Both the position numbers and the translations under genes were made by a program. A DNA stretch of 64,000 bases from Verrucomicrobiota bacterium (GTDB lineage Bacteria; Verrucomicrobiota; Verrucomicrobiia; Opitutales; Opitutaceae), in NCBI GenBank assembly GCA_030604905.1, contig JAUVVA010000001.1, positions 62,001-126,000 on the forward strand, in the 5' to 3' direction. Below, piece by piece: positions 1 to 64,000 of this stretch (position 1 is its first letter; every line of letters begins with the position of its first letter). A model generated the notes under the pieces. It had not been told where the DNA came from. It did not search any database and worked only from the letters and a program-made list of their open reading frames with translations.

Positions 1-621
1 GCGGCTCATCCACTCCTTCGGGGAGCAGCCCGCGGCGCTGGCGAAGAGGCGACGCAGGGTGGGCTGGCTGACGCCGAGGACGTGGGCGATCTCGCGGACG
101 CCGGGGCGTTCGTGGAAGTGCGTGCGGAGCCAGTATTCGGCGGCGCGGATGCGGAGTTCCGGGGAGAGGGAGGAGTTCTCGAGGGAGCGGGCGGAAAGGA
201 GAAGGATGGCGAGGTCCATCAAGGCCCGTTGGGCGTGAAATTCGAGCAGCGGGTCGCCGTGCCACCAGCGCGGTTGAAGATCGCGGGCGAGACGCGAGAG
301 GCGGGGGAGATCGCCGGAGGCGAGCTCCACGCCGAACCAGCCTCCGCCCGACCGGGCGAGCTTGGCGACGGCCTCGGGAACCGCGTCGAAGTGGAAGACG
401 GCGATGGCGCAGGGCTGGCGTGGCTCGCCGGCCCAGCCGTGGGTGCAGCCGGGCGCGAAGACCCAAAGGGTGCGCGAGCGCGGAGCGACGGCGGGGCCTC
501 CGGGAAAGGTGGGCGCGAGGCGGCCGCGGGTCACCGCGTAGATTTCCCAGTGCGGGCGCGAGATCGGGGCGAGCGGGTGGTCGCCGAAATCGCGCGGGCC
601 TTGGCTGACGTAGGTGAGCAT
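1..621 (-). CDS. AraC-family transcriptional regulator, C-terminus cut by window edge
   Basis: The 207 visible codons read into the window edge, so the second half of the DNA-binding domain is missing. Residues 1 to about 90 resemble an AraC-type sensor domain (PHWEIYAVTRG, then FAPGCTHGW). Residues from about 165 give the first helix-turn-helix, REIAHVLGVSQPTLRRLF, followed by AAGCSPKEW, both typical of the AraC/XylS family. The ATG at 621 is chosen because it lies 26 bp after the stop of the SGNH hydrolase gene and opens the sensor domain; the frame stays open further upstream. It is the last gene of a long minus-strand run of polysaccharide enzymes, so it probably senses a sugar and controls the locus. 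That role is inferred. Its binding site might be the phased TTGC elements at about 9.6, 30.9 and 48.8 kb. Confidence 0.88.
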   Translation of the reverse strand, partial: MLTYVSQGPRDFGDHPLAPISRPHWEIYAVTRGRLAPTFPGGPAVAPRSRTLWVFAPGCTHGWAGEPRQPCAIAVFHFDAVPEAVAKLARSGGGWFGVELASGDLPRLSRLARDLQPRWWHGDPLLEFHAQRALMDLAILLLSARSLENSSLSPELRIRAAEYWLRTHFHERPGVREIAHVLGVSQPTLRRLFASAAGCSPKEWMSR

Positions 622-647
622 GGGAATGCGTGACCCACGTCGGGGGC

Positions 648-3056
648 TTACCAGCCGCGGCGGGTCAGCTCGGCGGCGAGAAGCTCGGCGATGAGTTGCT
701 GGCCGGCGTCGTTGAAGTGGACGTTGTCGGAGCGGAGGCTGGCGGGCGGGATGTCGGCGGCGCGGTTGGCCTGGTCGGCGGGCGAGGAGTTGGCGGCGCG
801 GATGAGGGCGGTGCGCACGTCCACGAAATTGTCCGGAAACTCCTGACGGAGGAGTTGGTTCAGGTTGACCGTGCCGATGTAGTATTGGTTGCCGATGGTC
901 TCGCCGCCGGTGGCGTTGTCGCCGTTGGTGACGGAGACGATGAGGAAGCGCGCGTCGAGGGCCTTGATGTGCTCCACGGCGGCGCGGATGTCGGCGTAGA
1001 CCTCGTGGGGGCGGGCGTTGTTGTTGCGGCCCATCCAGAGGATGAAGGTGTCGGCGTCGCGATCGGTGTGGGTGCGGAGAGCGAGATCGGTGGCGCCGCC
1101 GGGGTGGGTCCAGTCGAAGACGAAGGGGCCTTGGAGGGCGGTGGGCGCGGCGAAGTCGGCGCTCAGGGAGACGAGGGTGCGGGCCGGTTTGCCGAGGATG
1201 ACGCCGCTGAAGGTGTGGGTGGTGGAGAGGGCGGGGCCGCCGGGGGTGGCGGCGAGGGAGAAGCCCTCGGAGTCGGCCGCGACGACATGGTAGAGCTGGT
1301 GGGCGAAGAAGGCGGGCGGGGCGGCGCCGGGGCGGAAGGAGGCGGTGTCGCCGTTGACGAAATCGTGGTTTGGCGAGGTGAAGCGGGAGGTGTTGGCGGC
1401 GATGGAGAACGTGACGTCGTCGGCGACGAGGGAGACACCGGCGGCGTCGGCGCCGCGCACGAAGTAGGTTTTGCCGACGATGAGGGGCGAGGGCAGCGGG
1501 CCGGCGGGAAAGTGGACGACGTCGCCGTTGGCGAAGGGGTGCCCGGCGGCGAGGAGACGGGTGGCGTTGGCGGCGCGGTTGGACGTGACGGTGGCGGCGA
1601 GCGGGGTGGAGGACTCGCCGATTTTCACGCCGCGGTTGAAGAACTCGACGCGGGAGATGTTGGCGATGGTGGCGGCCTGGGTGGCGCGGGCGGCGCCGGA
1701 GGCGGGATTCATCACGCGGGCGTGGGTGGTGCGCGAGGCGACGATGCGAACGGAGGTGCCGGCGGGAGTGGAGGCGGCGAAGGCGGGGAAGGGCGAGGTG
1801 AGGGTGAGGCCGCGCAGGCGGTCGGCGATTTGCAGGGAGGTGTCGCCGCCGATGCCGCAGTTTAGCACGGTGCGGCCGGGGAGAAGCGTGAGCAATTTCT
1901 CGGCGTAGGTGCCGGGGTTGCCGGTGAGGCTGTCGCCCCAGCAGACGATGCGCGGCGAAGGCGTGACGGGGACCCGCGGGGTGGCTTGAAGGCGGTAGAA
2001 GCGGCGATCGCCGCCGCGGGTGTCGAGCGCGGTGCGAGCGCCGTCGGCGAGGGCGGTGGCGAGGGGCGAGGCGGGCCAGGAGGCGAGGTCGGTGGATTCG
2101 TGGAGGCCGAGGGCGACATCGAGCAGGCCGGCCCGCTCGGGCCAGGCGAGAGCGAGGCCGGAGGGCGCGAGGGCGAGGGCGAGCGCGGACGAGTCGGCGA
2201 CGAGCGGATCTGAGCCGAGGGCGTATTCGAGGAGATTGGAGCGCCCGTCGCCGTCCGGATCGTGAGCGGTGGCGCCGGCGGCGGCGCGCAGCGAGGTGGC
2301 GAGCCCCTGGGCGCGGCGCCATTGCTCGAAAGTGGACCAGGCGGGAGCGGCGGGATCGGGCGGGAGGGGGATGCCGGTGACCGGGTTGGGGGTCTGGGAG
2401 ATCGTCGAGTTCTGGAAGGCGTGAACGCGAAACTCGTAGGGCTGGCCGGTGACGAGGCCCGTGACGATGTGCTCGGTGGTGTTGGCGGGCAGGTTGTTGA
2501 TGTTGATCCAGGTCGTCGTGCCGGCGGCGCGGTATTGGACGCGGAAGTGGGTCTCGGTTTCAAAGAGGTCGAGCCAGCGCAGGCGTAAGGATGTGGCGGA
2601 TACGCGCTCGATGGTGTGGAGGAAGGGCGCGGTCTGGGCGAGGGTCTCGTCCTCGGCGATGGTGACGGCGGCGGAGGACGGGCTGCCCACGGTGTAGGCG
2701 GGGTCGGGGAGGAGGGTGGCGACGGCGGTCTCGGCGAGGTTGGCCTCGGCGACGGCGTCGTTGATCGGCAGGAGGGGAAATTCGACGGAGGTCGCGCCGG
2801 CGGGAATCGTGACGGAGCCCGGGCCGGTCTCGTAGTCGAGCCCCGCGGTGGCGGTGCCGGACCAGGCGAGGCGGACGGTGAGGGGGGCGGCGGCGGGGCC
2901 GTTGCGTTCGACGCGGAAAAGTCCGGGGTAAACGCCCGCCTCGGTGGCGGTGGCGACCGGAGCGGTGATCGAAACGACCTGGGCGGCGAGGGTCGTGGCG
3001 AGCGCGGCGCAGGAGGCGGCGATGAAGGGAAGACGGAGGGCGCGGACGGCGGTCAT
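648..3056 (-). CDS. Secreted multidomain SGNH/GDSL-type esterase with Calx-beta and FN3 modules
   Basis: The 802-aa protein has a signal peptide (residues 1-25, ending TLAAQ). It continues with a Calx-beta-like domain (about 26-138, with GTATAGLDYE and VTIAEDE), an FN3 domain (about 145-225) and a DPDGDGRSNLLEYALG module followed by a RRFYRL strand (about 265-355). The SGNH hydrolase begins at about 368: WGDSLTG carries the Ser, GIGGDTS is block II and NVHFNDAGQ near 779 carries the Asp/His. Between blocks II and III sit about 200 extra residues with two copies of an HxFxNGDxxxF-type beta motif. SGNH enzymes with these blocks deacylate carbohydrates, and this one is probably an exported polysaccharide deacetylase or esterase. 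It lies 8 bp downstream of the toroid-like gene, hence in the same operon. The hydrolase fold is secure; the substrate is unknown. Confidence 0.85.
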   Translation of the reverse strand: MTAVRALRLPFIAASCAALATTLAAQVVSITAPVATATEAGVYPGLFRVERNGPAAAPLTVRLAWSGTATAGLDYETGPGSVTIPAGATSVEFPLLPINDAVAEANLAETAVATLLPDPAYTVGSPSSAAVTIAEDETLAQTAPFLHTIERVSATSLRLRWLDLFETETHFRVQYRAAGTTTWININNLPANTTEHIVTGLVTGQPYEFRVHAFQNSTISQTPNPVTGIPLPPDPAAPAWSTFEQWRRAQGLATSLRAAAGATAHDPDGDGRSNLLEYALGSDPLVADSSALALALAPSGLALAWPERAGLLDVALGLHESTDLASWPASPLATALADGARTALDTRGGDRRFYRLQATPRVPVTPSPRIVCWGDSLTGNPGTYAEKLLTLLPGRTVLNCGIGGDTSLQIADRLRGLTLTSPFPAFAASTPAGTSVRIVASRTTHARVMNPASGAARATQAATIANISRVEFFNRGVKIGESSTPLAATVTSNRAANATRLLAAGHPFANGDVVHFPAGPLPSPLIVGKTYFVRGADAAGVSLVADDVTFSIAANTSRFTSPNHDFVNGDTASFRPGAAPPAFFAHQLYHVVAADSEGFSLAATPGGPALSTTHTFSGVILGKPARTLVSLSADFAAPTALQGPFVFDWTHPGGATDLALRTHTDRDADTFILWMGRNNNARPHEVYADIRAAVEHIKALDARFLIVSVTNGDNATGGETIGNQYYIGTVNLNQLLRQEFPDNFVDVRTALIRAANSSPADQANRAADIPPASLRSDNVHFNDAGQQLIAELLAAELTRRGW

Positions 3057-3064
3057 GGAAGAAA

Positions 3065-5512
3065 TCAGGGAGGCGGGACCGCGAGGCGCACGCGCAGGAA
3101 GCGGCGCGGTGCCTCGGCGGCGCCGGGGTCGGGCACGGTGATGCGTTGGCCGACGACGCCGGGGTTGGTGGCGAGTGTCGTCCAGGTGACAAGGTCGTCG
3201 CTGCGCTCGACGATGTAGTCCACGTCGGCGCGGAGCCGGTCGAAGGTGATCGCGGGCGCGCCCGAGACCAGCGTGACGGTGGGCGCGGCGGCGACACCCG
3301 GCTGGCCGGGCGCGGAGCCCAGCGAGTATTCGGCGAGTTTGTGCAGGGAGCCGGCGGCGCCGTAGACCTCGTCGCCGGTGAGGAAGGCGGGCGTGTGGTC
3401 GGCGTCGGTCGAGCTTACGACGGCGATCAGGTGGCCGTGGGGCGGGATGGTTTCCACGACCGGCACGGTGCCTCCCGTGAAGGGGATGGGCGTGACGACC
3501 TCGCTCCAGCTGCGATGGAGGCTGGCGCGGGCGAAGGCGGTGCCGACGAAGTTGCCCGAGTAGTTGCGGGCGGAGGCGGTGAGGTTGTGAACGACGCGGA
3601 TGCGGCGGCCGCTTTCCGTGAATTGGAAGACGGCGAGGCTGGCGTGGTCGGGGAGAACCTTGACGACGGAGGTGGCCGCGGAGGTGCCGGCGCGGTGGAT
3701 GTCGACGAGCAGGGAGCGGCGCGTGCCGGCGGGGAAGGTGATGGCGGCGTCGGCGCCGGATTGGGCGTCGTGGAGGCGGACGAGGGCGGAGAAATCGTCG
3801 GTGCTGGCGGGATCGGAGATTGCGATGCGCTGCTGGAGGACGGGGCCGGTGAAGCTCGTGAAGTGGACGCGGGCGCGGAGGTCGCCGAAGGAGAAGGTGT
3901 TGGTCGTGGTGTCGTGCTCGAGCGGAAGGAAGCTGCCCATGATGCCGCGGCGGCCGCCGGTGAAGACGAGGCGCGCGTCGAGGCCGTGGACGGTGTCGGA
4001 GGCGTCGTTGGTGATCGAGAGGAGGCCGATGAGGCGCTCGCCGGTGCCGACCCAGAGCTGGTTGCCGAGCCAGCGGGTGGCGCTGGTGTTCCAGTTGAGG
4101 GCGGCGTTGGCGCTGCGGCGCGAGGAGATGCGGTAACGGGTGGCGAGGGTGCCAAAGCCGCGGCGGGTGATGGTCGAGGTGTTTTCGTCCTGCGCCAGGT
4201 AGCGGTAGAGGTTGCCGCGCATGAAGTCGGTCTCCTCGCCGGGCGCGGACTTGAACTCGACGAGCGCGGTGTCGAGCGCGCCCTTGAGCGGGGTGTTGTT
4301 GGCGAGGGGGCCGAGGGCGAAGGCGCCGGCGAAGGTGTTTTTGCCGCAGTGGCGGCCTTGGTGGCCCTGGGCGGCGATGAGGTCGGCGTGCTCGGGGCCG
4401 CCGCGCTGGACGTCGCGGCCGTGGAGGATCCAGCCCCAGTTGCCGACGAAGCGGCCGCGCGGGCCGCGGAGGTTGGCGTCCCAGAAAACGCCGGGATTGT
4501 CGGGCGGCGTGCGGGTGATGCGGTTCGGCTGGAAGAGGATGGTGTTGAGCGGCTCGGTGGAGGAGGCGGTCTCGGCGGCGCGGCCGTAGAAGTAGTTGTA
4601 GCCGTCGTCGTAGAGATAGGCTTTCCAGAGCGAGGCCCGCAGGTTGCGCAGGCCGTTATACATGTGCTTGTAGGGGATGTTGGACGACTGCTCGACGTAG
4701 CCGGCGGGCTCGTTGCTGATGACGCTGTAGCGCAGGGTGGCGTCGAGGGCGGCCTTGATCGAGGGCGAGCCGGTGAGCTTCCACCACCAGATGAAGCAGC
4801 GGATGTTTTCCTCGTGGTAGGTGGCGACCTCGCCCCAGAAGCCGACGTAGCGGGCGCCGCCGTCGGCGAGGACGGAGCGGGCCATGAGGCCGTCGATCGC
4901 GGCGCGGGCTTTCTCGGCGCGGGCGAGGTTGGTGGCGTCGCCGATGGCGAGGCCGCCGAAGTAGACGGCCATGGCGAGGCGGATGTCGCCGTTGAGCCAG
5001 AGCTGGGCGATCAGGCCCTGGTCGTAGATAAGCGGGCTGGAGGCGAGGACGTGGGCGTTGTGGCGGGAGATCGCCGCCTCGTAGGCGGCTCGGCGCGCGG
5101 CGGAAAGCTCGTCGGGGCGGTGGTATTTGAGGAGCAGATACGCGTGGCAGGCCTGCCAGGCGAAGCCGATGTCACCGAGGTTTTGGCCGGCGTTCCAGAG
5201 GCCGAAGCGGTGGTCAAGGAGGACAAAGAGTCGCTCGCGGTAGGGGATCTGGTTGAAGACCGGACTGTCGGGATTGAGGTAGGCGTAGGCGGCGTTGAGG
5301 ATCTCCTCGCCGGCGCGGAAGGTGTCGGCGACGGGAACCGTGTCGCCGACGCGGACATTGTTGAAGACTCGCGCGTAGTTCGGGCTGGCGCGATCGAGCG
5401 GCAGAAGAGCGTGCGGGGCGCCGCGCGTGGCCGAAAGAAGCCCGGGTGCGAACAGGAGGAGCAGCGCCATCGCGGTCCTGCGGAAGGCGGAGAATCCCGG
5501 AAGGGCGGGCAT
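3065..5512 (-). CDS. Secreted toroid-like protein, possible polysaccharide lyase of unassigned family
   Basis: The 815-aa protein has an N-terminal hydrophobic export signal (AMALLLLFAPGLLSATRG). Residues about 60-430 are rich in helical, aromatic segments (GFAWQACHAYLLLKYH, RCFIWWWKLTG, YLYDDGYNYFYG) of the kind seen in alpha/alpha-toroid polysaccharide lyases. Residues about 430-700 are beta-rich, as in the C-terminal sandwich of such lyases. The last 80 residues are a shortened copy of the module shared with other proteins here (LAEYSLGSAP, YIVERSDDLVTW, PRRFLRVRL). I cannot assign a CAZy family. The inference of a lyase rests on the fold impression and on its place between an acetylesterase (33 bp upstream) and an SGNH esterase (8 bp downstream). 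It could instead be an unsaturated-glycan hydrolase. Confidence 0.7.
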   Translation of the reverse strand: MPALPGFSAFRRTAMALLLLFAPGLLSATRGAPHALLPLDRASPNYARVFNNVRVGDTVPVADTFRAGEEILNAAYAYLNPDSPVFNQIPYRERLFVLLDHRFGLWNAGQNLGDIGFAWQACHAYLLLKYHRPDELSAARRAAYEAAISRHNAHVLASSPLIYDQGLIAQLWLNGDIRLAMAVYFGGLAIGDATNLARAEKARAAIDGLMARSVLADGGARYVGFWGEVATYHEENIRCFIWWWKLTGSPSIKAALDATLRYSVISNEPAGYVEQSSNIPYKHMYNGLRNLRASLWKAYLYDDGYNYFYGRAAETASSTEPLNTILFQPNRITRTPPDNPGVFWDANLRGPRGRFVGNWGWILHGRDVQRGGPEHADLIAAQGHQGRHCGKNTFAGAFALGPLANNTPLKGALDTALVEFKSAPGEETDFMRGNLYRYLAQDENTSTITRRGFGTLATRYRISSRRSANAALNWNTSATRWLGNQLWVGTGERLIGLLSITNDASDTVHGLDARLVFTGGRRGIMGSFLPLEHDTTTNTFSFGDLRARVHFTSFTGPVLQQRIAISDPASTDDFSALVRLHDAQSGADAAITFPAGTRRSLLVDIHRAGTSAATSVVKVLPDHASLAVFQFTESGRRIRVVHNLTASARNYSGNFVGTAFARASLHRSWSEVVTPIPFTGGTVPVVETIPPHGHLIAVVSSTDADHTPAFLTGDEVYGAAGSLHKLAEYSLGSAPGQPGVAAAPTVTLVSGAPAITFDRLRADVDYIVERSDDLVTWTTLATNPGVVGQRITVPDPGAAEAPRRFLRVRLAVPPP

Positions 5513-5545
5513 CGGGCGGGGTGGGACCGAGGCGAACGCGGAGAC

Positions 5546-7273
5546 TCAGCGGTCCCAGTCGTCGGTGCGGAAGGGGGCGGCGGGGAGACCCTCTTTGTTG
5601 TAGAGGTTGGCGGCGGGCGTGGAGGCCCAGGCGTAGCGGACGGCGACGGGCGCGGCGACCGAGGGGGCGGAGACGATGACGGAATCGCCTTCGATACGGG
5701 TCTCGGCGGCCGCCCACTTTTTGTCGGCGCCGGCGACAAAGAAGCCGATGAGCTTGTCGGTCGGCAGCGGGGCGCCCCCCCTGGCCACCCAGGGGGCGGC
5801 GGCGGGCGTGAGGCCGGAGCCGGTATGGCTGAAGCGGATACGGATGGCGTTGCCTTTGATCTCGTGCGAGGCGTAGCGGGGGCCGACACCGACGACGCCG
5901 GGCTCGCGGTAGACCGTCTCACGGGCGAGGAGGGCGAGGCGGAGGCCGGTTTCGAGCTTGTTGTCGGGGTGGACGTCGGCGGCGTCGCCGATGTCCACCG
6001 TGACGGCAAGGCCGACGGCGGGGAGATTGCGTGAGGCGAGATCCTGGGCCTCGCGCAGCCAGGCGATGTTGGTCGCCTGCGTGGCGACAGGATCGGTGTC
6101 CTTGCCGTGGCCGGGGAGTTGCACGATGAGGAAGGGGCTGTCGCCTTGGGCCCACGCGGCACGCCAGCCGGTGATGAGACGGGCGAGGAGCTCGCGGTAG
6201 CCGATGCCGCGCGAGGAGTCGGCCTCGCCCTGATACCAGAGGACGCCGCGGTGGGCGAAGGGCGAGAAGGGCGCGATCATGGCGTTGTAGCAGATGGTGG
6301 GCGTGGACGGGCGGTCGCTGGTGCCCGGGGCGGGCATGGCCATCGGGTCGGGGGACTCGGGGCGCGGGCGCGAGTGGGTGGGCGCGGGCGGCGGGGGCTG
6401 GCCGGCGGCGCGGGCGGCGGCGACGGCGGAGGCGTGTTCGGCGCGGGCGGCGCGGAAGGGCTTGTCGACCGTCTCCTCCCACTCTTTGCGGTCGGCGTAG
6501 TAGGCTTGCAGGAGATCGGGCTTGTCGCGATTCGCGAGGTGCCTGGCGAGGGCGGATTGCCACTCCTTAAGGACCGGCTGGACGACGGGGCTGGGAGGCG
6601 GGGCCTCTAGGGAGGCGAGGGTCATCCAGGTCTTGATCGGCGTGCCGCCCCAGGCGCTGTGGAGGATGGCCACGGGGACGTTTTGCGATTTGCGAATCTC
6701 ACGGGCGAAGAAGTAGCCGACGGCGGTGAGTTCGCGGGTGGAGGCCGGCGTGGAGACGGTCCATTTGCCCTTCGGCGCGAACTGCGGCTCGGCGGCGGTG
6801 GCCTTGGCGGTCTTGAAGAAGCGGATGAGCGGGTCGGTGGCGCCGGGCAGGTGTTGGGCGGCGGAGCCGGAGCTCATGGGCGTGTCCATGTTGGACTGGC
6901 CGGAGGCGAGCCAGACGTCGCCGACGAGGACGTCGCGCACGGTGAGGGGCGAGCCGTCGGCGGCGGAAGAGGAACGGGCGTGGAGCTCACGGGACTCCGA
7001 AGAGGCGGTGAGCGGGGCGAGGGTGGCGCGCCAATTGCCAGACGAGTCGGCGGTTGTGGAAACGACTTGGCCGGCGAAGGCGACCTCGATCTTGGCGCCG
7101 GGCGTGGCGGTGCCCCAGACGGGGACGGATTGGCCGCGCTGGAGCACGGCGCCGTCGCTGAAGAGCGGGTGGAGCGTCAGCTCGGCGCGGGCGGAGGAGA
7201 GGAGCCACGGAAGGATGGCCACAAAAAGCACAAAAGGCGCAAAAAGGCGGAGCGGGAGAGAGCTAGGGTGCAT
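5546..7273 (-). CDS. Sialate O-acetylesterase-like (SASA family) carbohydrate esterase
   Basis: The 575-aa exported protein has a signal peptide at residues 1-30. A short beta domain follows (LHPLFSDGAVLQRG to about 100), then the SASA/DUF303 SGNH-type hydrolase. The nucleophile Ser lies in WLASGQSNMD at about residue 127. Supporting motifs are HSAWGGTPIKTW, GVLWYQGEAD and DIGDAADVHPDNK (about 425-435, with the catalytic Asp and His). Family members remove O-acetyl groups from sialic acids or from plant and algal polysaccharides. The fucosidase/lyase setting favours a deacetylase of the locus's polysaccharide over a true sialate esterase. An insert rich in Pro and Arg (about 275-310) precedes the YQGEAD block. 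The DNA for the signal peptide is a dispersed repeat (see 7213-7250). Confidence 0.9.
   Translation of the reverse strand: MHPSSLPLRLFAPFVLFVAILPWLLSSARAELTLHPLFSDGAVLQRGQSVPVWGTATPGAKIEVAFAGQVVSTTADSSGNWRATLAPLTASSESRELHARSSSAADGSPLTVRDVLVGDVWLASGQSNMDTPMSSGSAAQHLPGATDPLIRFFKTAKATAAEPQFAPKGKWTVSTPASTRELTAVGYFFAREIRKSQNVPVAILHSAWGGTPIKTWMTLASLEAPPPSPVVQPVLKEWQSALARHLANRDKPDLLQAYYADRKEWEETVDKPFRAARAEHASAVAAARAAGQPPPPAPTHSRPRPESPDPMAMPAPGTSDRPSTPTICYNAMIAPFSPFAHRGVLWYQGEADSSRGIGYRELLARLITGWRAAWAQGDSPFLIVQLPGHGKDTDPVATQATNIAWLREAQDLASRNLPAVGLAVTVDIGDAADVHPDNKLETGLRLALLARETVYREPGVVGVGPRYASHEIKGNAIRIRFSHTGSGLTPAAAPWVARGGAPLPTDKLIGFFVAGADKKWAAAETRIEGDSVIVSAPSVAAPVAVRYAWASTPAANLYNKEGLPAAPFRTDDWDR
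7213..7250 (-). repeat. Dispersed A-rich repeat encoding the signal-peptide core of the SASA esterase
   Basis: On the plus strand this reads ATGGCCACAAAAAGCACAAA and then GGCGCAAAAAGGCGG. Its first 21 bases from 7215 are identical to those from 20021 in an unrelated gene. Related copies lie at 11311-11345 and 22436-22470. In each case the repeat sits inside the signal-peptide codons. Both near-identical copies are read in the same frame and give FVLFVAI. Confidence 0.75.
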
Positions 7274-7327
7274 GGGGAAGAAGGATTGGTCGCAGGAAGC
7301 GCGGGAGGCGCAGAAAGCGGAGAGGAC

Positions 7328-9505
7328 TCAGGTGCCAAAGTTGCGGTCTTGGTCGGGCTGGGTGGCGGGTGGGGGCGGAGTGCCTTGGAAGGCGGGGCGG
7401 GGCGTGACTACGGGGCGGTATTCGTCGACCTGGAGGCCGATCTTCTCAAAGGGGATGGGCTGGAAGCCGGGAATTCGCTTGAAGGTCTCGGAGTCGGGCC
7501 TGAGGCCGAAGTTGCCCGCGGCGGCGTCGACGAAGCCGGGGTCGGAGGGGGTGACCCAGTTGTCGGCGGTGAGGAGAATCTCGGGGTTGTCGCGGTTGGC
7601 GCGGGAGACCTTGTTCTGGATGGCCTCGCCTTTGGGAATGACGATGAGGTTGCGCTCGAAGCGGGTGCGGAGCGGCAACTCGGGACGGTCGGCGAGGCGC
7701 GCGGCGAGGCCGGGAAATTTTTCGGACCAGGGCGGCGTGTCCATCTGCATTGCGTCGCGGCGGCCGAGCAGGTGCTTGTTGGTGGCGTAGCCGCGGCCGG
7801 CGCCGCGGTCGTCGAGACCGAAGACGGGGCCCTCGTCTTTGACGAAGATGTTGTTCTCGATGACGTGGTCGGGGCCGGAGGCGATCCAGACGCCGGTGCG
7901 CGGGCCGGCGAAGATGTTGCCGTGGACGTGGAAGCCGGTGGCGCCGTCGTCGGGGTTCACGCCGCCGACGGTGTCATACATGAAGTTGTGGCGGATGACG
8001 ACGCCCTGGATGGTCCAGTCGAGCCAGGAGTAGAAGGAGCCGGTGTCGGCGGACCCGAAGCCGCAGGCGGAGATCTCGTTGAGCTCGAAGGTGTGGAGTT
8101 GGCCGCTGACGAGGATGGCGTCGCGCGGGGCGTCGTGTATCCGGTTGTTGGCGACGCGCACGCCCACGGCGTCGCGGCGGCCGCGGTGGTTGCTGGCGCC
8201 GCCGAAGCCGACGTCCACGGCGGCGGAGTATTGGGCGCGGAGGACGCCGTAGCGGTGGATGTGGTTGTTGAGAACCTGGTTGTTCGAGAGCGTGAGCGAG
8301 CGGGACTCGCCGCCGCTGACGAGGACGCCGCCGCCGCCGAGGTCGTGGAGGTCGTTGCTCTGGACGACGGAGTTGATGCCGTGGAGGACGACGGCGCTGC
8401 CGGCGATGTGGTGGATGCGCGAGCCGAGCAGGCGGAGGGAATCGACGTTTTCGGCGACGAGGCCGTGGCCAAGGGAGTAGCCAAGGTCGAGGCGGACGAA
8501 GTCGACGTGCGAGACGCCGCTGGCGGAGATGAGCGGGGCGGCGAGCTGGGTGATGGTCACCTCGCGGAGGCCTTCGGTCGGCCAGAGGAAGAGCGTGGCG
8601 CTGGCAAAATCGAGGGCCCATTCGCCGGGGCGATCGATTTCCTCGAGGAGGTTGAGGGCGTGCCAGGGCTCCTTGCCATTACCGGGACGGGAGCCGTCGG
8701 GGTTGGTGATGTATTTGTAGCCGATTCCATTGTGGATGCCGGCGGCGAAGGCGATGGTGCGGGCGGCGGTGTCGATTTTGGCGACGCGGATGGCGGGGTC
8801 TTCCCAGCCGACGCGCCACTGGCCCTTGAGCCAGACGTGGGAGTTTTCGGTCCAACGGGCGGGGCGATCGTCGGCGTATTCGAAGACGCCGGGCACGCGG
8901 TTGGAGCCGGTGACGAGAACGCGTTTCATGACGGCGTGGCCTTCGTTGGGCCAGCGGGAGAGCGGGAGGCGTTTGCCGTCGACGAAGAGTTCGAAGAGGC
9001 CGCCTTGGTCGTCGAAGACGGCGGGGAACTCGGCGACGGAGCTGAGGCCGGCGTCGGCGAGCTTCAAGGCGACGATGCGGTCGGCGGCCTCGGGGGCGAG
9101 GCGCTTGCGGAGGGCAGGATTGGAGACCGGGCGGAAGGCGGAAAGCGGGACGGTCTTTCCGCCCATGAGACGGGCGGTTTCGCCGACGCGGGAGCGGTAG
9201 ACAACGGGAGCGCCGGGCGCGCCGGAGTCGGCCTCCTCAAGGACGAAAGACTGGTCGCGGACGTAGGTGCCGCCGGCGAGTTCGACGACGATGCCGTCGG
9301 CGGGGAGGCGACCGGCGCGGGCTTTGAGGGCGCGAATCTCGTCGCGGGCGCGCTCGAGCGTCGCGAAGGCGTTTTGGGGAGAGCGGCCGTTGGCGGTGTC
9401 GCGGCCGTCGGGGGCGACGTGGAGCTTGAGCGGCGCGGCGTCGAGTGCGGCGGCGAGGGCGCAAAACAGGACGACTAGGGCCAGAGCAGGGAGGCGGGAA
9501 AACAT
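7328..9505 (-). CDS. Secreted right-handed beta-helix glycosidase, GH141-like
   Basis: The 725-aa protein has a signal peptide (residues 1-23). It opens with HVAPDGRDTANG...FATLERARDEIR, a signature of right-handed beta-helix enzymes such as GH141. Other family-type blocks are LPLSRWPNEGH, LNLLEEIDRPGEW, LFLWP, and parallel coils with N-rich ladders (SNNQVLNNHIH, IRHNFMYD, IENNIFV). GH141 includes alpha-L-fucosidase and xylanase activities, so a fucosidase role fits the neighbouring GH29 and GH95, but other beta-helix families share these blocks. It is one of three paralogues here (also 28655-30856 and 30985-33141). The 179-bp gap upstream holds a phased TTGC element, so a transcript probably begins here and runs to the AraC gene. 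Confidence 0.8.
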   Translation of the reverse strand: MFSRLPALALVVLFCALAAALDAAPLKLHVAPDGRDTANGRSPQNAFATLERARDEIRALKARAGRLPADGIVVELAGGTYVRDQSFVLEEADSGAPGAPVVYRSRVGETARLMGGKTVPLSAFRPVSNPALRKRLAPEAADRIVALKLADAGLSSVAEFPAVFDDQGGLFELFVDGKRLPLSRWPNEGHAVMKRVLVTGSNRVPGVFEYADDRPARWTENSHVWLKGQWRVGWEDPAIRVAKIDTAARTIAFAAGIHNGIGYKYITNPDGSRPGNGKEPWHALNLLEEIDRPGEWALDFASATLFLWPTEGLREVTITQLAAPLISASGVSHVDFVRLDLGYSLGHGLVAENVDSLRLLGSRIHHIAGSAVVLHGINSVVQSNDLHDLGGGGVLVSGGESRSLTLSNNQVLNNHIHRYGVLRAQYSAAVDVGFGGASNHRGRRDAVGVRVANNRIHDAPRDAILVSGQLHTFELNEISACGFGSADTGSFYSWLDWTIQGVVIRHNFMYDTVGGVNPDDGATGFHVHGNIFAGPRTGVWIASGPDHVIENNIFVKDEGPVFGLDDRGAGRGYATNKHLLGRRDAMQMDTPPWSEKFPGLAARLADRPELPLRTRFERNLIVIPKGEAIQNKVSRANRDNPEILLTADNWVTPSDPGFVDAAAGNFGLRPDSETFKRIPGFQPIPFEKIGLQVDEYRPVVTPRPAFQGTPPPPATQPDQDRNFGT

Positions 9506-9610
9506 GGCAGAGCGGGGATGGTGTCGGCCGGTGCGCGCAGGGGAGGGCGAGCCGTCGCGCGGGGTGGTAGGGCGTCTCGAAGATTCTCGTGACGCGGCTC
9601 ACGGAACGAG

Positions 9611-9640
9611 GAGAAATTGCGCAAAAGAATGCAAAGTTTC
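9611..9640 (-). promoter_or_regulatory. Candidate operator with TTGCGCAA palindrome and 10-bp phased GCAA
   Basis: In the 179-bp gap upstream of the beta-helix gene (start 9505), the plus strand shows GAAATTGCGCAAAAG (9613-9627), with the palindrome TTGCGCAA at 9617-9624. A second GCAA starts at 9631, exactly 10 bp after the first at 9621. The same GAAATTGC...GCAAAA element recurs in the promoter gap at 48.8 kb, and phased TTGC recurs at 30.9 kb. It is probably a regulator site for the 9505-to-1 transcript. Confidence 0.5.
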
Positions 9641-9684
9641 GCGCCGGAGATCTCTTTGCGAGGGGCGTCGAGGCGAAGGCTTCG

Positions 9685-11361
9685 TCAGTGTCCGGTGATT
9701 CGGAAAGACTGCCGCACCACGGCAGCGGTTTTGACCTTGGGTTCGCTGGCGCGGCCCCATTGCCAGGCGGCGACGGTGACCTCGACGGGGAATCTGGCGC
9801 GGGGCGGGAGCGGGGTGAAGACGAGGCGATCGCCCTCGATGATCGCGGGGCCGGAGACGATGAAGTAGGAGACGGGCAGGCCGGAGTCGGACGTGGCGGC
9901 GAGGGGGATGAACGCGGTGCCGGCGGGCACATCGGCGAGGGGCGGGAAGGTGATGGTCTGCCCGGCGCCTTCTTTGTTCTCTTGGAGCGCGAGGGCGGCG
10001 GGTTGGACGCTGCGGCGGTGCGCGGCGTCGCCCTCGTGGCGGGCGATGAGGTAGGAGGCGCCGCCGTTTTTCCAGGCGCGGTCCAGGGAGACGCGGAAAC
10101 GGCCGGGCGCGCCGGGCACGGGGGCGTAGGGGCCGCAGATCCACTCGACGAGCGGATCGCCGGGAGCGCGGGCGAGGGGCGCGCCGGCGCCGACGAAGGG
10201 CTCGGGGATCTGGTGGGCTAGCGTGGCGCGGAGGGTGAACTCGCCGTCGGTGGTGACGGTGACGCGGGTGACGGAGTTGAAGGTGAAGGGCTCAATCTTC
10301 ACGCCGGGGTCGTCTGACGCGAAGAGGACGAGCTGGGGCGCGGCTTCCCAGTTGGTGGAACTCAGGCGCTGGGCGTCGCGGGCGAGCTCGGCGTCGAAGA
10401 ACCACGGGCGCATCGCGTCCGGAGATTCTGGATACGCGTGAATCTTGAGGTCGGTCTGGCCGGGGAGCGGGAGGTGGGCGAGGACGCCGGCCTCGAGATC
10501 GACGGGCTTCAGGGCGGGCGAGCCGTCGTCGGAGAGGCGGGCGCGGGCGGCGGCGGCGAGGTAGCGGCCGAAGTGCTCCGCCATGGCGTCGGAGCAGTAG
10601 AAGTGCCCCGTGCCGGGCTCGACGATGATGCTGAGTGGCCAGCGGGAGGCGGGCCGGTCGCGGCCCCAGGCCGGGTAGCCGGATGCATCGGAGGCGTAAG
10701 TCTCGCGAAGGTCCGACTTGGTTTGTCCCCATTCTTGGCCGGTGCCCAGGGTCCAGAGGAGCGGGACGGTCTTGTTCTGGGGCAGGTGTGGATTCTTGAC
10801 GCAGATGCCGGCGGCGACGCGCTCGGGGCGGGCGTTGATCAGGCCGACGACCATGAGGAGGTGGCCGGATTCGCCGACGGGAAACCAGGGCGCGGCGGCG
10901 AGCTCGGTGTAGCCGGACTTCTCGGCGAGGGCGGCGAGGAGTTTTTCGAGGAAGGCGGCTTGGATGGCGTCGCTGTTGGGGAGGGTTTTGACGTCGATGG
11001 GCTCGGCGCCGGGGGCGGGGGCGGCCTTGCCGAAGCGCCAGAAGGATGGCACGCCCCAGACGAGGGCAAGGTCGTGCTCGGCGCAGGCGCGGCGGATGGC
11101 GGGGTGGCCGACGAGCATGTGCTCCGGGACGTTGGTGGCCATGACGACTACGCCGCGGACGCGAGTTGTGGACTCGGGAATCCAGAGGTAGAGCGTGCCT
11201 TTGTTTTTCGAGCCGTCGGGCCAGCCCTCGTTTTCGCCGGAGACGTGCCACTGGAAGACCTGGTTCTCGGCGGAGCGGGTGGAGGCGGGCTGGGATGCGC
11301 CGAGGGTTAAGCCGTAAAAGAACGCGGAGAGCGCAAAGAAAAGGAGGCGCGGGGGCGACAT
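9685..11361 (-). CDS. Secreted alpha/beta hydrolase, putative carbohydrate esterase
   Basis: The 558-aa exported protein (signal peptide about 1-22) has an alpha/beta-hydrolase core to about residue 330. VRGVVVMATNVPE forms the first core strand, WFPVGESGHLLMV holds the nucleophile elbow (GxSxG variant, Ser near 163), and EPGTGHFYCSD near 250 is a plausible His segment. The C-terminal 200 residues are beta-rich and Ig-like (TITFPPLADVPAGTAFIPL...). No recognised CE family can be claimed. In this locus it most likely removes ester groups from the polysaccharide. It follows the GH95 gene by 73 bp on the same strand and precedes the 9.6-kb promoter gap, so it may end a transcript. Its signal-peptide codons contain a degenerate copy of the dispersed repeat (11311-11345). 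Confidence 0.75.
   Translation of the reverse strand: MSPPRLLFFALSAFFYGLTLGASQPASTRSAENQVFQWHVSGENEGWPDGSKNKGTLYLWIPESTTRVRGVVVMATNVPEHMLVGHPAIRRACAEHDLALVWGVPSFWRFGKAAPAPGAEPIDVKTLPNSDAIQAAFLEKLLAALAEKSGYTELAAAPWFPVGESGHLLMVVGLINARPERVAAGICVKNPHLPQNKTVPLLWTLGTGQEWGQTKSDLRETYASDASGYPAWGRDRPASRWPLSIIVEPGTGHFYCSDAMAEHFGRYLAAAARARLSDDGSPALKPVDLEAGVLAHLPLPGQTDLKIHAYPESPDAMRPWFFDAELARDAQRLSSTNWEAAPQLVLFASDDPGVKIEPFTFNSVTRVTVTTDGEFTLRATLAHQIPEPFVGAGAPLARAPGDPLVEWICGPYAPVPGAPGRFRVSLDRAWKNGGASYLIARHEGDAAHRRSVQPAALALQENKEGAGQTITFPPLADVPAGTAFIPLAATSDSGLPVSYFIVSGPAIIEGDRLVFTPLPPRARFPVEVTVAAWQWGRASEPKVKTAAVVRQSFRITGH
11311..11345 (-). repeat. Degenerate dispersed repeat in signal-peptide codons
   Basis: The plus strand reads GCCGTAAAAGAACGCGGAGA then GCGCAAAGAAAAG. 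It aligns with GCCGCAAAGAACGCAAAAAG... at 22436-22470, differing mostly by A/G transitions. It encodes LLFFALSAFFYG of the alpha/beta hydrolase signal peptide. Confidence 0.55.
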
Positions 11362-11434
11362 GGGGTGAAGGGGTGGGTTCCGCTTTTATCCAACTCGACG
11401 TGGCGGGCTCGGTGGCCCGTGCCAGCTGCCCGTG

Positions 11435-13768
11435 TCAGCGGAAGTCTGCGGGGCTGAGGGTGTGCGTGGAGTGCGGCTGGAGCTCGATGGGGGCGCGGCG
11501 GCCTTGGTATTCGAGGTGGAGCGGGCCGGGGCGGGCGCGGGGGCCGGCGGTGATGACGGCCTTGGCGAGTTGGCCGTCGGTCCACTCAAGGTCGAGGGTG
11601 AGGTCGCCGCGGGCGCGCAGTCCGCGCACGGAGCCGACGGGCCAGGCGCGGGGCAGGGCGGGGAGGAGTTTTACGCGGCCGAGGTGGCTGTGGAGGAGCA
11701 TCTCGGCGATGGCGGCGGTGGAGCCGAAGTTTCCGTCGATCTGGAAGGGCGGGTGGTTGTCCCAGAGGTTGTCGAGGGTGGATTTGTCGAGGATGGCGAG
11801 GAGGTTTTTGTAAGCTTCTTCGGCGTCGGAGAGGCGGGCATACATGCCGATGATCCAGGCGCGGCTCCAGCCGGTGCCGGCGCCACCGTGGCGGAGGCGG
11901 TGTTCGAGGGTTTTGACGACGGCCGAGCGCAGGGCGGGGTCGCCGTCGAGGTCGATCTGGTTGCCGGGGTAGGCGCCGACGAGGTGCGAGATGTGGCGGT
12001 GGCCGGGCTCGACCTCCTCGAAGGGGAGACGCCATTCGAGGAGGCGACCGTCGGTGCCGATTTGGGGACGGAAAATCCGGGGCAGGCGTTCACGCACGGT
12101 TTGCGCGAGGGGCGTGTCGGATTTGCCGAGCGCTGCGGCGGCTTCGAGGTAGTCGTGGAAGACTTGGAGGACCATGAACTGGTCGAAGGAGTTGCCGGCG
12201 GAGAGGGCGGCGGTCTTCACCTCGCCGGTTTCGTCGCGGTAGCGGTAGGCGTTTTCGGGCGAGCAGGCGGGGCGGGCCATCCACTGGCCTTCTTGGGGGC
12301 CGGGGATGAGCCAGGAGAGAACGAACTCGGTGGAGGCGCTGAGGGCGTCCCAGTGTTTCTCGAGCACGCGGGGGTCGCGGTTGAAGCGGTGGTGTTCGAG
12401 GAGGTGGGTGGCCATCCACTGGCCGCCGAAGAAGGAGCCGCTCCAGGGGGCGCGGCGGCTCATCATGTGGGCGTGGCCCCAGAGGTCGGTGGCGTGGGGC
12501 ATGCACCAGCCTTGCATGCCCATGCGGCGAGCCATGTCGCGGCCGGAGGCTTGGAAGAGCTCGAGGAGGTCGAAGAGGGGGCGGTGCAGCTCGGAGAGGT
12601 GGGTGGTCTCCGCCGCCCAGTAGTTCATCTGGAGGTTGATGTTGAGGTGGAAGTCGCTGGACCAGGGGGCTTGGAGGTGGGGGTTCCAGATGCCTTGGAG
12701 GTTGGCGGGGAGGGTGCCTGGGCGAGAGGAGGCGATGAGGAGGTAGCGGCCGAACTGAAAGTAGGTCTCGAGGAGCTGGGGGTCGTGGCGGCCGGCGCGG
12801 ACGGCTTGAAGGCGCTCACGGGTGGGGAGGGCGAGGAGGTCGGCGTCGCTGGCGCCGAGGTGAAGGGCGACGCGGTCGAAGTAGGCGCGGTGGTCGGCGA
12901 TGGCGGCCTCGCGGAGCTGGGTGTAGCCGGTGCTTTCGCTGTGGCGGAGGTGCTGGCGGGTTTTGTCCTCCCAGCCGGGGGGAAGCTTTTGGCGGGGGTT
13001 GGCGAGGTCGATGTCGGTGGCGGCGGCGAGATAGAAGCGGGTGGTGCGGCTCCGGGTGACGCGGAGGACGTCGTCGGCGGCGTGGAGGGCGCCGTCGGTG
13101 GTGGCGCGGACGCGGGCGAGGTAGCGGGTGGCGTCGTGGCCGGTGGCGGCGCCGCGTTTGAGGAGTTCGCCGTCTTCAGTGACGCCGTCTTGGTCGAAGG
13201 CGAGGCGGAGGTCGAGGGGGCGGCTGGTGGTGACGGAGATGGCGACGAGATCGTGGGGCGCGGAGGCGAAGATTTCCTGCGTGATAAGGGTGCCGTCCTC
13301 GAGTTCGTGGTGCGTGCGGGCGAGGCCGGTTTGGAGGTCGAGCTCGCGGCGGGTGTGCTTGAGGGGGGAGGCGACGTCGTAGTGGAGGTGGAGCCAGCCG
13401 AGCGGTTGGTAGGAGTTGGGGCTGATGGTTTTGAGGAGCCGGATCTCGAAGTGGGCGTCGGCCTCGGCGTAGCGGCCGTCGGCTTCGAACTGGCGGATGG
13501 TTTCGAGGTGGGTGTGGCTGTCCTCGGGCATGAGGAAGCGCTCGGCGGGGTCGCGGTGCCAGATGCTTTCCTCGTTGAGGAGGATACGCTCCGTCGGGAA
13601 GTCGCCGTGGGGCATGGCGCCGAGGCGACCGTTGCCGACGGGGTAGGCGAGGTCCCAAGACGCGGCGGGGCGGTCGTCCCAGATTGTGAGCGGAGCGGTG
13701 GCGGCCGGGGTGGTGGGGAGGGTGGTCGCGCAACTGGGCGGGAGCATGGTTTGGGGAAGCTTGGGCAT
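11435..13768 (-). CDS. GH95 alpha-L-fucosidase (or alpha-L-galactosidase)
   Basis: The 777-aa protein has full GH95 architecture. The N-terminal beta domain carries [15 protein letters not shown] and [11 protein letters not shown], followed by the (alpha/alpha)6 barrel and a short C-terminal beta domain. Family catalytic positions are present: the Asn pair in NINLQMNYW (about 376), the SPEN glutamate (about 504, general acid) and the Asp in FQIDGNFG (about 678, base activated by the Asn pair). GH95 removes alpha-1,2-linked L-fucose, and some members act on L-galactose. No signal peptide is visible ([13 protein letters not shown]...), in contrast to most enzymes here, so it may act inside the cell on imported oligosaccharides. 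It lies 55 bp downstream of GH29 on the same strand. Confidence 0.93.
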
Positions 13769-13823
13769 GCGGGGGCCGGGGAGGGGCGGAGACGGCCCGA
13801 GGTTCGCGCTACTTGGCTCGCGC

Positions 13824-15521
13824 TCAGGAATGAGGGGTGAGGTGGACGGCGCGGAGGTTCATGACGGCGCCGACCGGGACGGCCTGGGCGACGACGCGGA
13901 TCTCGAGTTCGTCGTGCGGGTCGAGGGTGATCACGCCGGCCTCGGCGCGGACGTATTCGCCCCAGCCGCCGGTGCCGGCGGCGACGAAGGGCACGTGTTT
14001 GTCGCCGAAGGTCACGTGGGCGAGGGTGCCTTCGCGGTGGCGAGGCACGGCGTATTCCAACTCGACGCGATAAGCGCCGGCGCGGTGGAGGTGGACTCGC
14101 CAGAGGGGCCAGGAATCGAGGGAAGACCAGCAACCGAGCTCGGGTATGGAGCCGGCGTGCAGGGAAAGGTGGTCGCCGAAGATCTCGGCGTCGGCGGCGC
14201 GGAGGGCGATGGCGCCGTCGGCCGGCTGCGGGATCACGGGCGGGCGGGGGCGGGGCGGGACGGCGCCTAGGCGCGGGGCGGAGGCGTAGCGTAGTTCTAT
14301 GGCGGATACGGCGGAGTCAGGCGCGGCGGGAGGGAGCCGGAGGATGAAGGCGCCGTCGGCGACGGACTCGGCGGAGACTGGCGCGTCGGGCGCGGCGAGC
14401 AGGCGGGCCGAGGCGGGCAGGTCGAGGAGCGGGACGGAGAGGCGGCCGTCGGCGGGCCATTTCTCGACGAGGAGGTAGAGCTTGTCGCCGCTCGTGGTGG
14501 CGAAGCCCCAGGGGAGGCGGTGCGGGAAGGGACCGGCGGAGGCGCCGCGGATGGCGGCGCCGTTGACGCGCATCCAGGCGCCGATGGCGCGGAGGGCCTC
14601 GAGGGTGGGTTCGGGGATGCTGCCGTCGGCGCGCGGGCCGATGTTGAGGAGGTAGTTGCCGCCTTGGGAGACGACCTCGCAGAGCTGGCGGATGAGGAGC
14701 GCGGGCGGTTTCCAGTCGTGGTCGTGGAGGTTGAAGCCCCAGGACTCGTTGGTGGTCATGCAGGTTTCCCAGGAGCGCGCGGGGCGCTTCGCGGGGATGC
14801 GCTGCTCGGGGGTGTCGAAGTGGCCGGGGTGGCCTTCGCCGAGCCGGTCGTTTTGGAGAATGCCAGGGGCGAGGGCTTGGACGGCGGCGTTGACGCGCGC
14901 GGCGCGCTCGGGGCTCATCTTGGCGGGCGTGTCCCACCAGAGGCAGGCGGGCACGCCGGGGCCGTAGTTGGTGAGGAGTTCGCGGATCTGCGGGATGGAG
15001 AAGTGGTCGAGGTAGTCGTCGAAGTCGCGGTCCTGCGCGGGCGAGTCCCAGTTGCCGGCGTAGGTGGCGCCGCCGTTGATCCAATCCTGGGCCTGGGAGT
15101 AGTAGAAACCGATGGGGAGGCCGGCGCGGCGACAGGCGTCGACGAGCGGGCGGAGGACATCGCGCGCGGCGGGGGTGGCATCCTTGGCGTTCCAATCGGT
15201 GACCTTGGTTTCGAAGAGGGCGAAGCCGTCGTGGTGTTTGGCGCCGACGACGACGTAGCCCATGCCGGCGTCGAGCGCGGCGCGGACCCAGGCCTCGGGG
15301 TCGTAGCGTTCGGCTGTGAAGCCGGCGGCGTAGGGCTTGTAGTCGGCGACGGGAATCTGGGCGGAGTTCATTAGCCACTCGCTGGCGCCGGCGACGGGTC
15401 GGCCGCGGTGGACGCCGGCCGGGACCGAGTAGACGCCCCAGTGGATGAAGAGGCCGAAACGGGCCTCGCGCCACCAGGCGGGGGGCATTGCGGCGGAGGG
15501 GGAGGCGATGGAGGACGACAT
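13824..15521 (-). CDS. GH29 alpha-L-fucosidase with C-terminal carbohydrate-binding-like domain
   Basis: The 565-aa protein begins almost directly with the GH29 TIM barrel ([19 protein letters not shown]). It shows the family blocks [21 protein letters not shown] and LWWDTP, with the nucleophile Asp near residue 195. [13 protein letters not shown] and [13 protein letters not shown] follow. A beta domain comes after the barrel, and the last 130 residues ([19 protein letters not shown] to the end) look like a DUF5077/CBM-like module. GH29 is a retaining exo-alpha-L-fucosidase family with broader linkage range than GH95. No signal peptide is visible, so a cytoplasmic role on imported oligosaccharides is likely. 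The spacer upstream is filled by octamer repeats (15526-15619). Confidence 0.93.
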
Positions 15522-15525
15522 TTTA

Positions 15526-15619
15526 ACGCAAAGACGCAGAGGCGCAGAGGTCGCAAAGGAAGAGGAGAAAGGGCTCGGAGGGGTCGCGGGCGTTTCTCCG
15601 CGTCTTTGCGCCTCTGCGT
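15526..15619. repeat. Inverted pair of RCGCRRAG octamer repeats filling an operon spacer
   Basis: The left arm is ACGCAAAG-ACGCAGAG-GCGCAGAG (15526-15549) with a further copy at 15551-15558. The right arm (15596-15619) is the reverse complement of ACGCAGAG-GCGCAAAG-ACGCGGAG. The arms differ by A/G transitions only and could form a large stem. The pair lies between the stop of the 1482-aa gene (15628) and the GH29 start (15521). The same octamers occur at 22503-22526 and 25031-25054. Confidence 0.75.
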
Positions 15620-15627
15620 TTAGAGCT

Positions 15628-18600
15628 TCATTTCGATTCGGCGTGGAGGCGGGCGATTTCGGCGGCGCTGAGTTCGCGGTTCTCGACGAAGATCGAAGCC
15701 ATGGCTCCCGGGTGATTGGGGAGGAAGTCGAGGGCGTCGGTGCGGAGGCCGTCGGCTCCGGGGCCTTCGGCCACGAGGCGGCCGTCGAGGTAGAGGGCGA
15801 GCCGGGTGGGCGTGGCGCTGAGAACGATGTGATGCCAGACTCCGGGAGTGATCGAGCCCGCGACGAGCCGGCCAGGATCGGCGCGGAGTCGGCCGTTGGC
15901 CATGCGAACGGAGATGGTGCGGTAGGATTTTCCGAAGGCGGTGAGGCCTTGCTTGCCGACGAGCAGGCCGTCGCCGGTGTCGCTACGGAACCAGCCGCCG
16001 ACCGTGAATTCGGGGTCGCGCATCCTGAGGAAGTGCAGCTTGAGCGGCACGCGGCCGGCGCCGCGGGTCATGTTGATGTCCACGCCGACCATCCCGGAGG
16101 AGGCGGCGACGGGCGGGGCTAGGAGGGCGCGGCGTCCGTCGAGCTCGCCGGCGCGGGCGAAGTCGGCGATCCAGACGCGGCAGCGAGACTCGAGGGTGGT
16201 GATGCCGGTGCGGCCGTCCCATGTCGCGAAGTCCACGCGGGCCAGAAGGTCGGCGTCGGGGGAATTCGGCGGCAGCTTGGCGTCGGCGGGCCGGCGGAGC
16301 TTCGCGGCGTCCACCGGGAGTGTTTGGCCGTCCGGGTAGGTGACGCTGAGGTCGGCGGGACTGGAGCCGAGGCGAAGGGAGAGCGGGTGCCAGCCGGCTT
16401 CGAGATAAATGCGGCCGTCGGGCAGGCGGCCGGCGACGCCGCGTTGAACGACGACTTCGCCGGAAATGCGGAGCTGGCTCTGGTAGGCGTGGCGGAAGGA
16501 GCCGAGGTGGGTGTAGCCGGGGCGCTGCGCGGGCAGGTGGAAGGCGTAGACTCCGTCGACGGGGGCTTCGAACCAGCCGTCGTAGACGACGACCTGGGCC
16601 GGGACCTCGTTTTCCTCCATGCGGTTCACAAGATCCCGGCGGCGGGGCTCCAGGCCGTCGATTTCGAGGTAGGACGGATCGCGGTCGAGACCCTCGCGTT
16701 CGTAGGCGGAACGGATGACTCCGGGAACGAGGGGGCCGGGGGCGGGCGTGGCGTTTTTGCGAACAAGCGCGGGCTGGGCGGGGCGGGCGTCGGCGGGGAG
16801 GACGGCGGCGAGGCGCGACTGGGAGATGGGCGAGAACTCGGTGTCGGCGGGGCCGCGCATCGTGACGGCGAAGGGCATGAGGCCGCGGGTGGCGAGGTTC
16901 CAGAACTGCGGGTCGGTGACGACGAGCTCGATGGGGTGCCAGCCGCTGCCGAGGACGACGCTGCCGCGACGAATGGTCTGGTGTTGGTGGAAGACGCCGG
17001 TCTCGGCGATGGCGTCCTGACCGGCGACGTTGAGGAGAACGGGGCCGCAGGAATCGACGGCGAAGTGATAGACGCCGTTCTTGTGGGCCTGGAAAAAGCC
17101 GGTGAAGCGGTAGAAGCCCTTCGCCTGTTCGCTGATGGGCGCGGCGGGCACGGCGTGCGGGAGCTCGAAGCCGGTGTGCGCGTGGGCGGTGACGAGGGGC
17201 GTGGCGCGGTCGAGGTCGGGGAGCATGACCTTGTCGGCGCGGAAGAAGCCGCGGTCGTCCCAGAGCTTTGTATTGACTTCGTAGATACGCGCGAGGAGGC
17301 CGGGGGAGGATTTTGCCGGCGCTGCCTTCAGGCCGGAGACGGTAGGCCGGACTTCGAAGTTGGCGACGAGGTCGGCGCTCGCCTGCTGTTTGCCCGGCCA
17401 GGCGGGGTCGAAGACGCGGGCGCGGAGGGTGGAGCTAGACTTGACGCGGAAGGGGCCGTCGAAGCGCGGGGAGGCGGCGCTGGGCTCGGAACCGTCGAGG
17501 GTGTAGCGGATCTCGGCGGGGGCGGGCACCCGTTCAAAGGCGACCGGGTAACCGCCTTCGTGGATCGGGTAGAGCGGCGGCACGCCTTCGCGCCGGGTGG
17601 TGCGGAGTTCGTTGGCGTCGAAGCGGTCGCCGCCGACGAGAAGCACGGGCCGGGCCGGTGCGGCAGGGTTGGCGAGGGCGGGCTTTCCGTTGCGGGTGAA
17701 ATCGAAGACGGTGCGGCCGCCGTCGGTCCGGGCGAAGCGGTAGAGGTCGCGCTGTTTTCCGAGGGTGACGGTGAGCTCGGAGCGATCGTGGTTCCAGGCG
17801 GTGACGGGGAGCGGGTCGCCGGAGCGGTGCGGGTAGAAGAGCACGCGGAACTCGGGCGAGGTGGAGAGGGCGGGAACGACGAGCTGGGTGAAGCGGTTGA
17901 AGGGGCGCTCGGGACGGCCGGGCAGGACCTGCACGCGGGGGACCGGGTATCCGTAGTCCGAATTGCGATACAGGATGCGGACGAGGAGGAGCGGGTCGCC
18001 TCGCTTCACGACGGGGCGGCCGGTCTCGGGGTCGCGCGGGGTGCCGCCGGGGGCGATGAGGAACTCGCTTTCGCGGCGGTGGGAGGGCTCGACGTTCTGG
18101 AACTGGATCTCGGTGGTGCGGGCGTCGACGACGACGGCGTCGTCGGGGAGGTTGAAGGAGGCTTCAAAGAGGCGACGGTCGGGGCCTTCGGTGCGGGCGT
18201 CGTCGAGGAGGAGGACGTAGGGGCGCTCGCCGCGGGCGAGGTGGACCGTGCGGTAGGCCTGGGCGACATCGGGCTGGTTGTCGCCGTAAAACTCGACGAG
18301 GCGGGTCTCGCCGCTCCAGGGACCGTAATCGGTGTGGGCGTAGCCGTCGTTGAAGGCGACGGTGCCGGGGTGGAAGGCGACCTGGAGGTCGCGGGTGAGG
18401 TCGAAGTTCTTCTCGGTGAAGGGCCGGTAGTAGGGCAAGTGGCCCGATGGAAAGGAGAGCGGGTGGACCTGCATCACCTTGTTGTGCCGGTAGGCGAGGC
18501 GGGCGTCGCCGGCGGCGGAGAGGCCGTGCGGGCCCTCGTTGACGCCGAGCCAGACCCCGGGGACGGGCGGCCAGGAAAGGCCGCGGCCGTCGATCGTGAG

Positions 18601-20076
18601 CATGTTTTGGAGGCTCGTGGCCTTGACGGCGAGGAGGTCCTCATCGCGCAGCCAGTTGACGCCGTCCTTCCACATCACGACGCGGTTAGCCTCGGAGCCT
18701 TCGTGGCCGCCGTAGTAGAAATCTTGCTTGTTGTGGAAGCCGAGGTGGAGGTCGCCGATGCGCCAGGAATTGCGTGCCTCGACGTAGCCGCGGCGGTCGT
18801 CCTGCCAGGTGATCGGGAGATTGAGCGAGTCGATGGCGGACTGGCTTTCCCAGTCGGCGAGCTTGCCGGCGCGGTCGTCGCCGGGGCCGCCGCCAGCGAA
18901 GAGGAGGAGAAGCTCGGGCGCGATGCCGACGGGGTCGGGCCAGCGGAGCTCGGGATCGGTGATGAAAGGGTGGGTGGTCAGGCTCGCGTGGTAGAGGAAG
19001 TCGAAGGAGCGGTCCTCGGGGTAGAGGAAGCGCATCAGCCAGATGACGTGGAACGCGGAGGCGCGCATTTCCTCGCGAATGATCCAGCGGTCGCGTTCGC
19101 GGCGGAGGCTGGCGAGGGCGAAGCGCATCTTCGCGACGAGGTGGTCATGGCGGAGGACCCGGGGGTCGCGACGTCCGGCGGCGACAAAGGCGGAGGTGTT
19201 GAGCCAGCCTTTGATCGACTCGAAGTTCATGCCGTCCGCGTTGAGAAACCAGTTGAGCATGGCGTGAACCTTCCGCACGGAAGCGCGGAAGGTGGCTTCC
19301 GGGAACTCGGGCGTGCCCTCGATGAGGAGCATGAGCCGGATGAACTCCATGCCGAAGCCCTTGTGGTTGTTGATCTGGAAGTGCTCGGGCTCGGCGAGGT
19401 AGTTGGTGAAGCGGTCGGTGACGAGGCGTGCGATGACGCGCCGGGTGAGGGCCCTGTCCTCCGGCGAGAGCCAGTCGTGCAGGTAGTCGTAGTCGAGGAG
19501 AGTCCAGATCTCGTGCGGCGGTTCGGGGTCCTGGCTCGCGACGAGGGAGCGTTCGGCGGACCAGAGGTTCTGCCGATCGGGTTGGGCGTCGAGGCGGTCG
19601 AGCTTGGGCTCGAGGGAGCGGACGCGCTCCATGAACTGGGTCGCGAGGGCGCGTCCGAGCGTCTCGTCTTCGGCGACGAGGGCGGAGAACGCGCTGCGCG
19701 ATTCGCGGACGCGTTGCCAAAGGGCGCGAAACTCCGGCGGGGCGGATTCGCCTTGGGCGACGCGGGACCGGATGGCCGCCACGTCCGCGGGCGTGACGAG
19801 CACGCGTGGGTGAACGCCGGGCGCGGGGGCGGGATGGAGTTTCTCGGCGGCGAAGCCGGGCAGGGCGTAGGTGACGGGGCGCGGCAGCGGAGGCGGTGCG
19901 GGGTGAAACTCCCCCGAGAGGATGTCGGCCAGCGTAGGGTGGGCGCGCGGTTGCCACGTCGGCTCCTGGTAGAAGTCGCGGGCGGGGGTGGTGGGAGCGG
20001 CGACCGTGAAGGTCGGAGGAATGGCCACAAAAAGCACAAAAAGCGCAAAAGAGCGGAGGGCGGGGAGGGAGCGCAT
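15628..20076 (-). CDS. Giant heparinase II/III-like exported protein with two PA14-like and a LamG domain
   Basis: The 1482-aa protein has a signal peptide (1-27). It carries the paralogue signature GVHPRVLVTPADVAAIRSRV (about 85-105), a helical toroid region (to about 420) and a heparinase-like beta sandwich (about 430-830, with ERPYVLLLDDARTEG and FRVLFYPHRSGDPLP). A chitobiase C-terminal-like domain follows (about 842-908, IRYTLDGSEPS), then two PA14-like domains (about 918-1085 and 1118-1262) and a terminal LamG domain (about 1290-1482, HHIVLSATPTRLALYLDG). The usual HxHxD loop of heparinase-like lyases is replaced by GGHEGSEANRVV, so activity may differ or be lost. PA14 and LamG modules suggest glycan binding at the surface. 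It is probably co-transcribed with the GH95-like gene 20 bp upstream. Confidence 0.82.
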   Translation of the reverse strand: MRSLPALRSFALFVLFVAIPPTFTVAAPTTPARDFYQEPTWQPRAHPTLADILSGEFHPAPPPLPRPVTYALPGFAAEKLHPAPAPGVHPRVLVTPADVAAIRSRVAQGESAPPEFRALWQRVRESRSAFSALVAEDETLGRALATQFMERVRSLEPKLDRLDAQPDRQNLWSAERSLVASQDPEPPHEIWTLLDYDYLHDWLSPEDRALTRRVIARLVTDRFTNYLAEPEHFQINNHKGFGMEFIRLMLLIEGTPEFPEATFRASVRKVHAMLNWFLNADGMNFESIKGWLNTSAFVAAGRRDPRVLRHDHLVAKMRFALASLRRERDRWIIREEMRASAFHVIWLMRFLYPEDRSFDFLYHASLTTHPFITDPELRWPDPVGIAPELLLLFAGGGPGDDRAGKLADWESQSAIDSLNLPITWQDDRRGYVEARNSWRIGDLHLGFHNKQDFYYGGHEGSEANRVVMWKDGVNWLRDEDLLAVKATSLQNMLTIDGRGLSWPPVPGVWLGVNEGPHGLSAAGDARLAYRHNKVMQVHPLSFPSGHLPYYRPFTEKNFDLTRDLQVAFHPGTVAFNDGYAHTDYGPWSGETRLVEFYGDNQPDVAQAYRTVHLARGERPYVLLLDDARTEGPDRRLFEASFNLPDDAVVVDARTTEIQFQNVEPSHRRESEFLIAPGGTPRDPETGRPVVKRGDPLLLVRILYRNSDYGYPVPRVQVLPGRPERPFNRFTQLVVPALSTSPEFRVLFYPHRSGDPLPVTAWNHDRSELTVTLGKQRDLYRFARTDGGRTVFDFTRNGKPALANPAAPARPVLLVGGDRFDANELRTTRREGVPPLYPIHEGGYPVAFERVPAPAEIRYTLDGSEPSAASPRFDGPFRVKSSSTLRARVFDPAWPGKQQASADLVANFEVRPTVSGLKAAPAKSSPGLLARIYEVNTKLWDDRGFFRADKVMLPDLDRATPLVTAHAHTGFELPHAVPAAPISEQAKGFYRFTGFFQAHKNGVYHFAVDSCGPVLLNVAGQDAIAETGVFHQHQTIRRGSVVLGSGWHPIELVVTDPQFWNLATRGLMPFAVTMRGPADTEFSPISQSRLAAVLPADARPAQPALVRKNATPAPGPLVPGVIRSAYEREGLDRDPSYLEIDGLEPRRRDLVNRMEENEVPAQVVVYDGWFEAPVDGVYAFHLPAQRPGYTHLGSFRHAYQSQLRISGEVVVQRGVAGRLPDGRIYLEAGWHPLSLRLGSSPADLSVTYPDGQTLPVDAAKLRRPADAKLPPNSPDADLLARVDFATWDGRTGITTLESRCRVWIADFARAGELDGRRALLAPPVAASSGMVGVDINMTRGAGRVPLKLHFLRMRDPEFTVGGWFRSDTGDGLLVGKQGLTAFGKSYRTISVRMANGRLRADPGRLVAGSITPGVWHHIVLSATPTRLALYLDGRLVAEGPGADGLRTDALDFLPNHPGAMASIFVENRELSAAEIARLHAESK
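20019..20056 (-). repeat. Dispersed A-rich repeat encoding the signal-peptide core of the 1482-aa protein
   Basis: The plus strand from 20021 reads ATGGCCACAAAAAGCACAAA followed by AAGCGCAAAAGAGCGG. It matches the copy at 7215 almost exactly. It encodes FVLFVAI in the signal peptide, in the same reading frame as at 7215, although the two proteins are unrelated after the signal. Confidence 0.75.
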
Positions 20077-20096
20077 GGGAGAAGCGGCGAAGAATG

Positions 20097-22487
20097 TTAG
20101 TCGCGGACGGGGACGAGCGACGGCGGCGGGGGTTCGGGCCAGATTTGGAGGGATTTTAGTTCGCCGCCACGTTTTACGCCGTAGGGGTTGGCGGATTCGG
20201 GAGCGGCGGGCAGGGCGCGGACGAGGGCGGCGGCGGGGGCGCGGCCGGCGGGGAAGAGGAGCGCGCTTTCGCCTTTGCGGAGGTCGATGCGGTATTCGCC
20301 GGGAGCGAGGATTTCGACGGCGAAGGCGCGGGCGCCGCGGGTCTCGACTGGGCCGGTCCAGTCGGCGACGCGGACGATGCTGGGTTCGCCGGCCTCGCTG
20401 GTGATGGAGACCCAGGAGGTCGCGGAGTTTTCGCGCGCGGCGCTGACGACGAAGCCGCCCTCGGCGCGCAGATCGCGGAAGCTGGCCTCGCGCCAGGCGG
20501 AGGGCACGGCGGGGAAGACGCGGATTTTGCCGCGCCAGCTTTGGAGCAGGAGATCCATCGTGGCGGACGCGGCGCTGAGGGGCGTTTCGATGACGGGATT
20601 CCGGCCGCCGCTCTCGGTGTAGAAGGTGTTGGCGTGGAGTTGGGAGATGCCGATTTCTCCGGAGAGGAAGATGGAGAGCATGCCGAGCGCGTCGTCGCCG
20701 AGGCCGAGCGAAGCGTAAAGCGAGGCGCCGCCGGTGAAGGAGTAGCCGGTGAGGGCCTTGCCGCCTTGGATCGCGTGCCAGTGGCGGACGGAGCGCAGCA
20801 CGAGTTCGCGGTCGGCGGGCGAGTCGGGGTCGAGTTGATAGAGCGGGTAGAGCGGGAGGAGGTGCGAGTAGTGGCGATGCGATTCCTCGAGCGCCTGATT
20901 GGCGGCGATGCGCAGGCCGGTCGCGTCGGTCGGGTAGGGGATGAGTTTCTCCTGCAAGTCGCGCCAGCGGGCGGCGTCGGCGTCGGGGGCGCGGCCGCTC
21001 TTGGCGTCGGCTTCGAGGAGGGCGGAGAGGAGCCAGCGGAAGAGGGCGAGGTTGTAGGTGGTGTCGGGGAAGGCCTCGAAGCCCTTGTATTCGGGCGAGC
21101 CCATGGGCGCGAGGCCGAGGCGTCCGCCTTCGCGGGGCTCGAGCTGCTGCTCAAAGGCGGCGAGGGTGGCCTTGGCCTTGGGCGTCCAGCGCGCGGAAAT
21201 GGCGCTCCAATCGCCGGCGAAGCGGAGCTGCCACCAGTAGTTGTGCAGGGCCCAGACGAAGTCGCCGAAGGTCTTTCGGCCGCTGAATGAAGCGAGGAGC
21301 GAGTCGAAGTGCTCGTCGAGGATGCGGGTGTAGTTTTCGCCGAGCTCGAGGCGGTTGCCGGCGTAGACGGGCCAGTAGGAGAGTTGGATGTTGAGATTCC
21401 ACCAGATGCCGGGCCAGGCGGTGGTGCGGTAGAAGGGGCCGAGCACGTCGAGCGCGGGTCCGTCGGGGCGGAGCGCGCAGGCGAGCTTATACATCTGTAT
21501 CCAATAAAAGGATTCGAGGCGCGTGTCGGGGATGGAGAGGAAGGCGCGGCGGTGGTAGGCCTGCCACCAGGCGCGGTGGGCGGCGGCGAGGGCGTCGAGC
21601 GGCTCGGAGGCGGCGGCGCGGACATCCGCGACGGCGCGCGGGCCGGAGCGACCGGCGGCGGGAAGCTCGTTGGCGGTGGAGACGTAGAGGCGCGAGGTGG
21701 CGCCGGGGGTGCCGGACGCGGGCGCGGCGACCTCGTGCCAGGCGGTGGCGTGGTCGCCGCCGGCGAGGAGGGGCTGGACGGCGACGGGCGTGCCCTCGAT
21801 GCGTTCGAGGCGCGGGTCGGGGTTGGGTTGGTAGTTGAGTTTTTTCGCGTCGTCGGGGCGGGTGAGGGCGCGGGGCGAGGAAGGGAAACCGGGGATGAAC
21901 TCCCAGCGCCAGGGGGCGGGTTTGCCGTCGGCGCCGCGCTCGGTGGAGACGACTTCGAAGACGTGGACCATGCGGTCGCGGAGCGTGAGGGCGCGGAGGC
22001 GGAGTTCGCCGAGATCGGTGACGATGACGCCGGTGAGCTCGGCGTTCCAGAGGTCCATGCGCAGGCGGCCGTCCTGGATTTTTCCGGCGGGGCGGAGGGC
22101 CATGCGGCCGACATCGAGGCGGGGGAAGTCCCACATGACGGAGGCGCCGGGCACGCCGAAGGAGCTGGCGCGTTCGGGGGCTTTGCGGTGGTCGGTGAGG
22201 TCGGCGCGGGCGAGGTGGAAGTCGAAGCGGTTGTCGGCGAGCGTGGCATAGGCCACGAAGCCGAGGTTGCCGTTGCCGGCGAAGGCGCCCTCGTTCCACT
22301 GGCGCGGGAGTTGTTCCCAGACGAGGTCGTGGCGGGCGAGGAAGGCGGGCCAGTCGACCTCGTCGCGGACGAGAGGGGGCGCGGCTGGGGCGGAGGAGGC
22401 GGGCGAGGCGGACACGGAGGAGACGAAGGGAGAGCTGGCCGCAAAGAACGCAAAAAGCGCAAAGAGGAGCGGACGCGGTGAACGCAT
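20097..22487 (-). CDS. Divergent GH95-like (clan GH-L type) exported glycosidase
   Basis: The 796-aa protein has a signal peptide (1-28). The N-terminal beta domain has WNEGAFAGNGNLGFVAY, matching the GH95 YPxGNGxLGAM block. The helical barrel retains the Asn pair in NLNIQLSYW (about 365), the SPE glutamate (MGSPEY, about 464) and HRHYSHLLPLYP. At the position of the catalytic-base Asp (IDGNFG in the GH95 at 11435) it has IETPLSAASA, an Asp-to-Glu change near residue 633. A normal GH95 end follows (GKIRVFPAVPSAW). It is therefore a GH95 relative with altered chemistry or linkage rather than a plain fucosidase, and unlike the other GH95 it is exported. Octamer repeats occupy the upstream spacer. 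Confidence 0.82.
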   Translation of the reverse strand: MRSPRPLLFALFAFFAASSPFVSSVSASPASSAPAAPPLVRDEVDWPAFLARHDLVWEQLPRQWNEGAFAGNGNLGFVAYATLADNRFDFHLARADLTDHRKAPERASSFGVPGASVMWDFPRLDVGRMALRPAGKIQDGRLRMDLWNAELTGVIVTDLGELRLRALTLRDRMVHVFEVVSTERGADGKPAPWRWEFIPGFPSSPRALTRPDDAKKLNYQPNPDPRLERIEGTPVAVQPLLAGGDHATAWHEVAAPASGTPGATSRLYVSTANELPAAGRSGPRAVADVRAAASEPLDALAAAHRAWWQAYHRRAFLSIPDTRLESFYWIQMYKLACALRPDGPALDVLGPFYRTTAWPGIWWNLNIQLSYWPVYAGNRLELGENYTRILDEHFDSLLASFSGRKTFGDFVWALHNYWWQLRFAGDWSAISARWTPKAKATLAAFEQQLEPREGGRLGLAPMGSPEYKGFEAFPDTTYNLALFRWLLSALLEADAKSGRAPDADAARWRDLQEKLIPYPTDATGLRIAANQALEESHRHYSHLLPLYPLYQLDPDSPADRELVLRSVRHWHAIQGGKALTGYSFTGGASLYASLGLGDDALGMLSIFLSGEIGISQLHANTFYTESGGRNPVIETPLSAASATMDLLLQSWRGKIRVFPAVPSAWREASFRDLRAEGGFVVSAARENSATSWVSITSEAGEPSIVRVADWTGPVETRGARAFAVEILAPGEYRIDLRKGESALLFPAGRAPAAALVRALPAAPESANPYGVKRGGELKSLQIWPEPPPPSLVPVRD
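22436..22470 (-). repeat. Dispersed repeat in signal-peptide codons of the GH95-like protein
   Basis: The plus strand reads TGGCCGCAAAGAACGCAAAA then AGCGCAAAGAGGAG. It is a relative of the 7213, 11311 and 20019 copies, differing mostly by A/G changes. It encodes LLFALFAFFAA of the signal peptide. Confidence 0.6.
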
Positions 22488-22502
22488 GAGACGGAGTTTT
22501 TA

Positions 22503-22526
22503 ACGCAGAGACGCGGAGGCGCGGAG
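22503..22526. repeat. RCGCRRAG octamer repeat in operon spacer
   Basis: Three consecutive octamers (ACGCAGAG, ACGCGGAG, GCGCGGAG) lie in the 55-bp spacer between the heparinase-like gene stop (22543) and the GH95-like start (22487). They are the same family as 15526-15619 and 25031-25054. Confidence 0.7.
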
Positions 22527-22542
22527 GGACGTAGAGAAAGGG

Positions 22543-25005
22543 TCAGGGGGCGGGGGTGAGGAGGGTGCGGCCGGTGGAGTCGCGAGTGAGGGAGAGCGTG
22601 GTTTGTAAGGAGGCGGTGGATACGGTGAGGCGGTCGGGGGAGAGGGTGGTGGTCGGAAGCGGGTCCCCGTGGCGGTGCGGGTAGAGGAGGATGCGGAAGT
22701 CCGGGGCGACGGAGCGGCTTGCGATGACGAGGCGTTTGTCGAGGCCGAAGCTGCGGCCGCCGGGGCCGAGGGTGTCGCGGCGCTCAAAGGTTTCGAGGCG
22801 GGCCGAGGGGCGCGAGGCGTAGTCAAGGGGGCGGGCGGGCTCGCCTTGTTGGAGGATGCGGACGAGGAGCAGGCGGTCGCCGCGGCGTGGCCGGAGGCGG
22901 CCTTGGGCGTCGCGCGGGAGGGTGGAGTCGCCGAGGATGAGGTCGGTGTCGGTCGCGCTCACGAGCTCGGTATCGAGGCCGGTCTGCATGAGCCATTCGT
23001 AGAGGCGCTCGCGGTCGTCTTTCTGGATGTCGTCGACGATGAGGACCCAGGGCTCGGTGCCGGTGGAGAAAGCGAGGGTGCGGAAGGCGCGCTGGACGGG
23101 GTTGTGCGGGTAGCGGACGGGCCAGCCGTCTTCGTCCCAGAGGCGCGGGTCGCCGGTCTCGAAGCCTTTCCAGAAGGCGACGACGGCGGGGCGCGGGTCG
23201 CGCTCGCCGACGAGGCCGCCGAGTTTTGACTGAAACTCGCGGGCTTCGGTGCCGTAGTTGCGCCAGCGGCGGTGCGAGAAGCGCGGGAAGGTGTCGGGGT
23301 TTTCGGTGAGGATCTGCTTCGGCCAGAACCAGTCGTAGGCGTCCTTGGCGTCGATGGCGGCGATGAGGAGCCCCGGATGCCGATCGACGCCGAGCCAGCG
23401 GCCGGGGCCGGGCCAGTAGCCCTGGCCGTGGCCGTCGATGAGGACGGAGTTGTGGTGGCGCGTCTCGACGGAGCGGAAGTTGTCCTTGGCCCAGACGCGG
23501 CCAAGGGCGGCGAAGCTGAAGTGGCCGCGGTCGGCGTGCTCGTGGCTGGCGCCGACGGAGTCCACGCGGTTCTCCAGCTGGAGGTAGGTGGCGCCTTGAT
23601 CCCAGCCGCTGCGGGCGATGAGCGTGCCGCGCTCGGTGTCGTGGATGATGGCTGGAAGACCGAGGGCGGCGAGGTCGGCGCCGTCGGCGGGGAGAGGCTG
23701 ACCGAGAGCGGGGTCTTCGGTGGCCCAAAGAAGGGGCTCGACGAGGTGGAAGTTGCCGCGGAGCGCGGAATCGCCCGGCGAGGCCGAGACGAGGCTGCGC
23801 CAGAGGGCGGCGGCTTTCGCGTCGCCGGGGAAGAAGTAGCGCCACAGGGCGAGGGTCCAGAGGGCCGGGCCGCCGTCGCCGCCGTCGCCGCCGCTCAGCC
23901 AGCGGTCGCGTTGCGGCAGCAGCGTCTGGAGATACCAGTCGAGCATGGCGCGGTGGTGCGCGTGGCCTAGGAGTTCGTGGCCGCGGCGTTGGGCGGCGAT
24001 GATGAAGGGATTGGCCCAGACGAGGCCAAACTGGGTGTAGCCGACGGCCTCGGTGGAGAAGCCCTGGTCGGAGATGCCGTAGGTCAGGTAGTCACGGGCG
24101 AGCTGGACGCCGAGATCGAAGACGCGTGGATCGTAGCCTTCCTCGCCCTCGATGGCGAGGGCGAGAAGGGGCTGGCTAAGACCGACGGCGATCCAATTCC
24201 AGTTGCGGAAATGGGCGGGCAGGCGCGCGCCCATCCAGAGGCGGCCCTTAGTGGCGGCGGCGATGGTGCGGCGGGCGGAGGCGCGCTGGGCCTCGGTCAT
24301 GAAGCCGTGGGCGAAGTCGTAGGCGTATCCGAGTTGGTGATACCCCATGGCGGTGCGGGTGCCGAGGGCGTCCCAGCCCGTCGCGTCGGGCGGCGGGGCG
24401 GAGCGCCACACATCGTCGGCGAAGGGCTGGCGCAGCTCGGCCTCGATGCCGGGCAGCACAAGTTCGGCGTAGGTGGCGATGGCGGTGGCGACGGCGCGGC
24501 CACGCTCGGCATCCTCGGAGAGCAGGGCGTCGAGGGCTTCGAGCGTGAGGACGGTGGCAAAGGGTTGGTAGTGGCCGATGCCGGGCGGGAGGCCTTTTTT
24601 CTCGGCGACGAGAGCGCGGGCGGTTGCGTGATCGCCGGCGGCGAGGACGCGGAAGAGTTCGCCGCCCCAGTAGGCGGGGTCGCGGAGGGCGCGATCGAGG
24701 CGGGCGCGGAGATTGGCGTGGAGGGCGCGGCCGACATTGGTGTCGTGCAGCCGGGCGCGGAGGTCGGGCAGCTGCTCGGGGCTGATGAGGATGCGCGGGT
24801 GGACTCCGGGGGGCGGCACGGTGCCGAGGCGTGCCCGGTCGAGGCCCTCGAGACGCAGCGGGACCTCGATGGCGGGCGAGGGCGGGAAGGGGTGACGGCC
24901 GGCGAGGACTTCCTCGGCGGGGAGTTCGCCGGGGAAGGCGGCGAAGGCGGCGGAGGCCGGGAGGAGGCTGGCGGTGAAAAAGGCGGAGAGGACGAGGAGG
25001 CGCAT
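22543..25005 (-). CDS. Heparinase II/III-like polysaccharide lyase
   Basis: The 820-aa exported protein has a signal peptide (1-22) and the paralogue signature PPPGVHPRILISPEQLPDL (about 62-80). An alpha/alpha-toroid region (AYDFAHGFMTEAQR, WNWIAVGLSQ) is followed by a heparinase II/III-type beta sandwich. The hallmark loop HEHADRGHFSFAALGRVWAKD lies near residue 487 and is followed by HHNSVLIDG. Later blocks shared with the paralogues are EPWVLIVDDIQKDD and FRILLYPHRHGDPLP. Such lyases cleave uronic-acid-containing polysaccharides by beta-elimination, with Tyr and His residues in the cleft. Its closest partner here is the 839-aa gene immediately upstream (79-bp spacer), so the two look like an old tandem duplication. 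The exact substrate is unknown. Confidence 0.85.
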   Translation of the reverse strand: MRLLVLSAFFTASLLPASAAFAAFPGELPAEEVLAGRHPFPPSPAIEVPLRLEGLDRARLGTVPPPGVHPRILISPEQLPDLRARLHDTNVGRALHANLRARLDRALRDPAYWGGELFRVLAAGDHATARALVAEKKGLPPGIGHYQPFATVLTLEALDALLSEDAERGRAVATAIATYAELVLPGIEAELRQPFADDVWRSAPPPDATGWDALGTRTAMGYHQLGYAYDFAHGFMTEAQRASARRTIAAATKGRLWMGARLPAHFRNWNWIAVGLSQPLLALAIEGEEGYDPRVFDLGVQLARDYLTYGISDQGFSTEAVGYTQFGLVWANPFIIAAQRRGHELLGHAHHRAMLDWYLQTLLPQRDRWLSGGDGGDGGPALWTLALWRYFFPGDAKAAALWRSLVSASPGDSALRGNFHLVEPLLWATEDPALGQPLPADGADLAALGLPAIIHDTERGTLIARSGWDQGATYLQLENRVDSVGASHEHADRGHFSFAALGRVWAKDNFRSVETRHHNSVLIDGHGQGYWPGPGRWLGVDRHPGLLIAAIDAKDAYDWFWPKQILTENPDTFPRFSHRRWRNYGTEAREFQSKLGGLVGERDPRPAVVAFWKGFETGDPRLWDEDGWPVRYPHNPVQRAFRTLAFSTGTEPWVLIVDDIQKDDRERLYEWLMQTGLDTELVSATDTDLILGDSTLPRDAQGRLRPRRGDRLLLVRILQQGEPARPLDYASRPSARLETFERRDTLGPGGRSFGLDKRLVIASRSVAPDFRILLYPHRHGDPLPTTTLSPDRLTVSTASLQTTLSLTRDSTGRTLLTPAP

Positions 25006-25030
25006 GGGGCGAAGTCGGGCTCAGATCTCA

Positions 25031-25054
25031 ACGCAGAGGCGCAGAGGCGGGGAG
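25031..25054. repeat. RCGCRRAG octamer repeat in operon spacer
   Basis: Octamers ACGCAGAG and GCGCAGAG followed by the degenerate GCGGGGAG occupy the 79-bp spacer between two heparinase-like genes. A short inverted repeat follows (GGTTCGCGGAGAACC, 25056-25070). This is the third spacer of this run carrying the family. Confidence 0.65.
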
Positions 25055-25084
25055 GTTCGCGGAGAACCGAAAAGCGGGCGGGGT

Positions 25085-27604
25085 TTAGAGGAAGCGCACG
25101 GTTTCACCGCCCTCGCGGCGGATCTGGACGCGGGTGCGGCCGTCGGGACCGGCGACGAAGCTCAGATGGTCGGTCTGGTCGGGCCAGCGGACGGTGACGG
25201 TGGCGCGGGCGGCGTTCCAGCTCGTCTGCGGGAGCGGGTCGCCCTCCACGTGGGGGAAGAGCAGGATCTTGAAGGAGGGATCGGCCGACTCACTTGCAAG
25301 GTGGAGCCGGTTTAGGACAAGATCGGGCTGGGGAGAGTTGCGGACAGAGACTTTTTCAAGCGAGGTGGGGGGCCCGGCGAGGTGCGACGCGGAAAGGACG
25401 CGAACGAGGAGGCGGCGGTTTTTTTCCGAGGGGATAGCGTTGCGCAGATCAGGCTTGTCGGATTCGCGCAGCAGCACGTCGGCGGAGGCCAGGCCGGGTT
25501 CGGCGGAGAGGACGCGCGCACCGAGCCACTCGACATCGGGCGCAAGCGTCATGCCCCAGACGAAGCGCCGGGAGCGCTCGTCGAGCTGGAGATCGTCGAC
25601 CACCAAGGCATAGGGACGGGAGCCGCGGACCAGCGCGATGGAGCGGAAAGCCTTGCGAACCTCATGACGGCGATACCAGTCCGCGCGTGAGTTGTTGCCG
25701 AAGCCGGGGCCCGAGGGTTTTGCCGAGGTATACCAATCGGGTAGCTGGCCTATGGGCATGTTCATCCACGGTATGGGTGAGGGACGTAGCCTGAAATGAT
25801 TGTAGGGCAGAAGCTTCGGGCCGAGCTCCACTCCGGGCGGAGGCGGCACATGAGCGCGGGTTTGGAAGTTCCACGCTTGGGAGAAATCACTGGCGACCAG
25901 CGTGGCAAGGGGGGTATCAAGGAAACCGATACACCGGCCCTCCGCGACCGAGGGGCCCTCGCCGTCGACCATGAGGACGGAGCGCATGATCGGACCGTAT
26001 TGCTCACGAACCTGCCGGGAGACCTGGTAAATGCTCCAGAAGCGACCGTGGGAGTAGAGGTTGAAGTGGCCGCGGTCCGCGTATTGGTGCCCACCGGGGA
26101 CGGATCGGTTGAGGTAGCCGAGATAGACGGCGTCGGGGGCCCAGGCGGTGCGGGTGACCAGGTTGCCGGTGTCCTCGCCGAAGTAGGTGAGCGGCCGGTC
26201 GCGCGTGACGCGGGCAAACTCCTCGTCCCGGCCGACCGGGTCGAGATCGGCCGCAAAGATGGCGCAGACGAGCGCATCCATGGTGGAGAACGGGTGGCGG
26301 GTGTTGAGCGCGCGGGCGCCGACATTCGCGTAGTCGCCCGAGATTTGGTGGCGGTATAGGAAACGGCCGGCGGGGTCGTCGGGGAAGAGGGTTCGATAGG
26401 CAAGGACGTCGGCGTTGCGGGGGATCTTGCCCCCGGAGCGCGCCATGGAGTCGTAGAAGGTGAAGCCGTCGCCCCAAGGATTGAGGGCGGCGACGAAGTA
26501 TTGGTTGAAGGCGGCGCGAAGGTGGGTGTGACCGAGAATGTTCAGGTGTTCGCCGCGCTTCGCGAGGATGACGAGGTGCTCAAGAAACATGAAGTTCTTG
26601 CCCCATCCTTCGAAGGACTCCCCCGAGGCGTAGAGGGTGTTGATGAAGTTGATCTGGGCGTTGGCGAAGCGTTGGAAGGCGGCGGGATCGTAGCCCGGCT
26701 CGCCTTCGATCGCGCAGATGGCGAAAAGAAAGCGGGCGCCCCAGGAAACCCAGTTGCTGGCGCCGGCGTGAAGGGCGTGCAGTGTCTCCGCGCCGATGCC
26801 GGTCATCCCCGAGGTGACGTCGACTAGGACCGCGCGGACCTCTTCGCGTTGGGTCTCGTTCATGAAACCATGGGCGAAATCGTAGCAGAGGCCGAGGGTG
26901 AACTCGCGCGAAGGGCCTTGGGAAATGATGCGGGCGTCGTCGAGCGATCCGGCGTTTCGCGGGTTGGCGCGAGCAGCGGCGAGTTCGGCGCTGGTCTGGC
27001 GAGAGAATGTCGTGATCGCGGCCGCGATACGACGCCCGCCCTCTTGGTCCTCCTCGATGAGGCAACGGAACGCCTCATACATGAGGGAGAAGGACACATT
27101 CACGTCGATCGACGGAGGGAGTTCACCGGAGACGAGGGCCTCGTATTGGTCCCTGAATCGGGCCTGCGGGCCGGTCATGGTGGCGAGGAGGTGTGACCGG
27201 ATGCCGCTCATCGCCGCTCGGCCGGCCTGGGTGTCCGCGAGGCGGGCGCGAAGGCCGGGAAGATCCTCGGGGTTGAAAAGGACGCGAGGGTGAACGCCTG
27301 GCGGCGGGGGTGGTTTAAGAAAGGAGCGGTCGAGTCCGGTTTCGTCGAGGACCATCGTGACCGGACGCGAGAAGTAGGTTTGGATTTCCTCTTCGGTGTA
27401 GCCGAAGTTGGCGCGGCGTTGCAGCAGGTCCGGGTCTAGACGTCGCTCGATGATCCGGACCTCGCGGCCCAGGTGGGCGGTGATGGCGGGCACGAGGGAA
27501 CCGTCCGACGAACGGAGGCCGGGATAGGCTTCGGGCGGGAGCGACGCGGCCCGGCCGAGGACCACGCAGAGCAACAAGACGGCGGGCAGGAGGCGGAAGG
27601 GCAT
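25085..27604 (-). CDS. Heparinase II/III-like polysaccharide lyase
   Basis: The 839-aa exported protein (signal peptide 1-20) is a paralogue of 22543-25005. It has PPPPPGVHPRVLFNPEDLPG (about 98-117), a toroid with YDFAHGFMNETQREE, and the sandwich loop HQYADRGHFNLYSHGRFWS near residue 505, where the second His of HxHxD is Tyr. The blocks RPYALVVDDLQLDE and FKILLFPHVEGDPLP follow. The N-terminal 95 residues (AHLGREVRIIERRLD...) are unlike the other paralogues. The region from about 25700 to 27200 looks slightly less GC-biased than its neighbours, which may mean separate acquisition; I did not measure this. It is probably a beta-eliminating lyase on a uronic-acid polymer. It lies 26 bp downstream of the esterase at 27631-28587. 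Confidence 0.84.
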   Translation of the reverse strand: MPFRLLPAVLLLCVVLGRAASLPPEAYPGLRSSDGSLVPAITAHLGREVRIIERRLDPDLLQRRANFGYTEEEIQTYFSRPVTMVLDETGLDRSFLKPPPPPGVHPRVLFNPEDLPGLRARLADTQAGRAAMSGIRSHLLATMTGPQARFRDQYEALVSGELPPSIDVNVSFSLMYEAFRCLIEEDQEGGRRIAAAITTFSRQTSAELAAARANPRNAGSLDDARIISQGPSREFTLGLCYDFAHGFMNETQREEVRAVLVDVTSGMTGIGAETLHALHAGASNWVSWGARFLFAICAIEGEPGYDPAAFQRFANAQINFINTLYASGESFEGWGKNFMFLEHLVILAKRGEHLNILGHTHLRAAFNQYFVAALNPWGDGFTFYDSMARSGGKIPRNADVLAYRTLFPDDPAGRFLYRHQISGDYANVGARALNTRHPFSTMDALVCAIFAADLDPVGRDEEFARVTRDRPLTYFGEDTGNLVTRTAWAPDAVYLGYLNRSVPGGHQYADRGHFNLYSHGRFWSIYQVSRQVREQYGPIMRSVLMVDGEGPSVAEGRCIGFLDTPLATLVASDFSQAWNFQTRAHVPPPPGVELGPKLLPYNHFRLRPSPIPWMNMPIGQLPDWYTSAKPSGPGFGNNSRADWYRRHEVRKAFRSIALVRGSRPYALVVDDLQLDERSRRFVWGMTLAPDVEWLGARVLSAEPGLASADVLLRESDKPDLRNAIPSEKNRRLLVRVLSASHLAGPPTSLEKVSVRNSPQPDLVLNRLHLASESADPSFKILLFPHVEGDPLPQTSWNAARATVTVRWPDQTDHLSFVAGPDGRTRVQIRREGGETVRFL

Positions 27605-27630
27605 GGGGTGGGGTGATCAGGTGGCCGGGG

Positions 27631-28587
27631 CTACCAGGCAGGGGGATCGGAAGGCGTGAGAGTGGGGTCGCCTTCCAGCCATCCGAGCCGAGCGAGGAAG
27701 CGGTCGGTTTCGCGTAGGGTTTCGACAACTACGGGCTCGGGAGCCCGGTAGCGGGGAACGACGAAGGCGTGGCCGGTTGCGGGGAGGAGCTGGAGCTCGC
27801 ATCGGGCGCCGGCGGCGAGCGCGGCCTCGGCGAAACGTTGGGCGTGCTCCGGAGGGGTGACACGGTCGTCGCTGCCTTGAAGGAGTAGAGACGGCGGCAG
27901 GCCGGGGCCGACGTGCAGAATGGGCGAGAGCGCGGCGGCGCGGGCGAGTTCGTCGGGCGAGGCGGGCGGTTGCGCAGCGCCCTTCAGGTCGAGCCGGGCG
28001 CCGCCGAGGACAAAGCGCACCCAGTCGCCGACGGTGAGGTCGAGGACGGGATTGTAGAGGACAAGCGCATCGGGTCGGGACGCGGCGTCGCCGCCTGGCA
28101 CGGTGGCAAGGCAGGCGGCGAGGTGGCCCCCGGCGGAGTCGCCCCCGGCGGCGATGCGGTCAGGAGCGATCCCGAGCGAGGCGGCGTGTTCGCGCACGAA
28201 ACGGAGCGCGGCGCGGGCGTCTTCGACGCAGTCGGCGACGCCGAGCGCCTGTGGCGTGATCAGGCGATATTCCACGCTGATGGCGACGAGGCCGCGGGTC
28301 GCGAAGTAGCGGGCGTGCGGAAAAAAGACCTCGGGCGAACCGCCGCGCCAGGCGCCGCCGTGAAAGAAGACGAGCGCGGGACGGGGCGGGGTGGCTGCCG
28401 CCATGCCGGGAGCGGGTGGCGTGAAGATGAAGAGGCGCAGTTCGCGTCCGTCGATCTGGCGGTAGACGCGCGTCTCGGGCGCGGGGGCCGCGAGAAGCTC
28501 CGCGAGGGTGGGCGGGCGCTGCGCGGCGACCGTTTCGACGAGTGGCGACACGACCAGGCAGGTGAACAGAAAGCGGAGCAGGTGCAT
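27631..28587 (-). CDS. Exported alpha/beta hydrolase of the BD-FAE / HSL-like esterase type
   Basis: The 318-aa protein is read from the ATG at 28587, which opens a signal peptide (MHLLRFLFTCLVVSP...VAAQ). The frame is open further upstream but without any recognisable protein. The oxyanion motif is VFFHGGAWRGG (about 75), the nucleophile Ser lies in AAGGDSAGGHLAA (about 151), the acid in QGSDDRVTPPEHA (about 239) and the His in ATGHAFVVPRY (about 273). This is the layout of bifunctional acetylxylan/feruloyl-type esterases and hormone-sensitive-lipase-like enzymes. With lyases and fucosidases around it, deacetylation of the same polysaccharide is the likely job. It starts 67 bp after the stop of the beta-helix gene upstream. 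Confidence 0.87.
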   Translation of the reverse strand: MHLLRFLFTCLVVSPLVETVAAQRPPTLAELLAAPAPETRVYRQIDGRELRLFIFTPPAPGMAAATPPRPALVFFHGGAWRGGSPEVFFPHARYFATRGLVAISVEYRLITPQALGVADCVEDARAALRFVREHAASLGIAPDRIAAGGDSAGGHLAACLATVPGGDAASRPDALVLYNPVLDLTVGDWVRFVLGGARLDLKGAAQPPASPDELARAAALSPILHVGPGLPPSLLLQGSDDRVTPPEHAQRFAEAALAAGARCELQLLPATGHAFVVPRYRAPEPVVVETLRETDRFLARLGWLEGDPTLTPSDPPAW

Positions 28588-28654
28588 GGGGCCATGGTGC
28601 GCGCCGTCCCGCATTTCGAGGACGGCGCAAGCGGGGTTTGCGGCTCGCCTTGAA

Positions 28655-30856
28655 TCAGGGGGCGGCGGGCCGTTGGTAGGATTCGACGTCTTGTTGGGAG
28701 TCGAATTTGCGGCGGCGGGTATCACCGGTCTGGAGCAGCTTGATGTCGCGCTCTGGCAGGCTGCGACGGAACTCGTCCAGCTGCAGACCGTAGCGGGCGA
28801 GATTGAAGGAGCGCATCCACTCGAGCGCTGCGAGACCGGGGTGGGCGGGCTCGCGGAGGGTAAAGTCGAGCGAGGGCGCGTCGGTGAAGACGTCGACGGA
28901 GGGTAGCTCGATGTTGTTCACAACCTCGAAGCCTTGGAGGTGTTCCGGGCGACCGCTGCGGCGAATGAGGGTCTGGCTGGCGATCGAGAAGTTGTCGTGG
29001 ATCACGTTGCCGCGGGGGATCCGGGTGTCGTGGTCGAGAATGGTGACGAGCGAAGGGAAACGCTCGCGCCAGGGCGACTGCTGGTAGGGCACGGAGTCGA
29101 GGTCGCCGCGGAGCCGGCGGTCGGTGGGCACGTAATTGCGGGCGGGCTCCATGCCGCGGGCGTCGATGTGAAAGGAGCGGGGGCACGCCACGACCACGTT
29201 GCGACGCACGAGGTGGTCGTGTCCGCCGCCGATGAAGATACCCGAATCGGCGCGATAGATCAGATTGTCCTCGACGAGGAGCCCGGACTGGCCGTCGTCC
29301 ATGTAGATCGCGTTGGCGTTCTCGGAGTGGTGGATGAAGTTGTGACGGACGACGTTGCCGCGGGAGGTCCAGCCTCCGGTGGTGTAGAAGCCGCCGAGAT
29401 CGCCGCCATCGAGGCCGAGTCGGTAGAGCTCGTTGAACTCGATCACGTTGTCGTTTCCGCCGAAGTGCATGCCGGAGTAGGTGACGTCGTGGATGCGGTT
29501 GTGGGCGATGCGGGCGCCGACGATCTGCTGGGTGCGGGCATCGAGACCGGCAATGACGGCGGGGACCGGCGAGAGTAGAGCGGCGCGCCAGATGTGGTTG
29601 TTCACGATCTGATGGCGGCTGGGAAGAAGCGTGGCGCGATCGCCGCCGAGCAGGTCGATGGCGGCGAGGCCGATTTCCGTGAGGTCGCAGCTTTGGACGA
29701 CGTGCTCAAAGCCGCCGCGGATGACGACCCCTCGGCGCAGCACCTTCTCGATCCGGCAACCCAGCAGCCGGACGGCGCGGCCGTCGGTGATGGTTACGCC
29801 CTCGCCCATGTTCTGGGAGAAGGTGAGATCGCGGAAGACCACGTGTTCGACCCCGTTTAGCGCGACGAGGGGGCCCGAGTTGTCGGCGATTCGCAGAGAA
29901 CCGGGTTTGGCGGGACCCGGGAGCCAGATGTAGAGCTTGTTGCGGTTGAAATCGACGCACCATTCGCCCGGCTGGTCGATCTCCTCGAGCAGGTTGAGCG
30001 CGAACCAGGGCTCCTTGCCGTCGCCGACGCGCACGCCGTCGATGGTTCGAGAGTATTTCGAGCCGATGCCGTGCTCGGCGGAGATGGCGAAGGTGATGGT
30101 CTTTGCCTCGGGGTTGATGGACTTGACGCGCAGCGTCTCGGCGACCCAAGGCACGCGCCAGAATCCGCGCAGCCAGACGCCGTTGTCCTCGAGGGCGGCG
30201 AGCCAGCGCGCCGGGCGATCCTCGCGGTATTCAAAGGTGCCACCTTGGGGCTGGTTGCGACGGAAGGAGCCGCTGTCCAGGACGCGCTTCATCGTGGTGT
30301 AGCCAAATTCGCCGTTGGGCCAGCGGGAGAGCGGGAGGCGCTGACCTTCAAAGAACACCGCGAAGAGATCGACCGAGTCGCGGGCTTGGTCCGGGATGCG
30401 CTGCGCGTGACGAAGATTCAGGCGGGAGAGGTCGAGTTCGCGAATGTGTTCCCGGGCGTCGGGCGAAACGCGCGCCAGGAGGGCGGGATCGGAGAGTGGT
30501 CGTAGCTCGGCGGGATTGATCGCTCTCGCACCCACGATGCGAGTCGAGCCGGTGCCGGAGCCTTGCCAGGTGACGGGGGCGTTTGGTTGCCCTGAATCCG
30601 GGTCGGTAAGGACGAGGGTGTCGAGGAGGAGGTGTTCCCCGGCCGCGAGGCGGACAGTGACCCTGGCGTTGGGACGCTTCTCGCGCGCTTCGCGGACAAG
30701 CTCCGCGGCACGTTCGAGGCTGGCGACGGGGGCGCGTTGGGTTCCATTGGCGGTATCGCGGCCGGAGGGTGAAACGTGGATTTCAACCTGGGCGGCGAGC
30801 GTCAGCGGAATGACGGTTGTCAGGAGGACAAGCAGGCGGGGAAGGGCGGGTAGCAT
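28655..30856 (-). CDS. Secreted right-handed beta-helix glycosidase, GH141-like
   Basis: The 733-aa protein is read from the ATG at 30856, which begins a signal peptide (MLPALPRLLVLLTTVIPLTLAAQ). The in-frame extension upstream crosses the divergent promoter and has no signal. It shows HVSPSGRDTANG...ASLERAAELVRE, LPLSRWPNGEFGY, LNLLEEIDQPGEWCVDFNRN, LYIWLPG, and N-rich coils (IVNNHIWR, IEFNELYRLG, VVRHNFIHH). It is a paralogue of the enzymes at 7328 and 30985, which share the same blocks in the same order. Activity on fucose or another deoxysugar of the polymer is inferred from GH141. It is the first gene of the large minus-strand run and is divergent from 30985, with 128 bp shared between them. 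Confidence 0.8.
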   Translation of the reverse strand: MLPALPRLLVLLTTVIPLTLAAQVEIHVSPSGRDTANGTQRAPVASLERAAELVREAREKRPNARVTVRLAAGEHLLLDTLVLTDPDSGQPNAPVTWQGSGTGSTRIVGARAINPAELRPLSDPALLARVSPDAREHIRELDLSRLNLRHAQRIPDQARDSVDLFAVFFEGQRLPLSRWPNGEFGYTTMKRVLDSGSFRRNQPQGGTFEYREDRPARWLAALEDNGVWLRGFWRVPWVAETLRVKSINPEAKTITFAISAEHGIGSKYSRTIDGVRVGDGKEPWFALNLLEEIDQPGEWCVDFNRNKLYIWLPGPAKPGSLRIADNSGPLVALNGVEHVVFRDLTFSQNMGEGVTITDGRAVRLLGCRIEKVLRRGVVIRGGFEHVVQSCDLTEIGLAAIDLLGGDRATLLPSRHQIVNNHIWRAALLSPVPAVIAGLDARTQQIVGARIAHNRIHDVTYSGMHFGGNDNVIEFNELYRLGLDGGDLGGFYTTGGWTSRGNVVRHNFIHHSENANAIYMDDGQSGLLVEDNLIYRADSGIFIGGGHDHLVRRNVVVACPRSFHIDARGMEPARNYVPTDRRLRGDLDSVPYQQSPWRERFPSLVTILDHDTRIPRGNVIHDNFSIASQTLIRRSGRPEHLQGFEVVNNIELPSVDVFTDAPSLDFTLREPAHPGLAALEWMRSFNLARYGLQLDEFRRSLPERDIKLLQTGDTRRRKFDSQQDVESYQRPAAP

Positions 30857-30907
30857 GGCGGGAAGGCGATTTAAAATGGTGGCGCCGAGTTCCCGAATGG
30901 GAAGATA

Positions 30908-30950
30908 ATTTGCAGAGATTTGCGTCGATTTGCATGGAAACAATGCAAAG
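30908..30950. promoter_or_regulatory. Three ATTTGC direct repeats phased at exactly 10 bp between divergent genes
   Basis: ATTTGC occurs at 30908, 30918 and 30928, one helical turn apart. It is followed by ATGCAAAG (30943-30950), which carries the inverse GCAA. The array sits in the 128-bp gap between two divergent beta-helix genes (starts 30856 and 30985). ATGCAAAG also occurs at 9629-9636 in another promoter gap. Phasing on one DNA face suggests protein binding, for example by an AraC-type regulator with two helix-turn-helix units per monomer. Confidence 0.6.
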
Positions 30951-30984
30951 AAACGATCGGTGATGAGGCACTCCCATCCCAAAC

Positions 30985-33141
30985 ATGAACTTTCCTCCTT
31001 TCGGTCTCGGTCCGCGCTGGTTCGCGGTTTGCCTTTTGGGTTTCGGCCTGATCCCGGCCTTTGCGTCGTCTTCCGTGCATGTATCGCCCGAGGGAGACGA
31101 TCGGGCTTCGGGCAGCGAGGACCGGCCGGTGGCCACGCTTGAGCGGGCCCGGGAGCTGGTCCGCGAACTCCGCAAGGCCCGACCGGCCGACCCGGTGACG
31201 GTCTGGATCTCCGGGGGTGACTATCTGCAAGGTCGGCCCCTTGTGCTTGGCGCCGAGGATTCGGGCACGGCCGAGGCGCCGGTGACCTGGCGGGCCAAGG
31301 AGGGCGAGACGCCTCGTCTGCTCGGCGCGCGCAAGTTGCGGGCGCAGGATTTCCGGCCGGTGACCGACCCGGCCACGCTGGCGCGCCTGGCCCCCGGGGC
31401 GGCCAACCATGTCATGGAGATTGACGCGGCCGCCTTGGGGTTCACGCGTCTCGGCCCCTATCCGGACGTGTTTTCCGACACCGGCGGCATTCTCTCCCTC
31501 TTCACTCCGGAGAAGCGCCTGCCCTTGGCGCGCTTTCCAAACCGCGGCTTCATGACGATCCGCAAGATTCTCTTCAACGCCGGCGGCGCGACCGATCGCA
31601 ACTGGGCGGGCGTGCCTTGGCATCTGTTGGAAGACCACCCGACGGGTGGCATCTTCGAATACCGCGACGAGTTCGCCGAGAAACACGCGGTCTGGGCGCG
31701 GCAGCTGGATCGCGGCGTCTGGATGAAGGGCTACTGGCGGATCCCGTGGCAGAACGAGGCGATTCGCGTGCTCGCGATCGACACCGAGAAGCAGGTGCTG
31801 ACGCTTTCGCGTCCGATTCCCGGCGGCATCGGCAACAAATACACCCGCCCCGAGGGCAACGGTCGCGAGTCCTACTGGGTGATGAACCTGCTCGAGGAGG
31901 TGGACCAGCCTGGCGAGTGGTGCCTGGACTTCGTCGATCGCAAGATCTACCTCTGGCCACCCGCGCCTTTGGCCGAGACGGAGATCTTCGTGGCCGATAC
32001 CCTGGAGCCGGTGGTGAAGCTCGACGGCGCCTCGCACGTGACCCTGCGCGGACTGCTCGTCACCGTGAACGCCGGTCCCGGCATCGTGATCCGTGGCGGC
32101 GAGCACAGCCGGGTGGCTGGCTGCACGGTGCGACTGGTCGATGAATACGGTGTTCGCGTCGAAGGCGGAAAAAACCACACCGTGCGAAGCAGCGAGCTGA
32201 CCAAGCTTGGCGCGGGAGGCGTCTTCCTCGCCGGCGGCGACATCACCACCACGCCTCGCACCCCCGCCGGCCACTTGGTGACGAACAACCACATCCACCA
32301 CTTCTCCGAGCTGCAGCGCGTCTACACGCCCGGCGTGAACATCGGCTTCACCGGCGGAGGCAACGGCGGCAACCACGTCTGCGTGGGCATGACTGTATCG
32401 CATAACCTGATACATGACACGCCGCACGCCGGCATCCTGCTCGGCAGCTACGACAACGTGATCGAATACAACGAGATCTTCCGGTTCGCGATGGTCTCGA
32501 ACGACATGGGCGGCATCTACAACTACGACCGCTACTTCCAGTTCGGCGGCCACGTGATCCGCCACAACTACGTGCACTCGTCGGACGACGGCGACGCGAT
32601 CTACTTCGACCACGACCATCCCGACATCACGGTGTTTGGAAACATCGTGAACCTGAAGAGCACGGGCAAACGGGGCACGGCCTTCCTCTACAAGATCGGC
32701 TACCAGGCGAAGTTTCCGCAGTCGATCAACTGCCAGAACAACATCGCGATCAACGCCAACTTCGGCTTCGAATTCGTCAGCGCGAAGCCGGGCGAGGCGC
32801 GCATCGCGAACAACGTGGTGGTGAACTGCAAGACGCCCTTCACCTGGAGCGACGTTCATGAGGGCGCGAAGCGGAAGACCGAGCCTTATCCGAGCGGTCC
32901 GCTCGCGGTCTATGACGAGGATCCGGGCTTCGTGGATCTAGCCGGCGGTGATCTGCGCCTGCGGCCCGATTCGCGGATATTCCGGGATCTGCCGGGGTTT
33001 CAGCCGATCCCCTTCGAGAAGATCGGGCTCTTCGTGGACGAGTATCGTCCCGTGTTGCCCTCGGCCGACTACATCGACCGCGCCGGCAAGCGCGTGCAGC
33101 ACGACGCGTTGGAAGGCTACCAGATATTGGACCGCAAGTAA
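30985..33141 (+). CDS. Secreted right-handed beta-helix glycosidase, GH141-like
   Basis: The 718-aa protein has a signal peptide (1-28, ending PAFASS). It has the same block order as its divergent neighbour: HVSPEGDDRASG...ATLERARELVREL, LPLARFPNRGFMT, MNLLEEVDQPGEWCLDF, IYLWPPAPL. The helix coils carry IVIRGGEHSRVAGCTV, TNNHIHHFSELQRVY, IEYNEIFRF and VIRHNYVHSSDDGD. The SSDDGDAIYFDHDHPD segment (about 532-547) is acidic and could hold catalytic carboxylates; that is a guess. It leads a plus-strand pair with GH28, whose ATG is 31 bp beyond the stop. It is probably coregulated with the minus-strand run through the phased array upstream. Confidence 0.8.
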   Translation: MNFPPFGLGPRWFAVCLLGFGLIPAFASSSVHVSPEGDDRASGSEDRPVATLERARELVRELRKARPADPVTVWISGGDYLQGRPLVLGAEDSGTAEAPVTWRAKEGETPRLLGARKLRAQDFRPVTDPATLARLAPGAANHVMEIDAAALGFTRLGPYPDVFSDTGGILSLFTPEKRLPLARFPNRGFMTIRKILFNAGGATDRNWAGVPWHLLEDHPTGGIFEYRDEFAEKHAVWARQLDRGVWMKGYWRIPWQNEAIRVLAIDTEKQVLTLSRPIPGGIGNKYTRPEGNGRESYWVMNLLEEVDQPGEWCLDFVDRKIYLWPPAPLAETEIFVADTLEPVVKLDGASHVTLRGLLVTVNAGPGIVIRGGEHSRVAGCTVRLVDEYGVRVEGGKNHTVRSSELTKLGAGGVFLAGGDITTTPRTPAGHLVTNNHIHHFSELQRVYTPGVNIGFTGGGNGGNHVCVGMTVSHNLIHDTPHAGILLGSYDNVIEYNEIFRFAMVSNDMGGIYNYDRYFQFGGHVIRHNYVHSSDDGDAIYFDHDHPDITVFGNIVNLKSTGKRGTAFLYKIGYQAKFPQSINCQNNIAINANFGFEFVSAKPGEARIANNVVVNCKTPFTWSDVHEGAKRKTEPYPSGPLAVYDEDPGFVDLAGGDLRLRPDSRIFRDLPGFQPIPFEKIGLFVDEYRPVLPSADYIDRAGKRVQHDALEGYQILDRK

Positions 33142-33172
33142 GGTGCAGCCTCTGTTTTCCCAATCCAGCACT

Positions 33173-34537
33173 ATGAACGAGATTCGCCTCTCCAGTCATC
33201 GTCTCAACCACCGGAGCGAGCTATCCTCGCCTCGCATTCAGGAGGCCATCGACGAGTGTTCGGCCGCCGGCGGCGGTCGGGTTGTGCTCGGTCCCGGCTC
33301 CTATCGCTGTGGAACGATTTTCCTGCGCGACAAGGTCACTCTCCACCTCGAAGCCGGGGCGAGCATCCTTGGCAGCCCGCGCTTGACCGACTACCCGGCG
33401 CCGTTGACGAGCTTTGTCGATGCCGTCGGCGACATCCGCGGCCGCGCCTTGATTCTCGCCGAGGGAGTGCGCGAGGTCGGCCTCACCGGCGAGGGCGTGA
33501 TCGATGGCAACGGCGGCGCCTTCCACCAAGGCACGCCCGAGCATCCGAGTCGTCCTTTCCTTGTGCGGTTGGTGCACGCGCGTGGCGTGACGATCCGCGG
33601 GCTCACGCTCCGGGCCTCCGCGGCCTGGACGGTCCATCTGCTCGATTGCGAGGACGCCGTGGTCGAGGATGCGACGATCGACAGCCGGGTAAACGAGAAC
33701 AACGACGGCATCGACATCGACAGCAGCCGCCGCGTGACGGTGCGTCGTTGCAAAATCTTCACGGATGACGACGCGGTTTGTCTGAAAGCGACGCGGCGCG
33801 AGCCCTGCGAGGACATCCATGTGCACGATTGCGAGCTCTCCACCGAGTGCGGAGCCTTGAAGCTCGGCACGGAGTCCTATGGCGACATGCGGCGCGTGCG
33901 GATGCACGACATCCGCATCCGCTATGCCGCGACCTGCGCGATCAAGGTGCTGACGAGCGACGGCGCGGTGATCGAGGACGTGGAGATTCGCAACGTGAAG
34001 GCGGACCTCACCACCGGACCGATTTTTGTGCGCCTCGGCGAGCGCGGCCGGACCTACGCGAAAGGTGACACCCCGAAGCCCGCGGGCCGCTTGCGCCGCC
34101 TGACGATCGCCGGTTTCCGTGCGAAGGTTTTTCAGCCCAACTCGCCGAGCTTGCAGCATTTCACCAAGGCGCTGATGCCGCCCGAGGCGTTTTCGGGCAT
34201 TTTGATGACCGGCCTACCGCGACAACCCGTCGAGGACGTGGTCTTGCGCGCCTGCGAGATCGAATTGGTCGGCGGCTTCACCGGAGACGCCAGCAAGCTG
34301 AGTCCGCCCGAGCAGCCGGCGATGTATCCGGAGCATTTCTACTTCGGGACTTTGCCCGCTGCTGCGGCCTACCTGCGCCACGTGCGCGGGGTGAAGTTTG
34401 AAGACGTGCGATTCAAGCTCCAGCGGCCGGATGTGCGCCCGCTGGTGGTGACGGACGACGTCGAGGGCTTCGAAACGGACGAGGCTGGAGCTGTGTGCCG
34501 TCCGCAGGAAGCGATGGCGGGCGTGGGTGGCGATTAG
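33173..34537 (+). CDS. GH28-family (polygalacturonase-like) glycosidase, no signal peptide
   Basis: The 454-aa protein is read from the ATG at 33173; the frame is open upstream over the end of the preceding gene but without homology. GH28 beta-helix features are IQEAIDECSAAGGGRVVL, NENNDGIDIDS (catalytic Asp, about 178), TDDDAVCLKA (Asp pair, about 200) and AIKVLTSDG in the place of the RIK motif. The usual GHG histidine motif is absent, with ECGALKLGTESYGD standing there instead, as in some non-polygalacturonase GH28-like proteins. No signal peptide is visible, so it probably trims imported uronic-acid or rhamnose-containing oligosaccharides. The last 14 or so residues read into the decayed hsdR remnant, so the original C-terminus may have been replaced. 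Confidence 0.85.
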   Translation: MNEIRLSSHRLNHRSELSSPRIQEAIDECSAAGGGRVVLGPGSYRCGTIFLRDKVTLHLEAGASILGSPRLTDYPAPLTSFVDAVGDIRGRALILAEGVREVGLTGEGVIDGNGGAFHQGTPEHPSRPFLVRLVHARGVTIRGLTLRASAAWTVHLLDCEDAVVEDATIDSRVNENNDGIDIDSSRRVTVRRCKIFTDDDAVCLKATRREPCEDIHVHDCELSTECGALKLGTESYGDMRRVRMHDIRIRYAATCAIKVLTSDGAVIEDVEIRNVKADLTTGPIFVRLGERGRTYAKGDTPKPAGRLRRLTIAGFRAKVFQPNSPSLQHFTKALMPPEAFSGILMTGLPRQPVEDVVLRACEIELVGGFTGDASKLSPPEQPAMYPEHFYFGTLPAAAAYLRHVRGVKFEDVRFKLQRPDVRPLVVTDDVEGFETDEAGAVCRPQEAMAGVGGD

Positions 34538-35268
34538 GACGAAGACCTCGCCGCACTTGGTCTTGAAGAGCACGCGGTCGTAGGTGTCGGGGAGGTGTTC
34601 ATCGAGCACCTCCTCCACCGCCGTCTCCACCTGACGGCGGGATTGGCCATCCTTGAACCATTCCTGCACGAGGACCCGCGGCTGCGCGGTGGTGAGGCGT
34701 TCGAGCAGAGACTTGGCGGCGAGCTTCACCTTCTTCTCCTCGGCCTGGGTCATCTTCTCCTTCTTGAGGAGGTCGTAGAGCTCGAGTTCGTCTTGGCTGA
34801 GACCTTCGCGAAGGTCGCGCCCGTCCTCCGCGTGCAGGTCGCGGGTAAACTTCAGGAGTTCCTCGAAGTAGCTCTCGTTGGATATGCCGCCGGCGTTGTA
34901 GTTCTCGATGATGGCGTGCAAGCGCTCGACGAAGCCGGCGCGGCCGGCATTTTGGCGAAGCATCTCGCCGAGCTTCTTCTCCACAAAGGCGCCGAGGCCG
35001 GCGATCTCGATGTTGCGGTGCTCGGCTGGCGGAAGTCCTGCCGGAGCTTCTCGAAATCGATTTTGCTCAAATCCCAGGTCTTGCCCTTTTTCGCGATGGC
35101 CAAGGTCTCGCCCGCGCCGGGCTCGGCAAGTGCTTGTCGGTGGCCGGAGCCGTAGGCGAGATCCTCGGGGTCGCTGGTGCCGCACTCGAGAACGTCGTAG
35201 CCGTGCAGGTGTTGCAGCTTTTGCAGCAAGGCCTGCTCGGTCTGGTCCTCGGTGATGTAGTTGGGCAT
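34510..35268 (-). pseudogene. hsdR: hsdR remnant: type I restriction subunit with large internal deletion and a frameshift
   Basis: From the ATG at 35268 the sequence reads MPNYITEDQTEQALLQKLQ then LHGYDVLECGTSDPEDL, a typical HsdR N-terminus. After about 45 residues it jumps near 35130 to the C-terminal region (KTWDLSKIDFEKLRQDF). A frameshift at about 35020-35040 moves the reading to AEHRNIEIAGLGAFVEKKLG, then LSQDELELYDLLKKE and LPDTYDRVLFKTKCGEVF, the HsdR C-terminal helical domain. The nuclease core and both helicase domains, several hundred residues, are missing. The gene is clearly dead. Its end overlaps the 3' end of the opposing GH28 gene. Confidence 0.85.
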
Positions 35269-35307
35269 CGGGCGCTTCCGGAGGAGGCGCGGGCAACTCA
35301 CGACAGA

Positions 35308-35407
35308 TTCACGCCCGGTTCAAGCCGTGAGCGGTGGCGAAACACAGGGGGCATATTCACGAGAATCCGGGCGTTCACGGAAACGTGAACCGGCGGGCTT
35401 GCGTGAA
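35308..35407. promoter_or_regulatory. Symmetric TTCACG/CGTGAA array upstream of the toxin-antitoxin pair
   Basis: TTCACG lies at 35356-35361 and 35374-35379, and CGTGAA at 35384-35389 and 35402-35407. Both pairs are 18 bp apart and the four boxes are exactly symmetric about 35381.5. The centre is GTTCACG-GAAA-CGTGAAC. A further TTCACG (35308-35313) and CGTGAG (35326-35331) are again 18 bp apart. The array lies between the hsdR remnant and the antitoxin ATG (35490). It looks like an autoregulatory operator for the toxin-antitoxin complex. Confidence 0.6.
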
Positions 35408-35489
35408 CAGGGGAGCCCGTTTGTGGACGCGAGACCTTCTGGATGGCGGAAAACTTGCCGTCTTGGCGAGAGGGAGCTTACTGGAAGGC

Positions 35490-35693
35490 ATGATTAGCAA
35501 CGAGATTTCCCGCACGGTATTGGGACTGGCCCCCGAGGATCGTCTGGAGCTGGCGAGGCGTTTAGTGGAGAGCGTGGTTGAGCCTCTGCCGCTGAACGAA
35601 GCGGTGAAGGACGGCATACGCCGCATCGAGGACGTGGCGACGGGGCGGGTGGCGGGGCTGAGCGAGGACGAGTATCGCGCTGCGTTGGGATGA
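35490..35693 (+). CDS. Antitoxin of a ParE/RelE-type addiction module
   Basis: The 67-aa protein starts at the ATG at 35490, 3 bp after a GGAAG Shine-Dalgarno-like run. The sequence ISRTVLGLAPEDRLELARRL VESV, then IRRIEDVATGRVAGLSEDEY, fits the short putative addiction-module component family: an N-terminal DNA-binding or dimer part and a C-terminal toxin-binding tail. Its stop overlaps the toxin ATG by four bases (ATGA, 35690-35693), the standard coupling of such pairs. It would neutralise the toxin and, with it, repress the operon through the symmetric array upstream. The pair sits between remnants of a type I restriction-modification locus. Confidence 0.85.
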   Translation: MISNEISRTVLGLAPEDRLELARRLVESVVEPLPLNEAVKDGIRRIEDVATGRVAGLSEDEYRAALG

Positions 35694-36013
35694 AGGTGGT
35701 CTTTCACCCGGAGTTTCCGGTTGATCAGCGAAAGTTTGAGGCGGGTTACGCGGAGATTTCCGCAGGGCTGGCCGCTCGTTTTCGGCTCGAAATCGACGAG
35801 GCCATCGAGGCGATCAAAGCATCCCCAAGCGGGGCCGGACATTTCGTGAACACGGGGTCGGTGGTGGTGCCGGAGTTTCGTCGCCGCAATCTGCAGGCCT
35901 TTCCGTTTTTCGTGCTCTACGGCTGGACAGGCGAACGGCTAATTTTCGGCTCCCTCGTGCCGGCGCGGTCTGATCCCCTGAACTGGCTGACTCGTTTTGG
36001 CGTCCAAAGATAA
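35690..36013 (+). CDS. ParE/RelE-superfamily toxin
   Basis: The 107-aa protein has the ParE/RelE layout. VVFHPEFPVDQRKFEAGYAE is the first strand and helix, ARFRLEIDEAIEAIKASP the second helix, then VVVPEFRRRNLQAFPFFVLY and ERLIFGSLVPARSDPLNWLTR form the terminal strands. FRRRNLQAFPFFVLY corresponds to the conserved RRxLLxxFPYxIxY element. Members either cut ribosome-bound mRNA or poison gyrase; the sequence does not decide which. Translation is coupled to the antitoxin by ATGA. All the expected blocks are present, so it looks intact, unlike the restriction genes around it. Confidence 0.85.
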   Translation: MKVVFHPEFPVDQRKFEAGYAEISAGLAARFRLEIDEAIEAIKASPSGAGHFVNTGSVVVPEFRRRNLQAFPFFVLYGWTGERLIFGSLVPARSDPLNWLTRFGVQR

Positions 36014-36049
36014 GCCTGCGTTCCTTGCGGGCGGGGAACGCGAGTTCGA

Positions 36050-36116
36050 ATGCTGCCCGCCTACGGGCGGCGGTCTAGAGTTTGTCCTCGGGTTCCTTGA
36101 GCTGGGCTTTGGTCAT
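36050..36116 (-). pseudogene. hsdM: hsdM start remnant with premature TAG
   Basis: From the ATG at 36116 the minus strand reads MTKAQLKEPEDKL-stop-TAAR. HsdM modification subunits commonly begin MTKAQLKELEDKLWxAAD, so the TAG at 36075-36077 replaces the Trp codon TGG, and Leu to Pro is a second change. Homology fades after about 18 codons. With the hsdR remnant about 0.8 kb away on the same strand, this marks a decayed type I restriction-modification operon interrupted by the toxin-antitoxin pair. The match is short, hence the moderate confidence. Confidence 0.6.
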
Positions 36117-36165
36117 GCGCGGGAAGCCCGGAGGTGTGCGGGAGCGGGCGAGCGGGACAAGCCTG

Positions 36166-36182
36166 CCGCGCCGCTGGCGCGG
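36166..36182 (-). terminator. Perfect GC stem-loop downstream of the giant PATR gene
   Basis: CCGCGCC-GCT-GGCGCGG is a perfect 7-bp stem with a 3-nt loop, 34 bp past the stop of the minus-strand gene ending at 36216. No U-tract follows, so it may be a weak terminator or an mRNA 3' end stabiliser rather than a classical intrinsic terminator. Confidence 0.4.
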
Positions 36183-36183
36183 T

Positions 36184-36197
36184 CCAATGATCAACGA
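36184..36197 (-). repeat. Two CCAATGA-type heptads
   Basis: CCAATGA followed by TCAACGA on the plus strand (TCGTTGA-TCATTGG on the minus) are the same heptad family as the six-unit array at 46058-46099. Here they lie in the untranslated 3' region of the same transcription unit. Confidence 0.45.
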
Positions 36198-36215
36198 CCG
36201 GTGCCAGAGTCGCGG

Positions 36216-39200
36216 TCAGGGAATGGTGACGCGGAGGCGAAGAAAGCGGCGGGGGGTAGCGGGGCCAAGGGAGACCGAGTCCGTGACGGTGACTTGCTGG
36301 CCGACGGTGCCGGGGTTGGTGGCGATGATCTGCCAAGATTCGGGGGCGAGCGTGGAGGAGGCTTCGACCGTGTAGGTGAGCTCGGCGCGGGCACGGAGGA
36401 AGGTGAGCGCGAGGGAATGGGGGAGTGTGGGAGCGAGGGAGAGGGTCGGTCCGAGGGAGGGCGCAGTGGGAACGAGGTTGAGCGCGTATTCGAGGAGGTT
36501 GGGGAGGCCGTCGCCATCTGGGTCGGCGAGGTCGGCGGCGGGGCCGGTGTTGGATGTCGTCCCGAAGTGGGTGAGGCGCCACTGCTCGCGGCCCGTGAGC
36601 ACGGTGAGCGGGATGGTCGCGGAGGATTCGAGGCCGGTGAACTGGCTCACCGACATGCGCGAGAGCGCGGCGAGCTCGGAGGCGGAGAGCGCGCGGGTGA
36701 AGAGCGCGGTGTCGTCGAGGCGGCCGTCGAGCCAACGTTCGGGGCCAGAGCCGGTGGTGGAGTTGTTGCCGCCGATGACGAGCGGCGAACTCTGGTTGAG
36801 CGCCCAGGTGAGCGGCGTGGAGGTGGCGGCGAGCGCGCCGTTCAGGTAAAGGCGGACGACGCCGGTGTTGAGCGCCGTGCGCGTGAAGGTAAGGGCGACG
36901 TGGTGCCACGCGCCGGCGCTGGCGGTCGCGGGGGTGACCAGGTCGAGGTCCAGCACGTTGGCGGTGTTGTAGTGGTGGAGACGGAGGGTGTTCGAGTTGG
37001 CGGGGAAGTAGAGGTAGAGCTCGTCGCCGCTGCCGCCGAAGCCGTCCCCCGAGCCGAGATAGAAGACCATGTCGTGGGTGCCGGAGCTGGCGCGGCGCAC
37101 CCAGGTCGCAAAGGTCCAGTCGGCGTCGGAGAGATCGTGGTCGGTGACCGCGAGCGCGCGGGTGACGCGGGCGGCGGCGGTGGCGCTTGGCTGATTGAGC
37201 TGGAGCGAGCTTGAACTGAGGCCGGCGAGAGCGGGCGGGACGTCGGCGGAGAGGCTGCGCGTGCCGGTGCCGACCGTGCCGGTGGTCGCGGTGAGCCGGT
37301 GGCCGGAGAGATCGGCGATGCTGTTGGTGGAGAGAAGATCGTCCTCGTAATCGTAGAGCAGGGCCAGGCGCGAGGGGTCCACGCCCGCGGCGCGGGCGGA
37401 GAAGCGGAAGGAGGCGGCGCCGGGCGCGGCGCCGGCGGTGAAGCGCGCGGTGCGGCCGTCGGCGAGGAGGGAGACGGAGCCGTTGACGGCGTCGCCGACG
37501 GTGAAGGCGAGCGGACCGGGTGACTCGGGGCTGGCGGTGGCGTGAAGGGCGAGGTCGATGTCGAGCGTCTGGCCGGGGGCGAGCGCGAGGGCGGAGGCGG
37601 GCGGGCCGAGGACCGGGGCGGTCTGGACGCTGCGGGTCCAGTTGGTGAAATCGAGAAGCTCGCGGCGGGTGGGGGAGCGGAGGACGAGGGGGCCGGTGGA
37701 GTCTTGGAAGGTCCAGGGGCTTTCCAGGACGGGCCAGGTGTTGAAGTTGAGCGGAGCGCCGTTGTGGCTGATGGGGCGGGTGGCCGGATCGGCCGAGCGG
37801 GCGACCTGCAGGACGTCGCCGCTGCGGCTGGTGTAGGTGGCGAGAGGCGGCGTGCCGGCGGCGCTGGAGGGCGCGGGGCGGGCGAGGACCGCGGCGCGGA
37901 AGGCGGCGAGTTGTTCGGCGGCGGTGGCGGCGGGGAAATCGGCGGGGTGGGCGGTCTCGAGGGCGACGGCGAAGCGGGTGCCGAAGATGCGGAACTCCGA
38001 ATCGCCGGCGTGGGGCGTTTCGGAGAAGAAGGCGACTCCGCCGGCGGGGTTCCACGTGAAGGGCAATTCGGAGCGGATGGCGATCAGGACGCTGCCGTAG
38101 TGGAGGAAGATGGCGCCGGAGCCGGCGGCTTCGTTGAGCACGGCGCGGTAGCCGCCGGGCACGTAGGAGAGGGCGTAGGGGAAGGGGTCGTCGGCGGGGA
38201 TGTCGAAGATGTAGAGGGCGGCGTCGCGCGACTGGGTTTCCTTGTAGTGGGCGGTGTTGCGACCGTGGGGGTTGGAGACGTTGAGGCCGGAGTCGTCGCG
38301 CCAGGGTTTGGCGACCCAAAGGAAGCTGTTGCGCGAGGTGTCGGACTCGGCCCAGACGACGCCGTTGGGGTAAACCTGAAAGTTGCCGACGGAGCGCGGG
38401 CCGTCGCTGAAGAGGATGTAGTCGCGGTCGGCCCAGGCGGAGTGGTGGGCGTTGCCGAGGAAGGCGCGGGAGGCGAAGGCGGTGGAACGGTCGGAGGCGG
38501 CGAGTTCGAGGAGCGGCGAGACGGTTTGGTTCATCACCGCGGTGAAGAGGGCGGCCTCGTTGTTGCGGGGAAAGACGTCGCCGCCGAAGTGGAACCAGAG
38601 CATGCCGAGGGAGCTGATCGGCTGCTGGCGAAGGACGTCGGGATAGCTGCGCGAGGTGGGCGAGCCGAGGTGGCCGCGGAGCCAGGAGTGAACGTTTTGG
38701 GCGAGACCGGCCTCGTAGGCGAGGGAGGCGCGGTTGCGCAGGGCGGGATCGGCGGCGAGTTGCGCGATGCTGAGGATGGGCAGCAGGTTTTTCCAGTAGT
38801 AGGGGCGCGAGGCGTGTTCGCCGAAGCCGCCGCGCACGAAGGCGGCGAGCTGGGTGTTGAGCTCGTTGGCGGCGTTGGGGTCGTTGGCGCGCCAGAAGTT
38901 CGCGATGTTGAGGCTGGTGAAAGCCCCCTCTTCGCCGAAGGCGAGACCGCCGAGGTGTCGGGTCACCCAGGCGAGGGTGCGGAGGTTGGAGGTGACGGTG
39001 TCCTTGTATTGGGTGAAGGTGGTCAAGGACTCGCGGATGTTGGCGAGCGTCTCGGCGTCGAGGTGTGATCCGAAGCGAAGGGCGAGGTCCGCGGCGGGCC
39101 ACATGTCGAAGAGATCCACCTGCACCGGCGAGGAGCGGATCTTGGCGACAAGGGAGCGCGAGCGGGCGAGAGCAAGGGCGCGACCTTCCTCGACTTGTCC

Positions 39201-42155
39201 GCGGGCGAAGGCGGCGGCGGCGAGGACGAAGGCGTCGATGGAGGCGGGGTTGGCGGACGCCTCGGCGAGCAGAAATTCGCGGCGCTGCGCGGCGGTGGAG
39301 ACGGCGGGCAGGCGAATGACGCGGAGGACTCCGGTGCGGGCCAAGTCGGAGCGGTCCCAGATGAGGTCGGCGTAGAGGAAGGGGAGGGCGACGGAGGCGA
39401 AGTCGCCGTCTACGGAAGCGGCGGAAAAGAGCGTGAAACTGTCTCCGGCGGCGAGGGGTTCGCCCGAGAGGGTGATCTGGAGCGTGCCGCCAAGCGTGAG
39501 CGGACCGTGGACGACGAGCCGATCGGAAGCGGGTGTGCCGTTGGATTTGGAAAGCCGGAGCGCGAGCGTGGAGGATGAAGCGAGGATGGCGGAGCCGCGC
39601 ACGGTGAGGGTGGAGGGCGTGCCGGAGAGCGCGGAGGGCGAGAGGGTGCCGGAGAGCGTGAGGTTGCCCCCGAGCGTTCCCGAGCCGGCGAGCGTGGCGC
39701 CGGGGGCGATGGTGAGGGAGGCGGCGGTGGCGGGAGAAGGGCCGGTGAAGACCAGCGTGCCCTCGGCTAGGCTAAGCGCGGCGTTGCCGGTGAGCGGACC
39801 GGAAAACGTGAGGGGTGAAGTGGCGCGCAGTGTGGCCGGCGCGGTGACGGTGAGCGGACCGGAGAGCGAGGCGGGGGCGGTGGCGGAATTGCGGAGCGTG
39901 CCGCCGGCGAGGGTAATGGGCTCGGCGCCGAGCGCCTGGCCGGCGAGATCGAGGGTGGCGCCGCTGGAGACGGTCGTGGCGCCGCTAGTGGCGCCAAGGG
40001 CGGACGGGTGGCCGAGGAGCAAAGTGCCGGACGCCACGGTGACCGGTCCGGTGAAGGTGTTGGCGCCGGAGAGCGTGACGCTGCCGCCGGAGACGGCGAG
40101 CGCGCCCGGGCCGGAGACGGGGTTGCCGAAGTGCAGGGCGGTGGCGGGGGCCGGCGCGAGGGCGAGCGCGGCGGAGTTGGCGACCGGACTGGTGCCGAGC
40201 GCGCCGGTGACGCGAAGTTCGAGAGTGCCGCCGGAGAGGGTGGTATTGCCCGTGAAGGTATGCGGCCCGGTGAGGGTGAGGCGGCCGGCGCCGGATTTGG
40301 CGAGGGTCATGGGACCGGCCAGGGAGCCGGAGCCGGTGAGGGTGTAGTCGGTGGCGGAAGAGACGGTGAGCGATGCGGGGACGAGGGTGCCGAGGAGCGT
40401 CACGGTGGAGTTGGCCCCAGCGGTGGCGTCGAAGAGCACGGCGTCGGGCGTGGCGAAGACGGCGGGCGAGCCGGAGGCCCGGAAGTTGGGCGTGGAGGTG
40501 TCCCAAAGGTTGGCGGAGCCGTCGCCGGCCCAGACGAGGTTGCGCCCGGCGTAGGGATTATTGGATACGAGGACGGAGAGCTCGGTGGAGCCGGCGTTGA
40601 GCTGGAGGGTCGCGATCTGGGTGAGGGAGGTGAAGCCGGTGAGCGAGAGGCCGCCGAGTCCGGAGAGCGTGCCTCCGGTGGAGCGGAGGAGGACGTGGGT
40701 TCCGTTGGGGAGCGAGGAGGGCAGCCGGAGGGTGGCGCCTGGGGCAAAGGAGGCGGAGCCGGAAACGGTGAGCGGCGCGCCGGGGCTGGGCTCGAAGGTG
40801 GAGCCGGCGGCGAAGGCGAGGGTGCCGGCGAGGGAGCCGGAGCCGGCGAGGCTCTGGCCGGAAGCGACGGTGAGGTTGCCGGAGAGGGTCGCGGAGGCGG
40901 CGATCTCGAGGCGCAGGGGGCCGGTGAAGCTGGCGCCGGAAAGAGCGAGGGTGCCGGATTCGAGGGCGAGAGTGCCGGCGAAGGGGTGGGAGCCCGAGAG
41001 GGAGAGGGTGCCGGCCCCTTGTTTCACGAAGCGGCCGGAGCCGGAGAGCGCGGACGACCAAGTGGCGGAGGAGGCGTTGACCACGAGCAGCTCGGCGTCG
41101 ATGAGGACCGGGCCGGCCACGGAGCCGAGGACGCCCGACGTCTCGACGAAGCGTAGGGTTCCGGCGGATACGGTGGTGGGGCCGGTGAACGGATTCTGGG
41201 CGGCGAGGGTGAGGGTGCCGGGACCGTCCTTGGTGAGCGAGGCGACGGCGCTGATGGGGCGGGAGACGGTGATGTTGCCCGCACCGCCGAGGCTGAGGGC
41301 GAAGGGGCCGGTGATCGCGTCGCCGGAGGCGGGGGCGAGGGTGAGCGTGCTGGCGGCGTCGGCGGCGATGCGCGCGGGCGAGCCGAGGGTGAGCAGGCCG
41401 GTCCAGGTGTTGGAGCCGGAGACGGAGCGGAGGGCGCCGAGGGAGGCGTGGCCCGCGCCGTGGAGGGTGAGCGCGCGGGAGACGGTGAGGTTGTTGGCGA
41501 GCGAGAGAGTGCCGCCGGAGTTCACGACGGAGGCGCCGTCGGCGAGGGCGGAGCCGTGGAGGAGGCGGTATTCGCCCTCCTGCACGGTGAGGGTGCCGCC
41601 GGAGGAGCCGATGTTGGCGCCTTGGAAGAGGACGAGGCCGGGGCCGGTTTTGACGAGCTTGGCGTTGCGCGAGCCGCCGCTGTTGATGCCGGCGAGGGTC
41701 AGGGTGGTGCCGGCGGCGGTGTCGAGCGTGACGGTGTTGTTGTAGAAGTCGGGGGAGTTTTGGATCGTGAGCGAGGTGCCGGGGCGGGTGCGCAGGACGG
41801 AGTTGTTAACGAAAATCCGGGTGAGGCTCTGGATGATCACGTCGCCTTCCTCGACGATGACGCCGCCGATTTCGCCGGAGGCGCCGGTAAGGGTGAGCGA
41901 GCGACCGAAGCCGTCCACGCCGGCGGAGAAGACGACGGTGTTGCGCGAGGGGAGGGTGCCGGTGGCGGAGCGGCCGGCGGAGTCGGTGGACCAAGTGGCA
42001 CCAGACCAAGGGTAGGAGCCGGAGACGACGCCGGAGCCTTCGACGGGACCGTTGAGGTCGAAGTGGAAGGGGTTCGCGTGGGCGAGGAGGGGCAGCGCGA
42101 GGGCGGCGAGGCCGCGCCGGAGGCGCCGAAGGACCAATGAAGTGGGGCGAATCAT
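36216..42155 (-). CDS. 1979-aa exported fusion: PATR strand repeats, toroid-like domain, Ig-like, LamG and C-terminal module
   Basis: The ATG at 42155 overlaps the upstream stop (ATGA) and opens a signal peptide ending LLAHA. Residues about 30-940 are autotransporter-associated (PATR) beta-strand repeats, for example KDGPGTLTLAAQNPFTG, KQGAGTLSLSGSHPFAG and KSGAGRLTLTGPHTFTG. Residues about 950-1500 form an aromatic, helix-rich region then a beta region (LDAETLANIRESLTTF, FWRANDPNAANELNTQ, LGMLWFHFGGDVFPRNNEA) resembling a toroid-type polysaccharide lyase. An Ig-like stretch, a LamG domain (about 1605-1838, WHHVALTFTR) and the shared module DPDGDGLPNLLEYALN...PRRFLRLRV (about 1852-1979) follow. 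No beta-barrel is present, so the PATR part is not a classical autotransporter passenger. It is the third gene of a coupled three-gene operon. The catalytic role is inferred only. Confidence 0.85.
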   Translation of the reverse strand: MIRPTSLVLRRLRRGLAALALPLLAHANPFHFDLNGPVEGSGVVSGSYPWSGATWSTDSAGRSATGTLPSRNTVVFSAGVDGFGRSLTLTGASGEIGGVIVEEGDVIIQSLTRIFVNNSVLRTRPGTSLTIQNSPDFYNNTVTLDTAAGTTLTLAGINSGGSRNAKLVKTGPGLVLFQGANIGSSGGTLTVQEGEYRLLHGSALADGASVVNSGGTLSLANNLTVSRALTLHGAGHASLGALRSVSGSNTWTGLLTLGSPARIAADAASTLTLAPASGDAITGPFALSLGGAGNITVSRPISAVASLTKDGPGTLTLAAQNPFTGPTTVSAGTLRFVETSGVLGSVAGPVLIDAELLVVNASSATWSSALSGSGRFVKQGAGTLSLSGSHPFAGTLALESGTLALSGASFTGPLRLEIAASATLSGNLTVASGQSLAGSGSLAGTLAFAAGSTFEPSPGAPLTVSGSASFAPGATLRLPSSLPNGTHVLLRSTGGTLSGLGGLSLTGFTSLTQIATLQLNAGSTELSVLVSNNPYAGRNLVWAGDGSANLWDTSTPNFRASGSPAVFATPDAVLFDATAGANSTVTLLGTLVPASLTVSSATDYTLTGSGSLAGPMTLAKSGAGRLTLTGPHTFTGNTTLSGGTLELRVTGALGTSPVANSAALALAPAPATALHFGNPVSGPGALAVSGGSVTLSGANTFTGPVTVASGTLLLGHPSALGATSGATTVSSGATLDLAGQALGAEPITLAGGTLRNSATAPASLSGPLTVTAPATLRATSPLTFSGPLTGNAALSLAEGTLVFTGPSPATAASLTIAPGATLAGSGTLGGNLTLSGTLSPSALSGTPSTLTVRGSAILASSSTLALRLSKSNGTPASDRLVVHGPLTLGGTLQITLSGEPLAAGDSFTLFSAASVDGDFASVALPFLYADLIWDRSDLARTGVLRVIRLPAVSTAAQRREFLLAEASANPASIDAFVLAAAAFARGQVEEGRALALARSRSLVAKIRSSPVQVDLFDMWPAADLALRFGSHLDAETLANIRESLTTFTQYKDTVTSNLRTLAWVTRHLGGLAFGEEGAFTSLNIANFWRANDPNAANELNTQLAAFVRGGFGEHASRPYYWKNLLPILSIAQLAADPALRNRASLAYEAGLAQNVHSWLRGHLGSPTSRSYPDVLRQQPISSLGMLWFHFGGDVFPRNNEAALFTAVMNQTVSPLLELAASDRSTAFASRAFLGNAHHSAWADRDYILFSDGPRSVGNFQVYPNGVVWAESDTSRNSFLWVAKPWRDDSGLNVSNPHGRNTAHYKETQSRDAALYIFDIPADDPFPYALSYVPGGYRAVLNEAAGSGAIFLHYGSVLIAIRSELPFTWNPAGGVAFFSETPHAGDSEFRIFGTRFAVALETAHPADFPAATAAEQLAAFRAAVLARPAPSSAAGTPPLATYTSRSGDVLQVARSADPATRPISHNGAPLNFNTWPVLESPWTFQDSTGPLVLRSPTRRELLDFTNWTRSVQTAPVLGPPASALALAPGQTLDIDLALHATASPESPGPLAFTVGDAVNGSVSLLADGRTARFTAGAAPGAASFRFSARAAGVDPSRLALLYDYEDDLLSTNSIADLSGHRLTATTGTVGTGTRSLSADVPPALAGLSSSSLQLNQPSATAAARVTRALAVTDHDLSDADWTFATWVRRASSGTHDMVFYLGSGDGFGGSGDELYLYFPANSNTLRLHHYNTANVLDLDLVTPATASAGAWHHVALTFTRTALNTGVVRLYLNGALAATSTPLTWALNQSSPLVIGGNNSTTGSGPERWLDGRLDDTALFTRALSASELAALSRMSVSQFTGLESSATIPLTVLTGREQWRLTHFGTTSNTGPAADLADPDGDGLPNLLEYALNLVPTAPSLGPTLSLAPTLPHSLALTFLRARAELTYTVEASSTLAPESWQIIATNPGTVGQQVTVTDSVSLGPATPRRFLRLRVTIP

Positions 42156-45100
42156 TGGGTGGAGACGCGGAGGCGGAGGAAGCGGCGGGGCGCGTTGGAG
42201 CTGAGCTGGACGGTGTCGACGACGACGACCTCGCCGGCGAGGTTGGCGGCGCCGGTCGAGCTCCAGATGGAGGTCCAGGAATCGGGCGCGAGGGTGGAGC
42301 TGGCCTCGACTTGGTAGATGAGGGTGGGGTCGGCGATGCGGTTGAAAGCCAGGGTGAGCCGGGGTGAGGACTCGCCTTGGGCGGTGACAGGCTCGAGGTC
42401 GAGGACCGGACGGGAGGCAGAGGAAAGGGGCGAGGTGCCGAGGGCGTATTCGATGAGGTTGGCGATGCCGTCGCCGTCGGGGTCGGCGGTGTCGGCGGCG
42501 ACGCCGGTGGCGGTGGTGGTGCCGAAGTGCGTGAGGCGCCAGTTTTGGCGGGCGCTGAGCCCGGGCGGGACGAAGCGGATGTTGTCGAAGACGGCGGTCG
42601 CGGTGCTGCCGCCGGTGCGGGGCGCGACGACGAGGCCGACGCTGAGCGTGGAGCCGCTCATGGCGTTGGTCTGGGACGAATGCTGCGTCCAGTTGATGCC
42701 GTCTTCGGAGTAGGAGGTGGTGAAGGTGTCGCCGGTGCGGACGAGGCGGATCCACTCGGGGATGCCGCGATTGGCGACAGAGCCGTGGAAGAAGTTGGTT
42801 CCGACGGAGGAGCCGTTGGTGGCGGTCTTGTGCTGGAAATTGACCGAGCCGCTCCGGAGGAGGTGGATGGTGCTGTAGCGGGAGCCGGCGCTGGTGTTCT
42901 CACGAAAGATGATGCCGGCCTTGGCGGAGGGGTCGTCCGAGGTAAAGGAGGCGAGGCGGGCGGTGAAGATGCCGTCGCCCTGCCAAGGGATCGAGAGGTA
43001 GGTGTTGGAATCGTTGGTGCCGGTCCAGAGGTCGCCGGTGGCGCCGCCGGACAAGGCTCCGCCGGCGCCGACGATGCGGATGGAGCCGGGCGGGAGAATC
43101 TCAGCAGTGCCGGGCGCGACGCCGGAGGAAGGGTTTATCTGCTGAAGCTGGGAGGGGCCGGGATAGACCGTGACGGTGAAGGACTTTTGCCAGACCTGTC
43201 CTTGGGAATCGGTGGCGGTGACGGTGACGGGGGTGGTGCCGACGGGGAAGAGGGAGCCGGAGGGCGGGTTGGCGAAGGCGGGAGTGGTGTCGGTGAAGCC
43301 GTCGCCGGCGCTGACCTCGAAGTGGACGACGGCGCCGGCGGAGGTGCCGCTGATGGCGAGGTCGCCGGGAGTGGAGATCACGAGGCCGGTGATCGTCATG
43401 GTGCCGGCGAGCGGCGTGTGGGCGAAGGCGGGGTCGTCGATCCATGCGGTGATCGGGTAGGTGCCGGGGAGGCGGCCTTCGCCGACGATGGAGACGCGGG
43501 TGGCGAGGCCGGGCGGGTTGGTGGTGACGGTGGGGGTGCGGACGGAGCCGTTGTAGGTGAGCGAGGTGTTGCCGAGGGTGAGGGTGGCGGTGGGGCGGCC
43601 GACGCTGATGAGGGCGAGGCGCGAACCGAAGTAGGTCGGATCTGCGACGACGGCCTTGGCGGTGTATTGGCCGGGCAAGGACGGGAAGGCGGTCGAGCCG
43701 TCGTAGGTGATGACGGGCGTGAGGACGGGTTGCGGCGAGACGCCTGAGACGTTATAGCTGGCGGTGACGGGGTTGGCCGCGGTCGGCGAGGTGGTGTTGC
43801 CGAGGGTGACGGTGACCGCGTTGCCTTCGGTGATGAGGAGCTGGCCGCTCGCGGAGGCGCTGTAGACGGGGTCGTCGAGGGTGGCTTCGACGGCGTAATA
43901 GCCGGGAGCGGTGGGAAGTTCGGTGGAGCCGTTGTAGGTGACGGTGACGGGAGAGGTGAGGCCCTCGATGGGGAGCACGCCGCGGACGGGCACGGGGATG
44001 TTGTCGCGAGTGACGGCGCCGTTCATGTCGGAGACGTAGAGGCGGCGCACGATCATGGGGGCGAGGAGCCGGTTGGCGGTGACCATGGGCACAAGTTGCG
44101 CCGGTTGTCCGTCGCGGAGGGCGAGGGAGGTGGTGCGCTGCGTGTCCACCTCCAGGCTCATGGTAAGCGGGATCTTCGGCGAGCCGGCGGGGCGGACGGT
44201 GAGCGTCAGGGGCCGGGTGGTGGTGCCGTCGATGTTGCGGACGGAGAGGGTGACGTTGAAGTTTGTGTCGGTGGCGACAACGGGGAGCGTGCCGGAGATG
44301 AGACCGGTGGTGGCGTTGATCGTGAGACCGGACGGGAGGCCGGTGGCGGTGAAGTTGGGCGTGCGGGTGGCGGGAACGACGTTGGAGACGGGAACCTGGT
44401 AGGACCAGGCCGCGCCGGAGGGGGCGAAGAGCTGGGAGGGAGTGCGGATGGTGGGGAGGTAATCGACGCGGGTGGGCGGATTTGCGCGGTAGCGGTGGGG
44501 GTTGCGCGCGGCGCGGAGGCGGGTCTGAAGCTGGTTCTCGTAGAGCGAGCGGACGGACATTCGCGTGCCGTTGGACCATTGCTCGGCTTTGCCGATATGC
44601 GGCGCGGCGTAGGCGAAGGAGCCGGTGGAGGAGGAGTTTCGCCAGGTGGCCGGGCCGCCGTTGACGGCGGTGGTGCCGAAGGACCAGTTCGGCGAGAGGG
44701 GCATGTTCTCGAAGGTGATCTGGTTGGTGACGACGTTCCACGCCACGCAGTAGGCGGCCTGGCGCTCGAGCTTCACTTGGAGGCCGACGGTGGCGTTGAG
44801 TTCGGAGATATTGTCCCAGAGGCCGCCGTTGTTCCAGGTGTTGGCGTGGGAGCCGGACTCGTTGTAAGAGTGAAGGGAGACGCCGTCCACGAAGACGTTG
44901 GGACCGGGGGCGGCGGGCCAGTTGATGACGAAGGTGTGGCGGCCGTAGCGGCCGAGGGCGTTGGTGACGAGGCCGAGCTCGCCGGTCAGGACGAAGCTGT
45001 AGCGGCGGCCACCGATCAGTTGGGAAATGCCGTCGTGTTTTTGGACGCGGTTGAGGGTGATCTTGCGGGTGGAGGTGTTGACGTAGGCGAGGGCGTAGGC

Positions 45101-46114
45101 GAAGTGGCACGCGGTGCAGTTGTGGACGAAGCCGTCCTCGACGTTGGTGAAGTCGACGGCGTTCCAGACATGGTTCTCGTCGGTGTCGTGGGCGTAGCTG
45201 CTCTCGAAGTAGATGTGGGAGACGCCGACGTTGGTGATGTTGTTGAAGGCGGTGACGGGGACGACGTAGCCGATGGCGTAGGCGGGGTCCAAGGGGGAGG
45301 TGAGGGGCGCGTCGAGAGTGATGGAGTTAGCGGTGGTGGCGGTGATGACGCGGTTCATCGTCACAGCGGGATCGAGGTCGGCGGTGGCGGAGGGGTTGAA
45401 GAGGCTGGCCCTTTGCCAGGCGACGGTGCCGGGCCAGCGGACCTGGATGCGCTGGCCGACGCTGAAGGGGTGTCCCGTGATGGGAATGACGTTGGTGCCG
45501 CCGGGGACGTAAACGGGATCAACGTTGGTGCGAGCGGCGGTGTTGACGGTGTTTCCGTTGCCTTGGAAGGCGATGAGGCGGGAGTTGCGGGTGTTGCCGG
45601 AGTTGGCCTCGTTGGTGGTGCCCATGGCGTAGAGTCGGGTGCCGGTGAGCGGGTGGTCGCCCTCGCCGCGGATGACGATGCCGGAGTGGCTGACGCGGAT
45701 GCGGTTGACGGAGTGGATTTCCCAGCGGCCGGCCTTGAGGAGGAGGGCGCCGCGGAAGCCGTTAACGAGGGGGCGGGTGGCGAGCCAGTCGATGGCGGCC
45801 TGGATGCGGTCGGTCTGGTCGCCGGTGCCGGGCGAAAGGGTGACGAGGACGGGGACGGCGTAGCCGCCGGGTTCGTCGGGCAGGGGGCTGTCGCCGTAGT
45901 TGAAGCCGACAGTGGAGAAGTCGGGGATGCGGTCGCCATTGGGGTTCGGCGTGATGAGGATGTTGCCGTCCGGGGTGATGGTGACCGGATTTGGAAACTG
46001 CGGCGTCTGCGCGTGGAGCGCGGCGACACAAAAGGCCGCGCCGAGGGCGCGGAGCGCCCAGTAGCGAATGAGCAACGACCAATATCCAATGACCAATGAA
46101 AGGGTCCGGTTCAT
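42152..46114 (-). CDS. 1320-aa exported beta-helix protein with Ig-like, MBG, HYR-like and C-terminal modules
   Basis: The ATG at 46114 overlaps the upstream stop (ATGA). The signal peptide (about 1-35, ending AALHAQ) is encoded by a heptad DNA array. Residues about 60-550 form a pectate-lyase-superfamily beta-helix, opening with TGDQTDRIQAAIDWLA and GIVIRGEGDHPL. Then come a putative-Ig domain (about 575-640, GLPSGLTINATTGLISGTLP), several MBG-like repeats (TYNGSTELPTAPGYYAVEA), a HYR-like domain (about 928-985), a jelly-roll domain (about 1015-1180) and the shared DPDGDGIANLIEYALG...PRRFLRLRV module. The beta-helix probably binds or cuts polysaccharide; the rest looks like a stalk. No catalytic residues could be assigned with confidence. 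Confidence 0.83.
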   Translation of the reverse strand: MNRTLSLVIGYWSLLIRYWALRALGAAFCVAALHAQTPQFPNPVTITPDGNILITPNPNGDRIPDFSTVGFNYGDSPLPDEPGGYAVPVLVTLSPGTGDQTDRIQAAIDWLATRPLVNGFRGALLLKAGRWEIHSVNRIRVSHSGIVIRGEGDHPLTGTRLYAMGTTNEANSGNTRNSRLIAFQGNGNTVNTAARTNVDPVYVPGGTNVIPITGHPFSVGQRIQVRWPGTVAWQRASLFNPSATADLDPAVTMNRVITATTANSITLDAPLTSPLDPAYAIGYVVPVTAFNNITNVGVSHIYFESSYAHDTDENHVWNAVDFTNVEDGFVHNCTACHFAYALAYVNTSTRKITLNRVQKHDGISQLIGGRRYSFVLTGELGLVTNALGRYGRHTFVINWPAAPGPNVFVDGVSLHSYNESGSHANTWNNGGLWDNISELNATVGLQVKLERQAAYCVAWNVVTNQITFENMPLSPNWSFGTTAVNGGPATWRNSSSTGSFAYAAPHIGKAEQWSNGTRMSVRSLYENQLQTRLRAARNPHRYRANPPTRVDYLPTIRTPSQLFAPSGAAWSYQVPVSNVVPATRTPNFTATGLPSGLTINATTGLISGTLPVVATDTNFNVTLSVRNIDGTTTRPLTLTVRPAGSPKIPLTMSLEVDTQRTTSLALRDGQPAQLVPMVTANRLLAPMIVRRLYVSDMNGAVTRDNIPVPVRGVLPIEGLTSPVTVTYNGSTELPTAPGYYAVEATLDDPVYSASASGQLLITEGNAVTVTLGNTTSPTAANPVTASYNVSGVSPQPVLTPVITYDGSTAFPSLPGQYTAKAVVADPTYFGSRLALISVGRPTATLTLGNTSLTYNGSVRTPTVTTNPPGLATRVSIVGEGRLPGTYPITAWIDDPAFAHTPLAGTMTITGLVISTPGDLAISGTSAGAVVHFEVSAGDGFTDTTPAFANPPSGSLFPVGTTPVTVTATDSQGQVWQKSFTVTVYPGPSQLQQINPSSGVAPGTAEILPPGSIRIVGAGGALSGGATGDLWTGTNDSNTYLSIPWQGDGIFTARLASFTSDDPSAKAGIIFRENTSAGSRYSTIHLLRSGSVNFQHKTATNGSSVGTNFFHGSVANRGIPEWIRLVRTGDTFTTSYSEDGINWTQHSSQTNAMSGSTLSVGLVVAPRTGGSTATAVFDNIRFVPPGLSARQNWRLTHFGTTTATGVAADTADPDGDGIANLIEYALGTSPLSSASRPVLDLEPVTAQGESSPRLTLAFNRIADPTLIYQVEASSTLAPDSWTSIWSSTGAANLAGEVVVVDTVQLSSNAPRRFLRLRVSTQ
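46058..46099 (-). repeat. Six contiguous ATTGGTC-type heptads coding a signal-peptide core
   Basis: On the minus strand the units are TCATTGG, TCATTGG, ATATTGG, TCGTTGC, TCATTCG and CTACTGG, in unbroken 7-bp register. They encode residues 6-19 (SLVIGYWSLLIRYW), the hydrophobic core of the 1320-aa protein's signal peptide. CATTGGT heptads are known as dispersed intergenic repeats in several bacteria; here they are translated. Confidence 0.75.
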
Positions 46115-48750
46115 GGGAGGAGCGTGATGCGCAGCCGCAGAAAGCGTCGGGGCGAAACGGATACGAGGTCCGTGACGGTCACGGTTTCGCCGACTTGGCC
46201 GGGGTTTCTGGCGATGAGGGTCCATGAATTCGGAGCAAGCGTGGAGCTGGCCTCGATCTCGTAGGTGAGCTCCGACGCCGGGCGGGCGCGGTGGAAGCTC
46301 AGTTCGAGGCGCTCCGGTGTAGTGCTTGAGAGACGAACGCGGGGCGAAGCGGCGGGAGTCGGGGACGTGGGCGAACTGCCGAGGGCGTATTCGAGCAGGT
46401 TGGGGAGGCCGTCGCCGTCGGGGTCGGCGTCGAGGGCGGCGGGGCCGGTGGGACTCGCGGTGTTGAAGTAGGTGTGGAGCCAGGACTGCAGCGGGGTGAG
46501 CGGCGGGATGGTGGCGGTGAGCGAGGCGTAAGCGGAGAGTCCGTCGGCGTTGATGGCCGAGACGCGGTAGTCATAGGCGCTGCCGGCGGCTACGGTGGTA
46601 TCGGTGAAGGAGGTGGTGCCGGCGGGGAGCAGGCCGGAGACGAGAGTCCACTGGGCGAAGCCCGCCGGGCTGCGCTCGACGCGGTAGCCGGTTTCGTTGG
46701 TGGCGACGTCGGTCCAGGCGAGGCGAGCCTGGAGGGCGGCGGGGTGGGTGACGGCGAGATTCGTCGGTGCGGCGGGAAGCGAGGGGTTGCGCGCGGCGAA
46801 GGCGATCGGCGACCAGCGCCCGGGCGCGCCGTCGGCGCCGAGCGCGGCGACGCGGTAGTAGTAGGCGATGTTGGAGGGGACGGTGTCGGAGTGGGTGGAG
46901 GCGGTGGCCGACAGTGTGACGAGGTCGGCGAAGCCGGAGTCCGGGGTAGTGGAGCGCTGGATACGATAGCCGAGGGCGCCGTGGATCTGAGACCAGGACA
47001 GGGAGCGGGTGGTGTTGCCCGGGGCGCTTACGGTGAGAAGGGCGGGGGCGGCTTGGGGGCCGGAGGAGCCGACGAGGCGGATCTCGTCGATGAGGGCGGT
47101 GCCGACCGCTTGGCCGGCGACTAGGGCGGAGTTGGAAACAAGCAGGCGGTAGTTGCCCGAGGGGAGCGCGTTGACCAGGGCGGTCTCGACCTCGGACCAG
47201 AAGCCCTGCAGGACCATCGGGATGTGCTCGGCGAAGGGGGTGGAGCTGTCCTGGCTGACGAGGACTACGCCGGGGTAGGTGGTCTGGAGGTTGTTGGCGT
47301 AGCGGTTGAAGGTGAGTTGGAAGCCGCTGGCGTTGAGGATGAGGCGGACATCCTCGCCGCGGAAGGACTTGGTTTTTCCGGCGAAGTCGGGCGCGGCGCT
47401 GTCGCCCCAGAAGGTCTTGTCGGTGGCGGCGAGGGCCATGGGGTGGGTGGCGCCGTGCTCCCAGGTGGCGAGGGTGCGACGCGTGCCGGTGGCGGAGACG
47501 ATTTCCGCGCGGTAAGCGGCGTCGTAGCACCAATACAGATGGAAGCCGGGGCGGGAGGAGACGGGGCCGGTGGAGCCGTCGGCGACAAGGTGGAGACCGA
47601 TTTGCTGATTCTGGCCGGGGGTGGTGGCGTTTTGCGAACGGAGGCGGGCGTCGAGGAGGATGCCGTAATCGCTCTTCCACGCGAATGTGTCGTGGGCCTG
47701 GGCGAGGGCGCCGTCGCCGGCGAGGCGCAGGACCCCGTGGGTGACGGAATTGTAGCTGTAGGTGGTTTCGGATACGTCGCCCGCGAGGGCGCTGAAGCCG
47801 GAGCCGGCGGTGGTGTGGCCGGGGTGGACGTTGGCGGCGAGGAGGCCGTTCTCGAAGCGATCCCAGATGATATCCACCAGCGGGTGGTGGAAAAAGTTCA
47901 GTGCGTCGGTGAAGCTGGGGCCGATCGTGTCGGAATGTCCGCCGGGACGAACGAAGGCGCGGGCGGTGTTGCCGTGGTTGAGGTGGCCCCAGCGGTAGAT
48001 GGCGAGGTTCTCGGCGCGGCGAAAATCGCCGTATTGCGTGAGGATGGCGGTGCGGAAGGAGCGGGGCAGGACCACCGAGGAGCCAAGGCCGAGTTCATAG
48101 TCGGCGTCGGAGTTGGTGGAGTTGGTGCCGGCGGTCTCCCATGCGGGGATGATGCCGGGGATGGAGGAACCGGCGCGTCCGATGAAGCCGCGGAAGTAGT
48201 CGCTGCGCAGATACGCGAGGTCGGAGGCGGTGCGGCCGCCGCCGGAGAGGCCGCCGACGTAAACGCGGGCGGGGTTGAGCGCGTAGAGCTCGGACAGGCG
48301 GAAGGCGCCCATGATGGCGACCCCGCGGCGCGTGTTGACCGATGCCGGGTTGCCGATGTTCAGGCCGCCGAGCCAGATGACGTCGTGGGCGTCGAGGGCG
48401 GCGGCGTAGGCGGTCGGAAAGCTGTGGGCGTCGGCGGCATCGATCCAGGTGACGAGGCCGTAGCGTCGGGTGGAGTCGGCGGCGTCGAAGCCGGAGGGGA
48501 GGCGAACGACGTAGTCCCGGCTGACGAGATCCGTGTTTGAGTAGGCGATGTGGCTGCTGCCGAGCGAGGTGTTGAAGCTCGAGAGATTCTGGATCTGGCC
48601 GAGCTTGAGCGTCGCGGCGGTGCCGGGGGTTAGACTGAGGGGATTGCTGGCGTGGCCGTTTAGGCACGCAGCCAACAGGAACAGGGCCAGCCCCAGCTTA
48701 TGCAGGCGCGGGAAGGGGGAGGCGGGGTGGGGAGCAGGGGCGGTGGGCAC
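46111..48750 (-). CDS. Exported alpha/beta-hydrolase esterase with two FN3 domains and shared C-terminal module
   Basis: The 879-aa protein has a long signal peptide (about 1-36, ACLNGHAS). An alpha/beta-hydrolase domain follows (about 70-300): YVGGLSGGGRTASDLAY holds the nucleophile elbow (Ser near 168) and VRPGGHSDTIG (about 270) a plausible His. Residues about 300-560 form a beta-rich jelly-roll, then two FN3 domains (about 572-655 and 660-745) and the module DPDGDGLPNLLEYALG...SPRRFLRLRI. It is probably a surface carbohydrate esterase. It is the first gene of the operon that continues into 46114 and 42155 through ATGA overlaps. The 130-bp gap upstream carries the GAAATTGC/TTGC element, so a promoter is likely there. 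Confidence 0.82.
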   Translation of the reverse strand: MPTAPAPHPASPFPRLHKLGLALFLLAACLNGHASNPLSLTPGTAATLKLGQIQNLSSFNTSLGSSHIAYSNTDLVSRDYVVRLPSGFDAADSTRRYGLVTWIDAADAHSFPTAYAAALDAHDVIWLGGLNIGNPASVNTRRGVAIMGAFRLSELYALNPARVYVGGLSGGGRTASDLAYLRSDYFRGFIGRAGSSIPGIIPAWETAGTNSTNSDADYELGLGSSVVLPRSFRTAILTQYGDFRRAENLAIYRWGHLNHGNTARAFVRPGGHSDTIGPSFTDALNFFHHPLVDIIWDRFENGLLAANVHPGHTTAGSGFSALAGDVSETTYSYNSVTHGVLRLAGDGALAQAHDTFAWKSDYGILLDARLRSQNATTPGQNQQIGLHLVADGSTGPVSSRPGFHLYWCYDAAYRAEIVSATGTRRTLATWEHGATHPMALAATDKTFWGDSAAPDFAGKTKSFRGEDVRLILNASGFQLTFNRYANNLQTTYPGVVLVSQDSSTPFAEHIPMVLQGFWSEVETALVNALPSGNYRLLVSNSALVAGQAVGTALIDEIRLVGSSGPQAAPALLTVSAPGNTTRSLSWSQIHGALGYRIQRSTTPDSGFADLVTLSATASTHSDTVPSNIAYYYRVAALGADGAPGRWSPIAFAARNPSLPAAPTNLAVTHPAALQARLAWTDVATNETGYRVERSPAGFAQWTLVSGLLPAGTTSFTDTTVAAGSAYDYRVSAINADGLSAYASLTATIPPLTPLQSWLHTYFNTASPTGPAALDADPDGDGLPNLLEYALGSSPTSPTPAASPRVRLSSTTPERLELSFHRARPASELTYEIEASSTLAPNSWTLIARNPGQVGETVTVTDLVSVSPRRFLRLRITLLP

Positions 48751-48798
48751 GGGCGGGGCAGGCTCGTTGAAGAGCGCCCACCGTGGGTAGGTTTCCTA

Positions 48799-48840
48799 GA
48801 AATTGCAGCAAAAACGGGAGGCTTTGCAAAAACTTGCGTG
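48799..48840 (-). promoter_or_regulatory. Candidate operator with GAAATTGC-A-GCAAAAA and phased TTGC
   Basis: In the 130-bp gap upstream of the 48750 start, the plus strand shows GAAATTGCAGCAAAAA (48799-48814), TTGCAAAAA (48824-48832) and TTGCGTGCG (48834-48842). TTGC starts at 48824 and 48834 are 10 bp apart, and the third at 48803 is 21 bp (two turns) away. It shares the GAAATTGC...GCAAAA core with 9613-9627. Confidence 0.55.
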
Positions 48841-48880
48841 CGTTTAACTAGATTCGCACGAGGCGTGTTTTCTCGATGTG

Positions 48881-51800
48881 CTAATCCAACTGCTGGCGAC
48901 CGAGCAGTCGGGTCGAGGCGTCGGGGAGGGGCGAGAGGTCCAGTTGATCGATCTGCGAGCCCAAGGTTAGTGTCGCGCGGGTGGTGGTCGCGGAAAACTC
49001 CACCCGGGGCAGCGGGTCGCCGTGGCGAAGGGGCAGAAGGAGGATGCGGAAGGTCGCCGAGACGCCGCGTTGGGAGGCGAGGAGTTGGTCGCTGTAGCCG
49101 AGGTCTCCGCGGCGGTTGCGGGGGGCGGAGAGGCGTTCGATGGACCAGGATGGCGCGGTCTCCGGCGTCGGCGCGAGGGCGTAGAGGAGAAGCAGCGGAT
49201 CTCCCGGCAGCGGGGTGATGGTGGACGCTGAGACAGAGGAGGTGAAGTCGGCGTCGCGGCCGGTGGAAGCGAGGGCTATGGCGTGCGGGGGGAGTCCGGC
49301 GATCTGCGCGCGGGCGACGTGGCCGCCGAGCATGGCGCTCCATTGGTAGAGGCGCTCCTGGTCGTCCTTTTGCAGATCATCGATCACGATGCCGTAGGGG
49401 CGGGGGCCACGGACCAAGGCCACCTGGCGGAGAACGCGGCGCATGGGGTTGTAGGGCGCGCGGCTGGTGGCGATGAAGTTGGACTGGGTGTAGTTGCCCC
49501 ACCGCGGGCGGAGTTTGTAGCGGGCGGTGCCCGCGAAGATGCGGGCGATCTCGGGTGATGGGTCCATCTCCCAGCCAAGCGCGCGGGTCTCGGCCGACCA
49601 GACGGCGGGCGGCTGGGTGTTCCAGCGCCAGGAGTAGGCGTAGGCGAGGTCGGCCGAGGCGTGGGAGAAGTCGGTCGTGGCGGAGGCGCCAAGCCAAGTG
49701 GCGGCGGCGTTGTAGCCGTTGATCACGCCGGGGATGGCCTCGGCCTGCGACTTGCCGTCCACGAGCACGAGGTTGTGGAAGTTGCCCGAGTAGTTTTCGG
49801 AGAAGGCGGACTCGGTGATCCAATCCACGCCGAGGGCGGAGAAGTGGAACATGCCGGCGTCGGCGTGGTGGTGGCCGGCGCCGAGGTAGTGGTTGGGGCG
49901 AACTTGGAGGTTTATCCACGCGGCCTCGGGCGTGGCGTCGGAGTAGGCGGAGAACACGCCGTGGACCGGGGTGGCGAAATCGAGCGGCAGGCCGGCCTCG
50001 GCCCGGGTGGTGGGCGTGAAGTCGGAGTCGAAGAGGACGTTACGCACGAAGCCGGGATAGGTGAGGCTGGGGAGGCGAAGGCGGCGAAGGCTCGCGATGT
50101 GGGCGCGATAGGCGGCGGGATCGAAGGGCCCCGCGGAAGGAACGATGGCGGCCGCCGTGGGCGCGGGCGGAGAATCGGGGCCGGTGGTGCCGATGGCCGC
50201 GGCCTGGGTGAGGAGGTAGTCGATGGTTCGATTTTGCGGGTAGATGGATTTGAGCTGGAGGAGGAAGCCGGGCGAGAGGTGCTGGCGGCTGTGGGGCACG
50301 TATTGGGTGCCGCTGTTTACGATGGTGCGGCCATTGGGCGAGGTCATCAGCGCCTGGGCCTCGGGCAGGCGGCGCAGGTGCGGATGGGCGAAAAGGTTTT
50401 CGCCGCGGCGCGCGAGGGCGACGAGCGACATGAAATAGGCACCGAAGGCGCCGGGGCTTTTGCCGTTGGACTCGAAGACGACTCCGGCGGGGTCGATGCC
50501 CCAATCGCAGAAGGCGCGGAGGCTCTCGGCCCCGGCGGCCCAGGCCTCGCGGTCGAAGCCGGGCAGGCCTTCGATGGCGGTCAGGGCGAGAAAATGCGGG
50601 GTGTCCCAAGTCATCCAGTTGACGTCGCGGAAGCGCACGGGGCCGTCCTGCCCATGGGAGCGACGGCCGTAGGTGGCCTTGGCGATCACGCGTCGCATGA
50701 GGTCTTTTTCCTCGGCGTTCATCCAACGGCCGGCGAGGTCGAGGCCGGGCCCGAGGACGGTGTTGCCGACGACGCCGTGGATGTTGCGCCAGTGGGTGGC
50801 GGCGCCGGCGCCGGTGCCGGGGACGAGGGTGCCGTCGGCAAGGACGATGGAGGAGGCGAATTCAGAATCGCTGATGGCGAGGAAGGCGTCGAGCAGGGGC
50901 TCGCGGAGACGGTAGTAGTTGGCGAAGGCGGCGGCGACGCGCCGACCGAGCGCGTCGTCCTGCTGCACGAGCGCGTAGAGCGCCATGGCGGCCAGGCACT
51001 CGGGGACATACGGGACGTGCGAGTTCGTGATGCCGGGACGCTGGCCCTTGAAAACATGTGGCGCGGCGAAGGGCAGGCCGCCGGCGGGCAGATCCCATTC
51101 GAGGCCCGCGAGGTCGCCGGTGGAGAGTTTTTCAAAAACCCGCCCGTCGCTCGTGGCGGGGTCCCACCACGTCTTGGCGAAGAGGTGCTCCATCTCGATG
51201 AGCGACATGCGGCCGACGACGGAGGCTTTGACGCGAGCGGCGAAGGTCGGGATGTCCTCGGGGCTGAGGAGCACGCGCGGGTAAACGCCGGGAGGCGGGA
51301 CGGGCGAGCCGAAGAGGGAGCGATCGATGCCGGTCTCGTCGTAAGAGGAGCGCGGGGCGGTGGGCCACTCGGTGGGCGGGCCATCGAGCAAGGCGAGCTG
51401 CTCCGGCGTGACCTTCACGTGATCGGTCCAGGGGCCCTGCGCGGCGAGGGCGGGGAGGTGGCGGGTGGCGATCGCGGGGTCCGCAAACTTTTCCGGCGTG
51501 TCGAAGAGCGTGACGATGCTCTCGACGAGGGCTTCTTCTCCGGAGGCGAAAGCGAGCGGCGCCGGGCCGGCATACCAGAAGCCGGCGGGGTGGGGCGCGA
51601 GGGTCCAGCCGCGGGCGGCGAGGGCGGCGGCGAGATCCACCCAAGGGGTGTCGGCCTCGAGGTCGGGGCCGCTTACGCCGAGTTCGGAGGGCGCATAGAC
51701 CCAGCGGTCGGCGAGCAGGGCGAGGTCATCGGGGATGGGCGGGAAAACCGGCTCGCGCAGCGCTACGGCGGCGGCAAAGGCGGCGGGAACGAGCACGCGG

Positions 51801-52075
51801 CCTTCGGCGAGGCGGGCCTCCGCGCGGAGGAGATCGCTTTCGCTGAGGCGGACGCGGCGACCGAGGATGTAGCCGTAGCGACTGCCCGGATACACCGCCA
51901 CGCCTTCCGCGATGCGGGATACGGCGAGGCGAACGGAACTCCTCGTGTAAGGCAGGCCGATCTCCTGCGGCGGCGGGGGCCCGGGCGGCGGCTGCGCCGC
52001 CAAGGGAAACGGAAGAAACGAAAGCGCCAGCGTGAGCAGCAGGCGCGCTCCCTGCCCCCGGGCCACGGTTTTCAT
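48881..52075 (-). CDS. Heparinase II/III-like polysaccharide lyase with N-terminal extension
   Basis: The 1064-aa protein is read from the ATG at 52075, which overlaps the symporter stop (ATGA) and opens a signal peptide (LLLTLALSFLPFPLAAQ). Residues about 35-260 form an extra domain (YPGSRYGYILGRRVRL, GRVLVPAAFAAAV, WVDLAAALAARGWTL) resembling a copper-amine-oxidase N-terminal-type stalk. The paralogue signature PPPGVYPRVLLSPEDIPTF (about 275-295) follows, then the toroid and the sandwich loop HHHADAGMFHFSALGVDW (about 735), RPYGIVIDDLQKDD and FRILLLPLRHGDPLP. The HxHxD loop is intact. It is probably the operon's exported uronan lyase, and its coupling to the transporter gene suggests matched production of lyase and importer. 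The frame is open upstream of 52075 but without homology. Confidence 0.86.
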   Translation of the reverse strand: MKTVARGQGARLLLTLALSFLPFPLAAQPPPGPPPPQEIGLPYTRSSVRLAVSRIAEGVAVYPGSRYGYILGRRVRLSESDLLRAEARLAEGRVLVPAAFAAAVALREPVFPPIPDDLALLADRWVYAPSELGVSGPDLEADTPWVDLAAALAARGWTLAPHPAGFWYAGPAPLAFASGEEALVESIVTLFDTPEKFADPAIATRHLPALAAQGPWTDHVKVTPEQLALLDGPPTEWPTAPRSSYDETGIDRSLFGSPVPPPGVYPRVLLSPEDIPTFAARVKASVVGRMSLIEMEHLFAKTWWDPATSDGRVFEKLSTGDLAGLEWDLPAGGLPFAAPHVFKGQRPGITNSHVPYVPECLAAMALYALVQQDDALGRRVAAAFANYYRLREPLLDAFLAISDSEFASSIVLADGTLVPGTGAGAATHWRNIHGVVGNTVLGPGLDLAGRWMNAEEKDLMRRVIAKATYGRRSHGQDGPVRFRDVNWMTWDTPHFLALTAIEGLPGFDREAWAAGAESLRAFCDWGIDPAGVVFESNGKSPGAFGAYFMSLVALARRGENLFAHPHLRRLPEAQALMTSPNGRTIVNSGTQYVPHSRQHLSPGFLLQLKSIYPQNRTIDYLLTQAAAIGTTGPDSPPAPTAAAIVPSAGPFDPAAYRAHIASLRRLRLPSLTYPGFVRNVLFDSDFTPTTRAEAGLPLDFATPVHGVFSAYSDATPEAAWINLQVRPNHYLGAGHHHADAGMFHFSALGVDWITESAFSENYSGNFHNLVLVDGKSQAEAIPGVINGYNAAATWLGASATTDFSHASADLAYAYSWRWNTQPPAVWSAETRALGWEMDPSPEIARIFAGTARYKLRPRWGNYTQSNFIATSRAPYNPMRRVLRQVALVRGPRPYGIVIDDLQKDDQERLYQWSAMLGGHVARAQIAGLPPHAIALASTGRDADFTSSVSASTITPLPGDPLLLLYALAPTPETAPSWSIERLSAPRNRRGDLGYSDQLLASQRGVSATFRILLLPLRHGDPLPRVEFSATTTRATLTLGSQIDQLDLSPLPDASTRLLGRQQLD

Positions 52076-54513
52076 CGGGCCACGGAGGCGGAGGCGGCGG
52101 GTGCGGGCGAGACGGCCGACGCGGGACCGCGCGGGGCGCTGCGGGCGGTGAAGGCGGTGAGACCGGCGAGATCGCGGGTGCTGCCGCCGGTGAGCAGGCT
52201 GACCACGTAGCCCACGATCACGCAGGTGCTGATCGCGACCACGCTGTAGCCCATCCAGTGGACCGCGCCGGTGCGGTCGATCCAGATCGTCATGGCGATG
52301 CTGGCCACGCCGCCGACGATGGCGCCGAAGCTGTTGGCGCGGGTGGTGAAGACGCCGAGGATGTAGATGCCGACGAAGCCGCCGCCGAGGAGCGCGATGA
52401 CCTTGTTCCAGATCGCGAACATCGAGGTGACCTCCTGCTTGGCCATGTAGATGGCGACGGCGGTGCCGACCACGCCGACGCCGTAGGACACGCTCTTCAT
52501 GATGAGCAGGCGGGTGCGGTCGGAGGCCTTGGGGAAGAAGTCTTCGGCGACAAGCGTGGCGACGCTGTTCATGCTGGACGAGAGCGTGGACATCGCGGCG
52601 GCGAAGATGGAGGCGATGACGAGGCCGCAGATGCCCGCGGGCAGGTTCTGCACGACGAAGAGGGGGACGATCTGATCGTTGCCGATGGAGGGCGCCAGAC
52701 GCGAGGGATCGCCGCGGAAGAAACCGAACATGAACACGCCCATGCCGTAGGTGAGGATGGAGATGATGATGCCGCAGGAGGTGAACATGAGCGCGGTGCG
52801 GCGCACCTCCTTGAGCGGGACGGAATACACGCGCTGGATCACCGGCTGGTCGCCGACGCCGCCCAGGATGGTGAACAGCGTGCCGAGGATGAGGATCCAG
52901 AAGACGGGCAGGGCGAGGTCCCAGGAGGCGATGATGAGGTTGAGCTTTTGGTAAGCCTGGGCGGCCTCCAGGGAGCCGCTGAAGCCGCCCGGGGTGCCGG
53001 CGATGGAATAGCCGATCACCAGCAGGGGGGCGACGATCATGAGCACGCCTTGGAAGACGTCGGTCCAGATGACGGCCTTGAAGCCGCCGATGGCGGTGTA
53101 GACGGTGGTGAGCACGCCCATGAGGAGGACGGCCACGACGACGTCGATGCCGGTGAAGGCGGCGATGGCGAGGGAGGGCAGCACCATGATGACGCTCATG
53201 CGACCGAAGGTCTGGAAGATGATGGCCTGGGCGCTGGCGATGAGGCGGAGGCCGCGGTTGAAGCGGCGGGCGAGGTATTCGTAGGTCGAGGTGATCTCGA
53301 GCCGGCGCAGGAGCGGGTAGATGAGGTAGGCGGAGATGAAGAAGCCCGCGATCATCATGAAGCCGGGGAAGAACCACACGAGATTGGTCGCGAAAGCCAT
53401 CGCCGGGATGGCCATGAAGCTGATCGAGCTGGCGCCGGTGGCGAACATGCTGATGCCGGCGGCCCACCATTTGACGTCACGATTGCCGAGGGAGAACTGC
53501 GCGGCGGTGTCGTGTTTTCCGGAGAGCAGCAAGCCGACCGCGACCATGGCGACGAAGTAGAGCCCGATCATGACGTAATCGAGGGCCGCGAGATTGTAGC
53601 GGGAGCGGACGACCTCGACGCCGAGTTCGGCGGAGCCGTCGCGGGCGAGTAGGCGGGCGGAGGAGCCGGAGCCTACGGCGAGCAGAGGGGTGGCGGGTGT
53701 CGGCGCGATCTCGGGTGAATACCAGGCGTCGAGCACGGCTTGGAAAACGTGGAGCGGGCGGGAGTCGGCCTCGCCGGAGAAGACAAGAAAGTGCGCGGTG
53801 GAGGAGGGCACGACGGCGGGATTGGCCATGGGCGCGGGCGCGGGCGTGCGTGCGATCCACCCGGTGGTGGTGAAACCGTCGACGGGGCGAAGGCGGTAGC
53901 TCCAGGCGGCGGAGAGCGGCGCGCCGTCGGCGGAGCGACCACCGACAACGAGGATCTCGTTGAAATTCACCGCGGCTCCAGGGTGGCTGAGCGCGCCACC
54001 GGGGTGCGGGGGTGCTTCCGTCCAGACGGGGTTGGCCGCGGCGAGATCGAGTGCGAAGACGCGGTCGGAGGCGCGGCCCTCGCCATCGAGTCCACCGATC
54101 ACGTGAAGCACGCGGCCGAGGAGGGCCACGCCGGCGTGGGCGCGCGGAGCGGGCAGGGAAGGAAGCGGAGTGACGGCGAGCCTCCCGCCGGAGAGAGAGA
54201 GGCGGAAGACGGCGGTGCTGTTCTCGCCGCCGACAAGAATCCAATCCCGCCCGTCGGCGGCGCCGGCGGCGCCGGGAGACGCCTGAAAGCCGGCCGGAAG
54301 CTCAAGGGGCGACCAGGTGTTGGCGCCGGAGGGGCGCGACCAGCCTTGGGCGCCGGCCAGGGCGATCCACGAGCCTCCGGCGTGCGCGAGGACCTCGGGC
54401 GTGGCCGGCGGAGGCGCCTCGACGAGCAGCCGTGTGCCGACGGGGTTCTGGGTCGGGCTGGCGATCAGCGCGGAGAAAGGGAGGAGCAGGGCGAGCAGGC
54501 GGAGGAGGCGCAT
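52072..54513 (-). CDS. Kelch/mutarotase-like domain fused to sodium:solute symporter
   Basis: The 813-aa protein has a signal peptide, then a Kelch-type beta-propeller domain (about 25-300). Kelch units show as GRDWILVGGENSTAVFRL, GRVLHVIGGLDGEGRASD and NEILVVGGRSADGAPLSAAW. From about residue 311 it is an SSS (SLC5-type) transporter with about 13 membrane segments: LDYVMIGLYFVAMVAVGLLL, FSLGNRDVKWWAAGISMFAT (the family's sodium-site helix region), AIGGFKAVIWTDVFQGVL and SSSMNSVATLVAEDFF. Kelch-SSS fusions related to the NanM-type epimerase occur in Verrucomicrobia, Planctomycetes and Bacteroidetes. The propeller probably binds or mutarotates the sugar before sodium-driven uptake. It is the only importer in the window, so the cargo is likely a released monosaccharide or unsaturated uronate. 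Confidence 0.92.
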   Translation of the reverse strand: MRLLRLLALLLPFSALIASPTQNPVGTRLLVEAPPPATPEVLAHAGGSWIALAGAQGWSRPSGANTWSPLELPAGFQASPGAAGAADGRDWILVGGENSTAVFRLSLSGGRLAVTPLPSLPAPRAHAGVALLGRVLHVIGGLDGEGRASDRVFALDLAAANPVWTEAPPHPGGALSHPGAAVNFNEILVVGGRSADGAPLSAAWSYRLRPVDGFTTTGWIARTPAPAPMANPAVVPSSTAHFLVFSGEADSRPLHVFQAVLDAWYSPEIAPTPATPLLAVGSGSSARLLARDGSAELGVEVVRSRYNLAALDYVMIGLYFVAMVAVGLLLSGKHDTAAQFSLGNRDVKWWAAGISMFATGASSISFMAIPAMAFATNLVWFFPGFMMIAGFFISAYLIYPLLRRLEITSTYEYLARRFNRGLRLIASAQAIIFQTFGRMSVIMVLPSLAIAAFTGIDVVVAVLLMGVLTTVYTAIGGFKAVIWTDVFQGVLMIVAPLLVIGYSIAGTPGGFSGSLEAAQAYQKLNLIIASWDLALPVFWILILGTLFTILGGVGDQPVIQRVYSVPLKEVRRTALMFTSCGIIISILTYGMGVFMFGFFRGDPSRLAPSIGNDQIVPLFVVQNLPAGICGLVIASIFAAAMSTLSSSMNSVATLVAEDFFPKASDRTRLLIMKSVSYGVGVVGTAVAIYMAKQEVTSMFAIWNKVIALLGGGFVGIYILGVFTTRANSFGAIVGGVASIAMTIWIDRTGAVHWMGYSVVAISTCVIVGYVVSLLTGGSTRDLAGLTAFTARSAPRGPASAVSPAPAASASVAR

Positions 54514-54519
54514 GGAAAA

Positions 54520-56610
54520 TCAGGGTTGGGTGGCGGCGAGCGTGGCGAAGTCGGGCCAGGCGGGGGCGAGGTCGTCCGCATCGGGGCTCTGGATCTCGAC
54601 GCGAACGGGAGCAATCTCGCCGGGTGCGGCGGGGGCGGGGCGGCGGACGGTGTAGGTCTTGGCGCCGATGACGACGCGGAGGGCGGCGAAGCCCGATTCG
54701 TCGGCGACGCGGACCTGCGCTTTCGCGGTGGAGGCGGCGACGCGGATTTCCACGACGAAGCGGCGGGCGGCCTGGCCGGGCGCGGTGTCGCGGAGCACGA
54801 GGTCGTGGTAGGGCGCGGCGGGGAGGCGGAAGGGTGTGGTCTCGATGATCGTCTCGGCGAAATCGGTGGCGTGGACGATGGCCACGAAGTCGCCGAAGCG
54901 ATGGAGGCCGGAGCCTTCGGAGACTAGCGACTGGGCGGGGCCGTGCACGGTGCCGCCGGTGCCGAAGCGCACGAGGCCTTCGACGCGGGCGGCGGGGGTC
55001 GAGGCTGATTCCGGGAAAACGTCGAGCACGCCGACCAGCCGGTCCGGGAGGCAAAGCCAAAGCTGGCGCGCGCGCCATGGGACGAGGCGGCCCTTGCGCG
55101 AACTCCCGAAGGCGTGGAGCTGATACTCGGCGGCGAAGGCGGCGTGGTGGCGACCGATATCGAGCGAGGACTCGAGGCCGGAGGTGAGCCAGGCGAAGGA
55201 CTGCGGGCGCGCGCGGTCCTCGCCGATTTGCACCCTCGGGTAGACGCCCATCAGGATGACGCCTCGCGACGAGTCTGCGCGCAGGATCTGGGCGCCGAGC
55301 AAGGTGGCGTGGCCGGGCTCGTCCTCGGGAATCGCGCGAAGGGTCGCGGCGTAGTTGAAACGTCCATACCAAGCGCGTGGACCGACGATATTGCGGTCGA
55401 GAATGGTGAAGTTGTCCGGGAGCGGGCGGGAGGCGATGGCGGGGTCCCACCACGCAAGCTGCCAGCGGGCGGAGTGCCAGTTGTTGTCGAGGCGGGCGGC
55501 GGGGTCTGGAGGAACGACCATGCCGCGCACGAAGGGGTTGCGGGTCAGGGCGACGACGGGCTCGCCGCCGGCGGGGCGCTCGGCGCCGTTCCACTGGTGT
55601 TTCCAGGAGGGGGCTGTCCAAAACTCGCCGAGGCGGCCGACGCTGACGGGGCCATACCATTCGAGACCACGGAGGATCTTGACGGCGACGGGATCGGCGG
55701 AGATCTCGTGGTGGCGTGCAAGGTGGAAGGCGACGATGTCGTGGTAGCCCACCGATTCGTTCTGGCTCCAGATGTAGCGGGTGGCGCCATCGGGCAGGAC
55801 GTGGTCGCGCTGGAGGTGAAGAAGGTAGCGGGAGCGTTCGAGCCACGAATCGTCGCGCAGGTGGAGGCCGAGATTGAGGGCGTGGAGGGAGAGGGTGAGA
55901 TCGATGTTGGTGTAGCCCTTGGCGTGGGCTCGTCGGTGGTTCTCGATCCGGGTCGCGAGGTTGACTGCGCAGGCGCGGAAGGCCTCGTCCCAACGGGCCC
56001 GCTGGGCGGGGAGAAGCAGGCCGGGGTAGAGGGCGGCGAACTCGCGGAGCGCGGTCAGGGCGGGGCCGAGCGCAAAATCATCGAGGAGTTCGCGGCCGCC
56101 GAGACGCTCGTTAAGCGCGAGGAGCGCGAGGGCGTCGGCGTAGGCGTGCGCGCGGCGGAGAAAGCGCCGGAGGAGCTCGGGGTCGCCGCGAAGTGGGCTG
56201 TCGGGGTGGGCGAAGAGCCAGAGGTAGGCGTCCATGCGGGCGGCGACCTGGCGGGCGTCGCGCGGATCGCCCGAGCCGCGGAGGGCGAAAAAGCCGGGGG
56301 CATTCTCCGCGCCAAGGCGGGGCCATGACGCGGCGGGGTCGGGTCGGGCGAGTTCGGCGCGGGCTCCGGCGACGAGGCGTGCGACGTAGGGATTTGCGGA
56401 TACGCCGCGGAGGGGCGTCAGGGCGGAGAGACCCGAGGGCGCGGGAGACGCGGGGGCGGCGGAGAGCGCGGCGGCTTCGGGGGGAGCAAAGGCGTCGCCG
56501 CGCTCCGTGGCGACCGCGAGCGCGGCGGCCACCGGGTTGGATGGCGCGGCGCCGAGCAGGGCGGGGGCAAGGGAGATCAGGCCGGCGAGGATTTGAAGGA
56601 AGGATGGCAT
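54520..56610 (-). CDS. Exported toroid-like protein, possible polysaccharide lyase of unassigned family
   Basis: The 696-aa protein has a signal peptide (about 1-21). The N-terminal half is helical (ARQVAARMDAYLWLFAHPDS, LLRRFLRRAHAYADALALL, KGYTNIDLTLSLHALNLGL), with YIWSQNESVGYHDIVAFHLA near 285-305 containing Asn, Tyr and His of the type used by toroid lyases. The C-terminal half is beta-rich (RQLWLCLPDRLVGVLDVFPE, GTVHGPAQSLVSEG). This alpha-toroid plus beta-sandwich layout recalls PL8/PL12/PL15-type lyases, but I cannot name a family and it lacks the GVHPRVL signature of the four heparinase-like paralogues. It is 6 bp upstream of the symporter gene, so tightly co-transcribed, which supports a role in producing the transported sugar. 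Confidence 0.72.
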   Translation of the reverse strand: MPSFLQILAGLISLAPALLGAAPSNPVAAALAVATERGDAFAPPEAAALSAAPASPAPSGLSALTPLRGVSANPYVARLVAGARAELARPDPAASWPRLGAENAPGFFALRGSGDPRDARQVAARMDAYLWLFAHPDSPLRGDPELLRRFLRRAHAYADALALLALNERLGGRELLDDFALGPALTALREFAALYPGLLLPAQRARWDEAFRACAVNLATRIENHRRAHAKGYTNIDLTLSLHALNLGLHLRDDSWLERSRYLLHLQRDHVLPDGATRYIWSQNESVGYHDIVAFHLARHHEISADPVAVKILRGLEWYGPVSVGRLGEFWTAPSWKHQWNGAERPAGGEPVVALTRNPFVRGMVVPPDPAARLDNNWHSARWQLAWWDPAIASRPLPDNFTILDRNIVGPRAWYGRFNYAATLRAIPEDEPGHATLLGAQILRADSSRGVILMGVYPRVQIGEDRARPQSFAWLTSGLESSLDIGRHHAAFAAEYQLHAFGSSRKGRLVPWRARQLWLCLPDRLVGVLDVFPESASTPAARVEGLVRFGTGGTVHGPAQSLVSEGSGLHRFGDFVAIVHATDFAETIIETTPFRLPAAPYHDLVLRDTAPGQAARRFVVEIRVAASTAKAQVRVADESGFAALRVVIGAKTYTVRRPAPAAPGEIAPVRVEIQSPDADDLAPAWPDFATLAATQP

Positions 56611-56631
56611 GCTCGGAGCGGGAGGCGCTGG

Positions 56632-57348
56632 TCAGCGAGTCGGGCGAGCGAGGGTGGCGATCTCGGCGGCGGAGAGGGCCCGGGCGTGTATGCGCAGTTC
56701 GTCGAGGTCGCCGATCAGGGGCTTCGCGATCTCGTCTCGGGTGCCGCCCTCCGGCAGGCGAACCCGTTCCGTTACGGAGCCGAGCTGGACGACGGGGGCG
56801 AGGCGGGTGAGGTCGAGGTCGGAGGAGCCGATTTCGCGTCCGTTGAGGTAGAGGGTGGCTTTGCCGCCTTGGTGGACGAGGGCGACGTGCGCCCAGATTT
56901 GTTCGTCGAGGGGACGTTCGGAGGCGAAGACGTTCCAGGTGCCGCCGGAGGAGAAGGAGAGACGGCCCGTGTTGTTGGTGCGGATGACGAAGCCGCGGGC
57001 TCCGCCGACGTCGACGCAGGTGCCGTAGGGCTGGGCGCGGCCCATGGGGCGCAGCCAGAAATCGAGGGTGAAAGAGCCGTCGGGCGAGACTCGCGCGAGA
57101 TCGAGGGGGATGTTCACCTGGCCGACGGGCGTGTCGGCAAAAGACAAGGCCTGTCCGGCGCGGCCCGGCGTCGGCTCGACCTTGCCGGAGACGGAGGCCG
57201 GGCGTGCGGCGGGGCCGGAGCCCGGGAAGACGCCGCGGTCGAGGCGATCGAAGGACCAGTGGGCGACGGGGGCTTGAGCCAGCGCGGAGGAGGCGGTGGC
57301 GAGGAGCAGAAGGGCGGAGGCGAGAACAGGGTGGAGGCGGGGTTTCAT
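56632..57348 (-). CDS. Small exported LamG-domain protein
   Basis: The 238-aa protein has a signal peptide (1-24, SSALA) followed by one LamG/concanavalin-type jelly roll. Blocks are VAHWSFDRLDRGVF, SFTLDFWLRPMGRAQ, IWAHVALVHQGGKATLYLNG and IGDLDELRIHARALSAAEIA, the usual start, middle and end motifs of that family. It has no catalytic domain, so it is probably a carbohydrate- or surface-binding protein. It lies 9 bp downstream of the 239-aa gene and 21 bp upstream of the toroid-like enzyme gene. Together with its two upstream neighbours it looks like a surface-display set rather than an enzyme. Confidence 0.83.
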   Translation of the reverse strand: MKPRLHPVLASALLLLATASSALAQAPVAHWSFDRLDRGVFPGSGPAARPASVSGKVEPTPGRAGQALSFADTPVGQVNIPLDLARVSPDGSFTLDFWLRPMGRAQPYGTCVDVGGARGFVIRTNNTGRLSFSSGGTWNVFASERPLDEQIWAHVALVHQGGKATLYLNGREIGSSDLDLTRLAPVVQLGSVTERVRLPEGGTRDEIAKPLIGDLDELRIHARALSAAEIATLARPTR

Positions 57349-57357
57349 GGGAAAGCG

Positions 57358-58077
57358 TCAAGGGGTGGAGGGAGGCTGGGCGGGAAGGGTGTAGGCGCTG
57401 ACATCGTCCACGATCCGGTTCACCTGCATGGCGCCGTTGTGGGCGAAGATGATCACGAGGGTGCGCTGGCTGGGGCGGACCACCCAATTGTTGCCGTAGA
57501 GCAGGCGCGGTTGAGGCTGCTCCATGCCGATGGCGGTGTAGCGCGTTTCAGCCGAACCCTCGGCCCGGAGGCCGGGATCGATCTGATGCACGGCGCGGGG
57601 GGCGAGGGGAAAGCGCTGCTCGCCGAAGGACACGACGAGCGGGACCGGCGTGAGATTGATGAAGCGGCTGGAGGGGGCGGGGAAGGAGCGGAGATCGTCG
57701 CTGAGCGCGACGACGCGATATGGGAGGGGCGAGTCCTCGGGTGCGGCCAGAAACACCAGAAGGGGCCAATCGCCGGCGGCGGATACTTCGGCTTCGGCGA
57801 CGGCGCGAGGCACGGGCTTGTTTTCGGGGCCGGGGACGAGTCGGTAGAAGACGATGCGTTCGGTGCGTTCGTGGGCGTAGAATGGGGATCGCGCGGTGTC
57901 GGTGACGGCCACGGGAACGGGTTTGCCGGCGCGCTGGACGAAAAGATCGTCGGCGGAGACGCGCCAGCCGAGGGTGCGAAAATGCAGGCGCCCGTCGGGA
58001 GCGGGAGCCTGAGCCTGGAGCAGGCAGGGCGCGACGGCCAGGAAGGTGGCGAGAACAAGCAGGAACCTAGAGGTCAT
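57358..58077 (-). CDS. Exported protein of unknown function paired with the pilin-like giant
   Basis: The 239-aa protein is read from the ATG at 58077, which starts a signal peptide (MTSRFLLVLATFLAVAPCLLQAQ). That ATG overlaps the preceding gene's end by 11 bp. The body is beta-rich (RLHFRTLGWRVSADDLFVQ, ERIVFYRLVPGPENKPV, RFINLTPVPLVVSFGEQRF, NNWVVRPSQRTLVIIFAHNG). I recognise no catalytic motif. The overlap with the Verru_Chthon-type gene suggests an obligate partner, for example a surface or assembly protein. Function is unknown. Confidence 0.75.
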   Translation of the reverse strand: MTSRFLLVLATFLAVAPCLLQAQAPAPDGRLHFRTLGWRVSADDLFVQRAGKPVPVAVTDTARSPFYAHERTERIVFYRLVPGPENKPVPRAVAEAEVSAAGDWPLLVFLAAPEDSPLPYRVVALSDDLRSFPAPSSRFINLTPVPLVVSFGEQRFPLAPRAVHQIDPGLRAEGSAETRYTAIGMEQPQPRLLYGNNWVVRPSQRTLVIIFAHNGAMQVNRIVDDVSAYTLPAQPPSTP

Positions 58078-61000
58078 CGGGGGAAAGCCAGCGGAAGCCG
58101 ACGATCTCAAAGCGGCGGCCGAAGCGCTGGTTGTCGGTGTCGGTGGGCGGGAAGACGTGGGCTTGGTCGGCAGACGAGTTGACGTATTCGGGAAGGCGCT
58201 GGACGACGGCCTCGGCCCAGGCGCGGCCTTCGACGGCGGAGGTGACGGGGTTGAGGGTTTCGCCGTAAACGCGGATGACGAAGGTATCGGAGCGTGCGCT
58301 CATGGCGGGCGAGAAGGCCTGCACGAGGTCCTGCTGCATGAGGTAGCCGGGCATGCCGACGGTGGAGTTGAGGGTGTTGCCGGCGCCGTCGCGGGTGTTG
58401 AGGACGGGCAGGGAGCGGCCCGAGTCGAGCAGGCCAAGGCCGGAGGCGGAGAGCGGGGCACCGGCGGACTTGATGGAGTCGTTGAGGTTGGTGCGGTCGA
58501 TGGCGGCCTGGAGGGCGCCGGCGCGCGTGAGGTTTGAATCGGGTCCGAGGCGGCGGTTGAGGAAGTCGCCCATGGACAGGAAGGGGCCGCGAGTCTTGAC
58601 CTGCTCCACGATGCGGGTGGCGAGGTCGGTGAGTTCGTCGTCGCTCAGCGCGCGGACGCCTTCCCAAGCCTGGTTGACGCCGCCGGTGCTGGCCGCCGAC
58701 CAGAAGCGCGGAACGGGGTTGCGGAGGTTGGAGGCGGATAGGGTGGTGACGGAGCCGTTTTCGGCGCGGAAGAGACGGAGATCGTTTCCAGAGAGGCTGC
58801 CGAGAAACGCCTTCCAAGCGTCGACCGAGGTGGAGTTGATGTTGAACGCGCCTTCGAGGACGAGATTGGCGGCGGCCCGGTCGAGGTTGCGCAGGTCGGA
58901 GAGGAGCGGCGCGGCGCCGCGAGGAGAGTGGGGGCGGATGCGGGAATTGGGCAGAGGGCGCGAGGGATCGGCGAGTGCGCCAGAGCCCGGGTTGGCGGAA
59001 TTGAAGTCGGCCCAGAGCGGGGGAAACGAGGCTCCCGCGGGCGGGACGGTGGAGAAGAAGAAGCGGTCGAAGAGGGTGGCGTTGGCGTGGAAGCTGTCGT
59101 CCATCATGATGTAGGCGCCGGTGCCGGACGTGGTGTTCTGAAGGAGGTTGTCGCTGGTGGGGATGAAGGGGTTGGCGAGGGAACCTCCGACGAACATGGA
59201 GCCGAGGTCGCGATACTGGTAGTTGCCGATCGAGTTGAAGACCGAGGCCGGCATGTGCATGAACTGACCGAGCGAAACCAGGGGCTGGCTGGGAACGTCG
59301 CGAAGGACGCGGCGGGCGCCGCCCCCGGGCACGCCTACGCTTTGGTCACCAAAGTAGGTTTCCCAAGGCGCACCCACGACTCGTTGGAACATCTGCACCT
59401 CGCTGGCGGCGCTGGAGTAGAGGGTGCCGAAGGAGCTGATGTAGACCTCGGACCAAGTTATCCCGGATTTGTTTTCGAAGGGGGAGAAGAGCGGGGCGTT
59501 GCCGTGGAAAGGGGCGATGACGGCGGGACCGTTGGCGTAACTGAGCGCGCCGGAGGAGGGATTCAGTCCTTTGCGGCGATGGAAGAATCCGGTGAGGCGA
59601 CGCACCGAGCCGTTCATCCCGGAGATGGCGAGACCGGCCGGCCAGGCGCTGGTGGTGTCGCCCTGCACGTCGGCGCCGTCTCCGCCTTGGAAGCGCACGC
59701 CGCCGTCGTTCCAAGGCCACTTGTGGGCCTGAGGCACAACAAAGGTATCCGTGTTTTGAGAGCGAAGGCGCCGGTCGGAGATGGTGACGGAGACAACCGC
59801 GTTGGGGTTTATCGTGCCGGCGAAGCCGGGCAGGTCGCAAAACTGGGACCAGTCGGCGGAGAGAGTGGATGCGGACGTGAGGTCATTGAAGGTGATGGCG
59901 CCCACGGGGGTGTTCGGTGAGGCGGCGACGTCGGCGGAGAGGCCAAAGACGCGGGTCTCGCCCGGTTCGAGGTTGGCGGCGCCGGCGGCGGTGCGAAGGG
60001 TGAAGCGCCCGGCGGGGGCTTGGTTGAGAATGACGGGATCGAGGGCGGTGCCGTCCACCGAGACGGTGATGCTGACAGCGGTGCCCGCGGTGGCGAAGGC
60101 GCCAAAGTTTCGCTGGAACTGGAAGTTCGCGGCGGAGATGCGGGCGTTGTAGGGATTGTGCAGGACAAGCTGCGGGAAGTAGTGCAGGCGCAGGCGCCAG
60201 TTGGTGCCGTCGAAGTAGCTGGAGAGGCCGATGTCGAGGCGGGTGGCGACCACTTCAGGCACGAGGCCGCCGAGTTTCACGACTTGGCCGTTCAGTTGGG
60301 TGGAGATGACGCGCGGAGTCACCTGAAGCGGCAGCGAAGCGAGCGATCCCGAGGTGGCGGGGGTGATTGGGGCGCCGTTGGTGGAGACGCCGCCGGGGAC
60401 GGCGAGGGAGGACTTGTAGGTGTTGTAGTAGGCGTAGAGGGCGATCCAGGGGAGCCCGTCGGTGACGCCGCTCATCGCCGCCGGAATGGTGGCGAGCGGC
60501 GTGGTGAGGCTGGCGTGATTGCGGTAGAGCATGGAGGCGCCGAAGCCATGGTTCGCGGCGAGGGTGGCGAAGGCGGCCGGTGTCTCGAAGGCGGCGGTGA
60601 GATCGGTCTTGAGGCCGCCGTTTCGCACGTCGGCGAGAACGCCGCGCGAGTGAACGGTGAGATCGGCGAGGTGTCGCTTCAGGTCGAGCGACGGAGGGGA
60701 ACTGGGGAGGAAGCGGATTTGATTAATCTCAAGCAGTCGCCTGATCTGCTCGGCGGAGTTGGTGGTGCGAAAGTCGACAGAGCCACCGCTTACGAGACCG
60801 GCGATTTTGTGCACCGCGTTCGCCTGCGGAGCGATGAAATGGGCCTGTCCGGTCTCGCTGGCAGGAGCCGCGCCGAGCGTGGGCGACGGGAGGTTGGCGC
60901 GGGCTTTCACGCCCTCGTCCGAGACCCAGTAGGCAAACTTGCCGACAGGAGACTCTCCTCCGCCGCCGAGGCCTGGGATGCTGGCGTTTGGGGCGGTGAT

Positions 61001-61618
61001 CTCGACGAGCGGAGCGGATACCGTGATCCCGCCGGAGGGGCCGAGGTCACGGGCGAGCTCAACGGAATTGGAGGCGGTGGCGGTCCAAGAGTCGGGATTG
61101 ATGGCGCTATTGTTGATCGTCGCGGTGGCGGAGGCGGTCTCGGCGCCGGAGACCAGCCAGGTGACGCGACTGTTGGCACCGGTGGGGTTGTCGGTGCTCC
61201 ATTCGCGCAAAGGAGCCCCGGAGCCGTGGTCGAGCTGGTTGTTCGCGCCGGGTGCTGGATTGTGAGTCAACCACACCCCGGTCCATAGCGGTTGCCGCAT
61301 GGCGCCGGCGCCGGTGTTGCGGAGCGTGGTCGAGTTTGTGTCCAGGATGTCGGCGCGGGCGGTGACGCGTTGGTCAGGGCCGGCGGCCTGCTGGAGCTGG
61401 CCGATGGCGACGTTGAGCGCGAAGAGAGCGTTCTGGCGCGCCTGCGAAAGGGACTGGGTGTTGCCGGCGACTTGGGTTTCGACGCGGGTGAAGGTGGCGA
61501 GGCCGACTAGGATCAGGACGAGAAACGCGACGAGGACGACGGTGACGATGAGCGCGAAGCCGCGCCGGGGCCGGAGCGGGGTCTGGAATCGCGGACGATT
61601 GCGGCGCGGGGCGGGCAT
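58067..61618 (-). CDS. Giant pilin-like protein resembling Verru_Chthon cassette protein A
   Basis: The 1183-aa protein begins with a basic stretch and PRRGFALIVTVVLVAFLVLI, then VGLATFTRVETQVAGNTQ. This is a type IV pilin/PilX-like N-terminal helix (about 19-45) with a processing-site-like Gly before Phe, but with no Glu at position 5. The remaining roughly 1100 residues are a large exported domain (IPGLGGGGESPVGKFAYWVSDEGVKARANL, ... VQRLPEYVNSSADQAHVFPP). Size and layout match the Verru_Chthon cassette protein A family described in Verrucomicrobia. Its usual B, C and D partners are not visible here. It starts 6 bp after the GH3 stop and overlaps the 239-aa gene, so it belongs to the same operon. 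A pseudopilus-like role in displaying or secreting the enzymes is speculative. Confidence 0.7.
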   Translation of the reverse strand: MPAPRRNRPRFQTPLRPRRGFALIVTVVLVAFLVLILVGLATFTRVETQVAGNTQSLSQARQNALFALNVAIGQLQQAAGPDQRVTARADILDTNSTTLRNTGAGAMRQPLWTGVWLTHNPAPGANNQLDHGSGAPLREWSTDNPTGANSRVTWLVSGAETASATATINNSAINPDSWTATASNSVELARDLGPSGGITVSAPLVEITAPNASIPGLGGGGESPVGKFAYWVSDEGVKARANLPSPTLGAAPASETGQAHFIAPQANAVHKIAGLVSGGSVDFRTTNSAEQIRRLLEINQIRFLPSSPPSLDLKRHLADLTVHSRGVLADVRNGGLKTDLTAAFETPAAFATLAANHGFGASMLYRNHASLTTPLATIPAAMSGVTDGLPWIALYAYYNTYKSSLAVPGGVSTNGAPITPATSGSLASLPLQVTPRVISTQLNGQVVKLGGLVPEVVATRLDIGLSSYFDGTNWRLRLHYFPQLVLHNPYNARISAANFQFQRNFGAFATAGTAVSITVSVDGTALDPVILNQAPAGRFTLRTAAGAANLEPGETRVFGLSADVAASPNTPVGAITFNDLTSASTLSADWSQFCDLPGFAGTINPNAVVSVTISDRRLRSQNTDTFVVPQAHKWPWNDGGVRFQGGDGADVQGDTTSAWPAGLAISGMNGSVRRLTGFFHRRKGLNPSSGALSYANGPAVIAPFHGNAPLFSPFENKSGITWSEVYISSFGTLYSSAASEVQMFQRVVGAPWETYFGDQSVGVPGGGARRVLRDVPSQPLVSLGQFMHMPASVFNSIGNYQYRDLGSMFVGGSLANPFIPTSDNLLQNTTSGTGAYIMMDDSFHANATLFDRFFFSTVPPAGASFPPLWADFNSANPGSGALADPSRPLPNSRIRPHSPRGAAPLLSDLRNLDRAAANLVLEGAFNINSTSVDAWKAFLGSLSGNDLRLFRAENGSVTTLSASNLRNPVPRFWSAASTGGVNQAWEGVRALSDDELTDLATRIVEQVKTRGPFLSMGDFLNRRLGPDSNLTRAGALQAAIDRTNLNDSIKSAGAPLSASGLGLLDSGRSLPVLNTRDGAGNTLNSTVGMPGYLMQQDLVQAFSPAMSARSDTFVIRVYGETLNPVTSAVEGRAWAEAVVQRLPEYVNSSADQAHVFPPTDTDNQRFGRRFEIVGFRWLSPDDL

Positions 61619-61624
61619 GATCGA

Positions 61625-64000
61625 CTAGGGGAAGGAGACGGTGGTGGAGAGCGGCAGCCGGTCCGAAGCGTGGCCGGCGAGAAACTCGCGCGGGATGCGG
61701 TCGAGCACGTAGTCGTCGGCGAGTTCGTCCCAACGGCGCAGGGGCCGCGGGTCCACGGGGATGAGGACCGACCTTGTCTCCCCGGGGGCTAGGTTGACCC
61801 TGGAAAACCCGCAGAGCTGAAGGCGCGGGCGACCGGGACGGGCATCCTTCACGTAGATTTGCACGACCTCGTCGCCGGGGCGCCCTCCCGCATTGGTCAC
61901 CACAACCGTGGCGGTGAGAGTGGCCGGATCGACGGCGAGGTCGTGCAAAGTGAAGCGAGTGTAGGAGAGCCCGTGCCCAAAGGCGTAGAGCGGTTCGCCG
62001 CGGAAGTAGCGGTAGGTGCGGCCTTCCATGCGGTAGTCGCGAAAGTCGGGCAGGTCCGCCTCGGAGCGGTAGAAGGTGACGGGGAGGCGCCCGGCGGGAT
62101 TGGTCTCGCCAAGGAGCCCCTCGGCCACGGCCTCGCCGCCGCGCTGACCATAATACCAGGCGAGCAGGACTGCGTCGGCCTTCTCCGGATCGAAAGAGAG
62201 CGCGGAGCCGGTGGTGAGGACGAGGGTGAGAGGCTTGCGGAGGGCGGAAACGGCGTCGAACAGGGCGCGTTGAGGCGCGGGCAGGGCGAGGGAACTGCGG
62301 TCGCCCGCGACGAAGCCCTCGCAGGAAAAGGGGTTCTCCTCGCCCTCAAGATCGGGGGTGAGGCCGAGGCAGAGGATGACATGGTCGGCCTCGCGAGCGG
62401 CGGCCAGGGCGCGCTCGAGGTCGGAGAGGGGATGGGGCGTGCGCCAGCCGAGGCGGGCCTTGGCGGTGAACTGGTTTTGCGTGAGCTCGAGCCGGAGCGC
62501 GACCGGGCGGCCCGCCGAAAAAAAAGTATCGATGGTGCGGATACGGAAGGGTCCGTCGGACCATTCATCGAGGACGAGACGATCGTCGAGCCAGAGGCGG
62601 GCGCCGCCGACGAGGGTGAGGTCGAGTTTGTAGGCGCCGGAGACGGGGGGGAGCAGGACGGCGGTCCAGCGTGCGGACGTGTCGCGAACGGCGATGTTCG
62701 GCTGCGGATGGTAGTAGTCCCAGTCGAGATCGAGTTGCGGGTCCACGCGGGTGTGGGAGGGCGGGCCGGAGAGTTCGCGGTTGGCCCAGAATTCGCCGCG
62801 GACGCCGGGGGTGGCGCGGGAGGCGTCGGTGAACAGTTCGCCGGCCGCGAACGGAAACTGGTTGTCGGGGAAACCGGCGGCGAGGGCGCAGCCGGGCTCG
62901 TGGACGACGGCGATGCCGTGGGCGGAGAGCTTGGCGTGGAGGCCGGCGAGGCGGGTGACGGGGCGGGCGGGCGTGCCGGCGTAGTTCCCGAGCAGCGCGG
63001 ATTTTTCGTCGGCGACGGGGCCAAGGACGGCGACGGTGCGCAGACGCGCGGGATCGAGCGGAAGGACCCCGTTGTTTTTGAGGAGAACGAGGGATTGGCG
63101 CGCGGCGTCCAGGGCGAGGGCGTCGTGCGCGGCGCAGTCGTTGGCTTCGGGCGGGATGGAGGCGTGGGAAACGCGCTCGGGCGGATCGAACTGACCGAGG
63201 CGAAAACGGAGGGCGAGGAGGCGGCGCAGCGCGCGGTCGAGGTCCTCCATCGTGCAAAGGCCGCGGGCGAGCGCCTCGGGCAGGGCGGCGTAGGTGGAGC
63301 CGGAGCAGAGATCATTGCCGGCGCGCAGGGCGAGGGCGGCGGATTCGGCGGCGTCGCGGGTGAACTTGTGGTGGGCGTGAACGTCGTGCACGCAGTCGAC
63401 GTCGCCGACAACGGCCCCCGTAAAACCCCAGCGCCCACGGAGGATTGCGGTGAGGAGTCGGGCGTTTACCGGCCCGGGCACGCCGTCGATGGCGTTGTAG
63501 ACGGACATGAGCGACTGAGCGCCACCCTCGACAATCCCGGCTTCGAAGGCGGGTAGATAGGTCTCCCAGAGGTCGCGCGGGGTGGGGCGGGCGTCAAAGC
63601 TGTGGCGTTCGGCTTCCGGGCCGCTGTGGACGGCGAAATGTTTGACGGTGGCGATGGTCTTGAGATGCGCGGGGTCGTCCCCCTGGAGGCCGCGCACGAA
63701 AGCGACCGCGAAGCGCGAGGTGAGAAAGGGGCACTCGCCGTAGGTTTCCTGACCGCGGCCCCAGCGGGGGTCGCGAAAGATGTTTATGTTGGGCGACCAA
63801 ATCGTGAGGCCTTCGTAGATCTTGGTGGCGCCGCCGGAGGCGCGAACCGTGGCGTGGTGTTTCGCGCGCGCTTCGGTGGAGATCGCCTCGGCGATGCGCC
63901 GGTGGAGGACGGGATTCCAGGTCGCGGCGAGGGCGATGGCTTGGGGGAAAACGGTGGCGATGCCGTTGCGCGCGACGCCGTGAAGGGCCTCGTTCCACCA
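61625..64000 (-). CDS. GH3 glycosidase with PA14 insertion, N-terminus beyond window
   Basis: The 791 visible residues are open to the window edge, entering with WWNEALHGVARNGIAT. GH3 blocks follow: WSPNINIFRDPRWGRGQETY, KHFAVHSGPE, and VVGDVDCV with the nucleophile Asp near visible residue 195. The (alpha/beta)6 sandwich comes next (ALDAARQSLVLLKNNGVLPL), interrupted by a PA14 domain (about 390-500, FWANRELSG, RLWLDDRLVLDEW). The C-terminal FN3-like domain is present (YFRGEPLYAFGHGLSYT). GH3 enzymes of this layout are beta-glucosidases, beta-xylosidases or related exo-enzymes; the linkage cannot be read from sequence. It is the first visible gene of the operon running through the symporter to 48881. 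The signal peptide, if any, lies outside the window. Confidence 0.92.
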   Translation of the reverse strand, partial: WWNEALHGVARNGIATVFPQAIALAATWNPVLHRRIAEAISTEARAKHHATVRASGGATKIYEGLTIWSPNINIFRDPRWGRGQETYGECPFLTSRFAVAFVRGLQGDDPAHLKTIATVKHFAVHSGPEAERHSFDARPTPRDLWETYLPAFEAGIVEGGAQSLMSVYNAIDGVPGPVNARLLTAILRGRWGFTGAVVGDVDCVHDVHAHHKFTRDAAESAALALRAGNDLCSGSTYAALPEALARGLCTMEDLDRALRRLLALRFRLGQFDPPERVSHASIPPEANDCAAHDALALDAARQSLVLLKNNGVLPLDPARLRTVAVLGPVADEKSALLGNYAGTPARPVTRLAGLHAKLSAHGIAVVHEPGCALAAGFPDNQFPFAAGELFTDASRATPGVRGEFWANRELSGPPSHTRVDPQLDLDWDYYHPQPNIAVRDTSARWTAVLLPPVSGAYKLDLTLVGGARLWLDDRLVLDEWSDGPFRIRTIDTFFSAGRPVALRLELTQNQFTAKARLGWRTPHPLSDLERALAAAREADHVILCLGLTPDLEGEENPFSCEGFVAGDRSSLALPAPQRALFDAVSALRKPLTLVLTTGSALSFDPEKADAVLLAWYYGQRGGEAVAEGLLGETNPAGRLPVTFYRSEADLPDFRDYRMEGRTYRYFRGEPLYAFGHGLSYTRFTLHDLAVDPATLTATVVVTNAGGRPGDEVVQIYVKDARPGRPRLQLCGFSRVNLAPGETRSVLIPVDPRPLRRWDELADDYVLDRIPREFLAGHASDRLPLSTTVSFP

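Follow-up and report, generated by a model that had tools for sequence, protein, structure and literature searches.

Verrucomicrobiota and Planctomycetota are polysaccharide degraders with many secreted proteins that belong to no named family, and long beta-helix rods are best known from bacterial surface adhesins. A preliminary description of a 64,000-nucleotide stretch of DNA from a Verrucomicrobiota bacterium (the window hereafter) had pointed to one open reading frame of 1979 residues in which about 900 residues of autotransporter-associated (PATR) repeats run into a helix-rich, toroid-like domain instead of a transporter beta-barrel, and had proposed that the protein could be a new type of surface-displayed lyase with the beta-helix as a stalk or substrate-binding rail. 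This raises the questions of whether such a gene is real, whether the domain behind the repeats belongs with known lyases and what a beta-helix without a barrel may be doing in front of it.

The gene and its domain layout

The frame runs from ATG to TGA with zero internal stops (Table 1). Since the GC-rich sequence of the window contains many long ORFs that arise by chance (for example, a 1013-residue ORF at 36061-39102), length alone is poor proof of a gene of this size. Its GC content is nevertheless 0.906 at the third codon position versus 0.584 at the second, with third-position values of 0.85-0.97 across the five segments that were measured, and a full-length relative was found in another genome (L062, see below). 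This third-position pattern and this relative therefore establish that the 1979-codon frame is a real gene, in agreement with the preliminary description. Its start ATG overlaps the stop codon of the upstream gene (ATGA). The window is itself part of a 134-kb contig from a 4.19-Mb assembly in 234 contigs that is 81% complete.

Table 1. Features of the 1979-residue protein gene and of its two upstream neighbours, with positions in the window
Feature	Residues	Position	Strand	Basis
Whole gene	1-1979	36216..42155	minus	Translation
Sec-type signal peptide (basic n-region, hydrophobic core, AHA cleavage)	1-27	42075..42155	minus	By-eye inference
PATR/autotransporter-type beta-helix, probably two units	28-956	39288..42074	minus	Pfam, TIGR02601, model, fold searches
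Autochaperone-like end of the beta-helix	812-952	39300..39722	minus	VIA match to IcsA 3ml3
Predicted alpha/alpha-toroid domain	955-1221	38493..39293	minus	Model and fold searches
Predicted beta-sandwich domain of the lyase fold	1227-1501	37653..38477	minus	Model and fold search
Ig-like linker, without family match	1506-1600	37356..37640	minus	Sequence
LamG/concanavalin-A-like domain	1667-1829	36669..37157	minus	Pfam
C-terminal module common to the two upstream genes	1841-1979	36219..36635	minus	Sequence comparison
Asn1057 (47/47 aligned, gap in one of 48 rows)	1057	38985..38987	minus	Alignment
Glu1113 (48/48)	1113	38817..38819	minus	Alignment
Tyr1119 (48/48), proposed general acid/base	1119	38799..38801	minus	Alignment and profile comparison
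Arg1169 (48/48)	1169	38649..38651	minus	Alignment
Upstream gene (listed ORF, start uncertain): MBG, He_PIG, C-terminal module; beta-helix lyase-like by eye		42152..46225	minus	Pfam, sequence comparison
Second upstream gene: esterase-like by eye, Pfam fn3 only, same C-terminal module		46111..48750	minus	Pfam, sequence comparison

Pfam detected PATR in four stretches (1.3e-22), and the TIGR02601 repeats of NCBIfam concurred with this assignment. The long repeat region of the preliminary description was indeed all-beta in our structural model, but merely four 30-residue repeats scored singly; similarly, the Ig-like part sits where it had been placed but has no Pfam match. The LamG domain was confirmed by Pfam (4.3e-25), and its region also gave sub-threshold matches to jelly-roll lyases (PF14099, E 0.011; glucuronan lyase 2zzj, E 0.32). 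As described earlier, no beta-barrel is present: PF03797 is not among the six Pfam families that match the protein at E<=1.

The C-terminal module, also part of the preliminary description, does recur in both upstream genes (E 1e-39 for the esterase-like gene; E 1.2e-32, 51% over 133 residues by BLAST, for the adjoining one), with weaker copies elsewhere on the window's contig. When the whole genome was searched with the final 128 residues (E<=1e-5), only the protein itself, the esterase-like gene and one other place matched. In another genome (L045, 8316-15044), a 2242-residue protein that adjoins a giant PATR-toroid protein also has this C-terminal module (1.1e-38), and one of its parts is similar to the product of window 25085-27604.

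Predicted fold and conserved residues of the enzyme domain

An AlphaFold2 model of residues 930-1505, built from a 16-sequence alignment, had a pLDDT of 83.9 and a pTM of 0.86 and showed some twelve helices with a beta domain behind them. When the PDB was searched with this model using Foldseek, ranks 1-12 were all toroid lyases (E 3.0e-6 to 7.4e-3), namely a chondroitinase, GAGase VII, an exo-heparinase, alginate lyases, xanthan lyases and chondroitin AC/ABC lyases, with low TM-scores of about 0.25-0.41 and rmsd values of 9-16; unrelated folds started at rank 13 (E 0.026). VIA found 476 of 995 chains at Z>=2, and the best 50 of these 476 were 49 toroid polysaccharide lyases and one dermatan-sulfate epimerase. 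Among the matches listed, the best was 1c82_A (Z 11.9, rmsd 5.0, 451/576 residues aligned, 7% identity), a Z value that, at this rmsd, is within the range where the tool cautions that a match may reflect a common arrangement in helical models. A Z near 12 alone is not decisive, but we consider that assignment of the predicted structure to the toroid lyase fold class is safe, because both fold lists are uniform and because both domains are covered. The toroid-like domain of the preliminary description, which had recommended a model and a fold search of this very region, thus found clear support; it is also not a domain that Pfam or NCBIfam places in a non-enzymatic family, since neither names it.

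Indeed, Pfam and NCBIfam searches gave no match in the enzyme region of the protein (E<=1), none of 16 family members matched NCBIfam (E<=0.1), and Pfam searches of nine relatives (E<=0.1) returned one fn3 match and none for the enzyme domain. Three weak matches obtained when PDB sequences were searched with the family profile were short unrelated chains, none credible (best E 0.053), and viral contigs scanned with the enzyme domain alone gave no match. By these sequence comparisons, residues 955-1505 are a family that Pfam and NCBIfam leave unnamed. Among the matches listed from the open PMC literature, which does not extend to CAZy, there was no description of this family, nor of PATR combined with a lyase in Verrucomicrobiota.

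Relatives of the enzyme domain were detected in 19 of 387 genomes of the phylum, its own included, and in none of the four congeners listed (E<=1e-5 for both), while a profile search of the class found them in 13 of 93 genomes (E<=1e-8). They occupy 29 named loci, some in Planctomycetota and some in genomes that overlap with the phylum search. The genome that carries the window has two further, more distant matches on contig C56. In a genome of the same taxonomic family (L050, 4431-19569), a 20-kb stretch contains a tandem series of several members, or pieces of members, of the toroid family.

To score conservation, three partial matches below the score/length limit were left out and identical copies were then removed, which reduced 56 rows to 48 non-identical aligned rows spanning Verrucomicrobiota and Planctomycetota. 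Asn1057, Glu1113, Tyr1119 and Arg1169 are invariant wherever they are aligned (Table 1), as is Phe1419 (48/48). Known toroid lyases use a catalytic His, to which the family has no strictly conserved counterpart: the best conserved His in the 48 rows is H1352, found in 34.

We then compared profiles (hhalign) with same-phylum representatives of four families: PL8, PL5-type, DUF4962 and the heparinase II/III N-domain. The enzyme family aligned with 15 Hepar_II_III_N proteins with an E of 4.7e-4 and a score of 43.8 (17.3 for the reversed alignment), to be read as one of four families tried and against a noise level given by a reversed DUF4962 decoy that scored 29.0 (E 0.033). None of 120 shuffled controls run on a preliminary PF16889 alignment reached its score of 35.0, the best being 25.7. 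In the hhalign alignment, Asn1057 falls on a column that is Asn in 15/15 heparinase-type proteins and Tyr1119 on a column that is Tyr in 15/15. Glu1113 precedes Tyr1119 by six residues and the heparinase set has a Glu (15/15) five residues before its Tyr; because the two Glu are two columns apart in the alignment, their equivalence is a guess. Taken as sequence evidence, this link to heparinase II/III is weak, yet specific at two catalytic-type positions.

The other three comparisons gave E values no better than reversed alignments or decoys: 0.82 for PL8, 0.39 for PL5-type (PF05426) and 0.18 for DUF4962 (PF16332). We accordingly rejected profile similarity to the last two and, by the comparisons made, membership of PL8, considering in addition that there was no Pfam Lyase_8_N match and no conserved His on the toroid; a PL8 search of the whole own genome found none. 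Membership of the heparinase Pfam family PF16889, which we take to correspond to PL12/PL21, was rejected as well, with no Pfam match in the window protein (E<=1) or in nine relatives (E<=0.1).

Beyond family boundaries, the heparinase II/III toroid lyases resemble the enzyme domain in their toroid plus beta-sandwich fold, in the coincident Asn and Tyr columns and in a conserved Glu near the Tyr, but 14 of the 15 have a His after this Tyr that is absent from our family, which has the invariant Arg1169 and no strictly conserved His on the beta domain either. The PL8 hyaluronate, chondroitin AC and xanthan lyases gave the top VIA scores (Z up to 11.9, with many other listed rows within 1-2) and have the same two-domain architecture, at a remote distance (Z 11.9, 7% identity). 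Their catalytic set is Asn-His-Tyr-Arg, of which our family keeps the Asn-Tyr-Arg order on a toroid without a conserved His. For the PL40 ulvan lyase Uly1040, the published account describes Asn245 as neutralising the carboxylate, Tyr305 as the acid and His485 as the base, together with Glu301 and a Mn site (PMC12915356). Judging from this description, Uly1040 shares toroid plus beta domains and an Asn/Glu/Tyr set with the enzyme domain, and differs from the family by its His485 base and its Mn site. The Asn-Tyr spacing is 62 in the window protein, 54 in a protein of the heparinase set (L144) and 60 in Uly1040, as given in that account (PMC12915356). We infer from these likenesses that the domain works like the heparinase II/III and PL40 enzymes.

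The genomic neighbourhood and the likely reaction

The gene is part of a fucose-related utilisation locus. Besides GH95, GH29, GH3 and GH28 enzymes, the window encodes esterases of the SASA and alpha/beta-hydrolase types, an SSF transporter and beta-helix proteins; a GH141-insertion match was weak and below cut-off. In L062, the full-length relative is flanked by another toroid gene and by GDSL, GH88 and GH29 genes, and in L068 GH88 lies near a stand-alone toroid. L070 and L073 are contigs from a single genome, and the genes scanned on them include four GH29, one GH95 and one GH97. Using single-sequence searches, GH29 was detected in 5 of the 29 named loci (L061, L062, L067, L070 and L073) and GH88 in 2 of 29, the latter being a lower bound; a search of this kind gave no GH88 on the window's contig, while the own genome has three GH88 matches on other contigs. 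The sugar-locus context is not universal, since the scanned neighbours were housekeeping genes in L077 and mixed in L063. For part of the N-terminal region of the adjoining upstream gene, homologues stand next to toroid genes in L087 and L051. Together with the 1979-codon gene, the two upstream genes probably form a single transcription unit.

At the level of the predicted fold, a lyase reading is well supported. Relatives in L062 and L068 also stand near GH88, and the substrates of GH88 enzymes are unsaturated uronates, the products of lyases. We favour the view that the 1979-residue protein is probably a secreted multi-domain polysaccharide lyase in which the beta-helix spaces or docks the enzyme, and we count against it the fold identity of about 7%, the low TM-scores, the VIA match of Z 11.9 at rmsd 5.0, the lack of a strictly conserved counterpart of the catalytic His, the presence of GH88 in only 2 of 29 loci, the unrelated neighbours of some relatives and the weak overall model of the PATR part. 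Residues 955-1505 would most likely break uronic-acid linkages by beta-elimination, with Asn1057 and Arg1169 as the putative residues that bind the uronate carboxylate and neutralise its charge, and with Tyr1119, aided by Glu1113, as the putative mover of protons. Our best guess for the substrate is a fucose- and uronate-containing polymer; a pectic substrate would also fit with GH28, GH95 and GH29.

Could the toroid scaffold instead carry a glycoside hydrolase or another non-eliminating enzyme? The many hydrolases of the locus and the GH146 and GH127 arabinofuranosidases found lower in the Foldseek list (E 0.027 and 0.2) would be in line with this, but all Foldseek matches down to E 0.0074 are lyases and, where hydrolases usually need two carboxylates, the family has one that is strictly conserved (Glu1113; D1136 is found in 44 of 48 rows), so that we consider a hydrolase unlikely. 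A uronate C5-epimerase, which would use the same fold and proton abstraction without cleaving the chain, appears less likely still: the human dermatan-sulfate epimerase 6hzn_A (Z 9.8 with VIA) is level with many lyases, but several genomes place family members together with GH88, GH29 or GH95 genes in secreted catabolic loci.

Several other genes of the window deserve mention. Four mutually similar proteins or halves (15628-20076, 22543-25005, 25085-27604 and 48881-53470, all on the minus strand) look heparinase-like by eye; their shared part has no Pfam match and similar proteins occur near the toroids of L045, L065 and L075. Three paralogous right-handed beta-helix proteins (7328-9505 and 28655-30982 on the minus strand, 30985-33141 on the plus strand) include the one with the weak GH141-insertion match. 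At 52072-54513 (minus), Kelch repeats that weakly match an NANM epimerase form the N-terminal part of a fusion with an SSF sodium symporter. An isolated type I restriction HindI-like C-terminal segment (2.1e-15) lies in a lower-GC stretch of the sugar locus at 34214-35296 (minus), and a 1183-residue protein at 58067-61618 (minus) has a pilin/PilX-like N-terminal helix by eye and no Pfam match over cut-off.

The beta-helix and its association with the enzyme

The model of the N-terminal part (residues 28-960, from two sequences) was modest, with a pLDDT of 70.2, a pTM of 0.48 and two better segments. Its best Foldseek matches were the autotransporter passengers Hap, IgA1 protease, SepA and Hbp (TM 0.11-0.16). 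With VIA, the closest structure was 7jvi_A (Z 19.4, rmsd 3.7, 313 residues aligned), UpaB and pertactin had Z values of 17.8 and 17.3, and residues 812-952 matched the autochaperone region of IcsA (3ml3; Z 12.9, rmsd 2.9, 132 aligned). Since other beta-helices (tailspikes, PL6 and epimerases) follow at Z 10-14, what is matched is first of all the fold, and a sequence search with the whole protein (E<=10) gave 5 matches that do not include 7JVI.

According to the corresponding reports, 7JVI is CBM89 of CapGH10, a xylan-binding beta-helix located N-terminal to a GH10 xylanase (PMC8810776), and UpaB binds glycosaminoglycans, in its beta-helix groove according to its authors (PMC6488583). These proteins are precedents for a binding role of such a beta-helix, not evidence for that of the window protein. 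Like CBM89 as described there (PMC8810776), the window protein has a predicted right-handed beta-helix in front of a putative catalytic domain, to which it adds PATR repeats and an autochaperone-like end. These two features it has in common with the passengers of type Va autotransporters (pertactin, UpaB, IcsA), from which it differs in that an enzyme follows the beta-helix, without a C-terminal PF03797 barrel. The PATR beta-helix would be an elongated module ending where an autotransporter would put its barrel, probably spacing or docking the enzyme on the polymer or cell surface, with LamG as a second candidate for carbohydrate binding.

The preliminary description had set PATR repeats without a barrel apart from the normal arrangement, but in this genome they are nothing special. 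The 1979-codon gene accounts for four of 40 PATR matches in its own genome, an 81%-complete assembly in which no PF03797 barrel was detected, and PATR proteins that lack a barrel are therefore common enough there. A search of 19 genomes, the own one among them, found PF03797 in 8. The association of PATR with the toroid, for which a search had been suggested, does recur, in 6 of the 48 rows of the enzyme family. The relative in L062, a metagenome genome of subdivision 3, has 2192 residues and the same order as the window protein, PATR then toroid, with identities of 43%, 38% and 43% in three signal/beta-helix parts, 54% at the junction (residues 930-956), 51% in the toroid, 44% in the beta domain and 28% in the Ig and LamG parts. 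Pfam confirmed PATR in L062 and in the L044, L045, L046 and L047 proteins. In the latter four, that is, 4 of the 6 fusions, the best PATR stretch comes after the toroid, and the LamG region of the window protein matches L046 (E 3.8e-52) and L047 (4e-46) directly behind their toroids. Because the PATR position varies and LamG follows the toroid in L046 and L047, these sequence matches indicate that modules have been recombined and that PATR before the enzyme, as first described, holds for the window protein and L062 as one of at least two arrangements.

In a tree of the 48 rows made with a quick method, the window protein groups with L062 (99), and L044 and L045 attach to this pair (93). The six fused rows need two changes on this tree, which 0 of 500 shuffles equalled, an outcome that near-copies favour. 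As the starred branches force just one change, PATR and toroid may have been fused a single time.

Does the toroid still act as an enzyme? A dead toroid, serving as an adhesin or binding domain only on a surface beta-helix, would suit the PATR, LamG and Ig-like modules, which are binding or display parts, and the variable H1352, but we hold it to be improbable, as the Asn, Glu, Tyr and Arg residues do not vary even where fused and stand-alone members share as little as about 20% identity. Another reading is an ordinary autotransporter that lost its barrel, or whose barrel is missing through misassembly in an assembly of 234 contigs, and that was joined to a neighbouring enzyme. It would explain why the autochaperone-like segment ends the beta-helix exactly at the expected barrel position, but it is very improbable and largely refuted by the same junction in L062, by the high third-position GC of all segments and by further PATR-toroid fusions in four other genomes.

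The lyase interpretation of the preliminary description thus gains a predicted toroid lyase fold and conserved catalytic-type residues, whereas the barrel-less repeats proved not to be special and the module order not to be fixed. Going further than a secreted lyase, we tentatively suggest a lyase family with a His-free Asn-Glu-Tyr-Arg site, to which an autotransporter beta-helix, autochaperone end included, would have been co-opted as a polysaccharide-binding rail with the enzyme at the barrel position; Verrucomicrobiota have this pairing in two module orders or more. One unnamed domain hereby gains a predicted fold, a conserved putative active site, a two-phylum distribution and a testable activity. 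Its fusion with PATR suggests that autotransporter-like beta-helices without a barrel may serve as enzyme-carrying binding modules, and barrel-less PATR proteins should not be classed as autotransporters by default.
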